Assembly (NCBI GenBank): GCA_015501585.1
Contig: JADNRY010000015.1
Location: 62,001-126,000, forward strand
Length of the DNA stretch: 64,000 bases
Direction: 5' to 3'
From: Rhodocollybia butyracea
Lineage: Eukaryota; Basidiomycota; Agaricomycetes; Agaricales; Omphalotaceae
Below are positions 1 to 64,000 of the stretch, one piece after another; the stretch's first letter is position 1; every line of letters starts with the position of its first letter. The position numbers and the translations under genes are program-made. The notes under the pieces are model-generated. The model was not told where the DNA came from. It saw only the letters and a list, made by a program, of their open reading frames with translations, and made no database searches.

Positions 1-804
1 GCTTACCATTACATAACCCGCTTCCGCCGCATTTCCGGTTCCGATACACTTCCACTTTGCTTCCGTTTTACTTTTTCCTTCACTGTACACTTTCTATGAT
101 CCCGTCGATCCATTCTCCATCATTCTTACAATCATACATATGCTTCATGCTCATCCCGCTGCTTCTGCTTATGTTCATTGTTGTCTTTCATCCCTTGTAC
201 TTCTTTTGGCTATTCTTGTCTTTTCTACTCTCAGATTATTACCTATTGCTACTCCGGTCCTCGAGTACCCTTTATATAGTTCTGTACCATGTCAAGTATG
301 GCAGATTGGAAATATTGCTTAACCCCTTGACTCGTGTGCTCTTGTGTGTTCCGGTTTCTCGCTTTATCTGTTTCTTTAACTCTGTTTCTTCACTCCATTG
401 TTTTCACAACCTCTGCAATCTACTATCATCTATTTGGTTCTGCTCTGTTTGCGCTGCATCAGGTCAGCTACTGCTTGACCTTCCGCTTCTGCTCATATTG
501 CTATCAAAGCCGCTTGCACTTAGTGGGTCCTACCCTTCGAGTTGGAAACTCATCTACTCTTAGGCTTACTTGCTGAGTTCATTCTATCGCCTGTACAGAC
601 CTGCCGTCCTTACATTAGTCCCTTGGACGATCCCGACACAAGTCTTACATCCCATAGGCACTTTGGAACCGTTCTACACTCACATCCTTTCACATCTCAA
701 ACCAACTTTCCCAGTTCGGCTGAACAACATAGTATGGAGCGTATCCGCACTTTGGTTTCCAGGTTTGTAACCCACGTTCGAAGGATTCTGCCTAGATCCT
801 TACA

Positions 805-1390
805 CTATGCTCCACGTTCAAGTCCCTTTCTTCAATTTATTACACTTTGCTTCACTCACTACCCCCCCTCTCCCTCTACTATAGCAGACTCAAATGGAGT
901 GATGGGTTCCATGATGCAAGACCTCAGATCGCTAGGCGACAAAGCCATGTAACCCCATGTCTGCAGAGATTATAAGCATGTCAAGAGTGTACATGTCGCC
1001 CTTATCTCCGTCCTCCATCCCTCTATCCATATCCATACCGCTACTTGGTCCTTGCACATTACACTCACTATCAGCGGGTAATAATCGATAATCTTTGACA
1101 CCGCACCAACAGAACTTCACACCCTCCGTTTCCTATCCATACCGTTCTAAGTGTATTGGGGGTGGTGGGATGATTGGACATCCGTTCGAAGTGTGTAGGG
1201 GGGGACGGTGGTATGGTTAGGCGGATGGTTAATTGTTATTTTATCTCCCCTCGCTCTCCCTTCCCTCACATTCAAACCATCCACATCCAGATGGGTGGCG
1301 ATGCCTCTTCCCAAGAAGATATGTTTACAAAACTCGAGTCGACAACGGAGTTGATTACTCAAGTATCAAGGATCCTGTGAGATTCTTTTT
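805..1390 (+). pseudogene. GET3 relic (exons 3-5 and introns)
   Basis: This stretch aligns by eye with 5795-6480 of the intact GET3 gene further right. It keeps a degraded exon 3 ([12 protein letters not shown], then out of frame), an exon 4 start around 1080-1130 (TAATAATC...GACACCGCACCAACAG with indels) and an exon 5 copy at about 1291-1377 ([17 protein letters not shown], with a premature end at the following splice donor). The T-rich introns are also recognisable, so it arose from genomic DNA, not a spliced message. The P-loop exon is absent and there are frameshifts, so it cannot make a working ATPase. The 1-800 region before it is T-rich, with hydrophobic chance ORFs and no gene I can support. 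Confidence 0.8.
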
Positions 1391-1685
1391 CTCCTTAACT
1401 TCTCTTCATACCCCGATTTTGGCATCAGTTTTCTTCAAGTATGCGTTTCACCCCATGCTTCAATATAATTTCCTTTATGATAGCTTCCAGTAAAGCATGG
1501 CAGTGAAGCCTCAGTATAACGATAACAAAGTGCAATCATAAGCACTGATCAAAACGCTTGAGTCTCACACTGCACAGTTGTATCGGAAGAATCTGTTGGT
1601 TTCTGTGCTGAGCTCTGGAAGCAACTTGCTCAGTGAGAGTAACCATGGTTTTGTTGGTCAGAAATAATAGCCTTGAATCATTGCT

Positions 1686-2791
1686 ATGCATTGCCCTGGC
1701 TGTCCATGGTATACATATACCATGGACAAAATCCTTGATTTACTACCAATGGATAGTCCCGCATTCCCCTGTCCCTTAACGTCGCCTTTTTACACCCTGG
1801 TGGATGACAACGACCCAGATATTATCTACTCAGATGGCTGGTCTACAGGAGGAATCCCAGGGTCTGAGTGCAAAGGAACAACGCATGGCACCAATGGGAC
1901 TGATGATGCCACAGCTACAGTGCATTTCAGTGGTGTGTAGTAGCATATTGGCCCAGATGGCTGCTTAATTGAATGTTGGCTCATATCCTAGGGGTTGGTG
2001 TTGAAGTGTACGGAATGGTTAGCATGATAGATGGGTCCCCAAAATCTACATATCAAGTTGATGATCATCCGGTATCTCAATTTTCCTTCAGTGGGAATAA
2101 ACAAAACAACTACCGAACACAATTTTATGCATCACCTCTGTTGAGCCCAGGGAATCACACCCTTGTTATAACCGCTCTCAAGTATCTTGGATCTCATGTG
2201 TGGCTTGACTATATTCTGTACTATCCTTCCTTCAATGAGTCACTGGTCTCCAACTCATCATCTCAGCCCCCATCTCAACCCCCATCTCAACCCCCATCTC
2301 AACCCCCATCTCATCCCCCACCTCAACCCCCATCCTTGTCCCCATCCTTGTCCCCATCAGTAACACCCAAGCCAAGTGTGACAAATAGCAACGCACCATC
2401 AGATGAAGTTGCAATCGTTGGTGGGGTGCTTGGAGGTGTTGTGGGCATCCTCTTTGTGTTGATTTTTGCCTACATTGTACTTCTACGGAGGCGCAAAAAT
2501 CCATTTAATCATAAGATTATTGAGGAATTTGAATACAATCCCGGTGAGCCAAAAAAATTCCTATCAAACTCCTTAGTGTTCACATCCTCCAAACATTCCA
2601 GCTCGCTCTACTTATATATCAGATGGTTCTACGGCTACCACTTCCAGGCATGGGGCTCCCAAGTGGATTCAGACCATTCCGAGATATTCAGTATATACCA
2701 GAAGTGGTCAATCCCAAGGTCAGTCCTAGTAACCTATTTTAAATGCTCAGGAGATCCTGATGATCTTCAATGCAAATTCTCTAATATCTAG
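1686..2791 (+). CDS. single-pass membrane protein, extracellular domain plus PPSQ-rich stalk
   Basis: Two exons can be joined: 1686-1932 and 1992-2791, with a GTGTGT...CCTAG intron in phase 1. The result is an extracellular domain opening with LVDDNDPDIIYSDGW and later VGVEVYGMVS and GNHTLVITALKYLGS. That pattern is common in uncharacterised Agaricomycete surface proteins. Next come a repeated (Q)PPS stalk, a transmembrane helix (IVGGVLGGVVGILFVLIFAYIVLL) and a basic stop-transfer RRRK. The mature domain has several N-x-S/T sites. The true first exon is unresolved: an in-frame ATG lies at 1686, but a signal-peptide-like frame starting near 1645 could be the real start if another intron exists. 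The cytoplasmic tail after about 2540 looks non-conserved and may run into an unrecognised intron. Function unknown; a sensor or cell-wall receptor role would be inference from topology alone. Confidence 0.6.
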
Positions 2792-3363
2792 TAGAAGGTT
2801 CAACCTTATATCAACCTTAGTTGTGCTGTGTAGCCTAGTGTAGGTAGTAGTACTTATTTTCAATCACCAGCTGTGTTTATTGAATATAGTACATTATTAC
2901 ATTATCAATAGTCCTGTAACCAAAAAAACATGCAATAAGAAAAAGATAGCCTAGAACTGACTACATCACTCAGTACTTTTATATGTCCATCAGCGAGCGC
3001 CTAAATTAACGCTTCCAGGTTGAGAATTGAACCCAACATTGAACCCGATCAGTGTTCACACCGACTGGTAGCACTGGTGAATCCATGTACTAACCACTTC
3101 ACTAGCTGCCAGGAGTTGATGTGAAGCTGCCTATAGAACTTCTATGACAGCTACTATATATATGTATCTTCACTAGTTTTGAAAAAGAGAAACTCGAAAA
3201 TGAACTATGTGGCACATGTCACGATTCCACTCCAGCTGCAGCCTGAAGCTTTGAAGGCCTGACCACTTGATCAGAGGAAGTTTTGTTGTTCTCAATCTTT
3301 TCCTTGGCACAAAAAAAGACCTGGAAGTTAAAATCAAAAATACAGATTTGAACACTACTATCA
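2792..3363. other. gene-free stretch with one very degenerate tRNA-like relic
   Basis: No ORF here looks coding. At about 3014-3116 (minus) there is a tRNA-shaped relic: a TTCAATTCTC-type T arm, a GTGGTTAGTAC D arm and weak complementary ends. It is too decayed to give an isotype. Confidence 0.4.
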
Positions 3364-3464
3364 CTCCCTGGCTGGGGATTCCAACCCAGCTTTCTCAGCT
3401 TTACATGAAAAGCATGATCGCCACAGATGATAAGGGTGTGTATTAACCGATACACTACCAAGGA
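3364..3464 (-). pseudogene. tRNA-Asp-like relic
   Basis: On the minus strand it keeps acceptor-like ends (TCCTTGG / CCAGGGA), the D-arm block GTGTATCGGTTAATAC and the T arm, but the T loop carries an insertion (GGTTGGAATCC in place of GGTTCGACTCC). The anticodon arm no longer pairs. It is one member of the repeat family whose intact members are at 4620-4718 and 8314-8411. Confidence 0.7.
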
Positions 3465-3737
3465 ACTAACAAGTCAGGTATGTACCGGGTATGTATCTTC
3501 CAATTAAACGTTGGCGGCCACCAAAGAATCCGAAACCCCTTATTGTTGAAAAGACAGAGAAACTCAAAAATGAAATACACAAGTCCACTTCAGCTGCAAG
3601 ATGTCCAAGGCCTGAAGGTCCACTTGAAGATTGAAGAAATTGTTGTTCTCAATCTTTACTCGGCACAAAAAATACCTGAGGATCTATCCAATCGAAAAAA
3701 AAAACAAGCATACTGCCAGTGGTCAGGGAACATACAG

Positions 3738-3840
3738 CTCCCTGGCTGGGAGTCGAACCCAGCTTTCGCGCGAAAACCTAAAGGACCTAAACTTATCCAT
3801 TACAGGAACGCGGGGGTATTAACCGATATACTACCAGGGA
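3738..3840 (-). pseudogene. tRNA-Asp-like copy with degenerate anticodon arm
   Basis: Acceptor (TCCCTGG/CCAGGGA), D arm (GTAT...ATAC) and T arm (CTGGG TTCGACT CCCAG) are intact and there is a G discriminator. The 5' anticodon stem has changed to CCCCG and no longer matches the GCGCG 3' strand. The internal A and B box promoter elements are still recognisable. Confidence 0.75.
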
Positions 3841-4217
3841 GGTGAAAGAGATGCATGTATTGGGTATCATGTAAGTATTTTCATGAATTGAGGGAGCCTC
3901 TGAGCCTTCAAGCTTCAAGCTTTGAAATGAAAAAGAACTCAAAAACATGCTAGAAACATTCAAATGCAGGCACTAGAGGGCCAAGAAAATTAAAATGATC
4001 TCTCTTCATGACTTGTGTAAGACACCCACTTCAGCCACGCCTGCAGGATATCCAACATCTAGAGGCCTAACCACTTGAAGATTGAAGATTGAAGATGTTG
4101 TTGTTTCTCAATCTTTCCCTCGGGCCTCAACACAAAGAAAAAGACCTGGGGATCTGATTCAGTCAAAATAAAAACAAGCATAATATTCATTGAAGAGGTT
4201 TTTTGTCTGTGCAACGA

Positions 4218-4329
4218 CTCCCTGACTGGGAGTCGAACCCAGTTTTTACGCGAAGACTTCAACATAAACATTGACTTTAGTTAATAGTGACAAAGAGCAC
4301 AGGTGTATTAACCGATATACTACCAGGGA
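4218..4329 (-). pseudogene. tRNA-Asp-like copy, long insert in anticodon loop
   Basis: Intact acceptor ends and T loop, but the anticodon stem is ACACC against a changed 3' strand and the T stem is mutated on one side (ACTGGG). The insert at the intron position is longer than in the intact genes. Confidence 0.7.
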
Positions 4330-4619
4330 AGTAAAAGGGGTGCATATATCAGGTATCATGTAAGTATCTTCATGAATTGGGGGAGCCTTCAATGTTCCAA
4401 CCTTTGGAATGAAAAAGAAACCTCAAAAAAAAACTTGCTAGAAACATCCAAATGCAGGAACTAGAGAAACTCAAAATAAAAGTTGATGAACTACATCACA
4501 GTTGAAGTCACAAAACAGCAAGTCGTTGTACTCAACCGGTCCCTCGATGCAAAAAAAAAAGAAGATCTGATGATCAGATTCAGGAGGAAAGATAAAATAA
4601 CCAGGAAGTTTCCAGTTAA

Positions 4620-4718
4620 CTCCCTGGCTGGGAGTCGAACCCAGCTTTCGCGCGAAGCCCACATTGTCTGGGACTGATTGATGACAGGCGCGTGTACTAG
4701 CCGATATACTACCAGGGA
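4620..4718 (-). tRNA. tRNA-Asp (GTC) with intron
   Basis: A full cloverleaf can be drawn. The acceptor TCCCTGG pairs with CCAGGGA and the discriminator is G. The D stem is GTAT/GTAC. The anticodon stem CGCGC pairs with GCGCG, with loop CTGTCA and anticodon GTC. The T stem CTGGG/CCCAG holds loop TTCGACT. An intron of about 27 nt sits directly 3' of position 37, where nuclear tRNA introns belong. Outside the intron it is almost identical to the gene at 8314. No strong T run follows closely downstream. Confidence 0.85.
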
Positions 4719-5196
4719 ATTGTAAAAGTATGATGTACCGGGCATATATCATGAATCCCGCGAGCTAAACCTTCTTTGTGAAGTTTCGAGTTAACCATCC
4801 ACGAAGCTGCGTGAACATCACTAAACATCGGAAACAATCCAAAAATTCCACCATCATTCTCAAAGATTCAAAGATCTTGCAAGAACACAGGAGAATCTGG
4901 GAGAATCTACAGGAACAAGCGGGAACAAACCCGAAAAGAGCTACGTAAGGGTAGCGATCAATCGGGGGCGCCTATCCGGTGACGCGGCGAGCGCTTAGTG
5001 TTATTTTATCAACGCGTTTGCTTGTTAAAACCCGAACGAGCAATTCGGATCTCGAACCGTCCTTGCTTGCATCTCGTACCCAGAGTCTTTTGCTAACGCG
5101 TTTGATCCGATACTCATCTCCTCACTCTTCACCATCTGAAAGGCCGAAAGCACCTAACAAGAACTCGCACCGAAATCCAACACCGAAATCCAAACA
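4719..5196. promoter_or_regulatory. intergenic region upstream of GET3
   Basis: No coding signal. It holds the 5' flank and leader of GET3. The sequence directly before the start, CCAAACAATGG, gives an A at -3 and a purine-rich context. I saw no clear TATA box. Confidence 0.4.
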
Positions 5197-7150
5197 ATGG
5201 AAATGGATGATACAATCGATACAATACAGGAAGCATATGACTTCGAACCGCTAGACGCAACGCTGAACAACGTCCTCGAGCAAAAATCTCTGAAATGGAT
5301 ATTTTGTGGGGGAAAAGGCGGTGTAGGAAAGACGACGACGAGTTGCAGTCTTGCGATACAGCTGGCGAGGGTTAGGGAGAGTGTGTTGTTGATTGTGAGT
5401 ACATGAGGACCGTTTTTCTGGCTTTTTATCTGTATCTCTACGTTATCTTTCGTCTTTCCCCAATCTTAATCTCGCTTGGCTTTTAACTCTCCTGACCTCC
5501 GCTGTTCCTCATGTTCATGTTTCTTCCATTCCTGTCTCTAGTCCACCGACCCCGCACACAACCTCTCCGACGCATTCGGGCAAAAGTTCTCGAAAGACGC
5601 GACACTCGTCAATGGGTTCACCAATTTATCTGCTATGGAAATCGATCCGACGAGTTCGATTCAGGAGATGGTGGAACAATGTGCGTTACTGGTGTTATCT
5701 TTTCTTATTCTCTTATAAAATCTACATCCGAATTCGATATCTATCTACGCTTCATATTGTCTACGCTCCATGTTCCACGTTGGCACTTTCTTCAATTCAT
5801 TACACTTTGCTCACTTCATCTCGCTTTGCTTCGCTCACTTACTCACTTCACTTTGTTCTCCCTCTCCAACAGCGGACTCGAATGGAATGATGGGCTCAAT
5901 GATGCAAGACCTCGCGTTCGCTATCCCAGGTGTCGACGAAGCCATGTCGTTTGCGGAAATTATGAAGCATGTCAAGAGTATGACATATAGTGTACGTGTC
6001 TCCCTACGTGTCTCCCTTATCTCCGTCCCTCTATTCATCCATCCATCCGTCCTCCGTCCATACATCCTATCCATCCATCCATCCATATACATATTGTCGC
6101 TATCGATCCTTACACCCTCCACAGGTAATAATCTTCGACACCGCACCAACAGGGCACACCCTCCGTTTCCTCTCCTTCCCTACCGTTCTCGAAAAGGCGC
6201 TAGGCAAGTTAAGTGTGCTAGGGGAGAGGTTTGGTGGCATGATTGGGCAGGTCCGGTTCTCGTTGTTCTTTTGGCCTTCGATCTTTGCTTATCCCTTTAT
6301 CACTTCCCTTATCCCATCCTATCCGTTCGCTCGTCCATTCCTTATTCCATCCATTGATGTCCAATTAGATGTCCTCGATGATGGGCGGCGATGCGTCTTC
6401 CCAGGAAGACATGTTCGCGAAGCTCGAGTCGATGAGAGAGGTGATTACGGAAGTTAATGGCCAGTTTAAAGATCCCGTGAGTTTCTTTCCTTTTTCTCTA
6501 TACGCTTTTCTTTTCGTATCACCACGCTCATGCCCGCTCTCCCGTTCCCCTTCCATTCCCCTTCCACCCCTCTCCCATCCCTCTTCCATTTCCTCCGCAA
6601 CATCCCTATCTCGCACTAACGGCCCCCAAAAAAACAGGAAAAAACGACATTCGTATGCATCTGCATCTCCGAATTCCTCTCCCTCTACGAAACGGAACGA
6701 TTAATCCAGGAACTCACCAGCTACGAGATCGATACGCATAATATCGTGGTAAATCAGCTCGTTTGGCCTGCGAAGGGTGCGTACTCCCCTTGTTTCTCTT
6801 TGTCTCTCTATATCATAATGTCGTCTAACACTTCTGATAATTGTGCTTTTTGGCAGACTCAAATTGCACACACTGTTCTGTGCGGCAGAAGATGCAGCAG
6901 AAATACCTTGCTGAAGCGAATGGTGCGTCTCTCCTCCTTTCCCTCCTCTTTGTCTCTCCTTCACCTCGTATTCCGCTTACACCTCCTCTCTCTTACCCCA
7001 TCTCCCCTCGCCCTCACAGAACTCTATGCCGACTTTTTCCACATCATCAAGCTCCCGCTCCTAACCGAAGAAGTCCGCGGCCCAGAGAAACTGAGGGAGT
7101 TCTCAAAGATGTTGGTTGAGGAGTATGTTCCGTATAAGGATGAGAAGTAG
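5197..7150 (+). CDS. GET3: GET3 ATPase, tail-anchored protein targeting factor
   Basis: Cytosolic homodimeric ATPase that delivers tail-anchored membrane proteins to the ER Get1/Get2 receptor (ArsA/GET3 family). Eight exons join cleanly: 5197-5394, 5542-5680, 5873-5991, 6125-6250, 6369-6476, 6638-6776, 6857-6922, 7020-7150. They total 1026 nt, or 341 aa, the normal family length. Visible motifs are the deviant Walker [11 protein letters not shown] near residue 45, STDPAHN switch [12 protein letters not shown] (switch II), the Met-rich client-binding region around [11 protein letters not shown] and [16 protein letters not shown], and the zinc CxxC (CTHC) that holds the dimer. Introns are 50-190 nt with GT-AG ends. 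The start MEMDDT was chosen because it gives the usual short acidic N terminus. Pieces of this gene recur at 805-1390, 7640-7900 and 16412-17160 (and 27567-28315). Confidence 0.97.
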
Positions 7151-8313
7151 CCGAGAAGTAAATGAGAAGTAACTAATAACTGGTAACTGGTAACTGGTAG
7201 CGGTGAGGAGAGATGGAGCGTAGTACATACATGTTTCTGTTCCTGTGATCATCGTTTTTTTTTTCTTTTCCGGGTGTGGTTTTTTCAGCGGAGTTGTAAA
7301 AAAGTAACGTTCAATTTTTCGAGATTGGATGACCCGTTCGTTATCGTAGTGGGCCAGGGTACTGAGAGGCCGGATGAGGCTCGGAGACGTAAGATGTACT
7401 CCCTGCGGTAATTCCTAAGAGCTTTGTAAGAGCTTTGCTAATTGTTGGACATGAGGAGAGCGTCGACGCGGACGGCCTAGCGGGAGAGGCGGGGGAGTAC
7501 TTGTTGCGTCTGTGGAAACGAGAGAATCACTACTTACGAGAAGTTATAATCTCGATCAGAGCAGGTAAGAAACCAAGCGCCCAAAGGTTCAAACGTTCAC
7601 CTTCACCTTCCTCTCACCCAAAAAATCTCTAAGATCTCGTCAAGTGATGAATCGGAGCAGCGTGAGTGGAGTCATTTCTTACGACTTACCTACAATTACC
7701 TACTCTGCTTTCAAGTTCGCATTCGCCATCCCTAGGTGTTCGATGAAGCTCATCATATGCAACGTACCCTCGAGGGCAATAATCTGCGAATAATCTGGGA
7801 ATTCCACGCCGCCATTTCCCCAACCATTCCCGAAAAAAAAAACACTACGAAAGCAAATCTTGATTTGCGCAGGTACATCGTCGCGTCGTCGTTCATCCTT
7901 CTTTCAGCTTCTTTCTTTCTTCTTCATCCACTGCATAGGGATTGTCCTCCATGAAGACATACTCGTAAACCAAGGAATGTAATTTGAAAGGGATCCAAGG
8001 ATCATGCAATCGGGAGCTTCCTTTCATTGTGAATGCCGCCGGCGGTGCCCTGTCCCGAATCTTTCCCATTGCGCTCTTTCCATGCCCAGCGAACCCCACT
8101 TCCAACCACACAATCACAACCGTCCTACTCATTACTGGCGCTGCTACCCCTGCTACCCCTGCTATCCCTGCAACGTCGTTTCATTTCAATGTCATTCTCG
8201 GACATCCACGGTTTTCAAGCCAAGGAGCAAGACGGATGTTTATCGACTTCTTTTTTTGAAGTACGTACGTGTTTCAAAGGTTGATCTGCATAGAAAACGC
8301 TAATGATAACATG
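7151..8313. other. GET3 downstream region with decayed GET3 exon fragments
   Basis: No intact gene. Around 7650-7900 there are remnants of GET3 exons 2-3 (the exon 3 string CGCCATCCC...GGTGTTCGATGAAGC aligns with the real gene's CGCTATCCCAGGTGTCGACGAAGC). About 7990-8240 belongs to a dispersed repeat, also at 11020-11330, 17310-17530 and their duplicates, recognisable by CCGAATCTTTCCCAT and CTGCTACCCCTGCTAT. The whole 7.1-8.25 kb block has a diverged copy at 16412-17580 and 27567-28735. Confidence 0.6.
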
Positions 8314-8411
8314 TCCCTGGTAGTATATCGGCTAGTACACGCGCCTGTCATTACAAAGACTGACAAACGACGAGACCGCGCGAAAGCTGGGTTCGACTCC
8401 CAGCCAGGGAG
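8314..8411 (+). tRNA. tRNA-Asp (GTC) with 26-nt intron
   Basis: Complete cloverleaf: acceptor 8314-8320 with 8404-8410, D arm 8323-8338, anticodon stem CGCGC 8340-8344 with GCGCG 8378-8382, anticodon GTC at 8347-8349, intron 8351-8376, and T arm 8387-8403 with loop TTCGACT. The discriminator is G at 8411. The A box (TAGTATATCGG) and B box (GGTTCGACTCC) are present. A ten-T run at 8435-8444 is a good RNA polymerase III terminator. Confidence 0.9.
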
Positions 8412-8434
8412 ATTTGCTATAGAGAGGTTGGTTC

Positions 8435-8444
8435 TTTTTTTTTT
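8435..8444 (+). terminator. Pol III T-run terminator of tRNA-Asp
   Basis: Ten consecutive T residues 24 nt after the tRNA 3' end. Confidence 0.65.
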
Positions 8445-8711
8445 GCCAGGTTATTTATTGTTCATTCAAACTATAAAGTATTCTTGGTATCTCGGACACT
8501 CAGACATAGAATGTGGAAGTATATTCGCTCAATTAACAGTTCACATTATGCTTCAAATTCAAACTTCACTCTAGCCACCTTAAATTTATTTATCACAGCC
8601 TTAACTTTTTGCCTCAAGTTTCAACTGCTGTACTTACGTTGGGAAAAGCACCACATGGCACAAACTGTCAAATGATCACTGATCACCAATTGTTCACAGC
8701 GTATATCAACC

Positions 8712-8809
8712 CCCCTGGTAGTATATCGGTTAGTACGCGTGCCCAGAGTGGACAGGAAATAGTCTATTTACATGAACGCGAAAGCCGGGTTCGACTCCTA
8801 GCCAGGGGT
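8712..8809 (+). pseudogene. tRNA-Asp-like copy
   Basis: Acceptor has shifted in a compensated way to CCCCTGG/CCAGGGG, but the anticodon loop starts CC (no U33), the T stem has a mismatch (CCGGG with CCTAG) and the insert is unrelated to other copies. Probably non-functional. Confidence 0.7.
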
Positions 8810-9035
8810 TCGGGTTGAACAAAATATATGTTTTTGTTGCTCCTTAGGCTCAGGGCAGTTATTGCCCGGGACACTACTTTTATCAACATCTCTCATGGGT
8901 TCTTAGTGGCTCTTAGAGCATGAAGTAAGCTTGTATTACTAGTTGTACCTAGTATCGATATGCTTCAATCTTTATCAAAGATATATCATTAAAGCGTGTC
9001 CTAATGAACCAATGGTTCCTGTTGGTCAATATAAC

Positions 9036-9148
9036 TCCCTGGTAGTACATCGGTTAGTACATGCACCTTTAAGGCTGTAATCAACAATGATCTCTCAGGT
9101 ATTATTTGATTAACGCGCGAAAGCTGGGTTCAACTCCCAGCCAGGGAG
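9036..9148 (+). pseudogene. tRNA-Asp-like copy
   Basis: Acceptor, D and T arms are intact. The anticodon stem is TGCAC against GCGCG (one wobble, one mismatch) and the loop reads CTTTAAG, so the Asp anticodon is lost. The intron-position insert is about 40 nt. Confidence 0.7.
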
Positions 9149-9389
9149 ATAAGGTTGTGGATTTAGGTTAAGACCTCAATTTTTGTTCTTTTTGCCTGAT
9201 ATTGTTCATTAAACTGTACAGTGTAACTTGTATCTCAGACAGACCCAAGCTGTGGAGTAACTTTACTGGTAGTCACTGATCATGACTTGTGTTTTCACAA
9301 CTTTACCTTTGCCTCGACTCCTATCATCTATGCATGCCATTGGGACAAACTGATCAGTGATCACCAATTCATTCGTACCATATAGCAAC

Positions 9390-9493
9390 ACCCTGATAGT
9401 ATATCGGTTAGTACACGCAGCTATCATTTCCATAGCTTGTACTTATTTAGTTTAAGTGAGCGCGAAAGCTGGGTTCAACTCCCAGCCAGGGTG
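9390..9493 (+). pseudogene. tRNA-Asp-like copy, CAGCTATCAT subfamily
   Basis: The anticodon loop is CTATCA (ATC in place of GTC) and stem CGCAG mismatches GCGCG. The acceptor has one mismatch. It shares its upstream flank (CATAGCATATAGCAA) and downstream flank (TTCTATATTTTTGTTTCCCC) with the copies at 9752, 10140 and 34188, so the flanks amplify together with the tRNA. Confidence 0.7.
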
Positions 9494-9751
9494 TAACTTG
9501 TTACTTGAAGCTAAGTCCGAGGGGGTGTTGGGGCTTTGTTCTATATTTTTGTTTCCCCTCAGGTTATTATGCAAAACTAATTGATAATACGGTGTATCAG
9601 ATTTGATTTTATGCAAAGTATGGGAAAGAGGAGAAGCGGGAGATCTTGGACTTGAGCCTCTGAGGAACTCATAGAACCAGTTACCCTGCATCACATTCAA
9701 ACAGTCTTGGGGAGAATGGTGTTTTCATCAACTTTCATAGCATATAGCAAT

Positions 9752-9860
9752 GCCCTGGTTGTACATCGGTTAGTACATGCAGCTATCATGCCAATCCTGC
9801 GTAGAACCAAAGGCTTCAATTTGTCAATGCGAAAGCTGGGTTCGACTCCCAGCCAGGGTG
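9752..9860 (+). pseudogene. tRNA-Asp-like copy containing the duplication breakpoint
   Basis: CAGCTATCAT-subfamily copy. The left breakpoint of the 11.8-kb tandem duplication (9834) falls in its variable loop/T stem, so the second unit starts with only the T arm and 3' acceptor strand of this element (21656-21682). Confidence 0.8.
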
Positions 9861-10139
9861 TAGATTGTCGTGTATGGGATTCGGCTGCTCCAGCTAAGTC
9901 TGTTCTATATTTTTGGCGCCCCTCATGTTACCGTTGTTTATTATGCATGGCAATCCGGGAGGTCACGGTTTTTCTGCTCCGGTTTCTTATGGCACTAAGT
10001 TTGCAGGGGGGTTAGCCATCTGCTTCTTAATTACAAACTAGTAATATCAGATTTTACCTCACAGTGCACTCTGCAAAGTGTAGGAAAGAGCTGGGAAAGA
10101 GAATGGTCTTTTCATCAACATTTCATAGCATATATCAAC

Positions 10140-10248
10140 CCCCTGGTAGTATATCGGTTAGTACAAGCAGCTATCATAACACGGCAAGGAAACAAATAAA
10201 GCCTTCAATTTGTCAATGCGAAAACTGGGTTCGACTCCCAGCCGGGGA
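10140..10248 (+). pseudogene. tRNA-Asp-like copy, CAGCTATCAT subfamily (unit 1)
   Basis: Acceptor CCCCTGG/CCGGGGA pairs except at the end. The anticodon loop reads CTATCAT with a mismatched stem. An identical copy lies at 21962-22070. Confidence 0.7.
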
Positions 10249-10344
10249 TTCCGTAGACATGTTTCACTGCTAACCAATTTACTTTTCAGGGTCAATTCAG
10301 GGCTATAAATAGCTGCCTTTAGGCTGCTCTCCAATCAGTACGCA

Positions 10345-11000
10345 TAGGGATCCGCACCGTAACCGTATAATACGGTTTACGGTTACGGTTTTACGGGTAC
10401 CCGTAACCGTACCGTATAAGGCTTGCAAAGCTAGTTTACGGTTACGGTTACGGTACTCCCGTATACCGTATACTGACCGTATATGTACGGCCGTATACGG
10501 GTACCATACGGCCCGTAAAATTACCCAGGAGCCAACAACGGCAAGGAGGTTATCTGACTGCTTTTCTATCCATATGGATACCACCAATGGTATTTCCATT
10601 GGAAAGAATTGCTTGCTTTCTGAAATCGAGCCCTCAACGTCAGGAAAAATGGTATAAGCTTTCATCACCACATCAGATCACTGTGGGAATTAATATACTT
10701 GTTGTTGAGGTGGTCCTCTGTTTGAATGCAGAGACCGTTTGTGTGGTGATACTATACCAGAATCAATATGAGACTCTTGAGCTTGTATTCAAAGCGAGTA
10801 TATATGCGCAAAGTTCAAGTTTTAGGTCTTAGTAATTTTTATACGGCCGTATACCGTAAAATTACCGTATAATACCCGTAACCGTAACCGTAAGAGGCTT
10901 TTTGGATCTCTTTACGGTTACGGTTACGGTCCTACCGTATACCGTAAGTGACCGTAAACTATACGGCCGTAACCGTATACGGTTACGGTGCGGATCCCTA
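10345..11000. mobile_element. non-autonomous hAT-like MITE, 656 bp
   Basis: Terminal inverted repeats open TAGGGATCCGCACCGTAACC and close with the complement ending GGATCCCTA. An exact 8-bp target duplication AGTACGCA lies at 10337-10344 and 11001-11008. Copy 2 of the surrounding duplication has a single AGTACGCA and no insert, which proves the ends. Both subterminal regions (about 170 bp each) are packed with direct and inverted CCGTAACCGTA / ACGGTTACGGT and CCGTATA motifs, the arrangement used by hAT transposases. The middle (about 10510-10830) has no transposase. TAGGG ends plus an 8-bp duplication point to the hAT superfamily. Confidence 0.93.
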
Positions 11001-11008
11001 AGTACGCA

Positions 11009-11547
11009 CCTACTAGCAACTTTCCCATTTCACTCTTTCCATGCTTGACGAACCCCATCACTGCGTCTGTCCAATGTCCGACCACAACCGTCCTACGTCC
11101 CGCTCATAAACCGATATTCATGCCGCCGCTGTGGCCCTGTCTCGAATCTTGCCCATCACATTCTTTCCATGCTCAACCACTGCATCTGTCCAATGTCCAA
11201 CTTCCAACTTGAACCGTGACCGTCCTGCTCATCACTAGAACTGCTACCCCCGCTATTCTTGTAACAATCATGTCATTCCCTTTCAATGTCCTTCTCGGAC
11301 GTCCCCGGTTTTCAATTTCAAGAGCAAGATGGATTGGTCCACAGAACGACACATAACTGACGTCCACTTACCACTTACACTACGCTAGGTTGATAACTCA
11401 ATGGAGGAAAGACTGGTTTAATCTGAGGAGATCAATTCCTTCTGCACTTCAGTCAACTACAATTCGGTATGGTACTCTTAGAAACACCTAAAATGGAGTG
11501 CAGCTCGTTATCGATTATCTCCAGTCCTCTCACTTCATGAAGGATGT
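11009..11547. other. dispersed repeat and 3' flank of modular gene A (unit 1)
   Basis: 11020-11330 is a copy of the dispersed repeat also at 7990-8240 and 17310-17530. 11390-11547 is the 3' flank shared by all modular secreted genes (GTTGATAACTCAAT, ACTACAATTCGGTA, then CCTCTCACTTCATGA). No gene. Confidence 0.6.
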
Positions 11548-12558
11548 TCAGAAGGAGCTTACGTCCACGTCACGACGACACAACTCCGATCTGCTGTATA
11601 TTTAGCAAAAAGGCACAGATATACCACCTCGGAAGGAGTTACGCACCCGGATGCCAGAGGAGCATCAGGTCCAGAGAGGTCATCAGAAGGGTTCTCAGTA
11701 AGTTGGCTCCCGGAAACTTGGTTCTCCGCAGCTTGGGTCTCAGGCATTGTCTGGGGCGTTGCCTGGGGCGTTTTTGAATTTGCGTAAAACTTGGTCCTGA
11801 ATTTGTCCCCGAGTTTTCCCCCGGTTTCCTTGGCTTTTGTCGTGAACTTCTTCCAGTGCGTTGTAAGGTCCCGTGCATCCAAAGCGCCATTCACGTCTCG
11901 ACGTTCGAGCGCCGGTCTGCTGTATAATTAGCAAACATAGCAGATATACAACGTAGGAAGAAAATACGCACTCCTCTGAGGATTCGGTGGCACCCTCAGT
12001 AGTGCCGGCGTGCTTTAGGGCGACTTCGTGCCTTTTTTGGATGGAGCCATGACAGCCGGCGCCTCTCATATTGTCTCTAGTCCTCCCCGGCGGAGGCGCT
12101 TGTTCCAGGGGAACTGCGTCCACAGGTTTCTGGGAAACTGGGTTGCCGTTCACAGGCTCCTGGGAAACTGGCTGGTTGTCTTCATGGTGATCTTGCTGCA
12201 GGCTTCCTTGATTATCTCCAGTTTGATGCGTGCGTTGTCCACCCCGTCCGCCCCGTCCGCCCCGTCCACCCTGTCCACCCCGTCCACCCCGTCCACCCCG
12301 TCCACCCCGTTGACGACCGTGTCCACCCTTTCGCCGTTTGAGTCCACTGGATTGACCCTGGGCTACTGGTGGAACCGGTGTGCGAGGTTGACTTGGATCA
12401 AGGTATCTGGTATATGTTAGCAAAACCACATCAATACAAGAAAGTCATACGCACTGGGACAGTGGAGAGTTGTCCCTGCTACCAGCTGGAGCGGAGTAGG
12501 CTTGGAGGGAAACCGCGAGAAGGACAAAGGCAAGCATGCATGGTGTGAAGAACCTCAT
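11548..12558 (-). CDS. secreted modular protein A, RGG-rich, dibasic modules (unit 1)
   Basis: Four exons (minus): 12558-12455, 12406-11972, 11919-11647, 11593-11548; 858 nt, 285 aa; all introns phase 2, 46-53 nt. Exon 1 is a signal peptide (MRFFTPCMLAFVLLAVSLQA, then YSAP). Exon 2 is basic and low-complexity, with a run of GGR units and GGQ, then QPVSQEPV-type repeats. Exon 3 opens RPALERRDVNGALDARD and continues into a Lys-rich helix (LTTHWKKFTTKAKE...). The 46-nt last exon encodes RSELCRRDVDVSSF. The RR pairs are potential Kex2 sites. No known domain is recognised. It is a member of a five-locus family here (A-E). The acceptors read ACAGCAG, so a NAGNAG choice of one residue is possible. 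An identical copy lies at 22706-23716. Confidence 0.8.
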
Positions 12559-12695
12559 GATAAACTTGTGCCGATAGAAATTTAATAGAGTTTTGTGTGT
12601 TCGGAAAGACCAGCTTCAAGAACTTGGGGGAGATGTAGATGAGAGACCAGCTCGATGATGGGAAGGACCGTTGATCTCGTTTATATTGTTTCTTG

Positions 12696-12720
12696 GATTT
12701 GCAATCAGCCAAAACACGCA
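12696..12720 (-). promoter_or_regulatory. conserved upstream element of the modular secreted genes
   Basis: The 25-bp block GATTTGCAATCAGCCAAAAC plus ACGCA lies about 140 bp upstream of gene A. Near-identical blocks sit upstream of D (40509-40540), C (37865-37898), E (43371-43404) and, diverged, B. In C, E and B it is followed towards the gene by a TATA-like TATATAAA or TATAAAGG. A shared promoter element is the simplest reading. Confidence 0.6.
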
Positions 12721-12742
12721 CAGGACTCCACCGGACCCGAGC

Positions 12743-13146
12743 AGGACCCCGGACAATAGGCGGGGAGGTCATTGTTTTTTTACCTCAGTTTTTATCCGAA
12801 CCAAATTTTCGATTTTGACCCAGTTTTTATCCGAACTCGTACATAGCCTGGGCCCGGACCGGTTTTTTTTTCTTGCAACACGCTGGATGGGGTGGATTTG
12901 AGTTGCTGGCCGCAATTTGATGCACTTTGGGCGTAAAAATCACTTAAAAATCACCTTAATCACCCTAAAAATCCGAAAATTTGAGCAATCTCGGCCCCAA
13001 AACTAGCCAAAGTTATCCGAACTTCCTTTACCACCTCCGCCTATGGCAGCCATTTTTATCCGAACCAAAATATGTGATTTGGCCAAAATTTGGACCATTT
13101 TTATCCGAACATATGGATGTCCTCAGCGCCTATTGTCCGGGGTCCT
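12743..13146. mobile_element. AGGACCCC-type MITE, 404 bp (unit 1)
   Basis: Terminal inverted repeats AGGACCCCGGACAATAGGCG and its complement, flanked by 8-bp near-identical repeats (ACCCGAGC at 12735, AGCCGAGC at 13147). The interior carries repeated TTTTTATCCGAAC motifs. The same type of element, with TTTTTGTCCGAAC motifs, is at 41407-41850. It is in both duplication copies, so it is older than the duplication. No coding capacity. The superfamily is not certain (an 8-bp target duplication fits hAT or KDZ-type elements). Confidence 0.85.
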
Positions 13147-13164
13147 AGCCGAGCCTAAAGCTGC

Positions 13165-13612
13165 CTAGAGCTGAGCCGAGAGAGTGCTAAGGGGGGCCCG
13201 GGGATGTGGATTGAATGGGAGCTTGGGAACTTGGCGCTGATTATCATACGGAATTCAAAGCTCCGTAAAATAGAAGTGGTACATATGTAAGTATAGCTGT
13301 GCTTTTTTTTTTTTTTTTGCAGTGTGGGTAGTACGTAGAACCAGGTCCGACCTGGTCCGACCCGCATGTCTTTTTCGATCACCTTCAACAAGCTGACCCC
13401 AGCCTTCTGACCCCAGCCTTCAGATTCAGATTACCCAAATGGATATTGAGCGTAACCTCCGCAAGAGCGTGCGCCTGAAAGACTTTGCCAAATAAAGCAC
13501 AAGTCCGACAGAGACTCTGTATAGGATGTGTCTGAGCCACGGAGCTTCAGCTGGAGAGAGCAGTCATCCCGTTACCGATCTTGTGCATGAGCTCCAGCGG
13601 AAGGGACATCAT
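13165..13612 (-). pseudogene. F-box gene 5' fragment relic (unit 1)
   Basis: Matches exons 1-2 of the F-box/LRR genes: a start region with MMSLPLEL-type coding (CATCAT at 13607), then the antisense of GACTTTGCCAAATAAAGCAC and a frame-broken exon 2. The body stops in a poly-T/AG intron remnant near 13300. No LRR part follows. Confidence 0.65.
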
Positions 13613-13650
13613 CGCGGGAAACCTAAAATGAGCGCTGGAACGACGTTGGT

Positions 13651-14225
13651 TCAAGGTTGACTGAAGCTTGAGGATGAGCAGTCTTGGGAGGCCTGGAATT
13701 CGGGTTTGCGTGCACGTGGAGCTTCAGTGACATATGTATCATGTTTGAGATGATTTCGAAGCCAGAGTTGTCCTACAAGCGCAAGCACTGAGATCATCAG
13801 ATTAGTAGGAAGCGTATACGCAACCAGGCTCCTAATTCTTCGAGTTGTTGTATACTTGCCAGTTGAAACGGTACCCAATGAAGGCAAATCAACGCTGTGA
13901 CTGGCAGGTCGTGAGCCAACTCTTAACAAATTATACCGGATGATATGTAGACATGCAAGTGTTGTGGTGGAAGGTTTGACTGAACGTGTGTCCAGTACCA
14001 CGACAACACAGTGGAGCACTGAGTACTTACCACTTACACTACGCTGGGATGATAACTCAATAGAGTCCTGATTTAGTAATCTGAGGAGATGAATTCCTTC
14101 AGCTTCTGGGCTGGGAACCGGGGACCTGTGACCAAACTTTGCCTTAAGGCCCATCCACTTCTGTTCAATATCAAGCCCGCGCGCCTCCAAAGCATCCACA
14201 TCTCGACGACTAAAATCTGATCTGA
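13651..14225 (-). pseudogene. orphan dibasic module exon and unassigned relic (unit 1)
   Basis: At 14225-14050 an exon-like piece encodes SDFSRRDVDALEARGLDIEQ, the core of the modular secreted family, preceded by a CAG acceptor. The equivalent upstream donor GTGCGT has become GTCAGC, and no signal exon precedes it. Downstream (13660-13990), a hydrophobic frame with YTLPTNLMISVLALVGQLWL recurs in decayed form at 38560-38830 and 41110-41400. It looks like a membrane-protein fragment but I do not recognise it. Confidence 0.5.
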
Positions 14226-14639
14226 TGCATATGTTGAGCAAAAAGGTATAGATATACAACGTCAGAAGAAAATATGCTGACCAGCTGCCATCATGTTCTA
14301 TATTTTTGTTGCCTAGGCTCAGATTATTTATATCTATTATCCAGGTCCCATAATCCAACAGGTCTTTCTATGTTGGTAATAGATATGCCACTACTACTTT
14401 TCAAAGCCAATTCAGGGCTATTAGTAAATAGCCGCCTTTAGGCCAATTTAGGCTGCTTTCCAGTTAGTATGTACTTACTACTTACAAATAAGTAAGTATC
14501 AAATTTTATTTTGTGCAAAGTATGATAACAGGAGAAGCAGAGGACCTTGGACTCAAGCCTCTGAGGACGTCATAGACCTGGTACCATATACTACTTAGTA
14601 CATTATGGAGAATGGTCAACTTTTCATAGCATATGACAA

Positions 14640-14796
14640 TCCCTGGTAGTATATCGGTTAGTACGCCGGGTCTTGACAGTAGCTTCTCTTTCATGAAGGT
14701 GGCTGCTATGATCGATCCTGTGAGCGATCACAGCAGGTTCCTTCATGTAATGAGAAACTACTATGCGAAAGCTGGGTTCAACCCCCAGCAAGGGAT
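14640..14796 (+). pseudogene. tRNA-Asp-like copy with about 80-nt insert (unit 1)
   Basis: Acceptor TCCCTGG with CAAGGGA (one mismatch), D arm and T arm present. The anticodon region reads CCGGGTCTTGAC and is no longer Asp-like. The insert is far longer than in the intact genes. Duplicate at 25796-25952. Confidence 0.65.
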
Positions 14797-15159
14797 TGCA
14801 GTCAAAGAACTTAGCAAAAAGTGTTTTTGTTGCCCTTCAGCCTGAGGTTTATTTTAAGAAACTATGAAAGTACTTTTTTCGGTGCCATCAAGCTTGACTT
14901 GGCGCTGTCTGGAATACTGACTTCCCGGTAATATCAGTTGTGGTATTCTCACTTGGGATTCGAGGGAGAGGTATCGAAACGGCAGCTTTTTGCTTCCTGT
15001 TACTTACTTATATTACCGATAATATCCGTTGAGCCATCGCCTCACTTTTCTGCGTGCAGTCAGTCCAGCCTCCGATTGTCTTCGAAATAATCGCAACTTC
15101 CCGGCCCACTTTCTTTCCTATTAGAGGGTCTGTCGTAGTCTTTCGTAGCATATAAGCAA

Positions 15160-15264
15160 CCCCTGGTAGTCTATCGGTTAGTACATGCACTTGAAGCATC
15201 ACGATACTACATGGACCGCTTCTTTAAATGAATTCGAAAGCTGGGTTCGACTCCCAGCAGGGAT
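15160..15264 (+). pseudogene. tRNA-Asp-like copy, GCACTTGAA subfamily (unit 1)
   Basis: D arm and B box intact, the 3' acceptor strand is shortened (CAGGGAT), and the anticodon region is GCACTTGAA. The copy at 34652-34757 shares this anticodon arm and insert, so the two form their own subfamily. Duplicate at 26315-26419. Confidence 0.7.
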
Positions 15265-15584
15265 TGTGCCACCGCTGGTTGTATTTTTTTACCCCTTCAT
15301 CCCCGGCGAAGTTTGTTATAGAAGCTATGAAAGTACTTTTTTCGTAGCAAGCTTAAATCTCCACTCTCTGGCATACAAACTCCCTGGTAACACACTTATA
15401 AAGCATCACCTGTGGAATTCTCATCTGCATGCATGCAAAGGATCCGAGGGAAAGGTATCAAAACCACAACTTTCTGCTTCCTTAAAGATCAATACTTACC
15501 TATGATATTGATAATATACCCAAAGTTAAGCCAAAGGCTCACTCTGCGGCCCCTGCACGCACAACCAGTCTACAATCGTCTCCG

Positions 15585-16411
15585 AAATAATTGCAACTTC
15601 CCCGGCCACTTTCCTTCGCAGCGTCCACGCCAACCCTCCCATTCTCCACATAAACCCTCACCCACCTGAATATACTAAGCTCGCGTCCAAGTCTGCTCTC
15701 CTCAGAGCCATCTCCCAGTCAAAAACTTTTCACTGATGCACAAAGCCGTCGTCGGATCACTAGGGAATGCTTCGATGTATTTTCCCAAGTAACGTCGATT
15801 GGTTTGATGGAAAGTGAGTTTTTCGAGATTGGGGAGGTGGGTATCAGGTGGAGGAGAAGCTGCTATTGTGAGGAAGTCAGTATACTATCCGTACTAGGGA
15901 GCTTTCGTCGCCCAGTGGGCCCAGTCCCACTGGAGAATATACATAGGAATTTGGAAAAGCACATATGATCAGTTTCTCGTCCACGTCAAGTTCATTATCC
16001 ATTTCAGAAGTCTTCACTGGCCCTCTTGAATTCACCACAATCAAGAAAGTCTGTAATCTCCGGAAAACCTCAGCATTCTTCTCACTCAAAGCCTAAAACA
16101 CCATTCGCCCTCATAATCGGGCATGATTTCCAATTCAACAAGTGTATCCACATGCTTTGGAAGTACATACTCGTAAAACGAGTCCCCAGTACCCGGTTGC
16201 CAATTCGCTTGGAGCGAGAGAGTTTCCAACCCCGAGTAAGAAGTGATTATACCGCAACAACGAGTCAGTAGTCCGAAACAACACAACCAGGCTGCGCAGA
16301 TGGATCTGCTCGAGAGAAAGCGTGTCCCATAAGCTATTGAATGCATCTTCTCGGAATGAAAACGGGCGATTGAAGATTGGCGAGTTATTGTACTCAATAA
16401 GACGTTGGTTG
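15585..16411 (-). pseudogene. F-box/LRR gene relic, exons 3-4 (unit 1)
   Basis: The minus strand matches the LRR part of the intact genes at 31796 and 35049 (WDTLSLEQIHLRSLV, ETLSLQANWQPGTGDSFYEY, DYEGEWCF, then ENAEVFRRLQTFLIVV), with several frameshifts, stops and a changed intron. The relic is cut abruptly at about 16411, where GET3 3'-end sequence begins. Confidence 0.8.
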
Positions 16412-17160
16412 AGCAATGAGGAGTATGTGCCAGATAAAGATGGGAAGCAAACTGGTTGAACCGGTAACGCATAACTAGTACCTGACTGGTATCTGGTCAT
16501 TGGTGAAGAGTGCTAGTGAGGCCTTGAGGAGTGAGGAGTGAGGTGAAGTGTAGTACCTAAGCACACTGTGACATTGTTTTTTTCTGTTCATGCTGTTTTT
16601 TTCTTTCCTTTGGTGTGGGTTTTCCGGGGATGTAAAACAGTACGTTCGAGTTTCCGAGACCGGATGAACCGTTTGTAGGTAGTTCCAGATGCCTGGGTAA
16701 GAGCCGGATGAGGAGACGTAAGATGTTAGATGTGTTCCCTCCGAAAGGCCTAAGAGCTTTGTGAAATGATAGAAACGAGGAGAGCGTCTGACGCGTTGAA
16801 CAGCCTAGAGGGAGGTTACTATTACTTGTTGCGCTGTGGAAACGAGAAGTAAGAAGTTGGAATGGTGACAGATGGTGACCTGATCTCGATAGGTCACGCA
16901 AGAAATTAAGCGCTCGAAGGTGTTCGCTTTCCTCTCGTCAACAGCTTCGAAGCATGGAAATCGAACCAACAGATGAATTTGGAGACACCGTGAGTGTCAT
17001 TTCCTACCTATGCCTACGCGTGGCCTACACTTAATTCGCTTGCTTTCTTCGCATTTGCTATCCCAGGTGTCGATGAAGCTCAGCTGCTAATATACTCTCG
17101 AGGGAATAATCTGGGGAACCCGATACCGTCATTTCTCGAAAAATCGCTCGGCCTGGAAAA
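16412..17160 (+). pseudogene. GET3 3'-end and flank relic (unit 1)
   Basis: It starts with GAGGAGTATGTGCCAGATAAAG, the antepenultimate coding part of GET3 ([10 protein letters not shown]), and continues through a copy of the GET3 downstream flank (AGAGCCGGATGAGG, GAGGAGAGCGTC). It includes exon 2 and 3 scraps (MEIEPT at 16954, then GCTATCCCAGGTGTCGATGAAGC at 17058). Non-coding. Confidence 0.75.
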
Positions 17161-17712
17161 GTAACCTTAATTTGCACAGGTGCGTTATCCGGGTCATCGT
17201 TCACCAACGTCGTTTCTTTCTTTCTTCCTTCTTCGATCGCATATAGGAATATCCTCCACGAAGACATGCTCATAAACCAAGGAAGGGACGGGAACTCAAG
17301 GTTCCTGTGATCCTTTCAATGCCGCCGTTGTTGCCCTGTCTCGAATCTTTCCCATCGCCTACTTTCCATGCTCAACAAACCCCGTCACTATGTCTGTCCA
17401 ATGTCCAACTTCCAACCGTGACCGTCCTGCTCATCACTAGCACTGCTACCCCTGCTATTCATGCAACATTGTTTCTCTTCGGTATCATTCGGACGTCCCC
17501 GGTTTTCAATTTCAAGAGCAAGGCGGATGGGTCCACAGAACGACACATAAGTGACGTCCACTTACTACTTACACTACGCTAGGTTGATAACTCAATGGAG
17601 GAAATACTGGTTTAATCTGAGGAGATGAATTCCTTCAGTGCTTCAGTCGACTACAATTCGGTATGGTACTATTAGAAACACCTTAAATGGAGCGCAGCTC
17701 GCTATCGCGCTA
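17161..17712. other. dispersed repeat and 3' flank of modular gene B (unit 1)
   Basis: 17310-17530 is the dispersed CCGAATCTTTCCCAT repeat. 17570-17712 is the family 3' flank (GTTGATAACTCAATGG, CTACAATTCGGTATGG). No gene. Confidence 0.55.
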
Positions 17713-19377
17713 TCAATTATCTTCAGTCCTCCTCCGACGTCGACATGACCCCGATCTGCTGTATAATTTAGCAAAAAAGGCACAGATATACAACGTTGGA
17801 AGGAGTTACGCACCCGGGAGCCACAGGAGCTTCAGATCCAGAGGCGTCATAACTAGAAGGGCTCTCAGGAAGTTGGCTCCCCGCAGCTTGGGTCCCAGGC
17901 GTTGTCTGGGACGTCTTCGGATTCCTGTGAAACGCGGCCTTGACTTTATCTTTGAGGTTCTGCATGTGTGTTTTAAAATCCGAGCGTGCATCCAAGTCTC
18001 GACCATTGAGGTCCGATCTGCTGAATATTTAGCAAAAAGGCACAGATATACCACGTCGGGAGGAGTTACGCACCCGGACGCCGGAGGAGCATCAGATCCA
18101 GAGAGGTCACCAGAAGGGTTCCCAGGAAGTTGGCTCCCAGCAGCTTGGTTCTCCGCAGCTTGGGTGTTCTGGGGCGTCTTCGATTTCATGTGGAACTTGG
18201 TCTTGAATTTGTCCTTGATTTTTTTCGTGACGTGCTTCAAGTGCGTATGCTCGCGTGCTTCCAAGTCTCGACGACTGAGCTCCGATCTGCTGGAGGTTTA
18301 GCAAAAAGGCATACTACGTCGGAAGGAGAAGGAGGTACGCACTCTGGGTCAAAAGGACCTTCGTAAGAGAGTCTCTTCCCTTGGATCTTCTCCATCTTCT
18401 CCGCCCACTCTCCGTAGTCGCGGGCATCCAAAGCGCCATTCACGTCTCGACGTTCGAGCGCCTGTCTGCTGTATAATTAGCAAAAGAAAAAAAAGTTTTG
18501 ACATATATAACATAGGAAGGAAATACTCACTCCGGTGGGTTAGCTGGCGTTGGGTTAGCTGGCGTTGGGTTGGCTGACGTTTGGTCGTTACCAGGGTTGT
18601 TCTTCGGTGGAATACCCATCTTCGCTTTTAGCTTGTTACCTTGATTCCGCCACCAGCCGCGTGCATCCAAATCCACATGCACGGCTCGACGTTTATACCC
18701 CTCTCTGCTGTATAATTAGCAAATACAGCACAGATATACAACGTAGGAAGAAAATACGCACTCCTCTGATTCGGTGCCACCCTCAGTAGTGCCAACGTGA
18801 TTTGCGGTGAATTTGTGCGCACTCTGGGCGTAAAGGTTCACTGCTGCAGAGCCATGACGGGCAGCTTCCATCATATTTTGTTTAAAACTCCCCGGCGGAG
18901 GTGCATCTTCCGGGTGAGGTGGGTGGCCGCTCGCAGGTTCCGGGGTAACTGGGGGGTGGACGTGCGCAGGTTCCTGGGAAACTGACTGATGGTGACCTTG
19001 CTGGTAATCTTCATGGTGATCTGGCTGGTGGTTGTTTTCACGGTGATCTGGCTGGTGGTTTTCTTCCTGCTGAACTGGCTGGTGGCTTCCTTGATTAGCT
19101 CCAGTTTGAGGCTTGCGTTTACGACCACGTCCACCCCGGCGTCGCCGTTGGAGTCCACCGGTTTGACTCTGGGCTTCTGGTGGAACCGAAGCGACACCTG
19201 TGTGGGGTTGACGTGCATCAAGGGATCTGGTATATGTTAGCAAAATCGCATCAATTCAAGAAGGCCATACGTACTTGGACAGTGGAGAGCTGCCCCACTA
19301 ACAACTGGAGCGGAGTAGGCTTGGAGGGATACCGCGAGAAGAACAAAGGCGAGCATGGATGGTATGAAGTACCTCAT
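17713..19377 (-). CDS. secreted modular protein B, unit 1 copy, frameshift in exon 1
   Basis: Same seven-exon gene as 28868-30532: 19377-19275, 19226-18762, 18707-18531, 18468-18343, 18289-18074, 18020-17814, 17758-17713. In this copy the G run after the signal peptide (VVSG) has four G instead of five, so exon 1 is 103 nt, not 104. The frame into exon 2 is lost unless the base is a sequencing error. The rest is identical to the intact copy by eye. Treat it as a recent pseudogene or a homopolymer artefact. Confidence 0.65.
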
Positions 19378-20641
19378 GATACACTTGTGCTGAAGGAAAT
19401 TGAACAGAGTTTTGTGTGTTCGGGAAGACCAGCTTCAAGAACTTGGGGAAAATGTAGATGAGAGCCAAGCTCGTTGTTGGAGAAGGAAGGATCGTCAATC
19501 CCCTTTATATGAGAGCACACTGCTTCTTAGAGAGTCTTCAATCCGCCAAAACACATAGGAGTGATCAAAACACATAAAAGATAGAAGATAGGAGTGATCT
19601 TGGACTCCACAGCCTACAGGAGCTCACAGGAGACAAGCTGAGCCGAGAGAGCACTACTTAGTGGATGAATGGGAGCTTGATTTCCGTGTACATTCAATGA
19701 ACCAAATGTACTAGGAAATCAACTCACGCAAGGCTTTTTGTGCGAGCTTCCACATCTCTTTCTGCCCTGGGGCCGGACCACTGATTGGATAGAGCCCCTT
19801 CGGAATAATGATGGGCTGTGGTACAACAAACCTTCGTGATGCAGAGGGGAAAACCCTTCCAGGACAATCCCGCCTATACTGTATCCTCTTGTCAGAAAGT
19901 GCATACTTGATGATTGATCTGGAAGATACGAAACAAACGAGTAATCAATGGGGAAGACCCACCGTCAAAGCGGGAAATTGAGAATCGGTGGCAGTGGACT
20001 GATGGGCTGCCGAAAATGGTACAATACCTGAAGCGCCCAGTGATGGCAACGAGCAGTTCACGCCGGAACTCTGACTCTGCCCGGATTCAGTGCCTTTACC
20101 ATGACTTTGATGTGACTTCACTGGCAGGATTTGATGGTACAAATCTGAGTGAACAGTACTACCTTGGCGTATGTATCATACGGAATTCAGTTTCAAAGCT
20201 CCGGAGTCCGTAAAATAGACCTACCGGCTGTGCTTTTTTTTTGCAGTGTAGGTCTGCCGCGGCCCCTGTCTGCCCTTGGACGTGTTGTTCAAAGCTGTCA
20301 TTGTCGCCGGGGGATCAGCGCGCGCACAGGGAACCTACAATGAGTCCTGGAACATGAAGTTTGAGGGTGGGCAAATAGATCATAAATTCATATACTTACC
20401 GTGCATAACTTACTCCCACTCCCCTGGTCATGATGCCCTCCTGAATGAAAGTACTTTTTCGGTGTCAAGCTTGACTCAGCACTCTGGAATACCGTCAACT
20501 TCCCGGTAATATCGGTTGTGGAATTCTCATTTGGGATTCGAGGATAGTAAGGTATCAAAACGGCAGCTTTCTATTTCCTGTTACTTATATTATACAACCA
20601 AGGTTGAGCCAAAACCTTACTTTTCTGCGTGCACTGTCAGT
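19378..20641. other. promoter of modular gene B and unassigned DNA (unit 1)
   Basis: 19490-19620 holds the gene B promoter (TTTATATGAGAG on the plus strand, a diverged AATCCGCCAAAACACATAGG element and a small tandem AGGAGTGATC repeat). 19730-20340 has moderately long frames on both strands but no recognisable protein. 20165-20350 has a small F-box-exon-like scrap next to a T-run/CAG. I see no supportable gene. Confidence 0.4.
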
Positions 20642-21655
20642 CTACGATCGTCTCTGAAATAATCGTAACTTTCCGAGCCACTTTCTTCCCTTCACAGTGT
20701 CCACACCAACCCTCTCATTCTCAATATAAACCCTCACATATCTGAGCACATCGCGTCTAACAGTCAAAAAACCCTTCACTGATGCACGAAGCTGTCGTGG
20801 GAGCACCTGTAAAAGCACCGATGGATTGTCCCAAGTAATGTCGATTGGTTTGAAAGTGAGTTTTTCAAGATTGGGGAGTGAGGTAGGTATCAGGTGGAGG
20901 AGGAGATGCTGTTGAAGGGAAGTCAGCATCAACTCAGCATACTATATGTACTAGGGAGGTTTGCATCGACGAGTAGGTAGTCCCAATGGAGAATATACAT
21001 AGGGAAGACATGACATACCGCAGGGTTGATCAGCTTCTCATCCACATCAAGGTCATTATCCACTTCAGAAACATTCGAGGCCTCTGGGTCTTGATCAAGC
21101 CCTCTTGAACTCACAACAATCAAGAGAGTCTGTAATCTCCTACATCTCCGGAACACCTCAGCATTTTTCCGGCTAAAACACCATTCGCCCTCATAATCCG
21201 GCGTGATTTCCATTTTAACAAGCGTATCTGTGTGCTTTGGAAGTGTATACTTGTAGAACGAGTCCCCAGAGCCTGGTTGCCAATTTCCTCTGAGCGAAAG
21301 AGTTTCCAACCCAGAGTAAGAAGTGATATACCGCAACAGCGAGTCCGTAGTCCGAAACGACACAACCAGGCTGCGCAGATGGATCTGCTCGAGAGAAAGC
21401 GTGTCCCATAAGCTATTGAATGCATCGTCTCGGAATGAAAATGGGTGATTGAAGATATGCGGGTTATTGTACTCGATGAGTTCTCCGAGCTCAAGCGATT
21501 GAAGGTTGGAGTAAATGAGACGTGGGACCTGCACTACCCATCCGTTCAATCCTAGATTGCAAATCTGGGGCGCGAGGGGGACATCTAACCAGGTAGGAGC
21601 GCCGAGACGGAGCAATTGAAGCGTCTCGAGATGAGGGGCAGATGAAATGATGGGG
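20642..21655 (-). pseudogene. 5'-truncated F-box/LRR gene (unit 1)
   Basis: Exon 4 (20908-20642) and most of exon 3 (21655-21019) are identical to the intact gene at 31796-33547. The first two exons, the promoter and the start of exon 3 were cut off by the tandem-duplication junction. Upstream on the minus strand now lies a tRNA-like T arm, so there is no F-box and no start. It could only be expressed from a cryptic promoter. Confidence 0.9.
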
Positions 21656-21961
21656 AGCTGGGTTCGACTCCCAGCCAGGGTGTAGATTGTCGTGTATGGG
21701 ATTCGGCTGCTCCAGCTAAGTCTGTTCTATATTTTTGGCGCCCCTCATGTTACCGTTGTTTATTATGCATGGCAATCCGGGAGGTCACGGTTTTTCTGCT
21801 CCGGTTTCTTATGGCACTAAGTTTGCAGGGGGGTTAGCCATCTGCTTCTTAATTACAAACTAGTAATATCAGATTTTACCTCACAGTGCACTCTGCAAAG
21901 TGTAGGAAAGAGCTGGGAAAGAGAATGGTCTTTTCATCAACATTTCATAGCATATATCAAC

Positions 21962-22070
21962 CCCCTGGTAGTATATCGGTTAGTACAAGCAGCTATCATA
22001 ACACGGCAAGGAAACAAATAAAGCCTTCAATTTGTCAATGCGAAAACTGGGTTCGACTCCCAGCCGGGGA
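21962..22070 (+). pseudogene. tRNA-Asp-like copy (unit 2)
   Basis: Identical copy of 10140-10248. Confidence 0.7.
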
Positions 22071-22705
22071 TTCCGTAGACATGTTTCACTGCTAACCAAT
22101 TTACTTTTCAGGGTCAATTCAGGGCTATAAATAGCTGCCTTTAGGCTGCTCTCCAATCAGTACGCACCTACTAGCAACTTTCCCATTTCACTCTTTCCAT
22201 GCTTGACGAACCCCATCACTGCGTCTGTCCAATGTCCGACCACAACCGTCCTACGTCCCGCTCATAAACCGATATTCATGCCGCCGCTGTGGCCCTGTCT
22301 CGAATCTTGCCCATCACATTCTTTCCATGCTCAACCACTGCATCTGTCCAATGTCCAACTTCCAACTTGAACCGTGACCGTCCTGCTCATCACTAGAACT
22401 GCTACCCCCGCTATTCTTGTAACAATCATGTCATTCCCTTTCAATGTCCTTCTCGGACGTCCCCGGTTTTCAATTTCAAGAGCAAGATGGATTGGTCCAC
22501 AGAACGACACATAACTGACGTCCACTTACCACTTACACTACGCTAGGTTGATAACTCAATGGAGGAAAGACTGGTTTAATCTGAGGAGATCAATTCCTTC
22601 TGCACTTCAGTCAACTACAATTCGGTATGGTACTCTTAGAAACACCTAAAATGGAGTGCAGCTCGTTATCGATTATCTCCAGTCCTCTCACTTCATGAAG
22701 GATGT

Positions 22706-23716
22706 TCAGAAGGAGCTTACGTCCACGTCACGACGACACAACTCCGATCTGCTGTATATTTAGCAAAAAGGCACAGATATACCACCTCGGAAGGAGTTAC
22801 GCACCCGGATGCCAGAGGAGCATCAGGTCCAGAGAGGTCATCAGAAGGGTTCTCAGTAAGTTGGCTCCCGGAAACTTGGTTCTCCGCAGCTTGGGTCTCA
22901 GGCATTGTCTGGGGCGTTGCCTGGGGCGTTTTTGAATTTGCGTAAAACTTGGTCCTGAATTTGTCCCCGAGTTTTCCCCCGGTTTCCTTGGCTTTTGTCG
23001 TGAACTTCTTCCAGTGCGTTGTAAGGTCCCGTGCATCCAAAGCGCCATTCACGTCTCGACGTTCGAGCGCCGGTCTGCTGTATAATTAGCAAACATAGCA
23101 GATATACAACGTAGGAAGAAAATACGCACTCCTCTGAGGATTCGGTGGCACCCTCAGTAGTGCCGGCGTGCTTTAGGGCGACTTCGTGCCTTTTTTGGAT
23201 GGAGCCATGACAGCCGGCGCCTCTCATATTGTCTCTAGTCCTCCCCGGCGGAGGCGCTTGTTCCAGGGGAACTGCGTCCACAGGTTTCTGGGAAACTGGG
23301 TTGCCGTTCACAGGCTCCTGGGAAACTGGCTGGTTGTCTTCATGGTGATCTTGCTGCAGGCTTCCTTGATTATCTCCAGTTTGATGCGTGCGTTGTCCAC
23401 CCCGTCCGCCCCGTCCGCCCCGTCCACCCTGTCCACCCCGTCCACCCCGTCCACCCCGTCCACCCCGTTGACGACCGTGTCCACCCTTTCGCCGTTTGAG
23501 TCCACTGGATTGACCCTGGGCTACTGGTGGAACCGGTGTGCGAGGTTGACTTGGATCAAGGTATCTGGTATATGTTAGCAAAACCACATCAATACAAGAA
23601 AGTCATACGCACTGGGACAGTGGAGAGTTGTCCCTGCTACCAGCTGGAGCGGAGTAGGCTTGGAGGGAAACCGCGAGAAGGACAAAGGCAAGCATGCATG
23701 GTGTGAAGAACCTCAT
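22706..23716 (-). CDS. secreted modular protein A (unit 2)
   Basis: Exons 23716-23613, 23564-23130, 23077-22805, 22751-22706; the same 285-aa product as 11548-12558, with no difference seen in the coding sequence. Signal peptide, RGG-rich exon 2, one large RRDVNGALDAR module with a Lys-rich helix, and a small terminal RRDVDVSSF exon. Intact in both copies, so dosage has doubled. Confidence 0.8.
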
Positions 23717-23899
23717 GATAAACTTGTGCCGATAGAAATTTAATAGAGTTTTGTGTGTTCGGAAAGACCAGCTTCAAGAACTTGGGGAGATGTAGATGAG
23801 AGACCAGCTCGATGATGGGAAGGACCGTTGATCTCGTTTATATTGTTTCTTGGATTTGCAATCAGCCAAAACACGCACAGGACTCCACCGGACCCGAGC

Positions 23900-24302
23900 A
23901 GGACCCCGGACAATAGGCGGGGAGGTCATTGTTTTTTTACCTCAGTTTTTATCCGAACCAAATTTTCGATTTTGACCCAGTTTTTATCCGAACTCGTACA
24001 TAGCCTGGGCCCGGACCGGTTTTTTTTCTTGCAACACGCTGGATGGGGTGGATTTGAGTTGCTGGCCGCAATTTGATGCACTTTGGGCGTAAAAATCACT
24101 TAAAAATCACCTTAATCACCCTAAAAATCCGAAAATTTGAGCAATCTCGGCCCCAAAACTAGCCAAAGTTATCCGAACTTCCTTTACCACCTCCGCCTAT
24201 GGCAGCCATTTTTATCCGAACCAAAATATGTGATTTGGCCAAAATTTGGACCATTTTTATCCGAACATATGGATGTCCTCAGCGCCTATTGTCCGGGGTC
24301 CT
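23900..24302. mobile_element. AGGACCCC-type MITE (unit 2)
   Basis: Same insertion as 12743-13146, differing only by one base in a T run. Confidence 0.85.
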
Positions 24303-24320
24303 AGCCGAGCCTAAAGCTGC

Positions 24321-24768
24321 CTAGAGCTGAGCCGAGAGAGTGCTAAGGGGGGCCCGGGGATGTGGATTGAATGGGAGCTTGGGAACTTGGCGCTGATTAT
24401 CATACGGAATTCAAAGCTCCGTAAAATAGAAGTGGTACATATGTAAGTATAGCTGTGCTTTTTTTTTTTTTTTTGCAGTGTGGGTAGTACGTAGAACCAG
24501 GTCCGACCTGGTCCGACCCGCATGTCTTTTTCGATCACCTTCAACAAGCTGACCCCAGCCTTCTGACCCCAGCCTTCAGATTCAGATTACCCAAATGGAT
24601 ATTGAGCGTAACCTCCGCAAGAGCGTGCGCCTGAAAGACTTTGCCAAATAAAGCACAAGTCCGACAGAGACTCTGTATAGGATGTGTCTGAGCCACGGAG
24701 CTTCAGCTGGAGAGAGCAGTCATCCCGTTACCGATCTTGTGCATGAGCTCCAGCGGAAGGGACATCAT
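24321..24768 (-). pseudogene. F-box gene 5' fragment relic (unit 2)
   Basis: Duplicate of 13165-13612. Confidence 0.6.
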
Positions 24769-24806
24769 CGCGGGAAACCTAAAATGAGCGCTGGAACGAC
24801 GTTGGT

Positions 24807-25381
24807 TCAAGGTTGACTGAAGCTTGAGGATGAGCAGTCTTGGGAGGCCTGGAATTCGGGTTTGCGTGCACGTGGAGCTTCAGTGACATATGTATCATGT
24901 TTGAGATGATTTCGAAGCCAGAGTTGTCCTACAAGCGCAAGCACTGAGATCATCAGATTAGTAGGAAGCGTATACGCAACCAGGCTCCTAATTCTTCGAG
25001 TTGTTGTATACTTGCCAGTTGAAACGGTACCCAATGAAGGCAAATCAACGCTGTGACTGGCAGGTCGTGAGCCAACTCTTAACAAATTATACCGGATGAT
25101 ATGTAGACATGCAAGTGTTGTGGTGGAAGGTTTGACTGAACGTGTGTCCAGTACCACGACAACACAGTGGAGCACTGAGTACTTACCACTTACACTACGC
25201 TGGGATGATAACTCAATAGAGTCCTGATTTAGTAATCTGAGGAGATGAATTCCTTCAGCTTCTGGGCTGGGAACCGGGGACCTGTGACCAAACTTTGCCT
25301 TAAGGCCCATCCACTTCTGTTCAATATCAAGCCCGCGCGCCTCCAAAGCATCCACATCTCGACGACTAAAATCTGATCTGA
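24807..25381 (-). pseudogene. orphan dibasic module exon and relic (unit 2)
   Basis: Duplicate of 13651-14225, with the SRRDVDALEARG module and a lost upstream donor. Confidence 0.5.
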
Positions 25382-25795
25382 TGCATATGTTGAGCAAAAA
25401 GGTATAGATATACAACGTCAGAAGAAAATATGCTGACCAGCTGCCATCATGTTCTATATTTTTGTTGCCTAGGCTCAGATTATTTATATCTATTATCCAG
25501 GTCCCATAATCCAACAGGTCTTTCTATGTTGGTAATAGATATGCCACTACTACTTTTCAAAGCCAATTCAGGGCTATTAGTAAATAGCCGCCTTTAGGCC
25601 AATTTAGGCTGCTTTCCAGTTAGTATGTACTTACTACTTACAAATAAGTAAGTATCAAATTTTATTTTGTGCAAAGTATGATAACAGGAGAAGCAGAGGA
25701 CCTTGGACTCAAGCCTCTGAGGACGTCATAGACCTGGTACCATATACTACTTAGTACATTATGGAGAATGGTCAACTTTTCATAGCATATGACAA

Positions 25796-25952
25796 TCCCT
25801 GGTAGTATATCGGTTAGTACGCCGGGTCTTGACAGTAGCTTCTCTTTCATGAAGGTGGCTGCTATGATCGATCCTGTGAGCGATCACAGCAGGTTCCTTC
25901 ATGTAATGAGAAACTACTATGCGAAAGCTGGGTTCAACCCCCAGCAAGGGAT
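25796..25952 (+). pseudogene. tRNA-Asp-like copy with long insert (unit 2)
   Basis: Duplicate of 14640-14796. Confidence 0.65.
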
Positions 25953-26314
25953 TGCAGTCAAAGAACTTAGCAAAAAGTGTTTTTGTTGCCCTTCAGCCTG
26001 AGGTTTATTTTAAGAAACTATGAAAGTACTTTTTCGGTGCCATCAAGCTTGACTTGGCGCTGTCTGGAATACTGACTTCCCGGTAATATCAGTTGTGGTA
26101 TTCTCACTTGGGATTCGAGGGAGAGGTATCGAAACGGCAGCTTTTTGCTTCCTGTTACTTACTTATATTACCGATAATATCCGTTGAGCCATCGCCTCAC
26201 TTTTCTGCGTGCAGTCAGTCCAGCCTCCGATTGTCTTCGAAATAATCGCAACTTCCCGGCCCACTTTCTTTCCTATTAGAGGGTCTGTCGTAGTCTTTCG
26301 TAGCATATAAGCAA

Positions 26315-26419
26315 CCCCTGGTAGTCTATCGGTTAGTACATGCACTTGAAGCATCACGATACTACATGGACCGCTTCTTTAAATGAATTCGAAAGCTGGG
26401 TTCGACTCCCAGCAGGGAT
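26315..26419 (+). pseudogene. tRNA-Asp-like copy, GCACTTGAA subfamily (unit 2)
   Basis: Duplicate of 15160-15264. Confidence 0.65.
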
Positions 26420-26739
26420 TGTGCCACCGCTGGTTGTATTTTTTTACCCCTTCATCCCCGGCGAAGTTTGTTATAGAAGCTATGAAAGTACTTTTTTCGT
26501 AGCAAGCTTAAATCTCCACTCTCTGGCATACAAACTCCCTGGTAACACACTTATAAAGCATCACCTGTGGAATTCTCATCTGCATGCATGCAAAGGATCC
26601 GAGGGAAAGGTATCAAAACCACAACTTTCTGCTTCCTTAAAGATCAATACTTACCTATGATATTGATAATATACCCAAAGTTAAGCCAAAGGCTCACTCT
26701 GCGGCCCCTGCACGCACAACCAGTCTACAATCGTCTCCG

Positions 26740-27566
26740 AAATAATTGCAACTTCCCCGGCCACTTTCCTTCGCAGCGTCCACGCCAACCCTCCCATTCT
26801 CCACATAAACCCTCACCCACCTGAATATACTAAGCTCGCGTCCAAGTCTGCTCTCCTCAGAGCCATCTCCCAGTCAAAAACTTTTCACTGATGCACAAAG
26901 CCGTCGTCGGATCACTAGGGAATGCTTCGATGTATTTTCCCAAGTAACGTCGATTGGTTTGATGGAAAGTGAGTTTTTCGAGATTGGGGAGGTGGGTATC
27001 AGGTGGAGGAGAAGCTGCTATTGTGAGGAAGTCAGTATACTATCCGTACTAGGGAGCTTTCGTCGCCCAGTGGGCCCAGTCCCACTGGAGAATATACATA
27101 GGAATTTGGAAAAGCACATATGATCAGTTTCTCGTCCACGTCAAGTTCATTATCCATTTCAGAAGTCTTCACTGGCCCTCTTGAATTCACCACAATCAAG
27201 AAAGTCTGTAATCTCCGGAAAACCTCAGCATTCTTCTCACTCAAAGCCTAAAACACCATTCGCCCTCATAATCGGGCATGATTTCCAATTCAACAAGTGT
27301 ATCCACATGCTTTGGAAGTACATACTCGTAAAACGAGTCCCCAGTACCCGGTTGCCAATTCGCTTGGAGCGAGAGAGTTTCCAACCCCGAGTAAGAAGTG
27401 ATTATACCGCAACAACGAGTCAGTAGTCCGAAACAACACAACCAGGCTGCGCAGATGGATCTGCTCGAGAGAAAGCGTGTCCCATAAGCTATTGAATGCA
27501 TCTTCTCGGAATGAAAACGGGCGATTGAAGATTGGCGAGTTATTGTACTCAATAAGACGTTGGTTG
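26740..27566 (-). pseudogene. F-box/LRR gene relic (unit 2)
   Basis: Duplicate of 15585-16411, with the same frameshifts. Confidence 0.8.
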
Positions 27567-28315
27567 AGCAATGAGGAGTATGTGCCAGATAAAGATGGGA
27601 AGCAAACTGGTTGAACCGGTAACGCATAACTAGTACCTGACTGGTATCTGGTCATTGGTGAAGAGTGCTAGTGAGGCCTTGAGGAGTGAGGAGTGAGGTG
27701 AAGTGTAGTACCTAAGCACACTGTGACATTGTTTTTTTCTGTTCATGCTGTTTTTTTCTTTCCTTTGGTGTGGGTTTTCCGGGGATGTAAAACAGTACGT
27801 TCGAGTTTCCGAGACCGGATGAACCGTTTGTAGGTAGTTCCAGATGCCTGGGTAAGAGCCGGATGAGGAGACGTAAGATGTTAGATGTGTTCCCTCCGAA
27901 AGGCCTAAGAGCTTTGTGAAATGATAGAAACGAGGAGAGCGTCTGACGCGTTGAACAGCCTAGAGGGAGGTTACTATTACTTGTTGCGCTGTGGAAACGA
28001 GAAGTAAGAAGTTGGAATGGTGACAGATGGTGACCTGATCTCGATAGGTCACGCAAGAAATTAAGCGCTCGAAGGTGTTCGCTTTCCTCTCGTCAACAGC
28101 TTCGAAGCATGGAAATCGAACCAACAGATGAATTTGGAGACACCGTGAGTGTCATTTCCTACCTATGCCTACGCGTGGCCTACACTTAATTCGCTTGCTT
28201 TCTTCGCATTTGCTATCCCAGGTGTCGATGAAGCTCAGCTGCTAATATACTCTCGAGGGAATAATCTGGGGAACCCGATACCGTCATTTCTCGAAAAATC
28301 GCTCGGCCTGGAAAA
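27567..28315 (+). pseudogene. GET3 3'-end and flank relic (unit 2)
   Basis: Duplicate of 16412-17160. Confidence 0.75.
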
Positions 28316-28867
28316 GTAACCTTAATTTGCACAGGTGCGTTATCCGGGTCATCGTTCACCAACGTCGTTTCTTTCTTTCTTCCTTCTTCGATCGCATATA
28401 GGAATATCCTCCACGAAGACATGCTCATAAACCAAGGAAGGGACGGGAACTCAAGGTTCCTGTGATCCTTTCAATGCCGCCGTTGTTGCCCTGTCTCGAA
28501 TCTTTCCCATCGCCTACTTTCCATGCTCAACAAACCCCGTCACTATGTCTGTCCAATGTCCAACTTCCAACCGTGACCGTCCTGCTCATCACTAGCACTG
28601 CTACCCCTGCTATTCATGCAACATTGTTTCTCTTCGGTATCATTCGGACGTCCCCGGTTTTCAATTTCAAGAGCAAGGCGGATGGGTCCACAGAACGACA
28701 CATAAGTGACGTCCACTTACTACTTACACTACGCTAGGTTGATAACTCAATGGAGGAAATACTGGTTTAATCTGAGGAGATGAATTCCTTCAGTGCTTCA
28801 GTCGACTACAATTCGGTATGGTACTATTAGAAACACCTTAAATGGAGCGCAGCTCGCTATCGCGCTA

Positions 28868-30532
28868 TCAATTATCTTCAGTCCTCCTCCGACGTCGACA
28901 TGACCCCGATCTGCTGTATAATTTAGCAAAAAGGCACAGATATACAACGTTGGAAGGAGTTACGCACCCGGGAGCCACAGGAGCTTCAGATCCAGAGGCG
29001 TCATAACTAGAAGGGCTCTCAGGAAGTTGGCTCCCCGCAGCTTGGGTCCCAGGCGTTGTCTGGGACGTCTTCGGATTCCTGTGAAACGCGGCCTTGACTT
29101 TATCTTTGAGGTTCTGCATGTGTGTTTTAAAATCCGAGCGTGCATCCAAGTCTCGACCATTGAGGTCCGATCTGCTGAATATTTAGCAAAAAGGCACAGA
29201 TATACCACGTCGGGAGGAGTTACGCACCCGGACGCCGGAGGAGCATCAGATCCAGAGAGGTCACCAGAAGGGTTCCCAGGAAGTTGGCTCCCAGCAGCTT
29301 GGTTCTCCGCAGCTTGGGTGTTCTGGGGCGTCTTCGATTTCATGTGGAACTTGGTCTTGAATTTGTCCTTGATTTTTTTCGTGACGTGCTTCAAGTGCGT
29401 ATGCTCGCGTGCTTCCAAGTCTCGACGACTGAGCTCCGATCTGCTGGAGGTTTAGCAAAAAGGCATACTACGTCGGAAGGAGAAGGAGGTACGCACTCTG
29501 GGTCAAAAGGACCTTCGTAAGAGAGTCTCTTCCCTTGGATCTTCTCCATCTTCTCCGCCCACTCTCCGTAGTCGCGGGCATCCAAAGCGCCATTCACGTC
29601 TCGACGTTCGAGCGCCTGTCTGCTGTATAATTAGCAAAAGAAAAAAAAGTTTTGACATATATAACATAGGAAGGAAATACTCACTCCGGTGGGTTAGCTG
29701 GCGTTGGGTTAGCTGGCGTTGGGTTGGCTGACGTTTGGTCGTTACCAGGGTTGTTCTTCGGTGGAATACCCATCTTCGCTTTTAGCTTGTTACCTTGATT
29801 CCGCCACCAGCCGCGTGCATCCAAATCCACATGCACGGCTCGACGTTTATACCCCTCTCTGCTGTATAATTAGCAAATACAGCACAGATATACAACGTAG
29901 GAAGAAAATACGCACTCCTCTGATTCGGTGCCACCCTCAGTAGTGCCAACGTGATTTGCGGTGAATTTGTGCGCACTCTGGGCGTAAAGGTTCACTGCTG
30001 CAGAGCCATGACGGGCAGCTTCCATCATATTTTGTTTAAAACTCCCCGGCGGAGGTGCATCTTCCGGGTGAGGTGGGTGGCCGCTCGCAGGTTCCGGGGT
30101 AACTGGGGGGTGGACGTGCGCAGGTTCCTGGGAAACTGACTGATGGTGACCTTGCTGGTAATCTTCATGGTGATCTGGCTGGTGGTTGTTTTCACGGTGA
30201 TCTGGCTGGTGGTTTTCTTCCTGCTGAACTGGCTGGTGGCTTCCTTGATTAGCTCCAGTTTGAGGCTTGCGTTTACGACCACGTCCACCCCGGCGTCGCC
30301 GTTGGAGTCCACCGGTTTGACTCTGGGCTTCTGGTGGAACCGAAGCGACACCTGTGTGGGGTTGACGTGCATCAAGGGATCTGGTATATGTTAGCAAAAT
30401 CGCATCAATTCAAGAAGGCCATACGTACTTGGACAGTGGAGAGCTGCCCCCACTAACAACTGGAGCGGAGTAGGCTTGGAGGGATACCGCGAGAAGAACA
30501 AAGGCGAGCATGGATGGTATGAAGTACCTCAT
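28868..30532 (-). CDS. secreted modular protein B, seven exons, four dibasic modules
   Basis: Exons (minus): 30532-30429, 30380-29916, 29861-29685, 29622-29497, 29443-29228, 29174-28968, 28913-28868; 1341 nt, 446 aa. Every intron is phase 2. Exon 1 is a signal peptide (MRYFIPSM..., cleavage likely near YSAP). Exon 2 carries a polybasic LQRRRRGGRGRKRK and then His/Gln/Asn repeats (NHQPDH type). Exons 3-6 each open with the family core: YKRRAVHVDLDARG, LERRDVNGALDARD, LSRRDLEAREH, LNGRDLDARSD. Exons 5 and 6 continue into Lys-rich amphipathic stretches (THLKHVTKKIKDKFKTKF; FKTHMQNLKDKVKAAFH) and acidic/Pro tails. The last exon is a 46-nt basic tail. RR pairs are candidate Kex2 sites; processing is inferred. 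Function unknown. Confidence 0.82.
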
Positions 30533-31795
30533 GATACACTTGTGCTGAAGGAAATTGAACAGAGTTTTGTGTGTTCGGGAAGACCAGCTTCAAGAACTTG
30601 GGGAAAATGTAGATGAGAGCCAAGCTCGTTGTTGGAGAAGGAAGGATCGTCAATCCCCTTTATATGAGAGCACACTGCTTCTTAGAGAGTCTTCAATCCG
30701 CCAAAACACATAGGAGTGATCAAAACACATAAAAGATAGAAGATAGGAGTGATCTTGGACTCCACAGCCTACAGGAGCTCACAGGAGACAAGCTGAGCCG
30801 AGAGAGCACTACTTAGTGGATGAATGGGAGCTTGATTTCCGTGTACATTCAATGAACCAAATGTACTAGGAAATCAACTCACGCAAGGCTTTTTGTGCGA
30901 GCTTCCACATCTCTTTCTGCCCTGGGGCCGGACCACTGATTGGATAGAGCCCCTTCGGAATAATGATGGGCTGTGGTACAACAAACCTTCGTGATGCAGA
31001 GGGGAAAACCCTTCCAGGACAATCCCGCCTATACTGTATCCTCTTGTCAGAAAGTGCATACTTGATGATTGATCTGGAAGATACGAAACAAACGAGTAAT
31101 CAATGGGGAAGACCCACCGTCAAAGCGGGAAATTGAGAATCGGTGGCAGTGGACTGATGGGCTGCCGAAAATGGTACAATACCTGAAGCGCCCAGTGATG
31201 GCAACGAGCAGTTCACGCCGGAACTCTGACTCTGCCCGGATTCAGTGCCTTTACCATGACTTTGATGTGACTTCACTGGCAGGATTTGATGGTACAAATC
31301 TGAGTGAACAGTACTACCTTGGCGTATGTATCATACGGAATTCAGTTTCAAAGCTCCGGAGTCCGTAAAATAGACCTACCGGCTGTGCTTTTTTTTGCAG
31401 TGTAGGTCTGCCGCGGCCCCTGTCTGCCCTTGGACGTGTTGTTCAAAGCTGTCATTGTCGCCGGGGGATCAGCGCGCGCACAGGGAACCTACAATGAGTC
31501 CTGGAACATGAAGTTTGAGGGTGGGCAAATAGATCATAAATTCATATACTTACCGTGCATAACTTACTCCCACTCCCCTGGTCATGATGCCCTCCTGAAT
31601 GAAAGTACTTTTTCGGTGTCAAGCTTGACTCAGCACTCTGGAATACCGTCAACTTCCCGGTAATATCGGTTGTGGAATTCTCATTTGGGATTCGAGGATA
31701 GTAAGGTATCAAAACGGCAGCTTTCTATTTCCTGTTACTTATATTATACAACCAAGGTTGAGCCAAAACCTTACTTTTCTGCGTGCACTGTCAGT
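30533..31795. other. promoter of modular gene B and unassigned DNA (unit 2)
   Basis: Duplicate of 19378-20641; no gene recognised. The TATA-like TTTATATGAG at 30659 and the CCGCCAAAACACATAGG block at about 30698 belong to the gene B promoter. Confidence 0.4.
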
Positions 31796-33547
31796 CTACG
31801 ATCGTCTCTGAAATAATCGTAACTTTCCGAGCCACTTTCTTCCCTTCACAGTGTCCACACCAACCCTCTCATTCTCAATATAAACCCTCACATATCTGAG
31901 CACATCGCGTCTAACAGTCAAAAAACCCTTCACTGATGCACGAAGCTGTCGTGGGAGCACCTGTAAAAGCACCGATGGATTGTCCCAAGTAATGTCGATT
32001 GGTTTGAAAGTGAGTTTTTCAAGATTGGGGAGTGAGGTAGGTATCAGGTGGAGGAGGAGATGCTGTTGAAGGGAAGTCAGCATCAACTCAGCATACTATA
32101 TGTACTAGGGAGGTTTGCATCGACGAGTAGGTAGTCCCAATGGAGAATATACATAGGGAAGACATGACATACCGCAGGGTTGATCAGCTTCTCATCCACA
32201 TCAAGGTCATTATCCACTTCAGAAACATTCGAGGCCTCTGGGTCTTGATCAAGCCCTCTTGAACTCACAACAATCAAGAGAGTCTGTAATCTCCTACATC
32301 TCCGGAACACCTCAGCATTTTTCCGGCTAAAACACCATTCGCCCTCATAATCCGGCGTGATTTCCATTTTAACAAGCGTATCTGTGTGCTTTGGAAGTGT
32401 ATACTTGTAGAACGAGTCCCCAGAGCCTGGTTGCCAATTTCCTCTGAGCGAAAGAGTTTCCAACCCAGAGTAAGAAGTGATATACCGCAACAGCGAGTCC
32501 GTAGTCCGAAACGACACAACCAGGCTGCGCAGATGGATCTGCTCGAGAGAAAGCGTGTCCCATAAGCTATTGAATGCATCGTCTCGGAATGAAAATGGGT
32601 GATTGAAGATATGCGGGTTATTGTACTCGATGAGTTCTCCGAGCTCAAGCGATTGAAGGTTGGAGTAAATGAGACGTGGGACCTGCACTACCCATCCGTT
32701 CAATCCTAGATTGCAAATCTGGGGCGCGAGGGGGACATCTAACCAGGTAGGAGCGCCGAGACGGAGCAATTGAAGCGTCTCGAGATGAGGGGCAGATGAA
32801 ATGATGGGGAGGAGGTTTTGAGGGACGAATCTCCCTTCAATGGATAATACCTGGAGTGCATGAAGAGGTGGCAGGGGGAATGGGGTAGCGCGAGGTGAGG
32901 AATTATGGAATGTAAATTCTTTGAGGTTGCGAGGGCTACCTGGTGTGGATATTGACGCCAGAATAACAGTAAAGGCCCATTCAAGATCTCTTCCCTGGTG
33001 CCAGCGCCATCTAAAGAGTCGCATGTGCAAAATAAGTTCCGCAAAGAGAGAAAGAAGTATATTGGTAATATACTCACCGAAGCGTATCTAAATTATGCAA
33101 AGATATCAACGCAGGCCCGAGGAGCAACCGTATCTTTTTCTCCGCTGAAGATACAGATCTAGACCGTGACCTTTTTCCAGGTTCAAACTTAGAGCTGGTG
33201 TATGAAGGACAAAGAGAATCAATATATAGTGTTCGAATGACCTTGGACACAGATCGACCGTGTGGGATCTGCCCGACGCGCGTGTCTTTCTCGAGCGCCT
33301 TCAACAAGCCGATCCCGACCTTCAAGTTACCCGAATGGATATTGAGTGTTACTTCCGCAAGGACGTGCGGCTGAAAGACTTTTCCAAACAAGGTACACGT
33401 CCGACGAAGCCTCTTCCTGTCTTCAAGTCTAGCTGTCTGTATCGGGAGTGGTTGAGTCCGGAACTTGAGCTGGAGAGTTCCCTATGATAGAGCATTCACC
33501 TCGTTACCGATGTTGTGCATGACCTCAAGCGGAAGGGACATCATCAT
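31796..33547 (-). CDS. F-box and leucine-rich-repeat protein, 503 aa
   Basis: Four exons: 33547-33500, 33436-33078, 33010-32173, 32062-31796; 1512 nt. The N terminus is an F-box (MMMSLPLEVMHNIGNE, spliced to ARLEDRKRLRRTCTLFGKVFQPHVLAEVTL), the usual Skp1-binding layout of LPxEV...L..LR.TC..F. The rest is a run of irregular LRRs (LQVLSIEGRF, LETLQLLRLGAP, LQSLELGELI, LRSLVVSF, LETLSLRGNW, LQTLLIVVSS). Such proteins act as substrate adaptors of SCF ubiquitin ligases and are expanded in Agaricomycetes; the substrate is unknown. Intron 1 was placed because the unspliced frame hits a TAG, and a GTGAAT...GATACAG intron restores it. The last exon ends in a basic tail (KWLGKLRLFQRRS). Exons 3-4 are duplicated at 20642-21655. 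Confidence 0.85.
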
Positions 33548-33787
33548 GGTCGGCGAAAGCTGTTACAGCCAGGCATTGTTGCCGGATCAGCGCACGCGTC
33601 TAAAACGAGCGCTGGAACGTCTAAGTACGCTGGTCTACGCTGTTACTGGCAGATCATGAGCCATAATTACACCAAATGATACGTAGATGTGCAAGGATAA
33701 TGTGGTTCAAGACAACTTAAGCTAACTGAACATGTATTCGGCACCGTGGGCTGACCATGAGGCGTTCCCAACCACAAATTGCAATGG

Positions 33788-33917
33788 TCCACTCGGAGAC
33801 GCTCGTTCACGCAGCTATCATGGACAGATCATGGATAGTATTGGAATTGTCGGATACCGAACCTATAAAGGCTTCTTCAAGTGAATGCGAACGCTGGGTT
33901 CGACTCCCAGCCACTGG
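33788..33917 (+). pseudogene. tRNA-Asp-like relic, 5' part lost
   Basis: Only the anticodon region (GCAGCTATCATGG) and the T arm with 3' strand (GCTGGGTTCGACTCCCAGCC) remain. The 5' acceptor and D arm are gone. Confidence 0.65.
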
Positions 33918-34187
33918 CAAGGTGTAAACCGACGTTAGTGTCCAATCAGCTGTCTTTGTCACCCCGTTGTGTATTATGCACAATCTAGGATAGGTTTGCT
34001 GCCATGCTAGCATGGTACTAGCTTTCTAATTAGTAAAAATTAGTTTTGTGTAAGTACTAGTATGGGTAAAAGGAGAAACAGGAGGCCTTGGATTCATGGC
34101 CAGGCTGAGGAAGTCATAGACCTGGATGTACGACTACATTATTCAAGAGAATGGTCTTCTCATCAACTTTTCATAGCATATAACAAC

Positions 34188-34288
34188 CCCCTGGTAGTAT
34201 ATCGGTTAGTACACGCAGCTATCATGACCAGTTTGAACCTTCTTCTTCAAGTGAATGCGAAATCTGGGTTCGACTCCCAGCCGGGGGT
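34188..34288 (+). pseudogene. tRNA-Asp-like copy, CAGCTATCAT subfamily
   Basis: Acceptor has changed on both strands to CCCCTGG/CCGGGGG (compensated), D and T arms are good. The anticodon stem CGCAG against ATGCG mismatches and the loop reads CTATCAT (ATC). This is the best preserved of its subfamily. Confidence 0.7.
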
Positions 34289-34651
34289 GTGAGATTTGAA
34301 CATTTGACGACTGATCAGCTGCTGCAGCCAAGTCTGTTCTATATTTTTGTCGCCCCTGAGGTTGTTGATTGTGCGCGAGTCCAGGAGTTTTTTCTGTGCT
34401 GGCATGGCACTCGTAGCTTTTAAAGGTTATGGGGAACAGTTTGGATAAAAAGAGAAGTGGGAGACTTTGGACTCATGCCTTTGAGAAAGTCATCAAGGAA
34501 GTCACCGAGGAAGTCATAGAATCTTTCAGTCTCCAGGCCCAATGTGGCTACACGAGTGGGATTGTGAGTATAAGCAGATTAAAGTAGGTTAAATTCCCCC
34601 GTACCATGTATTAGACAGTATTTTCGTAGCTTGTTCGTAGCATATAAGCAA

Positions 34652-34757
34652 CCCCTGGTAGTGTATCAGTTAGTACGCGCACTTGAATATGATCACGATA
34701 CGTGGACCGTTTCTTTAAATGAATTCGAAAGCTGGGTTCGACTCCTGGTAGCAGGAA
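34652..34757 (+). pseudogene. tRNA-Asp-like copy, GCACTTGAA subfamily
   Basis: Shares anticodon arm and insert with 15160-15264. The 3' acceptor strand is rearranged (TCCTGGTAGCAGG). Confidence 0.65.
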
Positions 34758-35048
34758 TTATATGGAGACCAAGTTCTTTTTTTACCCCCTTCAGCCCTGG
34801 CGAGGTTTATTATAAAAACTATGAAAGTACTTTTTAACTTTTTTCGTGTCAAGCTCGAATTGCCACTCTCTGGCATACCAACTTCCCGGTAACATGGGTT
34901 ATGGAGTTCTCATTTGCACGTAACGGGATCCGACGGAGAGGTATCAAAACCGCAACTTTCTGCTTCCCGCTAGTACTTAAAAATTAATAACTTACTTATG
35001 TTATTGATAATATAGCCAAAGCCTCACTTCCCTGCGCGCACAACCAGC

Positions 35049-36814
35049 CTACGATCGTCTCCGAAATAACTGCAACTTCCCAGGCCACTTTCGTTTCTTC
35101 ACAGCGTCCACGCCAACCCTCTCATTCTCCACATAAACCCTCACCCACCTGAGCACAAGCTCGCGTCCGAGTCTACTCATCTCAGAGCCATCGCCCGCAG
35201 TCAAAAAGCTCTTCACCGATGCACGGAGCCGTCGTCGTATCACTAGAGAATGCTTCGATGTGTTTTCCCAAGTAACATCGATTGGTTTGAACGTGAGTTT
35301 TTCGATATTGGGGAGTGAGGTTGATATCAGGTGGAGGAGAAGATGCTGTCGAAAAGAAGTCAGTATATTATACGTACTAGGAAGTTTTCATTGCCAAGTG
35401 GACCCAGTCCCACTGGAGAATATACATAGGAAAAGCACATACCACTGGGTTTATTAGTATCTCGATCGCGTCGAGATCATTATCCATTTCAGAAATATTC
35501 GAAGCCTCTGGGTCTTGATCGAGCCCTCTCGAACTCACCACAATCAAGAGCGTCTGCAATCTCCTACATCTCCGGAACACCTCAGCATTTTTCTCTCTAA
35601 AACACCATTCGCCCTCATAATCCGGCATGATTTCCAACTTAACAAGCGTATCCGCGTGCTTTGGAAGTGCATATTTGTAGAACGAGTCCCCAGTCCCCGG
35701 TTGCCAATTCCCTCTGAGCGAAAGAGTTTCCAACCCCGAGTAAGAGGTGATATACCGCAACAACGAGTCCGTAGTCCGAAACGACACAACCAGGCTGCGC
35801 AGATGGATCTGCTCGAGAGAAAGGGTGTCCCATAAGCTATTGAATGCATCTTCTCGGAATGAGAATGGGTTATCGACGATATGCGGGTTGTTGTACTCGA
35901 TGAGTTCTCCGAGCTCGAGCGATTGGAGGTTCGAGTGGATGAGACGTGGGACCTGCACTGCCCATCCGTTCAGTCCTATATTGCAAATCTGGGGTGTGAG
36001 GGGGACATCTAACCAGGTAGGAGCACCGAGACGGAGCAATTGAAGCGTCTCGAGATGAGGGGCAGATGAAATGATGGGGAGGAGGTTTTTGGGGACGAAT
36101 TTTCCTTCGATGGATAATGTCTGGAGTGTGTGTAGAGGTGGTAGGGGGAATGGGGTAGCGCGATGTGATGAATTATGGAATGTAAATTCTTTGAGGTTGC
36201 GAGGACTACCTGGTGTAGATATTGACGCCAGAATAACAGTAAAAGCCCATTCAAGATCCCTTCCCTGGTGCCAGCGCCATCTAAAGAGTCGCATGTGCAA
36301 AATAAGTTCCGCAAAGAGAGAAGTATACTCGGTAATATACTCACCGAAGCGTATCTAAATTATGCAACGATTTCAACGCAGGCCCAAGAAGCAACCGTAT
36401 CTTTTTCTCCGCTGAAGATACAGATCTAGACCGTGACCCGTTTCCGCGTTCAAACTCAGAGCTGGTGTATGAAGGACAAAGAGAATCAATATATAGCGTT
36501 CGAATGACTTTGGACACAGATCGACCATGTGGGATCTGCCCGACGCGCGTGTCTTTCTCGAGCGCCTTCAACAAGCTCATCCCAGCCTTCAAGTTACCCG
36601 AATGGATATTGAGTGTTACTTCCGCAAGGACGTGCGGCTGAAAGACTTTTCCAAACAAGGTACACGTCCGACGAAGCCTCTTCCTGTCTTCAAGTCTAGC
36701 TGTCTGTATCGGGAGTGGTTGAGTCCGGAGCTTGAGCTGGAGAGTTCCCTATGATAGAGCATTCACCTCGTTACCGATGTTGTGCATGACCTCAAGCGGA
36801 AGGGACATCATCAT
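35049..36814 (-). CDS. F-box and leucine-rich-repeat protein, 513 aa
   Basis: Paralogue of the 31796-33547 gene with identical exon phases: 36814-36767, 36703-36345, 36280-35443, 35345-35049; 1542 nt. F-box MMMSLPLEVMHNIGNE plus TARLEDRKRLRRTCTLFGKVF; LRRs follow (LETLQLLRLGAPTWLDVPL, LQSLELGELIEYNN, LRSLVVSF, LETLSLRGNWQPGTGDSF). Exon 3 is 838 nt in both genes. The C terminus is about 10 residues longer (insert GDGSEMSRLGREL) and ends KWPGKLQLFRRRS. Most differences from the paralogue are scattered substitutions, so this is an older duplication than the 11.8-kb event. Likely SCF ubiquitin-ligase adaptor; substrate unknown. Confidence 0.85.
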
Positions 36815-37230
36815 GGTCGTTGTTCAAAACTGTTACGGGACGTCGTCGCCGGATCAGCGCGCGCGCGCGCGGGAAAACCTAAAATGAGCGCCGGAACGGC
36901 GTTGCCTGAAAATGAAGTTTGAGGCTTCTTGAGTCGGGGATCGGTACCGGTTACTCTACGCTGGGTTGATCACTCAATAAAAAGAGTCCAGGTTTAACCT
37001 AAGAAGATGAATTCGTTCAACACTTCAGTCAACTACAATTCAGTACGGTACTCAGAAACCCAAAACTAAGCGTAGCTCCGTTCCACATTCCGTCCTCTCT
37101 AATCTTCTCACTTCATGAACGAGGCCGCTGTAGCATCCATTCTCGGATTAACGTGTAGTCTCAGAGGAGGGCAGTAAGCCAGAGGCGGGCCACTGAGGGA
37201 TCAGATGAGGATTGATCGGTGGATCCAGCT
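36815..37230. other. intergenic, F-box promoter and 3' flank of modular gene C
   Basis: Contains a GCGCGCGCGC run at about 36857 and the shared 3' flank of the modular family (TTGATCACTCAATAAA, CTACAATTCAGTACGG). The block CTGTAGCATCCATTCTCGG is shared with the gene D flank at about 39060. No gene. Confidence 0.5.
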
Positions 37231-37703
37231 TCAGGCATTCGTCGCATCGTCTACAAATCCGCGTGCTTCCAACACATCCGAGTCTCGACCACTGAGCTCC
37301 GATCTGCTGTACATTTAGCAAAAAAGGCATACAACGTCGGAAGGAGATACGCACCCCGGGTCAGAAGGACCTTCGTGATATGGATGTGGTCTCTTCCCTT
37401 GGATCTCGTCCATCTTGGCTGCCAACTCGTCGTATACGTCGCGGGCATCCAAAGCGTCATTCACGTCTCGACGTTCGGGCGGCGGTCTGACGTATAACTA
37501 GCAAAAAAAGCATTGGCATATAACGTAGGAAGCAAATGCACGAGATATACCTTATCGTTACCAGGGCTTCCCCTCGGTTCCATCGCATTTCTGTAGTTGT
37601 CACCTCCCTTGTGCAACCCCCTGCGAATAATTGGAGCGGAGGAGGCTTGGAGGGAAACCGCGAGAAGAACAAAGGCGAGCGTGGATGGTGTGAAGTACCT
37701 CAT
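37231..37703 (-). CDS. secreted modular protein C, shortest member (126 aa)
   Basis: Exons 37703-37542, 37497-37355, 37306-37231 give 381 nt. The signal peptide (MRYFTPSTLAFVLLAVSLQA) runs directly into SSAPIIRRGLHKGG without the usual exon 1/2 intron, so a signal exon and a module exon seem fused by deletion. Exon 2 carries PPPERRDVNDALDARD and then ELAAKMDEIQGKR. Exon 3 carries RSELSGRDSDVLEARGF. The open frame requires the first acceptor to be GCTAG, made from the ancestral branch-point motif GCTAAT; the normal ...TCAG acceptor would cause a stop. The donor could also be GTATAT nine bases upstream (123 aa). If neither is used it is a pseudogene. Confidence 0.6.
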
Positions 37704-39158
37704 GATGAACTTGTGCTGATGGAAATCGAAAAGAGTTTCGTACGTTCGGAAAAACCAGCTTCAAGAACTTGGGGGAAAGAGTGTAGATGAGAGACCAGCT
37801 CGTTGATGGGGAAGAACCTGGAAGGACCGTCGATCCCATTTATATAAGAGTATATTGTTTCTTGGATTTGCAATCAGCTAAAACACGTAGGAGTGATCTT
37901 GATATATGCCACAGGACTCCACAGGAGCCGAGCCTAAAGCTGCCCTGGTCCTGCCTAAAGCTGCCTAGAGCCTCCAAGAGCAGCCTAGAGCTGAGCCGGA
38001 AGCTGAGCCGAGAGAGCGCTAAGGGGAAGGCCCGGGGCCGGGGGATGTGGATTGAATGGGAGCTTGGGAACTTGCAAAATTCAAGTTTCAAAGCTCCGTA
38101 AAATAGAGGCCCAGGGTATAGCCTGGTATAGCTGTGCTTTTTGCAGGGTGGGTAGGACCAGGTCTGACCTGCTCTGCCCCGCGCGTCTTTTTCGATCGCC
38201 TTCAACGAGCTGACCCCAGCCTTCAGATTCGGATTACTCAAATGGATATTGAGCGTAACTTCCGCAAGAGCGTGCGCCTGAAAGGCTTTGCCAAAGCACA
38301 GGTCCGACAGAGACTCTTCCTGTCTTCAAGCCTAGTTGTCTGTATCGGGCGAGTCCGAGCCACGGAGCTTCAGCTGGAGAGAGCATTCACCCAGAATTCA
38401 CCCCGTTACCGACCTTGTGCATGAGCTCCAGCGGAAGGGACATCATGGTCGTTGTTCAAAGTTGTTACACGCGCGCGGGAAACCTAAAATGAGCGCTGGA
38501 ACGTCCTTAGTTGACTGAAGCTTGAGAATGAGCAGTCTTGGAGGCTTGGAATTCGGGTTTTCGTGGAGCTTCAGAGACATATGTATCATGTTTGAGATGA
38601 TTTCGAAGCCAGAGTTGTCCTACAAGCGCAAGCACTGAGATCATCGGATTAGTAGGAAGCGTATGCGCAACCAGGCTCCTAATTCTTTGAGTTGCTGTAT
38701 ACTTGCCAGTTGAAACGGTACCCTATTAAGGCAAATCAACGCTGTGACTGGCAGGCCTTTTAACAAATTATACCAAATGATATGTAGACATGCAAGTGTT
38801 GTGGTGGAAGGCTTCTTGACTGAACGCATGTCGAGCACCACAACACAGTGGAGCGCTGGCGCACACTCCAGTACTTATCGCTACCGGTTACTATATGCTG
38901 GGTCGATCGCTCAATAGAAAGAGTCCAGGTTTAACCTAAGTAGATGAATTCCTTCAACACTCAGTCAACTACAATTTGGTACGGTACTCTCACACCCAAA
39001 ACGAAGCGTAGCTCCGTTCCAGATTCCATCCCTAGTCCTCTCACTTCATGAACGAGGCCGCTGTAGCATCCATTCTCGGATTAATATGTAATCTCAGAGG
39101 AGGGCATTAAGCTAGAGGCGGGCACTGAGTACTGAGGGATCGATCGGTGGATCCAGCT
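37704..39158. other. promoter of gene C, F-box relic, shared flanks
   Basis: 37839-37846 TATA-like element and 37865-37898 conserved upstream block of gene C. 38137-38446 (minus) is a decayed copy of F-box exons 1-2. 38560-38830 is a decayed copy of the hydrophobic relic also at 13660-13990. 38890-39158 is the 3' flank of gene D. No intact gene. Confidence 0.55.
38137..38446 (-). pseudogene. F-box gene 5' fragment relic
   Basis: Starts MMSLPLELMHKVGNG and resumes TTRLEDRK after a degraded intron, then breaks. No LRR exons follow. Confidence 0.65.
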
Positions 39159-40364
39159 TCAGGCATTCATCGCGTCGTCTACAAATCCGCGCGCCTCTAA
39201 CGCATCCGAGTCTCGACCACTGAGCTCCGATCTGCTGTATATTTAGCAAAAAGACATACAACGTCGGAAGGAGATACGCACCCCGGGTCAGAAGGACCTT
39301 CGTGATGTGGTCTATTCACACCTCGACGAGAGACCGGGATGACGCTGATCCCTGGTCTGCTGTATAATTAGCAAAAAAGCATTGACATATCACGTAGGAA
39401 GGAAATACGCACGCCGATGGGTCAGCTGGCGCTGCGTTGACTGGCACTGGGTTGGCTGACGATGAGAGAAATACCCTACCGTTACCAGGCTCGTGCTTCT
39501 TCCCTTGGATCCCGTCCCACCACTCTTGGGCTTTCGACGGGCTGCGTGCATCTAAGGCATGCATATCTCGACGATTGAACTCCGATCTGCTATATTATTA
39601 GCCCAAAAACATAGTGATACAATGTGGGAAGGAAATACGCACTCCTCTGCAAGAGGCGTAGTGAATGCATCAATTTGTTCGGCGATCTGGCTCGCCCCTT
39701 TGAAGGCATGATACAAGGTTTTCTTCGCATATTTTCTAGTATCTCCCGGCTGGCGCTGTGCAGCTGTTCCCTGAGAAACTGGCTGGCCGGAGATTTCAGC
39801 TTGTCCCTGGACGTCGACTGGCTCGTGGGCTGGCCGGTTGACTTCATGGTGAACTGGCTCTTGAACTGGCTGGTTGGCTTCATGGTGAACTGGCTCCTGA
39901 ACTGGCTGGTTGGCTTCATGGTGAACTGGCTCCTGGACTGGCTGGTTGGCTTCATGGTGAACTGGCTCCTGGACTGGCTGGTTGACTTCAGGGTGGACTG
40001 GCTGGACTGGGTGGTTGACTTCAGGGTGAACTGGCTGGTGGACTGGCTGGTTGACTACATGGTGAACTTTCGGCTTGCGTGTTTTGCGATTAGGATTTCT
40101 ACCTCGACTTTTTTTCTTTCGTCGTTGGAGTCCACCGGTATGACTCTGGTCTACTGGTAGAACCGGGGCGCCTGCAGGCACACCTGTGTGGGGTTGACTT
40201 TCATCGAGGGAGCTGCTGTATGTTAGCAAAACCGCATAAATACAAGAAGGCCATACGCACCGAGACGCCAGAGAGAGGGCCCTGCGAGGAGCCGGAGCGG
40301 AGTAGGCTTGGAGGGAAACCGCGAGAAGAACGAAGGCAACCGTGGATGGTGTGAAGTACCTCAT
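39159..40364 (-). CDS. secreted modular protein D with 11-residue QPVQEPVHHEA repeats
   Basis: Exons 40364-40261, 40215-39643, 39589-39413, 39359-39282, 39234-39159; 1008 nt, 335 aa, all introns phase 2. Exon 1 (104 nt) is the family signal exon. Exon 2 starts LDESQPHTG, has a basic RRKKKSRGRNPNRKTRK patch and then QPVHPEVN and about four near-perfect QPVQEPVHHEA repeats. Exon 3 opens FNRRDMHALDARS and contains EWWDGIQGKK. Exon 4 has VSRRGVNRPHHEG. Exon 5 has LSGRDSDALEARGFVDD. The RR pairs recur at module starts. Conserved promoter block at 40509-40540. The opposite strand has a long hydrophobic WLVGFMVNWLL frame that is only an echo of the repeats. Confidence 0.82.
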
Positions 40365-41406
40365 GATAAACGTGTGCTGACGGAAATTGAAAAGAGTTTC
40401 GTGCGTTCGGAAAGACCAGCTTCAAGAACTTGGGGGAAAAGAGAGACCAGCTCGTTGTTTAGGGGGAAGAACCTGGAAGAACCTGGTACTTAGTATATTT
40501 GTTTCTTGGATTTGCAATCAGCCAAAACACGTAGGAGTGATTTTGATATATTATCGCCACAGGTGACAGGACTCCACACAGGAGCCGAGCCTGGCCGAGA
40601 GAGAGATGGATTGGAAGCTTGGGAGCTTGGCGCCGATTATCACATATCGGTAAAATTGAAGCCAGGGTATAGCTGTGCTTTTTTTTGCAGTGTAAGTAGG
40701 ACCAGGGAGGTGTGGGTCTGCCCAGTATCTGCCCGACCCGCGCGTCCTTTTCGATCGCCTTTAACAAGCTGACCCCCGTTGACCCCAGCCTTCAGATACA
40801 GATTACCCAAACGGATATTGTGATTAACCTCCGCAAGAACGTGCGGCTGAAAGACTTTGCCAAATCAAGCACCCGTCCGACGGAGACTCTTCCTATCTTC
40901 AAGTCTACTACTAGCTGTCTGTATCGGGCGTGTCTGAGCCACGGAGCTTCAGCTGGAGAGTTCTCTATAGAGCATTTACCTCGTTACCGATCTTGCGGAT
41001 GAGCTCCAGCGGAAGGGACATCATCATGACCAACGCAAGGTTGTTATAGGACATTGTCGTTGGATCAGCACTCGCGCGGGAAACCTAAAATGGCGTTGGT
41101 TGACCGAAGCTTGAGGATAAGCAGTCTTCCTTGGAGGCTTGAAATTCGGGTCCGCGTGGAGCTTTAATGGCATATGCATACCCTAGCTTTATGTTCGAGG
41201 TGATTTCGAAGCTACAAGCGCAAGCACCGAGATCATCAGAAAGCGCTTAGCGTATGTGCAACCACGCTCTTAATTTTTCGAGTTGCTGTCTGTTGCTGCA
41301 TAGTTGCTACTTGGAACGGTACCCTAAGAGGGAAAACCAACGCAGGTCGTGAGCCAACTCAAAACAATTGTGACAGATATGTGCCAGTGCTGTGGTGGAA
41401 GGCTTC
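40365..41406. other. promoter of gene D, F-box relic
   Basis: The conserved upstream block is at 40509-40540. 40690-41030 (minus) is a decayed F-box exon 1-2 fragment. 41110-41398 is the decayed hydrophobic relic seen at 13660 and 38560. No gene. Confidence 0.5.
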
Positions 41407-41850
41407 AGGACCCCTGATTATGAGTGGACAACCTAGATAAGCAACCCTCCGGATCTGGCCATTTTTGTCCGAACAAATTTTGGCTGAATCCACCCAATTT
41501 TGTCCGAATTTTTTACCTAGGTTCAGTCGGGGTCTGATTTTTGTCCGAACTTTTGCGTTTAGCCTCCCGGAGCCTCCCCAGGCTTCAAAAATCGCTTTTT
41601 TGAACGTCGCACAGCAGGTGGACGCCAGCCAAAGCCATATCAGACTATGTAATAATCAGTATAGATCCTCACCTTCGCTTCCAAAAGGTCAAAAACTGGT
41701 CAAAACTAGGCCTTTTTGTCCGAAAATCCGCTTAGGGTTCCCGCCTACGGCGGTCCTTTTTGTCCGAACCTATATCCAGGTTTTGCTGAAAATCAGGCCC
41801 ATTTTTGTCCGAACTCTTATCTAGAATGTCCACCTATAATCAGGGGTCCT
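41407..41850. mobile_element. AGGACCCC-type MITE, 444 bp
   Basis: Inverted ends AGGACCCCTGATTAT plus a further 18 bp with few mismatches, and an exact 8-bp target duplication AAGGCTTC at 41399-41406 and 41851-41858. The related unoccupied locus near 38806 reads GGTGGAAGGCTTCTTGACTG, confirming the ends. Interior motifs TTTTTGTCCGAAC recur in both orientations. No coding capacity. Confidence 0.88.
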
Positions 41851-42102
41851 AAGGCTTCTTGACTGAACACCACGAGGGGTTGGCAAAAGCGGAGCATTAG
41901 CGCGCACTGCCAGTACTTTCCATTTACGCTGGGTCGATAACTCAATACAGTCCTTATTTAATCTGACAAATTCAATCAACTTAGAACTACAATTCGGTAC
42001 GGTACTCTTCGAAACGCCTATAATGAAACGTAACACCATTCCACATTCGTTACATCTAGTCCTCTCACTTCATGGACGTGGACCATAGCATCCATTCTCG
42101 GA

Positions 42103-43213
42103 TCAATAGGCGGAGGTATCAGTTGGAGAAGTTAAAGACTGAGACGGATCAGTCGCAGAAGTTGAAGGTTTAGGCTTGCCGAAGATTGCGTCCCGGAGGC
42201 TGTCCATTCTTTCTCCGCGTGCCTCCAAAGCACCCAGGTCTCGACGACTAGCCCCGATCTGCTGTTTATTTAGCAAAAGGCACAGATATAGCACATCGAA
42301 AAGAGATACGCACCCGGGCACCACAGGCGAGGTGGTTGATCCTGCCTCAGATTGCTCGCTTGCAAATTCCCCCGCAGCTTCATTCTCCGCAGGTAGGGTC
42401 TCAGGCGTCTTCTCAGGTGCCGTTGTCTTCTCAGTTGTCGTCGTCGTCTGCGGGTTCGAGTGAAGCTTGTCCATGAGTTTTTTCCCCGCGGTCTTGGCTG
42501 CTGCGTGGGCCTTCTGCAGGTGCGCCTTGAGGTCACGGGTATCCAAGTCTCGATGATGAATCTCGAATCTGCTATATAATTAACAAAAAGGGATAAATAG
42601 ACAACGTCGGAAAGCAATACGCACCCAGCAGGACCACCAGAGGTACCGTCCGTACCGTCCCGCATGTTCTTGGGCATAAAGATATTTTTGGCATCCTCCT
42701 CGGCCTTATTGGCTCGACGTTGGGACCTCGATCTGTTGTATATTAGCAAACAAAGCATAGACGTTCAACGCAGGAAGAAAATACGCACCCCTTCGGTTGG
42801 GAAGTGTCAATGGCCGCATTGGGTGCACCAGCGGCATCGAGCCCGTGCATATCTTCTGCAGACTGTTCCTGCGGATGGCCGAGTGCAGCGGGGACCGGGG
42901 GAACACCATTATTATCTTGAGGGTCACCTCCAGTGGGATGATGATGATGATGATGATGATGATGAGGAGGACCTCCAGTGTGAGCATGAGGACCGTGTTC
43001 ATCTTGCTGGGGGATGCTCGCGGGAACGGCTACAGGCACACCTGGGGTTTGATCGAGAGGTCTGCTCTAGGTTAGCAAAACGGCATAAACACACGAAAGT
43101 CATACGCACGGGGACGCTGGAGAGTCGCCCTTGCCAACAACGGGAGCGGAGTACGCTTGGAGGGAAATCGCGAGAAGAACAAAGGCGACGGTGGATGGGG
43201 AGAAGTATCTCAT
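42103..43213 (-). CDS. secreted modular protein E with nine-His run
   Basis: Exons 43213-43110, 43064-42789, 42732-42625, 42571-42314, 42247-42103; 891 nt, 296 aa. Exon 1 (104 nt) is the signal exon (MRYFSPST...). Exon 2 has PHAHTGGPP, nine consecutive His and PTGG, which could bind metal. Exon 3 opens SQRRANKAEED. Exon 4 opens IHHRDLDTRDLKAHLQKAH and has the Lys-rich helix and a Thr/Glu/Pro tail. Exon 5 opens RRDLGALEARGERMD. The last exon lacks one base relative to the family (GGGGCTAG for GAGCTCAG). The frame and the RRD core are kept only if the new CTAG is used as acceptor instead of CAG. TATA-like element at 43335-43342. Confidence 0.75.
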
Positions 43214-43334
43214 GATGATAAAGATGTGTTGGAGTTAAGAAAGAGTTTTCGTACGTTCGGAAAGACCAGCTTCAAGAATGTAGATAAGAGACCAGCTCGT
43301 TGATGGGGAAGAACTGGAAGGAGCGTCGATCCCC

Positions 43335-43342
43335 TTTATATA
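43335..43342 (-). promoter_or_regulatory. TATA-like box of modular gene E
   Basis: TATATAAA about 122 bp upstream of the ATG, followed upstream by the conserved GATTTGCAATCAGCCAAAAC block (43371-43404). Gene C has the same pair at the same spacing (37839-37846 and 37865-37898). Confidence 0.6.
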
Positions 43343-43404
43343 AGAGTATATCAGAGTATATCGTTTCTGGGATTTGCAATCAGCCAAAACACGTCGGAGT
43401 GATC

Positions 43405-44463
43405 CTCCACAGGAGCCGAGAGCCAAGATAGGCGGATGTGGATTGAATGGGATCTTGGGAGCTTGGCGTGATTATCATGCGGAGTCCAAGTTTCAAAGCT
43501 CGGAAAGGAAAACCAGGGTCTCTGTTTTTTTTTTTGCAAACGGGCCCCGTAAACAGCCGTAAGTTTCCCTCAAACTCGTCACCCTGGAGCCTCCATCGTA
43601 ATATCTGAGTGTTTCATACTACCGACACTGCTGGTAGCTTGGCACTTCCCTGCGGTCAACGCTCTTCCACAGACTGCTGTTGTTAACTCTGCATAATACT
43701 GCTGGGGAAATCGAGGTCCAGAAAGACCGCAGGAGAATGGATACGGGTATGTAGTAACGACGTAGTAACGACCGTCGAAACCGTACTACTATCGTTGCAA
43801 ATTGCCTCAGCCGATAGAACAGCTCCGGAAGTACTAGCACTGGGAGTGAGTTTGAAAATGTTGTTCGGGAGCGAACTCAGCAACAGGGCTCGAAATTGGC
43901 TCAAGCTGTTTGATGTAATTTCAACTATCGAAAGAAGAACCCTCTGCCCAACCGTCAATGTTTTGTTTTGGACCTCCCGGGCGTCGTTCGTCAAACGGAT
44001 TAAGTACAGGTAGAGAATTTGTATTGAGACGTAGTAGCTTTGTCCTGGAAAACTCCTGGAAATCCTTGGGAAAAGCTCTGCATCAACCTGAGAGGCAGCA
44101 CCGCTTCGTCAGAGAAAACCCTCATCGATAAGATCCGGCTCCGCACCAAGGAGTATTGACGCACCAGTGGCTCTAGTCGAGGCGGAGACTACCTGAGAAG
44201 TTGACAATCGAAGGTGGAGGTTCGAACTCGTCATCTTCACTTGGTGCACCACTCTTCGATCTTGGTGATGGGACTGCCTTGGGATAAGGGCGCTTATACT
44301 ACAAGTTTAGAAGGTCACTGAATCCGAGTTCGAATATGCTGGCCCATCGTATCCTCCTTTCGAGGTTGTTGAAGTAGAAGTGGATCGGTCCGACTCCGGC
44401 CCTAACAACTTTCTTACGCGCTTCACGTCCTTGACCACGGTCCACATTTGCTTTGCCGCGTAA
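43405..44463. other. gene-poor stretch; left arm of the SYM1 segmental duplication
   Basis: No gene can be supported. From about 43985 to the SYM1 start the sequence has a diverged counterpart at about 48900-49740 (CGTTCGTCAA.CGGATT, GATCGGTCCGACTCCGGCC). Confidence 0.45.
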
Positions 44464-45563
44464 ATGGCTTCAATGCTTCGAATGTACAAGTGTGTATATC
44501 ATACTCAGTTTTCCGTGATAACTTTTACTCATATCTTCACAGTGCTGCTCTGCAACGACGGCCTATGCTTACCCAGTGCTGTACAGCAGCTTTCTTGTTT
44601 GGTACGGGCGACGTTATTGCCCAGCAAGCTGTTGAGGGAAGAGGAAAGAAACACGATGTAAGTCTCTCGCTACTTCATCGTCTGGGTCTTCGTCGCGGAT
44701 CCGAAGGATAAAGCTAAAGGGATGCTCATTGGTGGATGCTTCCAGTTTCTACGCACCGCGAGGTTGACGTTTTATGGTGGTGGGTAACGCCTTCCATAAC
44801 TTATGCTTCCGACTCTTCGCCGCTTCAACTATCCCTGTCGCGTGCTAATCAAACTCTACCTCCTATAGGATGCCTCTTTGGCCCTATAATGACAAAATGG
44901 TACCAATGGCTCAACACTATCAAATTCTCCAGCCCAACTAGAGCCGTCGTTTATCGGGTCAGCCCCTTACTTTCTTCCTTCCTTCCTTCTCATTACCGAC
45001 ATCCTATGCCCGGCCCAGGTGTTCCTAGATCAAGCAATACTCACGCCAGGTATCACCATGATCTCCTCCTTCATCGTAGCTTCGTAAATCTCACAACTCC
45101 ATATGGCAGCCGCAGTCGGATTTTTCTTCGGAACCCTGAGCCTCCTGGAAGGCAAACCTAAAGAGATCATCCCGAGGATCGAATCCGTAAGCCAAACCTA
45201 ATCTCAATCCCAATTCTCAAAAAAAACTAATCGCAGCCCACAGGCCTATGCCCCCACCATCATCCGTAACTGGGGAGTCTTCATTCCGACCCAGATCATC
45301 AACTTTTCTATCGTGCCCCACCACCTTCGATTTGTAGTGGTCAGCGTTGTTAGTTTGTTCTGGAGTGCGTCTTTCGCGTTGGTTTTACCTTATCTGCGTA
45401 TCTGTGTATTAACGCTCCGTTCATTACAGACACGTATCTGAGCCTAGCAAACGCCCGCCAAAACAAAACCACGCCCATTCCGATAGCTGACGCACCGGCA
45501 CCGGTGCCTGTGTCAAACGCCGTTGCACAGCTTGAAGCAGAGGTCGAGAAGAAGAGAGTATGA
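44464..45563 (+). CDS. SYM1: SYM1 / Mpv17-PMP22 family membrane protein
   Basis: Mitochondrial inner-membrane protein of the Mpv17/PMP22/Sym1 family; the yeast protein is needed for ethanol growth under heat. Eight exons: 44464-44489, 44543-44657, 44746-44779, 44869-44957, 45019-45049, 45110-45186, 45244-45364, 45430-45563; 627 nt, 208 aa. Signatures are RRPMLTQCCTAAFLFGTGDVIAQQ at the N terminus, FGPIMTKWYQWL, VFLDQAILTPAAVGFFFGTL, LLEGKP, the family core NWGVFIPTQIINFSIVPHHLRFVVVS and FWNTYLSLANAR. The intron at 45050-45109 removes an in-frame TAA and restores the LTPAAVGFFF consensus. Exon 3 uses the donor GTGGGT. The C-terminal 30 residues are Pro/Ala/Glu-rich. Confidence 0.92.
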
Positions 45564-46212
45564 GTACACTTATCTCACGAATGTTGTATGTTTCTTTCTA
45601 TCGTGTCCACTGGGTTGTTTCCTGATCGATTCTTAGAGCACGTATATACAGGCAAATCTATCTTAGAATTTTTCCACCATCTCTTCTTACTCGTTTCTCT
45701 CTTCGCGCGCTTCCCTATCTAAGTTTGTATCGTGCCTCTGGATTCACAAGTAGGCTGTCGGTGCCGGCCTAGAGCGGTACTACTCAGTAGATTTGGAATA
45801 AAAGTGGTGTCTATCCACGTACTTGCTCCCCCCAAAAAGCAACCTCTATTCCAACTCTGGGTATACGCTGAGCGTCACGAGCGTGTGGAGGAGGCTAATG
45901 GACACAGTCCCATTTAGGAAGAGCCAAGGCGCGCCCAACATACATCGCGCCTGAGGATTGGACATCCCACTAACCATCGCATCCTCCCAACGAATATTCA
46001 ACGCAGCCGAAATTTAACTTTAACCTTTTTCCAAGTAAAACCCACGTAAGTATATACTTGAGCAGGAATCTGAACTTGATTCCTCTCTATTCCTCTAGAA
46101 AACGCCTCTTTCGCTTTGAGCACTTGCGACCAAGAACATTAGAAGCGAGATGTACTTTTTAAAAAGTACAGTTGTTTCTAATACACTATGCAGTCATTAC
46201 TGTTTTACTGTT
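45564..46212. other. intergenic, no gene seen
   Basis: 3' flank of SYM1 (also duplicated up to about 45900 / 50690). A perfect 20-bp palindrome TGTACTTTTTAAAAAGTACA lies at 46151-46170. No other feature. Confidence 0.4.
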
Positions 46213-47062
46213 TTACTCTTCCCTCTGCCTCAATTTTGCTGCAGCGTCTTCGCCCAGGATCTTCTTGTCACGGATTTCCCGCTCATCGAGTGCCTTCTTC
46301 TGGCTCCCCCAGTTTTCCTCGTACACCGATCGTGGGAGCACTTTCCAAAATAAATCATCGTAGAAGTCCACAGCTTCTTTCGTTTCCTTCGATGCACTCT
46401 CTGGCAACTCCTTCCTAAACCTCTTGAGCTTGGCCTTATCCACCCCCTTTTCTAGTTCATAAATCGAACAAAGCACGGTACCATCCCCCAAGGTTCCGCA
46501 CCACCCAGCACATGGCAATCCGCCACTGCAAAACTCGCCCTTATGATGATCGGGATCTTGTTGGCCTTGTCCCTCGAGCGCAAACCCAAACAGCTGCATC
46601 TTGGCATCGTTGTGCATTCGAGGGTTGGGCTCAAAGTTAGTGAAGCGGAAGATTTCCGGGCCTTTGTTTTCAATGTTTAATGCAGCAGCGATGCCCGCGT
46701 CGATCAGCGGTGCCTCGATGTCACTATTAATCCTCAGAGGCCTAGGGGCATCCTCGAGAGTTCCATGAATTCCATCGGGGAAGGCATAATGAAGAAACAC
46801 GCTAATTCTATATTCGGAGGGCACTAGTAGAGTAGGAAGTAGTAGGATCGATGAATAAATGACATCAAAATTGTTTAGTTGATTATACCTGGCTTTTAGG
46901 GAATATCTCGGGGGGAGGGCCCGTAAGAGGTGCTTTGCTCTGGTTCGAGTTGTTGCCCTTGTTTCCCTTTCCGCGTGGCATGGGCATTGCATGCACAGCG
47001 GAGATGAGCACAGCGATGAAGACGAGTCCAACGCAATAGAGATGTAGAGTCGTTTTTGGCAT
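46213..47062 (-). CDS. putative secreted protein, unrecognised, possible frameshift
   Basis: The ATG at 47062 opens a good signal peptide (MPKTTLHLYCVGLVFIAVLI, then SAVHAMPMPRGKG) followed by a short basic/Asn-rich stretch. A second, clearly coding frame runs from about 46840 to the stop at 46213 (ISVFLHYAFPDG, EAPLIDAGIAAALNIE, FCSGGLPCAGWCGTLGDG, FYDDLFWKVLPR, ending KLRQREE). A GTATAATC...TATAG intron at about 46895-46840 joins them only if the six-C run at 46910-46915 has five C, so either a homopolymer error or an inactivating frameshift is present. The Cys-rich GGLPCAGWCG centre suggests a small disulfide-bonded secreted domain. No family recognised. Confidence 0.5.
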
Positions 47063-47244
47063 CGGGAAGGGAGAGAGCTAGGGCTGATGAGTCTTTTGGG
47101 TGGGTGAGTAAAGTGGTGGGGTGAGCTGAGCCAGCAGCTTGCCTTCACCATCAGGGCGCTCCCTGTTTTATATATTAGTGGCCAAAACGACGCAAACGCA
47201 GACCCCGTCAGTTGTTGAAACGAGTTTGAAGAAATTATTCGCAA

Positions 47245-49743
47245 AATATAATGCTACTAGACGCCACCAGCATTTTCGTCTTACAGAAGTGTCAATGGAA
47301 ACTACCAAAACCTCAGGCCTCATTTCCCAATTTTGACAAAAGTTGAACATTCAGGGAAGTCATCCAACTATCATGCAGAGTTGCGGTAGGCGGGATGGGC
47401 AAGGTTCAATATTTTTCGAAATTTTGGTAAAATCAATGTAAAATCTAGGGTCGGGCTGATGTGCCGTTTCTGATAAGTGATGTAGGTAAATTGGCCATCC
47501 ATCCTCATCGCAAAAGGTTGGGCTAATAGGCATCTCTAATAGGCATGCAGAGCATGTTCGGAGGCGGAAAATGGCCACCCGCGGGTGGGTGCCGTCATTC
47601 TTGTCCCAGCCCGAAAGCACCTGATCACTGGGCTCATGCTCATGACTGACTCTGGTGTAGTGTCGTGCTCCGTACTTATTGGGTATGTATTGCGAGGTCC
47701 TATGGGCTTATGTACACTGTACACTCACAGACAAGTATCTACGGTACGTATGAATACACGACTTATCATTATGGGTAATATGAGAGACTCCTTTCTCCCC
47801 GTAGGAGCTCAAAGATATCACTGAGGTCCCATCGAACTCACCTTGGATAGAATCCAAAGCTTACTTAGCTTATTCCTGCCGCCTGCGGCGCCTCAGTACT
47901 AGTTACAGAATGATGTACTTGTGGACTATGAGCGGCTAAAGTGCACACCTATGCAGATTCTGATCATTGCAGAAATCTATTAAGTTCACTGGCCGAGCAG
48001 AAACCAACTTGTATATTCCTATTGAAGTCTATAGAACTACAAGGGTAGGTAGGAGAACAAGAATTCAATATACAAGTATGCAACAAGTATGAGCTCAGTG
48101 GAAACCTAATTACCAAAAACCAACTGAAGAGACAATGAGGATGAAATGAGTATACTCTTTGAAAAATACAGCTAGTTAGGCTCAGATAAATACATCCTAT
48201 CAAGTGTGAAGCCTGCAGCTACAAATCCAAGAGTCTGACTTTGAATCTTCGACAGGTTAATCTTCAGTGCAGAATTTTGATCAGTCTTAATATCTATTTC
48301 ATGCCATAGGTAAATTTCATTGGTCCCGAAGCTTCCCGAAGCCCTCGAGCTCGTTGCTCATTGCTCAAACCGATTGGACGACCTTGCTGAGCCACGATCC
48401 TGCCTGGATTTTGCCAAGATTTTGGAAAATTATTTTAATTTGAACCTTGCCCATCCCGCCTACCGCATGCAGAGTCCAAGTTTCAAAGTCAGTTCAAATA
48501 CGTAGAAGACAACTTCGGTCCAAGGTAGTCCAGGGTCCAGCTCTGTCCAGTTGTGCTTCGTCACCACCCTGACTCCTGGAGTTGACGATATCGGCTGAGT
48601 CAATTTACAACGATAGGCGAGTTCGGTGTCCGATAACCATTCGCTTTTGGTCTTCCTGATCCCCCCAGGTCTACGGTATTGAATATGTAGAAGTTGTGGG
48701 ACAACGACGCCTGTTATCGTCACATTCTGTGGAAGCGTTGACGCAGGGAAGTAAAGAAGTGCCAAGCCGACAAGCGGTGCCAGTATACTTTACTTAGCGC
48801 GTCTTTAAAGGCTCTTAAAGGACTCAGGAGGTGTAATTTCAATGATTTTAAATACCAGACGAAGCGATACGGTCGCTTCGTCTTGCTGTGCACCTCCCAA
48901 GTGGCGTTCGTCAAGCGGATTCGAGGTAGAGAAGGGTAGAGGCTTTGAGAGGCTTTGCTGAGATGTAGCTTTTCCTGTAACTCCTTGGGCAAAACTCTAC
49001 ATCAGCTTGAAAGCATCGCTTCGTGCTTCGTCAGGGAAAAGACGCAATGTAGACCCTCATCGATAAGGCCGATAAGGCTCCGTCTGACTCCGTTCCAACA
49101 GTTATTGATGCACAAGGTGTAATAATGTGAAACCAAAGTCGAAAATTGACGAGATGCCCAAGAACGTTCTTTGAGATACTTGGTTATCCTTGGGATCCTA
49201 GAACCAAGAGCCTCTGAGAATTATAAGACCACATTGTCCTGATGATTTGGAAAGCCGCTGGTTCTTCGTTGAGGCGCACACTACCAATAGTATACTGGGT
49301 TCACATAAAGGCTCGAGATAAGACAAAACTCGTCATCCTCACAACTTTTTTCTGTTGCGGCGAGAATGCCAGCCTGGGTCGCCTCAATCTTCCCTTCACT
49401 TTGTGCACCCCTCGTCTTCCTGGAGCCAGGTGGGAGACTGGCTTGCGATATGATGTTGTTTCGTCGAAAGGGCGCTCGAGGTTCTTTGATTCTAGACAGT
49501 TCAACTATCCTGTAGGCTTCAATTTCTCGACGAGAGTCACAAGTGTTGGTTCTGGATGCCTTGGCGACAAAGATGATATCGTGAAAGGACTCGAACACGG
49601 ACAAGTGAGCTCATTGTTTGCGTGAACGCCAATGTTGTCATGAGCGCTTATTACGAGAGCGATCGGTCCGACTCCGGCCTCTACGCGCTTTCACGCGTTC
49701 TCCCTTGACCAACACTGCTGCACACTGCTGCTTCGCCGCGTAT
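47245..49743. other. 2.5 kb without a supportable gene
   Basis: Short frames only (for example minus 48765-48460 and 48992-48720), none with introns or motifs I can defend. From about 48900 it is the second arm of the SYM1 segmental duplication. Confidence 0.4.
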
Positions 49744-50440
49744 ATAGCGAATGTACAAGTGTGTATCATACTCGGTTTTCTACGATAACTTTTACTCATA
49801 TCCTCATAGTGCTGCTCTGCAGCGACGGCCTATGCTTAGTGTTGCACAGCAGCTTTCTTGTTTAATACTGGCGACGTTATTGCCCAGCAAGCTGTTGAGG
49901 GAATCCAGGTATCGGGTCAGCCCCTTACTTTATTCCTTCTCTCGTTCTCATTACTGACATCCTATGCCCTGGCCCAGGTATTCCTAGATCAAGCAATACT
50001 TACCCCAGGCCTCAACATGATCTCCTACTTCATCGTAGCTTCATAAATCTTACAACTCCATATGGCAGCTGCGGTCGGATTTTTCTTTTTGGATCCATGA
50101 GCCTCCTAGAAGGCAAACCTAAAGTGGTCATCCCGAGGATCGAATCTGCAAGCCAACATCTCAATTTTTAGAAAACTAATCGCAACCCCAGTCCCCACCA
50201 TCATTCGTAACTGGAGAGTCTTCATTCCGACACAGATCATATGCATAAACTTTTCCATCGTGCCCCACCACCCTCGATTCGTGGTGGTGTTTATTCTGGT
50301 GTGAGTCTTTCGCATTGTTTTACTTATCTGTGTATTAACGCTAATTCGCTACAGACGCGTATCTGAGCTTAGCAAACGCCCCGCAAAACAAAACCATGCC
50401 ATCCCGATAGCTGAAGCACAGGTCTAGAAAAAGAGAGAAT
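49744..50440 (+). pseudogene. SYM1 pseudogene
   Basis: Diverged duplicate of 44464-45563. Recognisable are the first exon (MYK then a CATACTC intron), exon 2 (RRPML, deletion, then AQQAVEG), the VFLDQAIL exon, the LLEGKPK exon with a changed FFF region, PTIIRNW, and YLSLANAP. Exons 3-4 (FGPIMTKWYQWL) are deleted and there are several frameshifts. Confidence 0.85.
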
Positions 50441-51209
50441 GAGTACCCTCCGATTGGTTATCTCATGAACGTTGTATGCAGCCTATGATATCCACTGGGG
50501 TGTTTCCTGATCTATTCCTCAAGATAGCACGTATATACAGTCAAATCTATCTCAGGACTTGTCCGCTATCTCTTCTCGCTCATTTTCGTTTCTCTCTGTC
50601 CGCACGCTTCTCTATCTAGGTGTTGTACCGTGCTTCCGGATCCACAAGGATGCTGTCGGTGTCGGCTCCGAGGGGTGTTCTTCAGCACACCTGGAATAAC
50701 GCTGTCAGGGTCAGCGGTTTTTCGCCATAAGATTAGCGTTCAAACGTTCATATTCAAGCCTTGGAAACCTAGGCGATCCAAGATCCTCAATATGGAGCCA
50801 TGACTTCGTTATCAGATCCATTGCTAGGGTAACTCGCTCTTCTGAAGAAGGGACCTTTGTACGTTTTCTGGAAGGGGAAGGCAGTCAAAGTGAGTGTTCA
50901 GTATCTGGCTTCTAACTTCTTAGAAGATGTAAAAGCTGACTTGAGACAATCTACCAAGCTTAAGGCCTCAATCACGGCTCCTGAAGGTTTAGTAATGCAA
51001 GTGGTATCCCCAATCGATTCTCGTCTTTCGATCAGTCGGACGGTTCGTTTACGTTACCGAGAGTTTCTTTCGAACAAGATTATATCTTTCGACGTCCACG
51101 GTCCAAAAACTAAACGTCAGATATAAAAACCTGACAACATGGCTCATGGTTCTTTCGTCCATACTTTCGCCTTCACCTCTCTCTCTCGCCCTTGGTCACA
51201 CTCGTAGAC
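50441..51209. other. flank and 5' region of the AA9 gene
   Basis: An open frame at 50857-51126 (plus, 89 codons) has normal-looking composition but no recognised motif. It may be an exon of a lost gene. Sequence just before 51210 is pyrimidine-rich (TCTCTCTCTCGCC), typical of fungal promoters. Confidence 0.35.
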
Positions 51210-52629
51210 ATGATCTCTTCCAGCCAACCCACCCGTCTAGGTGCTCTCGTACTCGCATCGCTATCTGCACTTCCCAGCGTAGCTGCGCACGGTCAAATCA
51301 AGGGTGTCCTAGCAAACGGCGTCTACACCGATGGACCAAACGTACGGGCTTGTCTCAATATCATCTTTCGCGGAATTTACGAAACCACACAGATATACTG
51401 GGACGCCGATCCCGTAAACGAACAAACTGCTATCAGAAAGATGTATCAGGCAGCTAGTCCATCTTATGTTCTACCCCAAGATTTTTCAGACGACTCGTAA
51501 GTTATATATCTATTTCGATATTCGTTTTTTGACTTCATCTTTTCACAGTAAGATGGCATGTGAAACGGCTGCAGGTGCACCGCAGATCGTCACTGTTTCC
51601 GCAGGTAGCCAGATGAGAATCGACTGGGTTGGCGCTACTGGTGAGCTCGAGAATAAACCCGGGACCGGCAACGTTCCACCGGGACAATACCCTTGGGTGC
51701 ATGCGTAAGTGGACTTTCTTTCTTCCATCTTCAAAACAGTCATCTGTGTTTGTGTAAACTAATGATGTATATGTAGAATGGGAACCGTCGCATCGTACAT
51801 CTCTCATTGCACCAACGACGACTGTTCTACCACCGACCCCTCTCAAAGTTCCTGGATCAAGCTCGCATTATTCGGAATCGACAAGACAGAGACCATCTCT
51901 AATGACCTCCGCGAAACGATGCAAAACAAGCCTGAAGAATACTACCCAACTGCTGGAACCAGCGGCCTGTGGGGTATGGCTCGATTCGGTAAATTCTCAG
52001 TTTTCACTCGATTGAGTACAGGAACCTCTGCTAACGAAATTTGGATGCTTATCATAGTTGAAGCTGGTTCTTCGTGGACTGTGACCATCCCAGAAGGTCT
52101 CACCGATGGACAGTACATCCTCCGCCAAGAGGTAGCGTAGCCAACTTTCCATGTAACTTTGTTCGAGCCCCTGCTCATGAGATGGATATTACAGCTAGGC
52201 GCTGTTCACAACCCATGGAACGCTCAGGACGATACGTCAGGAACACAGCTATACATCGGGTGCATCCAAATGCAAGTCACAGACGGCGGTACCGTAGAAT
52301 TGCCTGAGGGAACGAAAGCTGGATCGTGAGTCCCAGCATATCTGGTAATAGTGCATGTTCTAATTTTTTTCCCCTTCGGGTATAGACTGTACGAGACCGA
52401 CGGCGCATTTGCTCGATACAACGTGTACGATGATAACGGCCAGTCGTTTGTTGATCCTGGTCCAACTATCTGGACTTCCCCTGCGTTGAAGAAGAGAGAG
52501 GTGCATGAGCGCTGGAATCACACTTCGGCTGGTGGCGACTGGGAGGAATACGAAGCTGGATCGTGGTTTGAACGGAGGATGATGAAGGTAAAGAGGTCAG
52601 TCAGCCATGCTACTGGCATGAAGCATTGA
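51210..52629 (+). CDS. AA9-type lytic polysaccharide monooxygenase (former GH61)
   Basis: Secreted copper enzyme family that oxidatively cleaves cellulose or related glycans. Six exons: 51210-51496, 51549-51704, 51777-51988, 52058-52131, 52195-52325, 52386-52629; 1104 nt, 367 aa. The signal peptide ends LPSVAA, leaving His27 as mature residue 1 (HGQIKGVL), the first copper ligand. VHAMGTVASYISHC supplies the second His (HxxG where most AA9 have HxGP). QLYIGC supplies the axial Tyr and the second-sphere Gln, and GAVH the second-sphere His. The usual RHE is RQE. The start was set at MISSSQ because the upstream ATG would bury the signal peptide. The C terminus is a 60-residue charged extension (WNHTSAGGDWEEYEAGSWFERR) without a CBM1. 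It is a divergent member, so substrate is uncertain. Confidence 0.85.
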
Positions 52630-53242
52630 ATGTAGCTTAGATTTTTGTATCGTCGACCATTCTTTGCCTCAGGGGACTGGTTCCCCTTAGGTTTATTGAT
52701 CTTTTGCTGTAAGGACGAATGAAAGCCTATGTTGAAGGAAAGTCAAAGCCACCTCTATCCAACGCCGTCTGCCACTATTGAGAATGATTCTTGTTTTTCC
52801 TCTACCACTATCCGCAATCTCAACATATCTAGGGTGAAACGGTGCTTTTATAACTGGACCTACGCACACCTTTTAGCTCTTCTTCAATGTCATATCTCCA
52901 CATCTCACTCCGTGTTCTCGTCACTCTCCTGTGACCCGGGACCTTCTTCTGATGTTCCAGTACCCTTGGACTTAAAATGATGAGCGCTAGATCGACGACC
53001 GTGAATCAATAATGGCCTTCAAAAATGAATATAAACCAAGTATATAGTAGTATGCAAGGCTTGTGTATGTGTGAGTAGGCGTGAGTCCATCGAATTTTCG
53101 ACCATGCCTAATCTATAAAGTTATACGGTACAAGCCTTCAATAGATTCGAGCTGCAATAGCAGCTCAACTTGTACATGCTACCTTACGCCCTACAAGCCG
53201 CATCCGACCCATCTTCCCGTTTCACGAAAAAAGTAGGAGTAC
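52630..53242. other. intergenic between convergent genes
   Basis: No coding signal seen. Contains the 3' flanks of the AA9 gene and the 380-aa gene. Confidence 0.4.
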
Positions 53243-54539
53243 TTATCGATTATACTGTTCAACTGAGACCGAGACCCGAATACGGATCGGTGGATTCGAG
53301 GGCACAAGATAGGTGTCATAAATCTCATTTATGAGATCTGCAGAGTAACATTAATAATGTAGAGATAAACGAACACTTCGAGCACTTACTTTCCATTTGT
53401 TGCTCGTCAATACTGTACGTTGGGTACGGTACCCGAATGTCATGGCGGCCGTTGAGGACAAGAAATCTAGATATGATGTTTCCACAACCCGGACTGTAAA
53501 TCAGACCCTCATCGATGTGAATGCTACGCAGCTTCTGGGCAAGTAGATCAATCTTGAGAGATCTGATTAGTTTGGTTTCCGAAGCGAGGGAGATGCATCG
53601 CACCATGGGAACGTTCATGAGAAACGAGGTAGTTGTTTGCCCAGTTGGTGGCGAAGACGGGGGTTTTACATGTAAAAGTCGAAGTAAGCGGTCGACGGAT
53701 GGAGCGTCCTGGATGGGGTCCAGCTTTTCGAGCAGAGCACGCAGAACAAGTTGTGCCGGGTGCAGCTGATTTTTGGAGTGAAAGTTTGGATCAAGCATAT
53801 TAGGATAGAGGTCGGCGATGAACTGGAGAGTCCCGACATCCATTACAGCTCGCGAAAAACTTGGTTTGCGGCTTAATGAGATTGCGAGGCCAATATATAA
53901 GAGGAAAGCAATGCCTTGGGTTGATTTCTCCGCTGAAGAATAAGGTAGTGCTATTTTATATGCGTCCAGTCCCGCGGCATGAAATGCACTGTAATTCTCA
54001 ACCAAGGATGTATCACTTTGCGAATTGTCAGCACGCGATTATCGAAGAATGTAACAACGCACGGGGAGGTTCCTTGTAATCGTAAAGACAGGATCATTTC
54101 ACGCAATAAGTCGAACGACTCAATCGGATGCCAATTTACAACAGCAGTTGCAAGATCATTGAAGTCCATGCCACCCAATTTTCCCATGATGAGGCGAAAT
54201 GCTCTTGTGCGAATTGACAAGCTGTATAGCGGACTAGTCTCTTGAAATTTAGAATAGCGGGAAATTTAACCGTTAAAGTAGAACATACCGCGATAACTCT
54301 AGTAAATCGCTGTAAAGAGATTCAGCATCATGGCTTTTGGGAGAGCCATCTGACCTGTGGCCAAAGATGGTTTCAATTTGAGCCAGCCGTCGACGAATGA
54401 GAATTGCATCAACGCCATTCACAACTACGGATCCTACGCGTTTGATGGCCCTTCCAGAAAGAGAACCAATTCCTGGGACAGTAGATGACGAGCCAGAACT
54501 TTCAGTACTAATTTCAGAGCCTTGGTCGTATTGGCTCAT
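53243..54539 (-). CDS. unrecognised conserved-looking protein, 380 aa
   Basis: Four exons: 54539-54289, 54233-54063, 54015-53390, 53337-53243; 1143 nt. The frame closes in every exon with GT-AG introns (donors GTATGT, GTGCGT, GTAAGT). The N terminus is Ser/Gly-rich (SEISTESSGSSSTVPGIGSL) and then helical (RRRLAQIETIFGHRS). The middle and C-terminal parts alternate hydrophobic and charged segments (RLIMGKLGGMDFNDLATAVVNW, IAFLLYIGLAISLSRKPSF, LVLRALLEKLDPIQDAPSV, SLKIDLLAQKLRSIHI). One short hydrophobic segment could span a membrane, but there is no signal peptide. I recognise no domain. Coding potential is good from splice-frame agreement alone. Confidence 0.65.
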
Positions 54540-55205
54540 TTTTTTGTGCCAGTAACTGAAGCAAGTAATTGCGCACTCAGTGAGATGGAAAAAAGAAATA
54601 CACAGGACTCACGTACGGCGCGAATGAGATCAGCCGCCGGTATACATGTGTTCAACAGCAATTACAGGATCCCGAGGGTTGTCTAGGGTTGTTGAATGGT
54701 TCATAAATTTATACTGAAAATCCAAAGGAGTGCGTTATGTGGCAACAGATAAGCGCCCATATGGTTGCGTGGCGCTTTAAGATGCCTTCACTAGTTATTC
54801 CTTCCTTCCCCTTGGTTCCCTCGTCAGTAATTGAAACCCAGCGGAATTCAAAAACATCGCTCGTTACCACTGTATATGTAGAGGGAAAGGATCAGAGCTA
54901 TTCATGAACCGACTTGCTCACTGGACCCGGCACTGGACTGACCAAAGTTTTGTCGAAGGCAGAGCGCTCTTACTATCCGGGTCAAGTCGCGCTATCTATC
55001 ATTCGGGTTATGCAACGTGGAACTACCAGACCGCAGGATCTCCCGACATTGGAAGTACAAAGTTTCAAGGTGTAGCCGCCCTTAGAGTACTTGGAAAACG
55101 TTCAAGGATGACTGGTTGACCGGTGGCCCTTCCCAGTAACCTCACTGTGAATGTCGTATTTTGGAATGCTACAGCTGTGTATATGTTACAATTCCTCCTT
55201 CAATC
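54540..55205. other. intergenic, no gene seen
   Basis: Promoter side of the 380-aa gene and 3' side of the membrane-protein gene. A 71-codon frame at 54904-55119 has no support. Confidence 0.35.
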
Positions 55206-56221
55206 TTATCCACTCGTTCTCCAAACCTCCTCAAACAACTTGCGTTCCTTGGTGTACTCCCAACCGACGAAGGTGAAACAGCACCACTTTTCTGTCGAAA
55301 ACTCCCTTTTGAAATAAAAAAATTCCACGCCGAGCTTGAGCACTTCCACGATGAAGCATGAAAACCATAAACCAAATCCGCCCGTCATTATTGCACACAT
55401 GATGTATGGGCCTATAAACCCTGGTGTCGGGCCTTGGGAGACGTAGCGCACTATATAGTACATCAAAAGAGGTGGTAAACTGATGAAGTTGAAGAGTCGG
55501 CAGCTGGGTATGATGCCAATGAAGGGCCAGCATTCGGAAAGATAGCCATTGTATTTGAAGCAGTCGATACTGGCGCAGGATTCCCAGGTGTTTGGATCAG
55601 GAAACTCAGAAGCTTGACGACCAGCGCTGTATAGCTTTGCTCTGCCTCGATGATCTCGGAAATCTGGAACCGTGCCTTCGTGTATGTGCAAATAAGCACA
55701 ACAGCGTTCACAAGGGTAAGACAGAGCCAGTAAATAGAAGCCTCCAGGAATGGTTGATGGTATTTCTCAAAGTTGTCTCTGCGAGGAGATTGTATCATTA
55801 GCGAACTTTGAAAACGAGGAAACTCGCCGTGTCCTCAAAGAACCATCATCTTCATCTTCATAGAAATCGCCCAAAAGCATCGCGTCGAAGAAGAGAATGG
55901 CCATATACCAAAGCATTGCGATGCTAGCGTTCTAAAAGCATTCAAGGTCACTGCTCTGAAAACTCGGATTTGAACCAACTCACCTTAAGCACAACCAATT
56001 AAGCTGTGACAAAAGGCTTTGCCGAAGCTTGGTCTGCAAGACTGCAAAGCAGAGAGGATGTCTTCAATCGGGTCATCTGAGTCTGATGCTAACGCTGAGC
56101 TCCCAGATAGAGCATTTTGCGTCTCCACATCATTGGGGTACTGTTTGGGATATTATGGATCCCATACGAGTAAAAGAAATTCTGGGCGTACCGTCGGCAG
56201 TTTGACGTAGTCTTTGTTCAT
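55206..56221 (-). CDS. multi-span membrane protein, exon structure unresolved
   Basis: Start MNKDYVKLPT at 56221-56192, spliced to 56140-55996 (YPNDVETQNALSGSSALASDSDDPIEDILSAL). Then come NASIAMLWYMAILFFDAMLLGDFYEDEDDG (about 55932-55830), a TM segment IYWLCLTLVNAVVLICTYT (about 55745-55690) and a long last exon to 55206. The last exon has CRLFNFISLPPLLMYYIVRYV and GPYIMCAIMTGGFGLWFSCFIVEVL. At least four membrane helices are visible. I could not find a fully consistent set of introns between exons 2 and 3 and near 55640-55685 (a 45-nt GTTCCA...TACAG intron would work for the latter). The gene may therefore carry frameshifts. No family recognised. Confidence 0.5.
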
Positions 56222-56480
56222 TGTAGCTATTGATTGAGGACTCAGGAGCAAATATTATTTAGGCGAAGCCCCTAATTAAGGAAGCTTACTTATTTTTCGA
56301 TCCGACTTCAACTTGGCTCCCGATACTAACACATTGGCAGAGTCACGATAATTTAAACCTAGGCTTGAGGCGACAGGCATGAACACAGGGTATACAACTT
56401 ATCAACTTAAACGAGCGATTTAACGAAAAGAACAACGTTGTTCACGTTTGTTCATAAACCAATGGGCGCTCTAGTGACTA

Positions 56481-56562
56481 TTGTGGGCATAAAAGGTCTG
56501 CTCTGATTCTTGTGGGCATAAAAGGTCTGCTCTGATTCAGAGCAGACCTTTTATGCCCACAA
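56481..56562. repeat. direct plus inverted 26-bp repeat (strong hairpin)
   Basis: TTGTGGGCATAAAAGGTCTG plus CTCTGA occurs at 56481-56506 and again at 56510-56535. Its exact reverse complement is at 56537-56562, leaving a one-base centre (56536). The 26-bp arms are perfect. No flanking target duplication or gene is evident. Confidence 0.9.
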
Positions 56563-59213
56563 TAAGCCTCTGATAGCCGAGCCCATCAGCTTTAGGTAAT
56601 GCACCGGCAGCGTTGCCTGTAAGTAAGTCCTCTGGCACCTTTGCCGTAAACTTTGGGCTTAACATTATCGATACATGCAATGATCAGTAGGCAGTAGCGT
56701 TAGTCAGTAGTACTATGTAATAAATGAGAACTCCGTTAGAATTCTGTTTACGGTCAGTTACTATAGCAGATTGGACCGTGTCTGCTAAATTGCTTGGACT
56801 ACTAGCGCTTCAGTGCGGTATATTAATAGATTAATGCTCGCCCATCTTCTTTTTTATTGTGAAGTTGCTCTCTAGTCTATACACTGAGAGTAGGGCCGGC
56901 TTGGGAAGTTCATGCTACAATTCCAAAATGAGTTCAGCAAGGTGAATCATGATTTGGCAAGTTGTAATTTATAATTTATTACGAGTCCTGAATGTAATGA
57001 AGGCTCGTCCTTATGGCGGGTTTTGCGTGAGAATTTTTCCTGATTAGGCCTGATTTCGTCCAAATCCGGTTGACCGAAAAAGGATTTCGTTTCGATATAT
57101 TTGGAATGTCAAAGCACATCTCATGTGACTTTCTGATTGCTCATCTATGCCGCGTTCTTTTCTTGCTTTTGCTCTATTGATCAACCGATTCAACGTTCCT
57201 TGTTTTCGGTGTTCCTTGTTTTCGGCATTTCCGCTTTCCTGTTGCATCTCAAAAGGTAACTTCTTGCTTACTCTGCTGCGAACATCTTGGTACTTAAATT
57301 GCTTCGCAGATGTAATGTTCTTTTTTTCTTTCTTTTCCTGCCCTTCATTGGTAAGTTGAATCATACCTCTTTTTCTCATTTGTCTTTTTGGTCAGCCACT
57401 ACTGCTTTCACTGGTGTTTTCTTGCTAACTCTTGATGCAATGCCTTTCTTACCACCCGGTGTTTTGCTTTCTGGCAAGTTATCCCTTGATTCTACTCTCA
57501 TGTTCCTGGCTCCATTCTGTAGCACCCGCAGTTCTCATATGAGTAGCTTCTGCTGCCCTTCAAATTATTTGGTATGGACGATGGGATAGATACACGCTCT
57601 ATTGCCCCAAGATGGTCATAACAACAACACAGTACCGCAATGCGCACCTGTCACAGTGCCGCTAGGTTTCAAAACCTAAACCTCTCTCTCATAACTTCCA
57701 TCCCGTCTCTGGTTTCTCAGCCTCTGCCCCAGCATCTGGCTACGCTCATGGCCAAGGAAATCTTTGAACTGTCTACCATCCCTGTACCACCTACCATTGG
57801 TGGACCCAGGATTTGCTTTAGAGGTTAGGAAAGACAAAGAAAGATTGAGATGCTTTGGAAAGGAATAATCAGGCTCCCAGAGGAGAAGATGGACTGTAGT
57901 GCTTGTGCTCAATAATACCTTTCATGGACCTATACTGCTAAGTCATGCAGACCATACTGATCTTATCCTCGAGATTTGACATTTGACCACGGTGTCCTGT
58001 TGACAACCTTCATTGTCCTTCCAATATCTCTACTCATGCAGTACACATTTCCCCGCATGCGCTACCACCTCTCATTGGATCAAGGTATTGCACTCAAGAA
58101 ACAACTTGACCTCCACACCTTGCTGGTTCCAAGCTTTAAAATTTAATACAACGACTCATTCACTTGCACTCCTGTCTTCTCATCCTCACATCGTGTCACT
58201 TTCACTGTGTTGTTTATTGATATTTCAAAGAGCACTGCTTGCACTGGGATGTTCATTTTACATAAACTGCAATGAAAAGTTATTCGTTGAATTAGTTTCT
58301 CTGTGGCTTACTCTTAAGCATGGGATTCTCAAGATTGTCCAGCATGCGGTATTCACAATGCTGTCTTCAGAAGCTCACATCAAATGGCCCTCGTCTCCTT
58401 TTACTGGCACTCCAGATTGGATACTCTCGCAATGGATGTGTTCTTGCAACTCGGAACCCCCTCTCTTTCCACTGCCTTCCTGCCTGCATTTGAGTATCCA
58501 ACTAACCTAGATGTCTATCTCACTACGAAGACCGGATACTTCTAATTCACCAGACCGTGACGCAACAAACATCGTCTTCTGCTGCTGTGTACTTACTACT
58601 GCAAAATATAGTCTCCATTTGGTGATTTGCGGGACTCGTACCTGCCACGCGCTATGCGCGATGGCCCACACTCGCAAGTTGAGAAATACTAAGCCTAAGT
58701 AAAACTCCGTAAGCTACTTAACTCTGTAGGCTGATATCAGTCAGAGTAAGTATATAACAAGTAAATTTGCACTCAGACCTCAGACATACAGGTATACTTA
58801 CTATGACTGGGGTCGGAACCGCCCTCCCAAGGCAACCTTTCAATGAGGCACAAGAAAGTTAGTAAGAGAAAAACACTTGTACGGAAAACCTCTACTTACA
58901 CTAAATAGAAGGAGCGGGACACCCAGTACGCCCTATGCCTTGCCACTATGGATCAGATAGGTAGCACCCAGCAACGTTGGGGTCCCACTGTAGGATCAAT
59001 GATGAAGGTACATGCTGTAGGTACTTCCATCTAGCCTCGAAGGCTCCATTAAGCACTGTAAATGCATTGTCCATACGTTGAAATAATAATGTATGTAAGA
59101 TAAACTGCAATATAGGTAGGAGAGAAAGATAGAGGGGGAGAGAGAGAAAGAAAGAGAAAGGGAGAGGGAAAAAGGGAAAAGTCGGAGTCGGAATTCCAAA
59201 TGTATAAAAGCAT
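56563..59213. other. gene-poor 2.6 kb with decayed frames
   Basis: No supportable gene. 57640-58560 (plus) strings together frames such as QPLPQHLATLMAKEIFELS, MRYHLSLDQGIALKKQLDLH and CPACGIHNAVFRSSHQMALV, separated by stops. It may be a decayed gene or transposon but I recognise no family. 59110-59180 is a purine-rich GAGAGAAAGA tract. Confidence 0.35.
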
Positions 59214-59629
59214 TTACAGCTTACTGGTCCTCGTCTGGGTGGCAGAGTACCAACAATATGCTGGAATCCACACGTATAACTGATGAATTGGAGAAAGTGC
59301 TTTAGTGTATTGGAAGCGGTCAGCAGCAACGTTACACTTCAGTTTTTCGCAGCTACTTTTCGTCTGAGCTGTCTGATGCGTAGGGCATTTCATCAGATAG
59401 CGGAAGACTGTGTCCGGGACATCACGTTTACAGCGCGGGCAGCATGAAGACATATATGTGTGGAGTTGCTCAGCAGCTTTCTTGGTAGCTTTCGGGATAG
59501 TTTCCAATAAGCGCGACTGGCGACGGTAGCTTCTGCTGCGTCGATAAGCTTAGTATATCCATCGTGGTGACTTCTTCCAGGTGGGATTGTGTTGTATTGT
59601 GACCACTTATTCAGACTTAAATGCTCCAA
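59214..59629 (-). mobile_element. possible non-LTR retrotransposon 3' relic (zinc-finger end of RT ORF)
   Basis: Two overlapping frames give a basic stretch (HHDGYTKLIDAAEATVASRAYW) followed by CPRCKRDVPDTVFRYLMKCP, which resembles the CxxC...HfL..CP zinc motif found after reverse transcriptase domains of LINE-type elements. No RT motifs are visible nearby and frames are broken. Low confidence. Confidence 0.3.
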
Positions 59630-59829
59630 GTTAATGTCTATATGCGATGGGGCAATACGCCCAACGCAGTATCATGGGCATACGGTTCATTGACGAGTGC
59701 CTAAGTTCCGGGGTCTCATTCGTAAGTTGCCGACATATCGGCAACATCAAAAACATTGATCCGAAGAGCAGACGGCGTCTAGCAAATTCTTGGCTGAGAG
59801 TGCAAGAACACGTGCGAGTATGCGCCACT

Positions 59830-60325
59830 TCACACGATGAACTTGAACTTGAACCTAACCGATGTACAGTACTCGATGGTGGTGACGCTAGAATGGCTGA
59901 AGGATGTAGACATCAAAACTGTTCTGCCGAATGTCGAAGATCGTGGCCGTCGCAGGAAAGATGTCCTTTACAGAAAGGGTCAACGCAGAAGCAGCAGTAA
60001 ACATGACGGTAAAGTTGGCAAACGGATCGAGGGCCCGAACACGTTTCAAGATTCCCCACAATCCATTCAGCATTTTCCTGGCAAAGTCCCGGGCCAAAAG
60101 GTGCCACAACATCTCTGACCATTGACCGCTGTTATTTTCTATGCCCATGCGACCCTCAAGGCCGAGAAAACCGAGAAAACCGAGAACGTTGACCACGAGA
60201 GTGACCAATTGGCCTGCCGAGAACGATAGTTCAAAGTCGACAGCAGCAGCAGGGAAAAATTAGGACCTAACGCCGATGTCAGTACAAACAGGGTCTGTTA
60301 TTTCAAGTGATCTGTTCATACCAGC
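59830..60325 (-). pseudogene. G1 (eqolisin) peptidase pseudogene
   Basis: Diverged duplicate of the last part of the gene at 61470-62567. It includes the micro-exon flank (AGGCTGGTATGAAC at 60325-60315), FPAAAVDFE, TLVVNVLG, IENNSGQWS and CQENAEWIV with the catalytic Glu, but with several frameshifts between these blocks. The upstream exons are missing. Its 5' and 3' flanks are also shared with the intact locus, showing a tandem origin. Confidence 0.8.
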
Positions 60326-61469
60326 CTTCCGTTCAGCCCGACCAAACTCGTAGGCCACGAAATACAAATTCTCAACAACCTGCTGAAGCGTATTCTAATC
60401 ATCAAAGACAGATAAGTTCAGTCAGGTAGAGACCCCTCCGCTTACATTATCGCATTTCTTGGCTCGGAACTTTTGTTTTGCAGGTGAGCCGCGGCCGGAT
60501 TAAGTCGGTGTACTTACTCCATGCTCAGTCTGCGCCTAAAAGTAGTAGTAAAGCCCGAAACAAAGACGTGGATTTTGCAGACGGCCTTGAATACGCTGTC
60601 TTGGGCCAAGTTCTGGAGAGGCTACCGTGAGCTACATGGACAGGACAACATGGTATCGACTTGACGATCACCACGGCCAAAGTCCACGGCGTTGCAAGGG
60701 TGGTTTAAAGATAGGTCATTTTTTTGCTGATCGTCGGGAACCTTATATACTCAGTTTATCGGGAGAACTCCCTGCATTACTATGAAGTGCTTGTTTTTGT
60801 TAGTGCCTCCGAGACTTCGGGGCACTGGCAAAGCGGCACAAAGCCTGCAAAAACACAGACAGATGCCAAAAGTCACTGACCTTGTTGAGCGTAGTATGAT
60901 CAAGGAATTTGTCAACACTGACCAATTTGAGAACTTATGCAAACTTGAAGCTTCGCCATGCTACGATGTGATTGGCGATGCTTCACAAAGGATCTGTCAA
61001 GTTTCAACAGCGTGCCTTCAGCCGATGTTTAGATGATCTTGATCCAGATAGGACGCTGTGCGAGGAAGACTCCCATTTTAATTGAAGCTAAGGCTTACAA
61101 CCTGTGTCATTTTGCTGAAGTGCCCCACTAGTTTTCGATTTGTTTTTCAATCATTCTCGTCTTTTTCGGTCAAATGACAAAAGCCTCTTCCTCCTCCTGC
61201 TCCTCCTGATTCTGATTTGCTGATTTTGTTTGGGTCCAGCGGAGTGTATCGAGCTATCATGAATCGCCCCCGAAATCGACTGTCTCAAAATCAAACTCGT
61301 ATCTTATTTTCAGTCGGTACTGCACTCAACTTGCACCTTATAAATACTGACAGAGGATATGCTTTAACTTTAAGACTGGAACTACTAATTCGTACAACTG
61401 ATATATAATCTGTTAAATTGCTAGACTGGTACTGACGACTGACTGACGACATTAGGGTCTCTTAAATTC
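60326..61469. other. intergenic of the eqolisin tandem array
   Basis: No gene. Parts (about 60715-60890 and 61030-61420) recur at 63270-63470 and 63600-63930, the matching intergenic DNA of the next repeat. Confidence 0.5.
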
Positions 61470-62567
61470 CTATACAGGACCGGTGAACTCGATGGTGACG
61501 GTATCACCACTGACAGTTGTAGTTGCCAAAATTCCATTCTGTTCCATGTCTAAGATCTGAGCTGTCGCAGGAGTGCTGGTCCCTCCAGAAGTGGTAAATG
61601 CGGAGGCAGAAGTAAACATGACGGTCGTAAAATCGGGAAACGGAAAGAGGGAGCAATCATTGTCGCTCGAACACGTTTCAGGGTCTTCTACAATCCATTC
61701 AGCATTCGCCTGGCAAAGGTTCGGGCCAGAAGGTGCTGTAACCTCTCTAACCATTGACTGGCCGCTGCTGTTATTTTCTATGACTAGGGTACCCGCGTTC
61801 CCGAGGTCACCGATAACATTGACCACGAGAGTAACCGATTGGCCTGCGGAGAACGAGAATCCTTCAAAGTCGACAGAAGCAGCAGGGAAAAATTGGGACC
61901 TGACGCGGACAGAGAGGTGTCAGTCAAACATATCCTGTTAATCTGAGAGATTTGTTCATACCAGCCTGAATATTAGTGGGAATATTAGATGGGCATGCAC
62001 GTAGAACAAAAGATACTCACCAACAATGCTAGTAGGTTCTATTCCTTGAGGAATACAGAGGTCGAGCCCAACCTGCATAATAGCATTATCGCAGGTGTCT
62101 CCGTCAATACCAACCTGTGTAATACTAAAGCATCAGCACATATGATAGTTTGCGAATATAGCAACAATCACCCAGATAGACACACATTGCTCAACGCCAA
62201 TTTGTAGGGGAAGAGACCTGATGTTTGGAATAATAAATGTTCCTTCGATGGACTGGTAAGTTTGATTCTGTTTTGGAATTAATAATGGAATCAACGATCT
62301 CAACTGGAACATGAACGGAGTACTTACTGCTGAAACCAATATAGCACCAGCCCAATTTTCAGAAAACTCAACGCTAGCACTACTAGTAGTCTGGGACGTG
62401 TTGGTAACATCAGGGGAGGCAATGAGATTCACGGGCTTGCTCTGGTGAGTGCTAGAGGAGCGACGTGCTCTCCGGGCGGCCATGCGCTCTCCAAGTCTGC
62501 TTGACGGAAATGCGAGAGCAGCGGTAACAAACAATGCTTGGATGAGAAAAGTGGCTAGGAACATCAT
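61470..62567 (-). CDS. G1 family glutamic endopeptidase (eqolisin), secreted
   Basis: Secreted acid protease of peptidase family G1 (scytalidoglutamic peptidase type), with a Gln/Glu catalytic dyad. Exons 62567-62328, 62267-62172, 62114-62021, 61965-61962, 61899-61470; 864 nt, 287 aa. Signal peptide MMFLATFLIQALFVTAALA, then a basic propeptide (RMAARRARRSS). The mature part starts around SENWAGAILVSA; then GTFIIPN, SIWVGIDGDTC, AIMQVGLD (catalytic Gln), GWSQFFPAASVDF, and CQANAEWIVED (catalytic Glu), ending ILATTTVSGDTVTIEFTGPV. The start at 62567 (MMFL) puts the hydrophobic core right after the Met. The frame from exon 3 to exon 5 requires a 4-nt micro-exon (GCTG). Middle gene of a tandem set of at least three. 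Confidence 0.88.
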
Positions 62568-63955
62568 CTTGGTATAGAGCTTCCACAGTCGTTGCGTGAG
62601 GTAGACTGTAGAGAATGAGCTGAGTTTTTGTTGTAAGTACTTCTCGGTCTTTATATGTTCAGAACTTGCCTCCGGCTTCATAGCCACCCTGATTACCAGT
62701 TCTGGAACTTCAGCGAATTCAAGCATCTCACACTCATCGAGGCACAAATCGGGCACCGCGTTCCTTCAAGTTAGGAACTGAGCTCAGGTTGAAGGTGTGT
62801 TGTAAAAAGATGCGTCAAAAAAGGCATAGAACAGGGACAGGCCCCCCAGAAACTCCCCACGAGCTTCGACCTGGAGTAGTACACTATGCTTTTGATCTTG
62901 GATACTCGATTTTGGACAGTACTAACTGAAAAAAAAGCAAAAAAAAAATCAGAATTCGCGAAATATTTGAAGAGCCTATTGGATTTCGCTTACATTGAGT
63001 CGGGAAGTTTCTCGGTTGCTTCGCAGATGACCAAATCAAGTGTTCTTCACCCGAGCGCTCAGGTGCGCCTGTGTGCGCCTAAAGGTACACTATAAGTAGA
63101 AAAACCCGAAAACAAAATTTGGGGCTGTCGAAAAGACGTGGTTGCATGAACCGTGGCGCGTGGCCTCAAGTACACTGTCCACGAAGTTCCGGGGGTCTAC
63201 AGGGACAGAACAACACCATCATAATCGACTCGACGATCACCACGGCCACAATCACACAGTATTGTATGTAAGGACAGTTGCTTGCTGATCGTCGGGAGCG
63301 TCATATATTCAGTCCATTCACTGTCCGAGAACTCGACCTAACCTTGGATTAATATGAAGTGCCTGTTTTGTTAGTGCCTGAATTCAGTCTCAAGACTTTA
63401 GGGCACTGACATAGCGATACAAAGCCTGCACAAACACAGATGGCAGATGCCGAAAGTCACTGACCGGCGATTGAGGACGTTATCAACACTGATCAACGTG
63501 AGAACTGGCCGTCTTGCCAACTACTATGCCGACTTGAAGCTTCACCATAGTACGATGCTTCACAAAGGATCTTTCAACAATGTGCCTTAAGTTCAACCGA
63601 TGTTTGGATGATCTTGATGCAGGATACAGATATGACGATGTGCGAGGGAGACTCTCATTCAATTGAAGCTGAGGCTTACTTACAGCCTGTGTCAGTTTGT
63701 ACCCCATTAGTTTTACTTTTCATCATTCTAGTCCTTTTTCGGGTTCCCCTCCTGATTTTAAGTTCGGCTGATTTTATTTGAATCTGGCGGAGTTTATCAC
63801 GACTGGTTACCGAAATCCAAATCCGACTGTCCCAAAATCAAACACAGAAAATGCTTTATGCTTTAACTTCAAGACTGCCAGAACTACGAACTACTACTAC
63901 AACTGATATAATCTGTTAAATTGCTAGACGAGTTTCCAAGTGGGGTCTCTTATTC
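62568..63955. other. promoter region of the G1 peptidase and repeat intergenic
   Basis: No gene seen. 63270-63470 and 63600-63930 repeat the intergenic DNA at 60715-60890 and 61030-61420, defining a repeat unit of about 2.5 kb. Confidence 0.5.
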
Positions 63956-64000
63956 TTATCCACCAGCGGCATACACAATGGTCACGGTATCGCCACTGAC
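63956..64000 (-). CDS. third G1 (eqolisin) peptidase copy, C terminus only
   Basis: The window ends inside this gene. The visible end encodes VSGDTVTIVYAAGG then TAA at 63958-63956, matching VSGDTVTIEF of the intact gene. Its stop lies 2486 bp from that of the intact gene. Nothing can be said about the rest. Confidence 0.75.
   Translation of the reverse strand, partial: VSGDTVTIVYAAGG

Follow-up and report, generated by a model that had tools for sequence, protein, structure and literature searches.

Introduction

Schistosome micro-exon genes and aphid 'bicycle' genes encode secreted, fast-evolving proteins from small symmetric exons, and the bicycle proteins bear Cys-Tyr-Cys motifs. In fungi, Kex2-processed repeat proteins (KEPs), as outlined in PMC6339444, PMC7329392 and PMC9769878, resemble the family described here: both have a putative signal peptide and recurrent Kex2-type sites, and each precursor could yield several peptides. 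KEPs occur in Agaricomycetes, and PMC9769878, which applied peptidomics to other mushrooms, mentions one in Rhodocollybia butyracea that is distinct from the present family and homologous to a KEP of Lentinula. K2PP effectors share with the family the Kex2 motifs RR and LxxR, the latter the expanded motif (PMC8528282). Dikaritin RiPP precursors of the ustiloxin type share a signal peptide and dibasic sites; a dikaritin reading was dropped, as no UstYa match lies on contig C439 (0 of the 18 genome matches to UstYa/DUF3328, PF11807; all 18 are on other contigs).

Here, five genes (A-E) of the litter-decaying mushroom R. butyracea are described, whose architecture, exon duplication and common core, together with selection on one paralog (F), were read from the sequence. 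The earlier note had proposed an exon-modular family of secretory peptide precursors; the modularity stands, with symmetric phase-2 exons and putative secretion. We read the genes as encoding secreted polyprotein precursors that would be cut by Kex2 into several peptides and diversified by exon duplication, with a probability of roughly 0.47.

Gene models and locus

The window, that is, the whole stretch analysed, comprises 64,000 nt (GCA_015501585.1, contig JADNRY010000015.1, positions 62,001-126,000 of the forward strand), and coordinates below refer to it. Models of the five genes, all on the minus strand, were rebuilt, the splice sites being picked manually on the basis of the common donor and branch/acceptor motifs.

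30532-28868, minus: gene B, whole; hand-built model, open frame of 446 aa
30429..30532, minus: gene B exon 1, signal peptide, 104 nt
29916..30380, minus: gene B exon 2, 465 nt, phase 2-2; Arg/Gly/Lys-rich, then His/Gln/Pro-rich
29685..29861, minus: gene B module exon 3 (KRRAVHVDLDAR), 177 nt
29497..29622, minus: gene B module exon 4 (ERRDVNGALDAR), 126 nt
29228..29443, minus: gene B module exon 5 (SRRDLEAR and a cationic helix), 216 nt
28968..29174, minus: gene B module exon 6 (NGRDLDAR and a cationic helix), 207 nt; tandem duplicate of exon 5, intron included
28868..28913, minus: gene B terminal exon, 46 nt here; other donor and frame in the deposited model
22706..23716, minus: gene A; exons 23716-23613, 23564-23130, 23077-22805, 22751-22706
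37200..37703, minus: gene C, degenerate; low end approximate
39159..40364, minus: gene D, 335 aa; exons 40364-40261, 40215-39643, 39589-39413, 39359-39282, 39234-39159
42132..43213, minus: gene E; exons 43213-43110, 43061-42789, 42732-42625, 42571-42314, 42261-42132
17713..19377, minus: gene B, second copy in the 10.66-kb repeat; exon 1 one base shorter, low end by offset
11548..12558, minus: gene A, second copy in the repeat; ends by offset from copy 2
25240..25377, minus: stray module (RSDFSRRDVDALEARGLDIEQKWMGLKAKFGH...), no signal exon nearby; approximate ends, copy near 14208

Genes A and B are present again in a near-identical tandem repeat of 10.66 kb, the copies of which (11001-21657 and 22159-32811) align over 10,658 columns without a substitution and with 6 single-base gaps. 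The duplicated loci reported earlier thus recur for A and B, but as one copied segment, and they are therefore not independent evidence. The exon-plus-intron duplication within B (28906-29196 against 29167-29465) shows 78.6% identity. Exon 3 of gene A is chimeric, its head resembling B4 and its body B5.

The loci first proposed stand, subject to corrections. Gene C is degenerate: its signal exon runs into an exon-3-like tail, and the frame was lost in both models computed. The last exon of E is out of frame with canonical splicing, and the module counts previously given for C and E are affected by these breaks. The deposited protein P0002 gets into the frame of the last E module via a different donor. 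Contig C1215 is near-identical and redundant, and was rejected as an independent allele (10 mismatches against 107 gap columns in 7,576). There, the last E module starts in frame and then shifts inside the module, and the preceding exon is gapped; a reading of C1215 as showing this module intact was withdrawn when the further shift was found, and the exon reads cleanly in neither contig with canonical splicing. The frame breaks in C, the last exon of E and one copy of B may reflect either assembly error or decay.

Three family members were already deposited, annotated as hypothetical proteins, and no family name was found in the titles and opening lines of abstracts of the papers listed, in agreement with the earlier note. 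RNA-seq is mentioned in PMC8480192 as having served to improve annotation. Deposited P0001 corresponds to exons 2-6 of gene B in the same order and frame, with acceptors 3 nt off.

Exon structure and upstream element

The 104-nt signal-peptide exon described earlier was recovered in A, B, D and E, in each case with a phase-2 end. The N-terminus (MRYF..LAFVLLAVSLQAYSA) is signal-peptide-like by eye; P0001 is deposited without the first residues and P0003 with an N-terminal extension. A second cluster (F, G and H) has an A-E-like architecture, F being a distant paralog and G and H decayed, both running into early stops. In F and G the LxxR sits one exon after the RRD exon. The internal exon lengths (nt) were:

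Gene A: 435, 273
Gene B: 465, 177, 126, 216, 207
Gene D: 573, 177, 78
Gene E: 273, 108, 258
Gene F: 174, 63
Gene G: 165, 63
Gene H: 164, 60

In A, B, D, E and F (gene C excluded), each of the 15 internal exons has a length that is a multiple of 3 and is flanked by two phase-2 introns, as had been claimed for exon 2 and the small exons; with decayed G and H counted, 18/19 are symmetric. A 23-base element was found upstream of several genes:

40519..40541, plus: upstream element, gene D (CAGCCAAAACACGTAGGAGTGAT, plus reading)
43381..43403, plus: upstream element, gene E, 1 mismatch
37875..37897, plus: upstream element, gene C, 1 mismatch
30698..30720, plus: upstream element, gene B, 2 mismatches
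19543..19565, plus: upstream element, second gene B copy, 2 mismatches

The genome holds 8 sites (3 on redundant C1215), each before B, C, D or E, and 0 sites for the reversed element used as control. Allowing up to 3 mismatches gave no site upstream of A, F, G or H.

Module core and predicted processing sites

The core pattern [RGH]RD-x(0-8)-L[DE][AST]R was composed after inspection of the modules and scanned in six frames of the window. It gave 16 sites, all on the minus strand, or 11 without the 5 in the first repeat copy; twenty first-order Markov simulations gave a mean of 0.05 and a maximum of 1. The 78-nt exon of D and the 108-nt exon of E carry no full core. Eleven module pieces picked for having the core (9 from the window and 2 from the second cluster) were aligned; D exon 4, E exon 3, the terminal exons of A and B, gene C and the stray module were left out. 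The only fully invariant columns fell on an Arg of the core and on the Leu and Arg of LxxR, LxxR being present in 11/11 of these chosen pieces, and GR or HR replaces RR in 3/11.

Since LxAR matches the expanded Kex2 motif, the core is a candidate double processing site, and each core in the family may be one. A Kex2-type gene is present in the genome (one P_proprotein PF01483 match, C1:267644-267925, E 1.3e-20). Dibasic sites were recurrent in 5/5 proteins cut in silico (P0001, P0002, P0003, A and D).

An AlphaFold2 model of P0001 predicted a single helix for each of the four module exons, lying within the core or following it, with confidence only in exons 5 and 6. The model (mean pLDDT 50.6, pTM 0.24) suggests isolated helices along an otherwise disordered chain; its alignment held only 3 sequences, so that a fold could be missed. 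Comparison of this low-confidence model with the PDB gave 2 weak matches, none at E<=0.001, and a Pfam scan of B, D and E gave nothing over the curated cut-off. No homologues outside R. butyracea were found in protein searches, whose sensitivity was limited by the requirement for shared 5-residue words and, in one of them, by the scoring of only the best 7,994 candidates. The gene D protein has zero cysteine, and the family proteins are cysteine-poor. Amphipathic antimicrobial helices were considered and rejected: the hydrophobic moment exceeded that of shuffles at p<0.05 in 3/12 segments, uncorrected and with just one a module body, and antimicrobial function is therefore not claimed.

The proteins could instead be secreted, largely intact disordered wall- or matrix-associated proteins, rich in His, Pro and Arg, with RRD...LEAR serving as a helix-start or interaction motif and not as a cut site. 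The His/Pro/Gln repeats in D exon 2 and the His runs in E and F would suit such proteins, as would the predicted overlap of the core by a helix in 3/4 P0001 modules and the P3 Asp, as in LDAR, which is rated unfavourable for Kex2 (PMC8528282). However, in pieces chosen for the core, the residues that never vary are those that an LxxR site requires, and in-silico cutting found recurrent dibasic sites in all five proteins examined. We consider retention of the intact protein rather unlikely and keep to Kex2-cut precursors as the preferred reading.

Rates of change

Pooled pN/pS was 0.33 for the signal exon (7 genes), 0.84 for module cores (8 modules), 0.93 for module bodies (A3, B5 and B6) and 0.85 for exon 2 (A, B and D). 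These values and the upstream element indicate that the promoter and signal exon are conserved and the modules fast-changing; pN/pS near 1 in the window modules is compatible with relaxed constraint too. For F, the copies on C772 and C980, probably haplotypes, gave a pN/pS of 0.31 (Fisher p 6e-6, rounded counts) and the frame stays open across indels, which indicates purifying selection on F between haplotypes.

Introns were less diverged than adjacent exons in six selected comparisons (p 2.7e-6 to 0.058; 41 piece pairs overall). As counterexamples, introns 4 and 5 of B differ by 36%, and B and E differ by 25% in intron 1 against 20% in exon 1. Splice motifs contribute to intron conservation, and exon 2 divergence may be overstated, its alignments being gappy.

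A decaying or non-functional lineage-specific family, drifting neutrally and keeping the core only via recent exon-intron copying, would account for module pN/pS near 1, the broken C, G and H, the unclear last exon of E, the stray module, the six selected intron comparisons and the want of homologues outside R. butyracea in the word-based protein searches. It is nevertheless improbable, given the constraint on F (0.31, with frame kept) and on the signal exon (0.33), the long open frames of B (446 aa) and D (335 aa), and the upstream element common to B, C, D and E. Secreted effectors that work within the cells of another organism, their nuclear-targeting signals being the Arg/Lys-rich block of exon 2 and the basic module tails, would fit the basic blocks (QRRRRGGRGRKRKP in B, RRKKKSRGRNPNRKTRKPK in D, RGG repeats in A, PKKKSWSQKVKAVFKKK in F) and the fast change of the modules, but are very doubtful in a fungus presented in PMC8480192 as a forest-litter decomposer and with basic blocks themselves full of dibasic sites.

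Proposed processing and its meaning

Under the preferred reading of Kex2-cut precursors, secretion, cleavage and function, as we infer them, would run as follows. The precursors would enter the secretory pathway, where Kex2 of the fungus would cut at or near each module start, at RR|D and/or L(D/E)AR|x. Several different peptides would be freed, the most distinctive being basic, helix-prone and of about 20-30 residues, joined to Pro/Gln/Ser-rich linkers. We expect them to work beyond the hypha, with other leaf-litter organisms the likeliest to be attacked or otherwise affected. Because module and cut-site core form one phase-2 exon, exon duplication, fusion or loss would keep the frame, and the peptide set could thus change quickly while promoter and signal exon stay constant. 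If the modules are indeed cut out, gene structure would itself be the diversification mechanism, with one exon, one peptide and one cut-site set.

KEP surveys key on similar repeats between dibasic sites, and such precursors would probably be missed by them. A search by symmetric exons and an RR...LxxR opening could reveal more hidden secreted peptides of mushrooms and show how the peptide mixture evolves.

Comparison with known systems

Unlike KEPs, the family has no near-identical repeats, its modules lie mostly on separate symmetric exons, and its core has an added LxxR. A simple in-house test of five proteins found no set of at least three near-identical fragments between KR/RR/KK/RK sites. 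The best fragment pairs were identical at 15/47 and 10/20 positions, and the one P0001 trio above a low score line of 30 had identities of 6/22, 8/22 and 15/47, far from near-identical. In K2PP effectors RR/KR or LxxR follows a disordered stretch, and LxxR is likewise present in the core-bearing modules aligned here. In those effectors one N-terminal pro-domain is removed to give the mature protein, whereas here the sites recur along a coil-like, mostly low-confidence chain.

We put forward, tentatively, a more specific exon-cassette system, in which each symmetric exon would carry its own double Kex2 site and one helical peptide; an exon duplicated, fused or skipped would then add, merge or remove one peptide and leave the rest undisturbed. 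Such genes might represent a new precursor class of narrow taxonomic range, intermediate between KEPs and the micro-exon effectors of animals. Micro-exon and bicycle genes are animal genes and the present family is cysteine-poor; the likeness is one of organisation, not of kinship.

Exon architecture of the family

The minus-strand genes A–E and their paralogs F, G and H are members of a real, lineage-restricted, exon-modular family that probably encodes precursors of secreted peptides. Splice sites were picked by hand from the common donor and intron-end motifs. In the rebuilt models of A, B, D and E (minus strand) the signal-peptide exon is 104 nt long and ends in phase 2, reproducing the earlier note, and is followed by a gene-specific exon 2 and small exons (modules). 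Introns are of 45-62 nt, in most with the donor GTGCGTA and the end TTGCTAA...AG. The proposal that all small exons are phase 2-2 holds for A, B, D and E and extends to F: 15/15 internal exons are divisible by three (A 2, B 5, D 3, E 3, F 2). Gene C, which is degenerate, was excluded from the count, which becomes 18/19 once G and H, both running into early stops, are added.

The window lies on contig C439 of a genome of 95.6 Mb in 1,381 contigs; passages of PMC8480192 describe Rhodocollybia butyracea as a decomposer of forest litter and the genome annotation as improved with RNA-seq. By protein search, two deposited hypothetical proteins of this species match the window genes, P0001 (gene B) and P0002 (gene E). 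In our reading of the deposited proteins against the hand-built models, the former take the second AG of the acceptor CAGCAG and place the donor of the last intron 4 nt further downstream. P0001 agrees with the gene B copy having one base fewer in exon 1. P0003 is the deposited protein of gene F and is extended at its N terminus.

Second cluster and upstream sequence

F, G and H occupy 305.8-317.5 kb of contig C772, and other versions of this cluster are present on C980 and C1362. The signal exon of the three genes is recognisably that of the window genes. Gene F has a signal exon of 83 nt followed by exons of 174 nt and 63 nt (phase 2-2). Promoter-proximal sequence is partly common to A-E, F and G. 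A 23-base upstream element has 8 genome sites at up to 3 mismatches (3 on C1215, a contig redundant with C439), every one preceding B, C, D or E; the same scan found no site ahead of A, F, G or H, and the reversed control had 0 genome sites.

Module core and predicted structure

The core pattern, drawn up only after the modules had been seen, occurs at 16 sites in the six frames of the window (11 with the 10.66-kb repeat counted once), against a mean of 0.05 in simulated sequence. The core alignment consists of 11 pieces that were picked because they carry the core, nine of them window pieces and two from the second cluster. Its fully invariant residues are the Leu and Arg of L-x-x-R together with a single Arg in the RRD part. 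D exon 4, E exon 3, the terminal exons of A and B, gene C and the stray module are not in this alignment. GR or HR replaces RR in 3/11 pieces, and B exon 3 has RRA. In F and G the LxxR sits in the following exon.

P0001 was modelled with AlphaFold2 from three sequences (mean pLDDT 50.6). Predicted helices at 182-212, 256-273, 282-314 and 359-383 correspond to the four module exons 3-6; further ones are the signal helix and two short helices in exon 2. Ten-residue block means attain 90 in exons 5 and 6 only. In exons 3, 5 and 6 the helix contains or overlaps the core, and in exon 4 the core precedes the helix. No fold match to the model was found at E<=0.001, and a Pfam scan of B, D and E gave no family over the cut-off.

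Exon duplication and the tandem repeat

In B, exon 6 is a tandem duplicate of exon 5, intron included (78.6%), and A exon 3 joins the head of B exon 4 to the body of B exon 5. A stray module near 25364 has no signal exon. With up to 3 mismatches allowed, the word spanning intron end and module start has 15 genome matches, each of them on C439 or the redundant C1215 (control, 0 matches genome-wide). The last module of gene E has an in-frame start in C1215, then a further shift inside the module; C1215 is also gapped in the preceding exon.

The copies of the repeat carrying A and B, 11001-21657 and 22159-32811, differ by 0 substitutions and six single-base gaps, and represent either a very recent duplication or an assembly duplicate. 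An insert precedes the first copy, and the corresponding empty site is present ahead of the second, near 22159:

10345-11000: insert of 656 bp that resembles a mobile element, having terminal inverted repeats and a target duplication of 8 bp

Other features of the window

33890, 34260 and 34740: three short units with the tRNA-like word GGGTTCGACTCC in common
41450-41840: element between D and E of repeated TTTTTGTCCGAAC-like words (by eye)
20761-21657, 31915-33598 and 35198-36865: duplicated gene-like family among the precursor genes, 79-90% alike
44479-45495: gene-like stretch, with a second, shorter-looking copy at 49748-50419 (82-89% DNA identity in pieces)

The three short units are perhaps a tRNA-derived short element; ARAGORN (bacterial code) found no tRNA in the window. 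For ORFs of the duplicated gene-like family (20932-21615, 32086-33030 and 35380-36300), Pfam gave nothing at E<=0.01. By eye, the stretch at 44479-45495 resembles an Mpv17/PMP22-type membrane protein.

Divergence

The versions of F on C772 and C980, taken for haplotypes, differ by ~31.5 non-synonymous and ~30.5 synonymous changes over 302 codons; pN/pS is 0.31, and Fisher's test with rounded counts gives p 6e-6. The reading frame stays open through indels. The two versions differ by indels of repeat units (KSDKP) within a stretch rich in Lys, while they share an identical 63-nt module exon. Among paralogs, pooled pN/pS over non-independent pairs was 0.33 in the signal exon (7 genes), 0.84 in module cores (8), 0.93 in module bodies (3) and 0.85 in exon 2 (3). 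Secreted peptide families commonly keep export and regulation while the payload changes; values near 1 would also be expected from relaxed constraint. Introns diverged less than the adjoining exons in six tested comparisons, and exceptions exist.

Kex2 processing and comparison with KEP proteins

As set out in part of PMC8528282, Kex2 motifs comprise KR/RR and the expanded LxxR, in which Leu is preferred at P4 and Asp unfavourable at P3; because both are Kex2 motifs, RRD...L(D/E)AR forms a double candidate site. P_proprotein had one match in the genome. The open-access literature, covered by title and abstract opening for symmetric exons of secreted proteins in fungi, exon shuffling among basidiomycetes and exon duplication combined with Kex2, gave no description of the family, which apparently is so far unnamed, as the earlier note had supposed.

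Kex2-processed repeat proteins (KEPs) were compared from portions of PMC6339444, PMC7329392 and PMC9769878. Our own test of five proteins found no set of three or more near-identical fragments bounded by dibasic sites, and the family, as tested here, differs from KEPs in this feature. P0001 holds a weak fragment trio (27-36% identity across aligned pieces). The family may work like a KEP.
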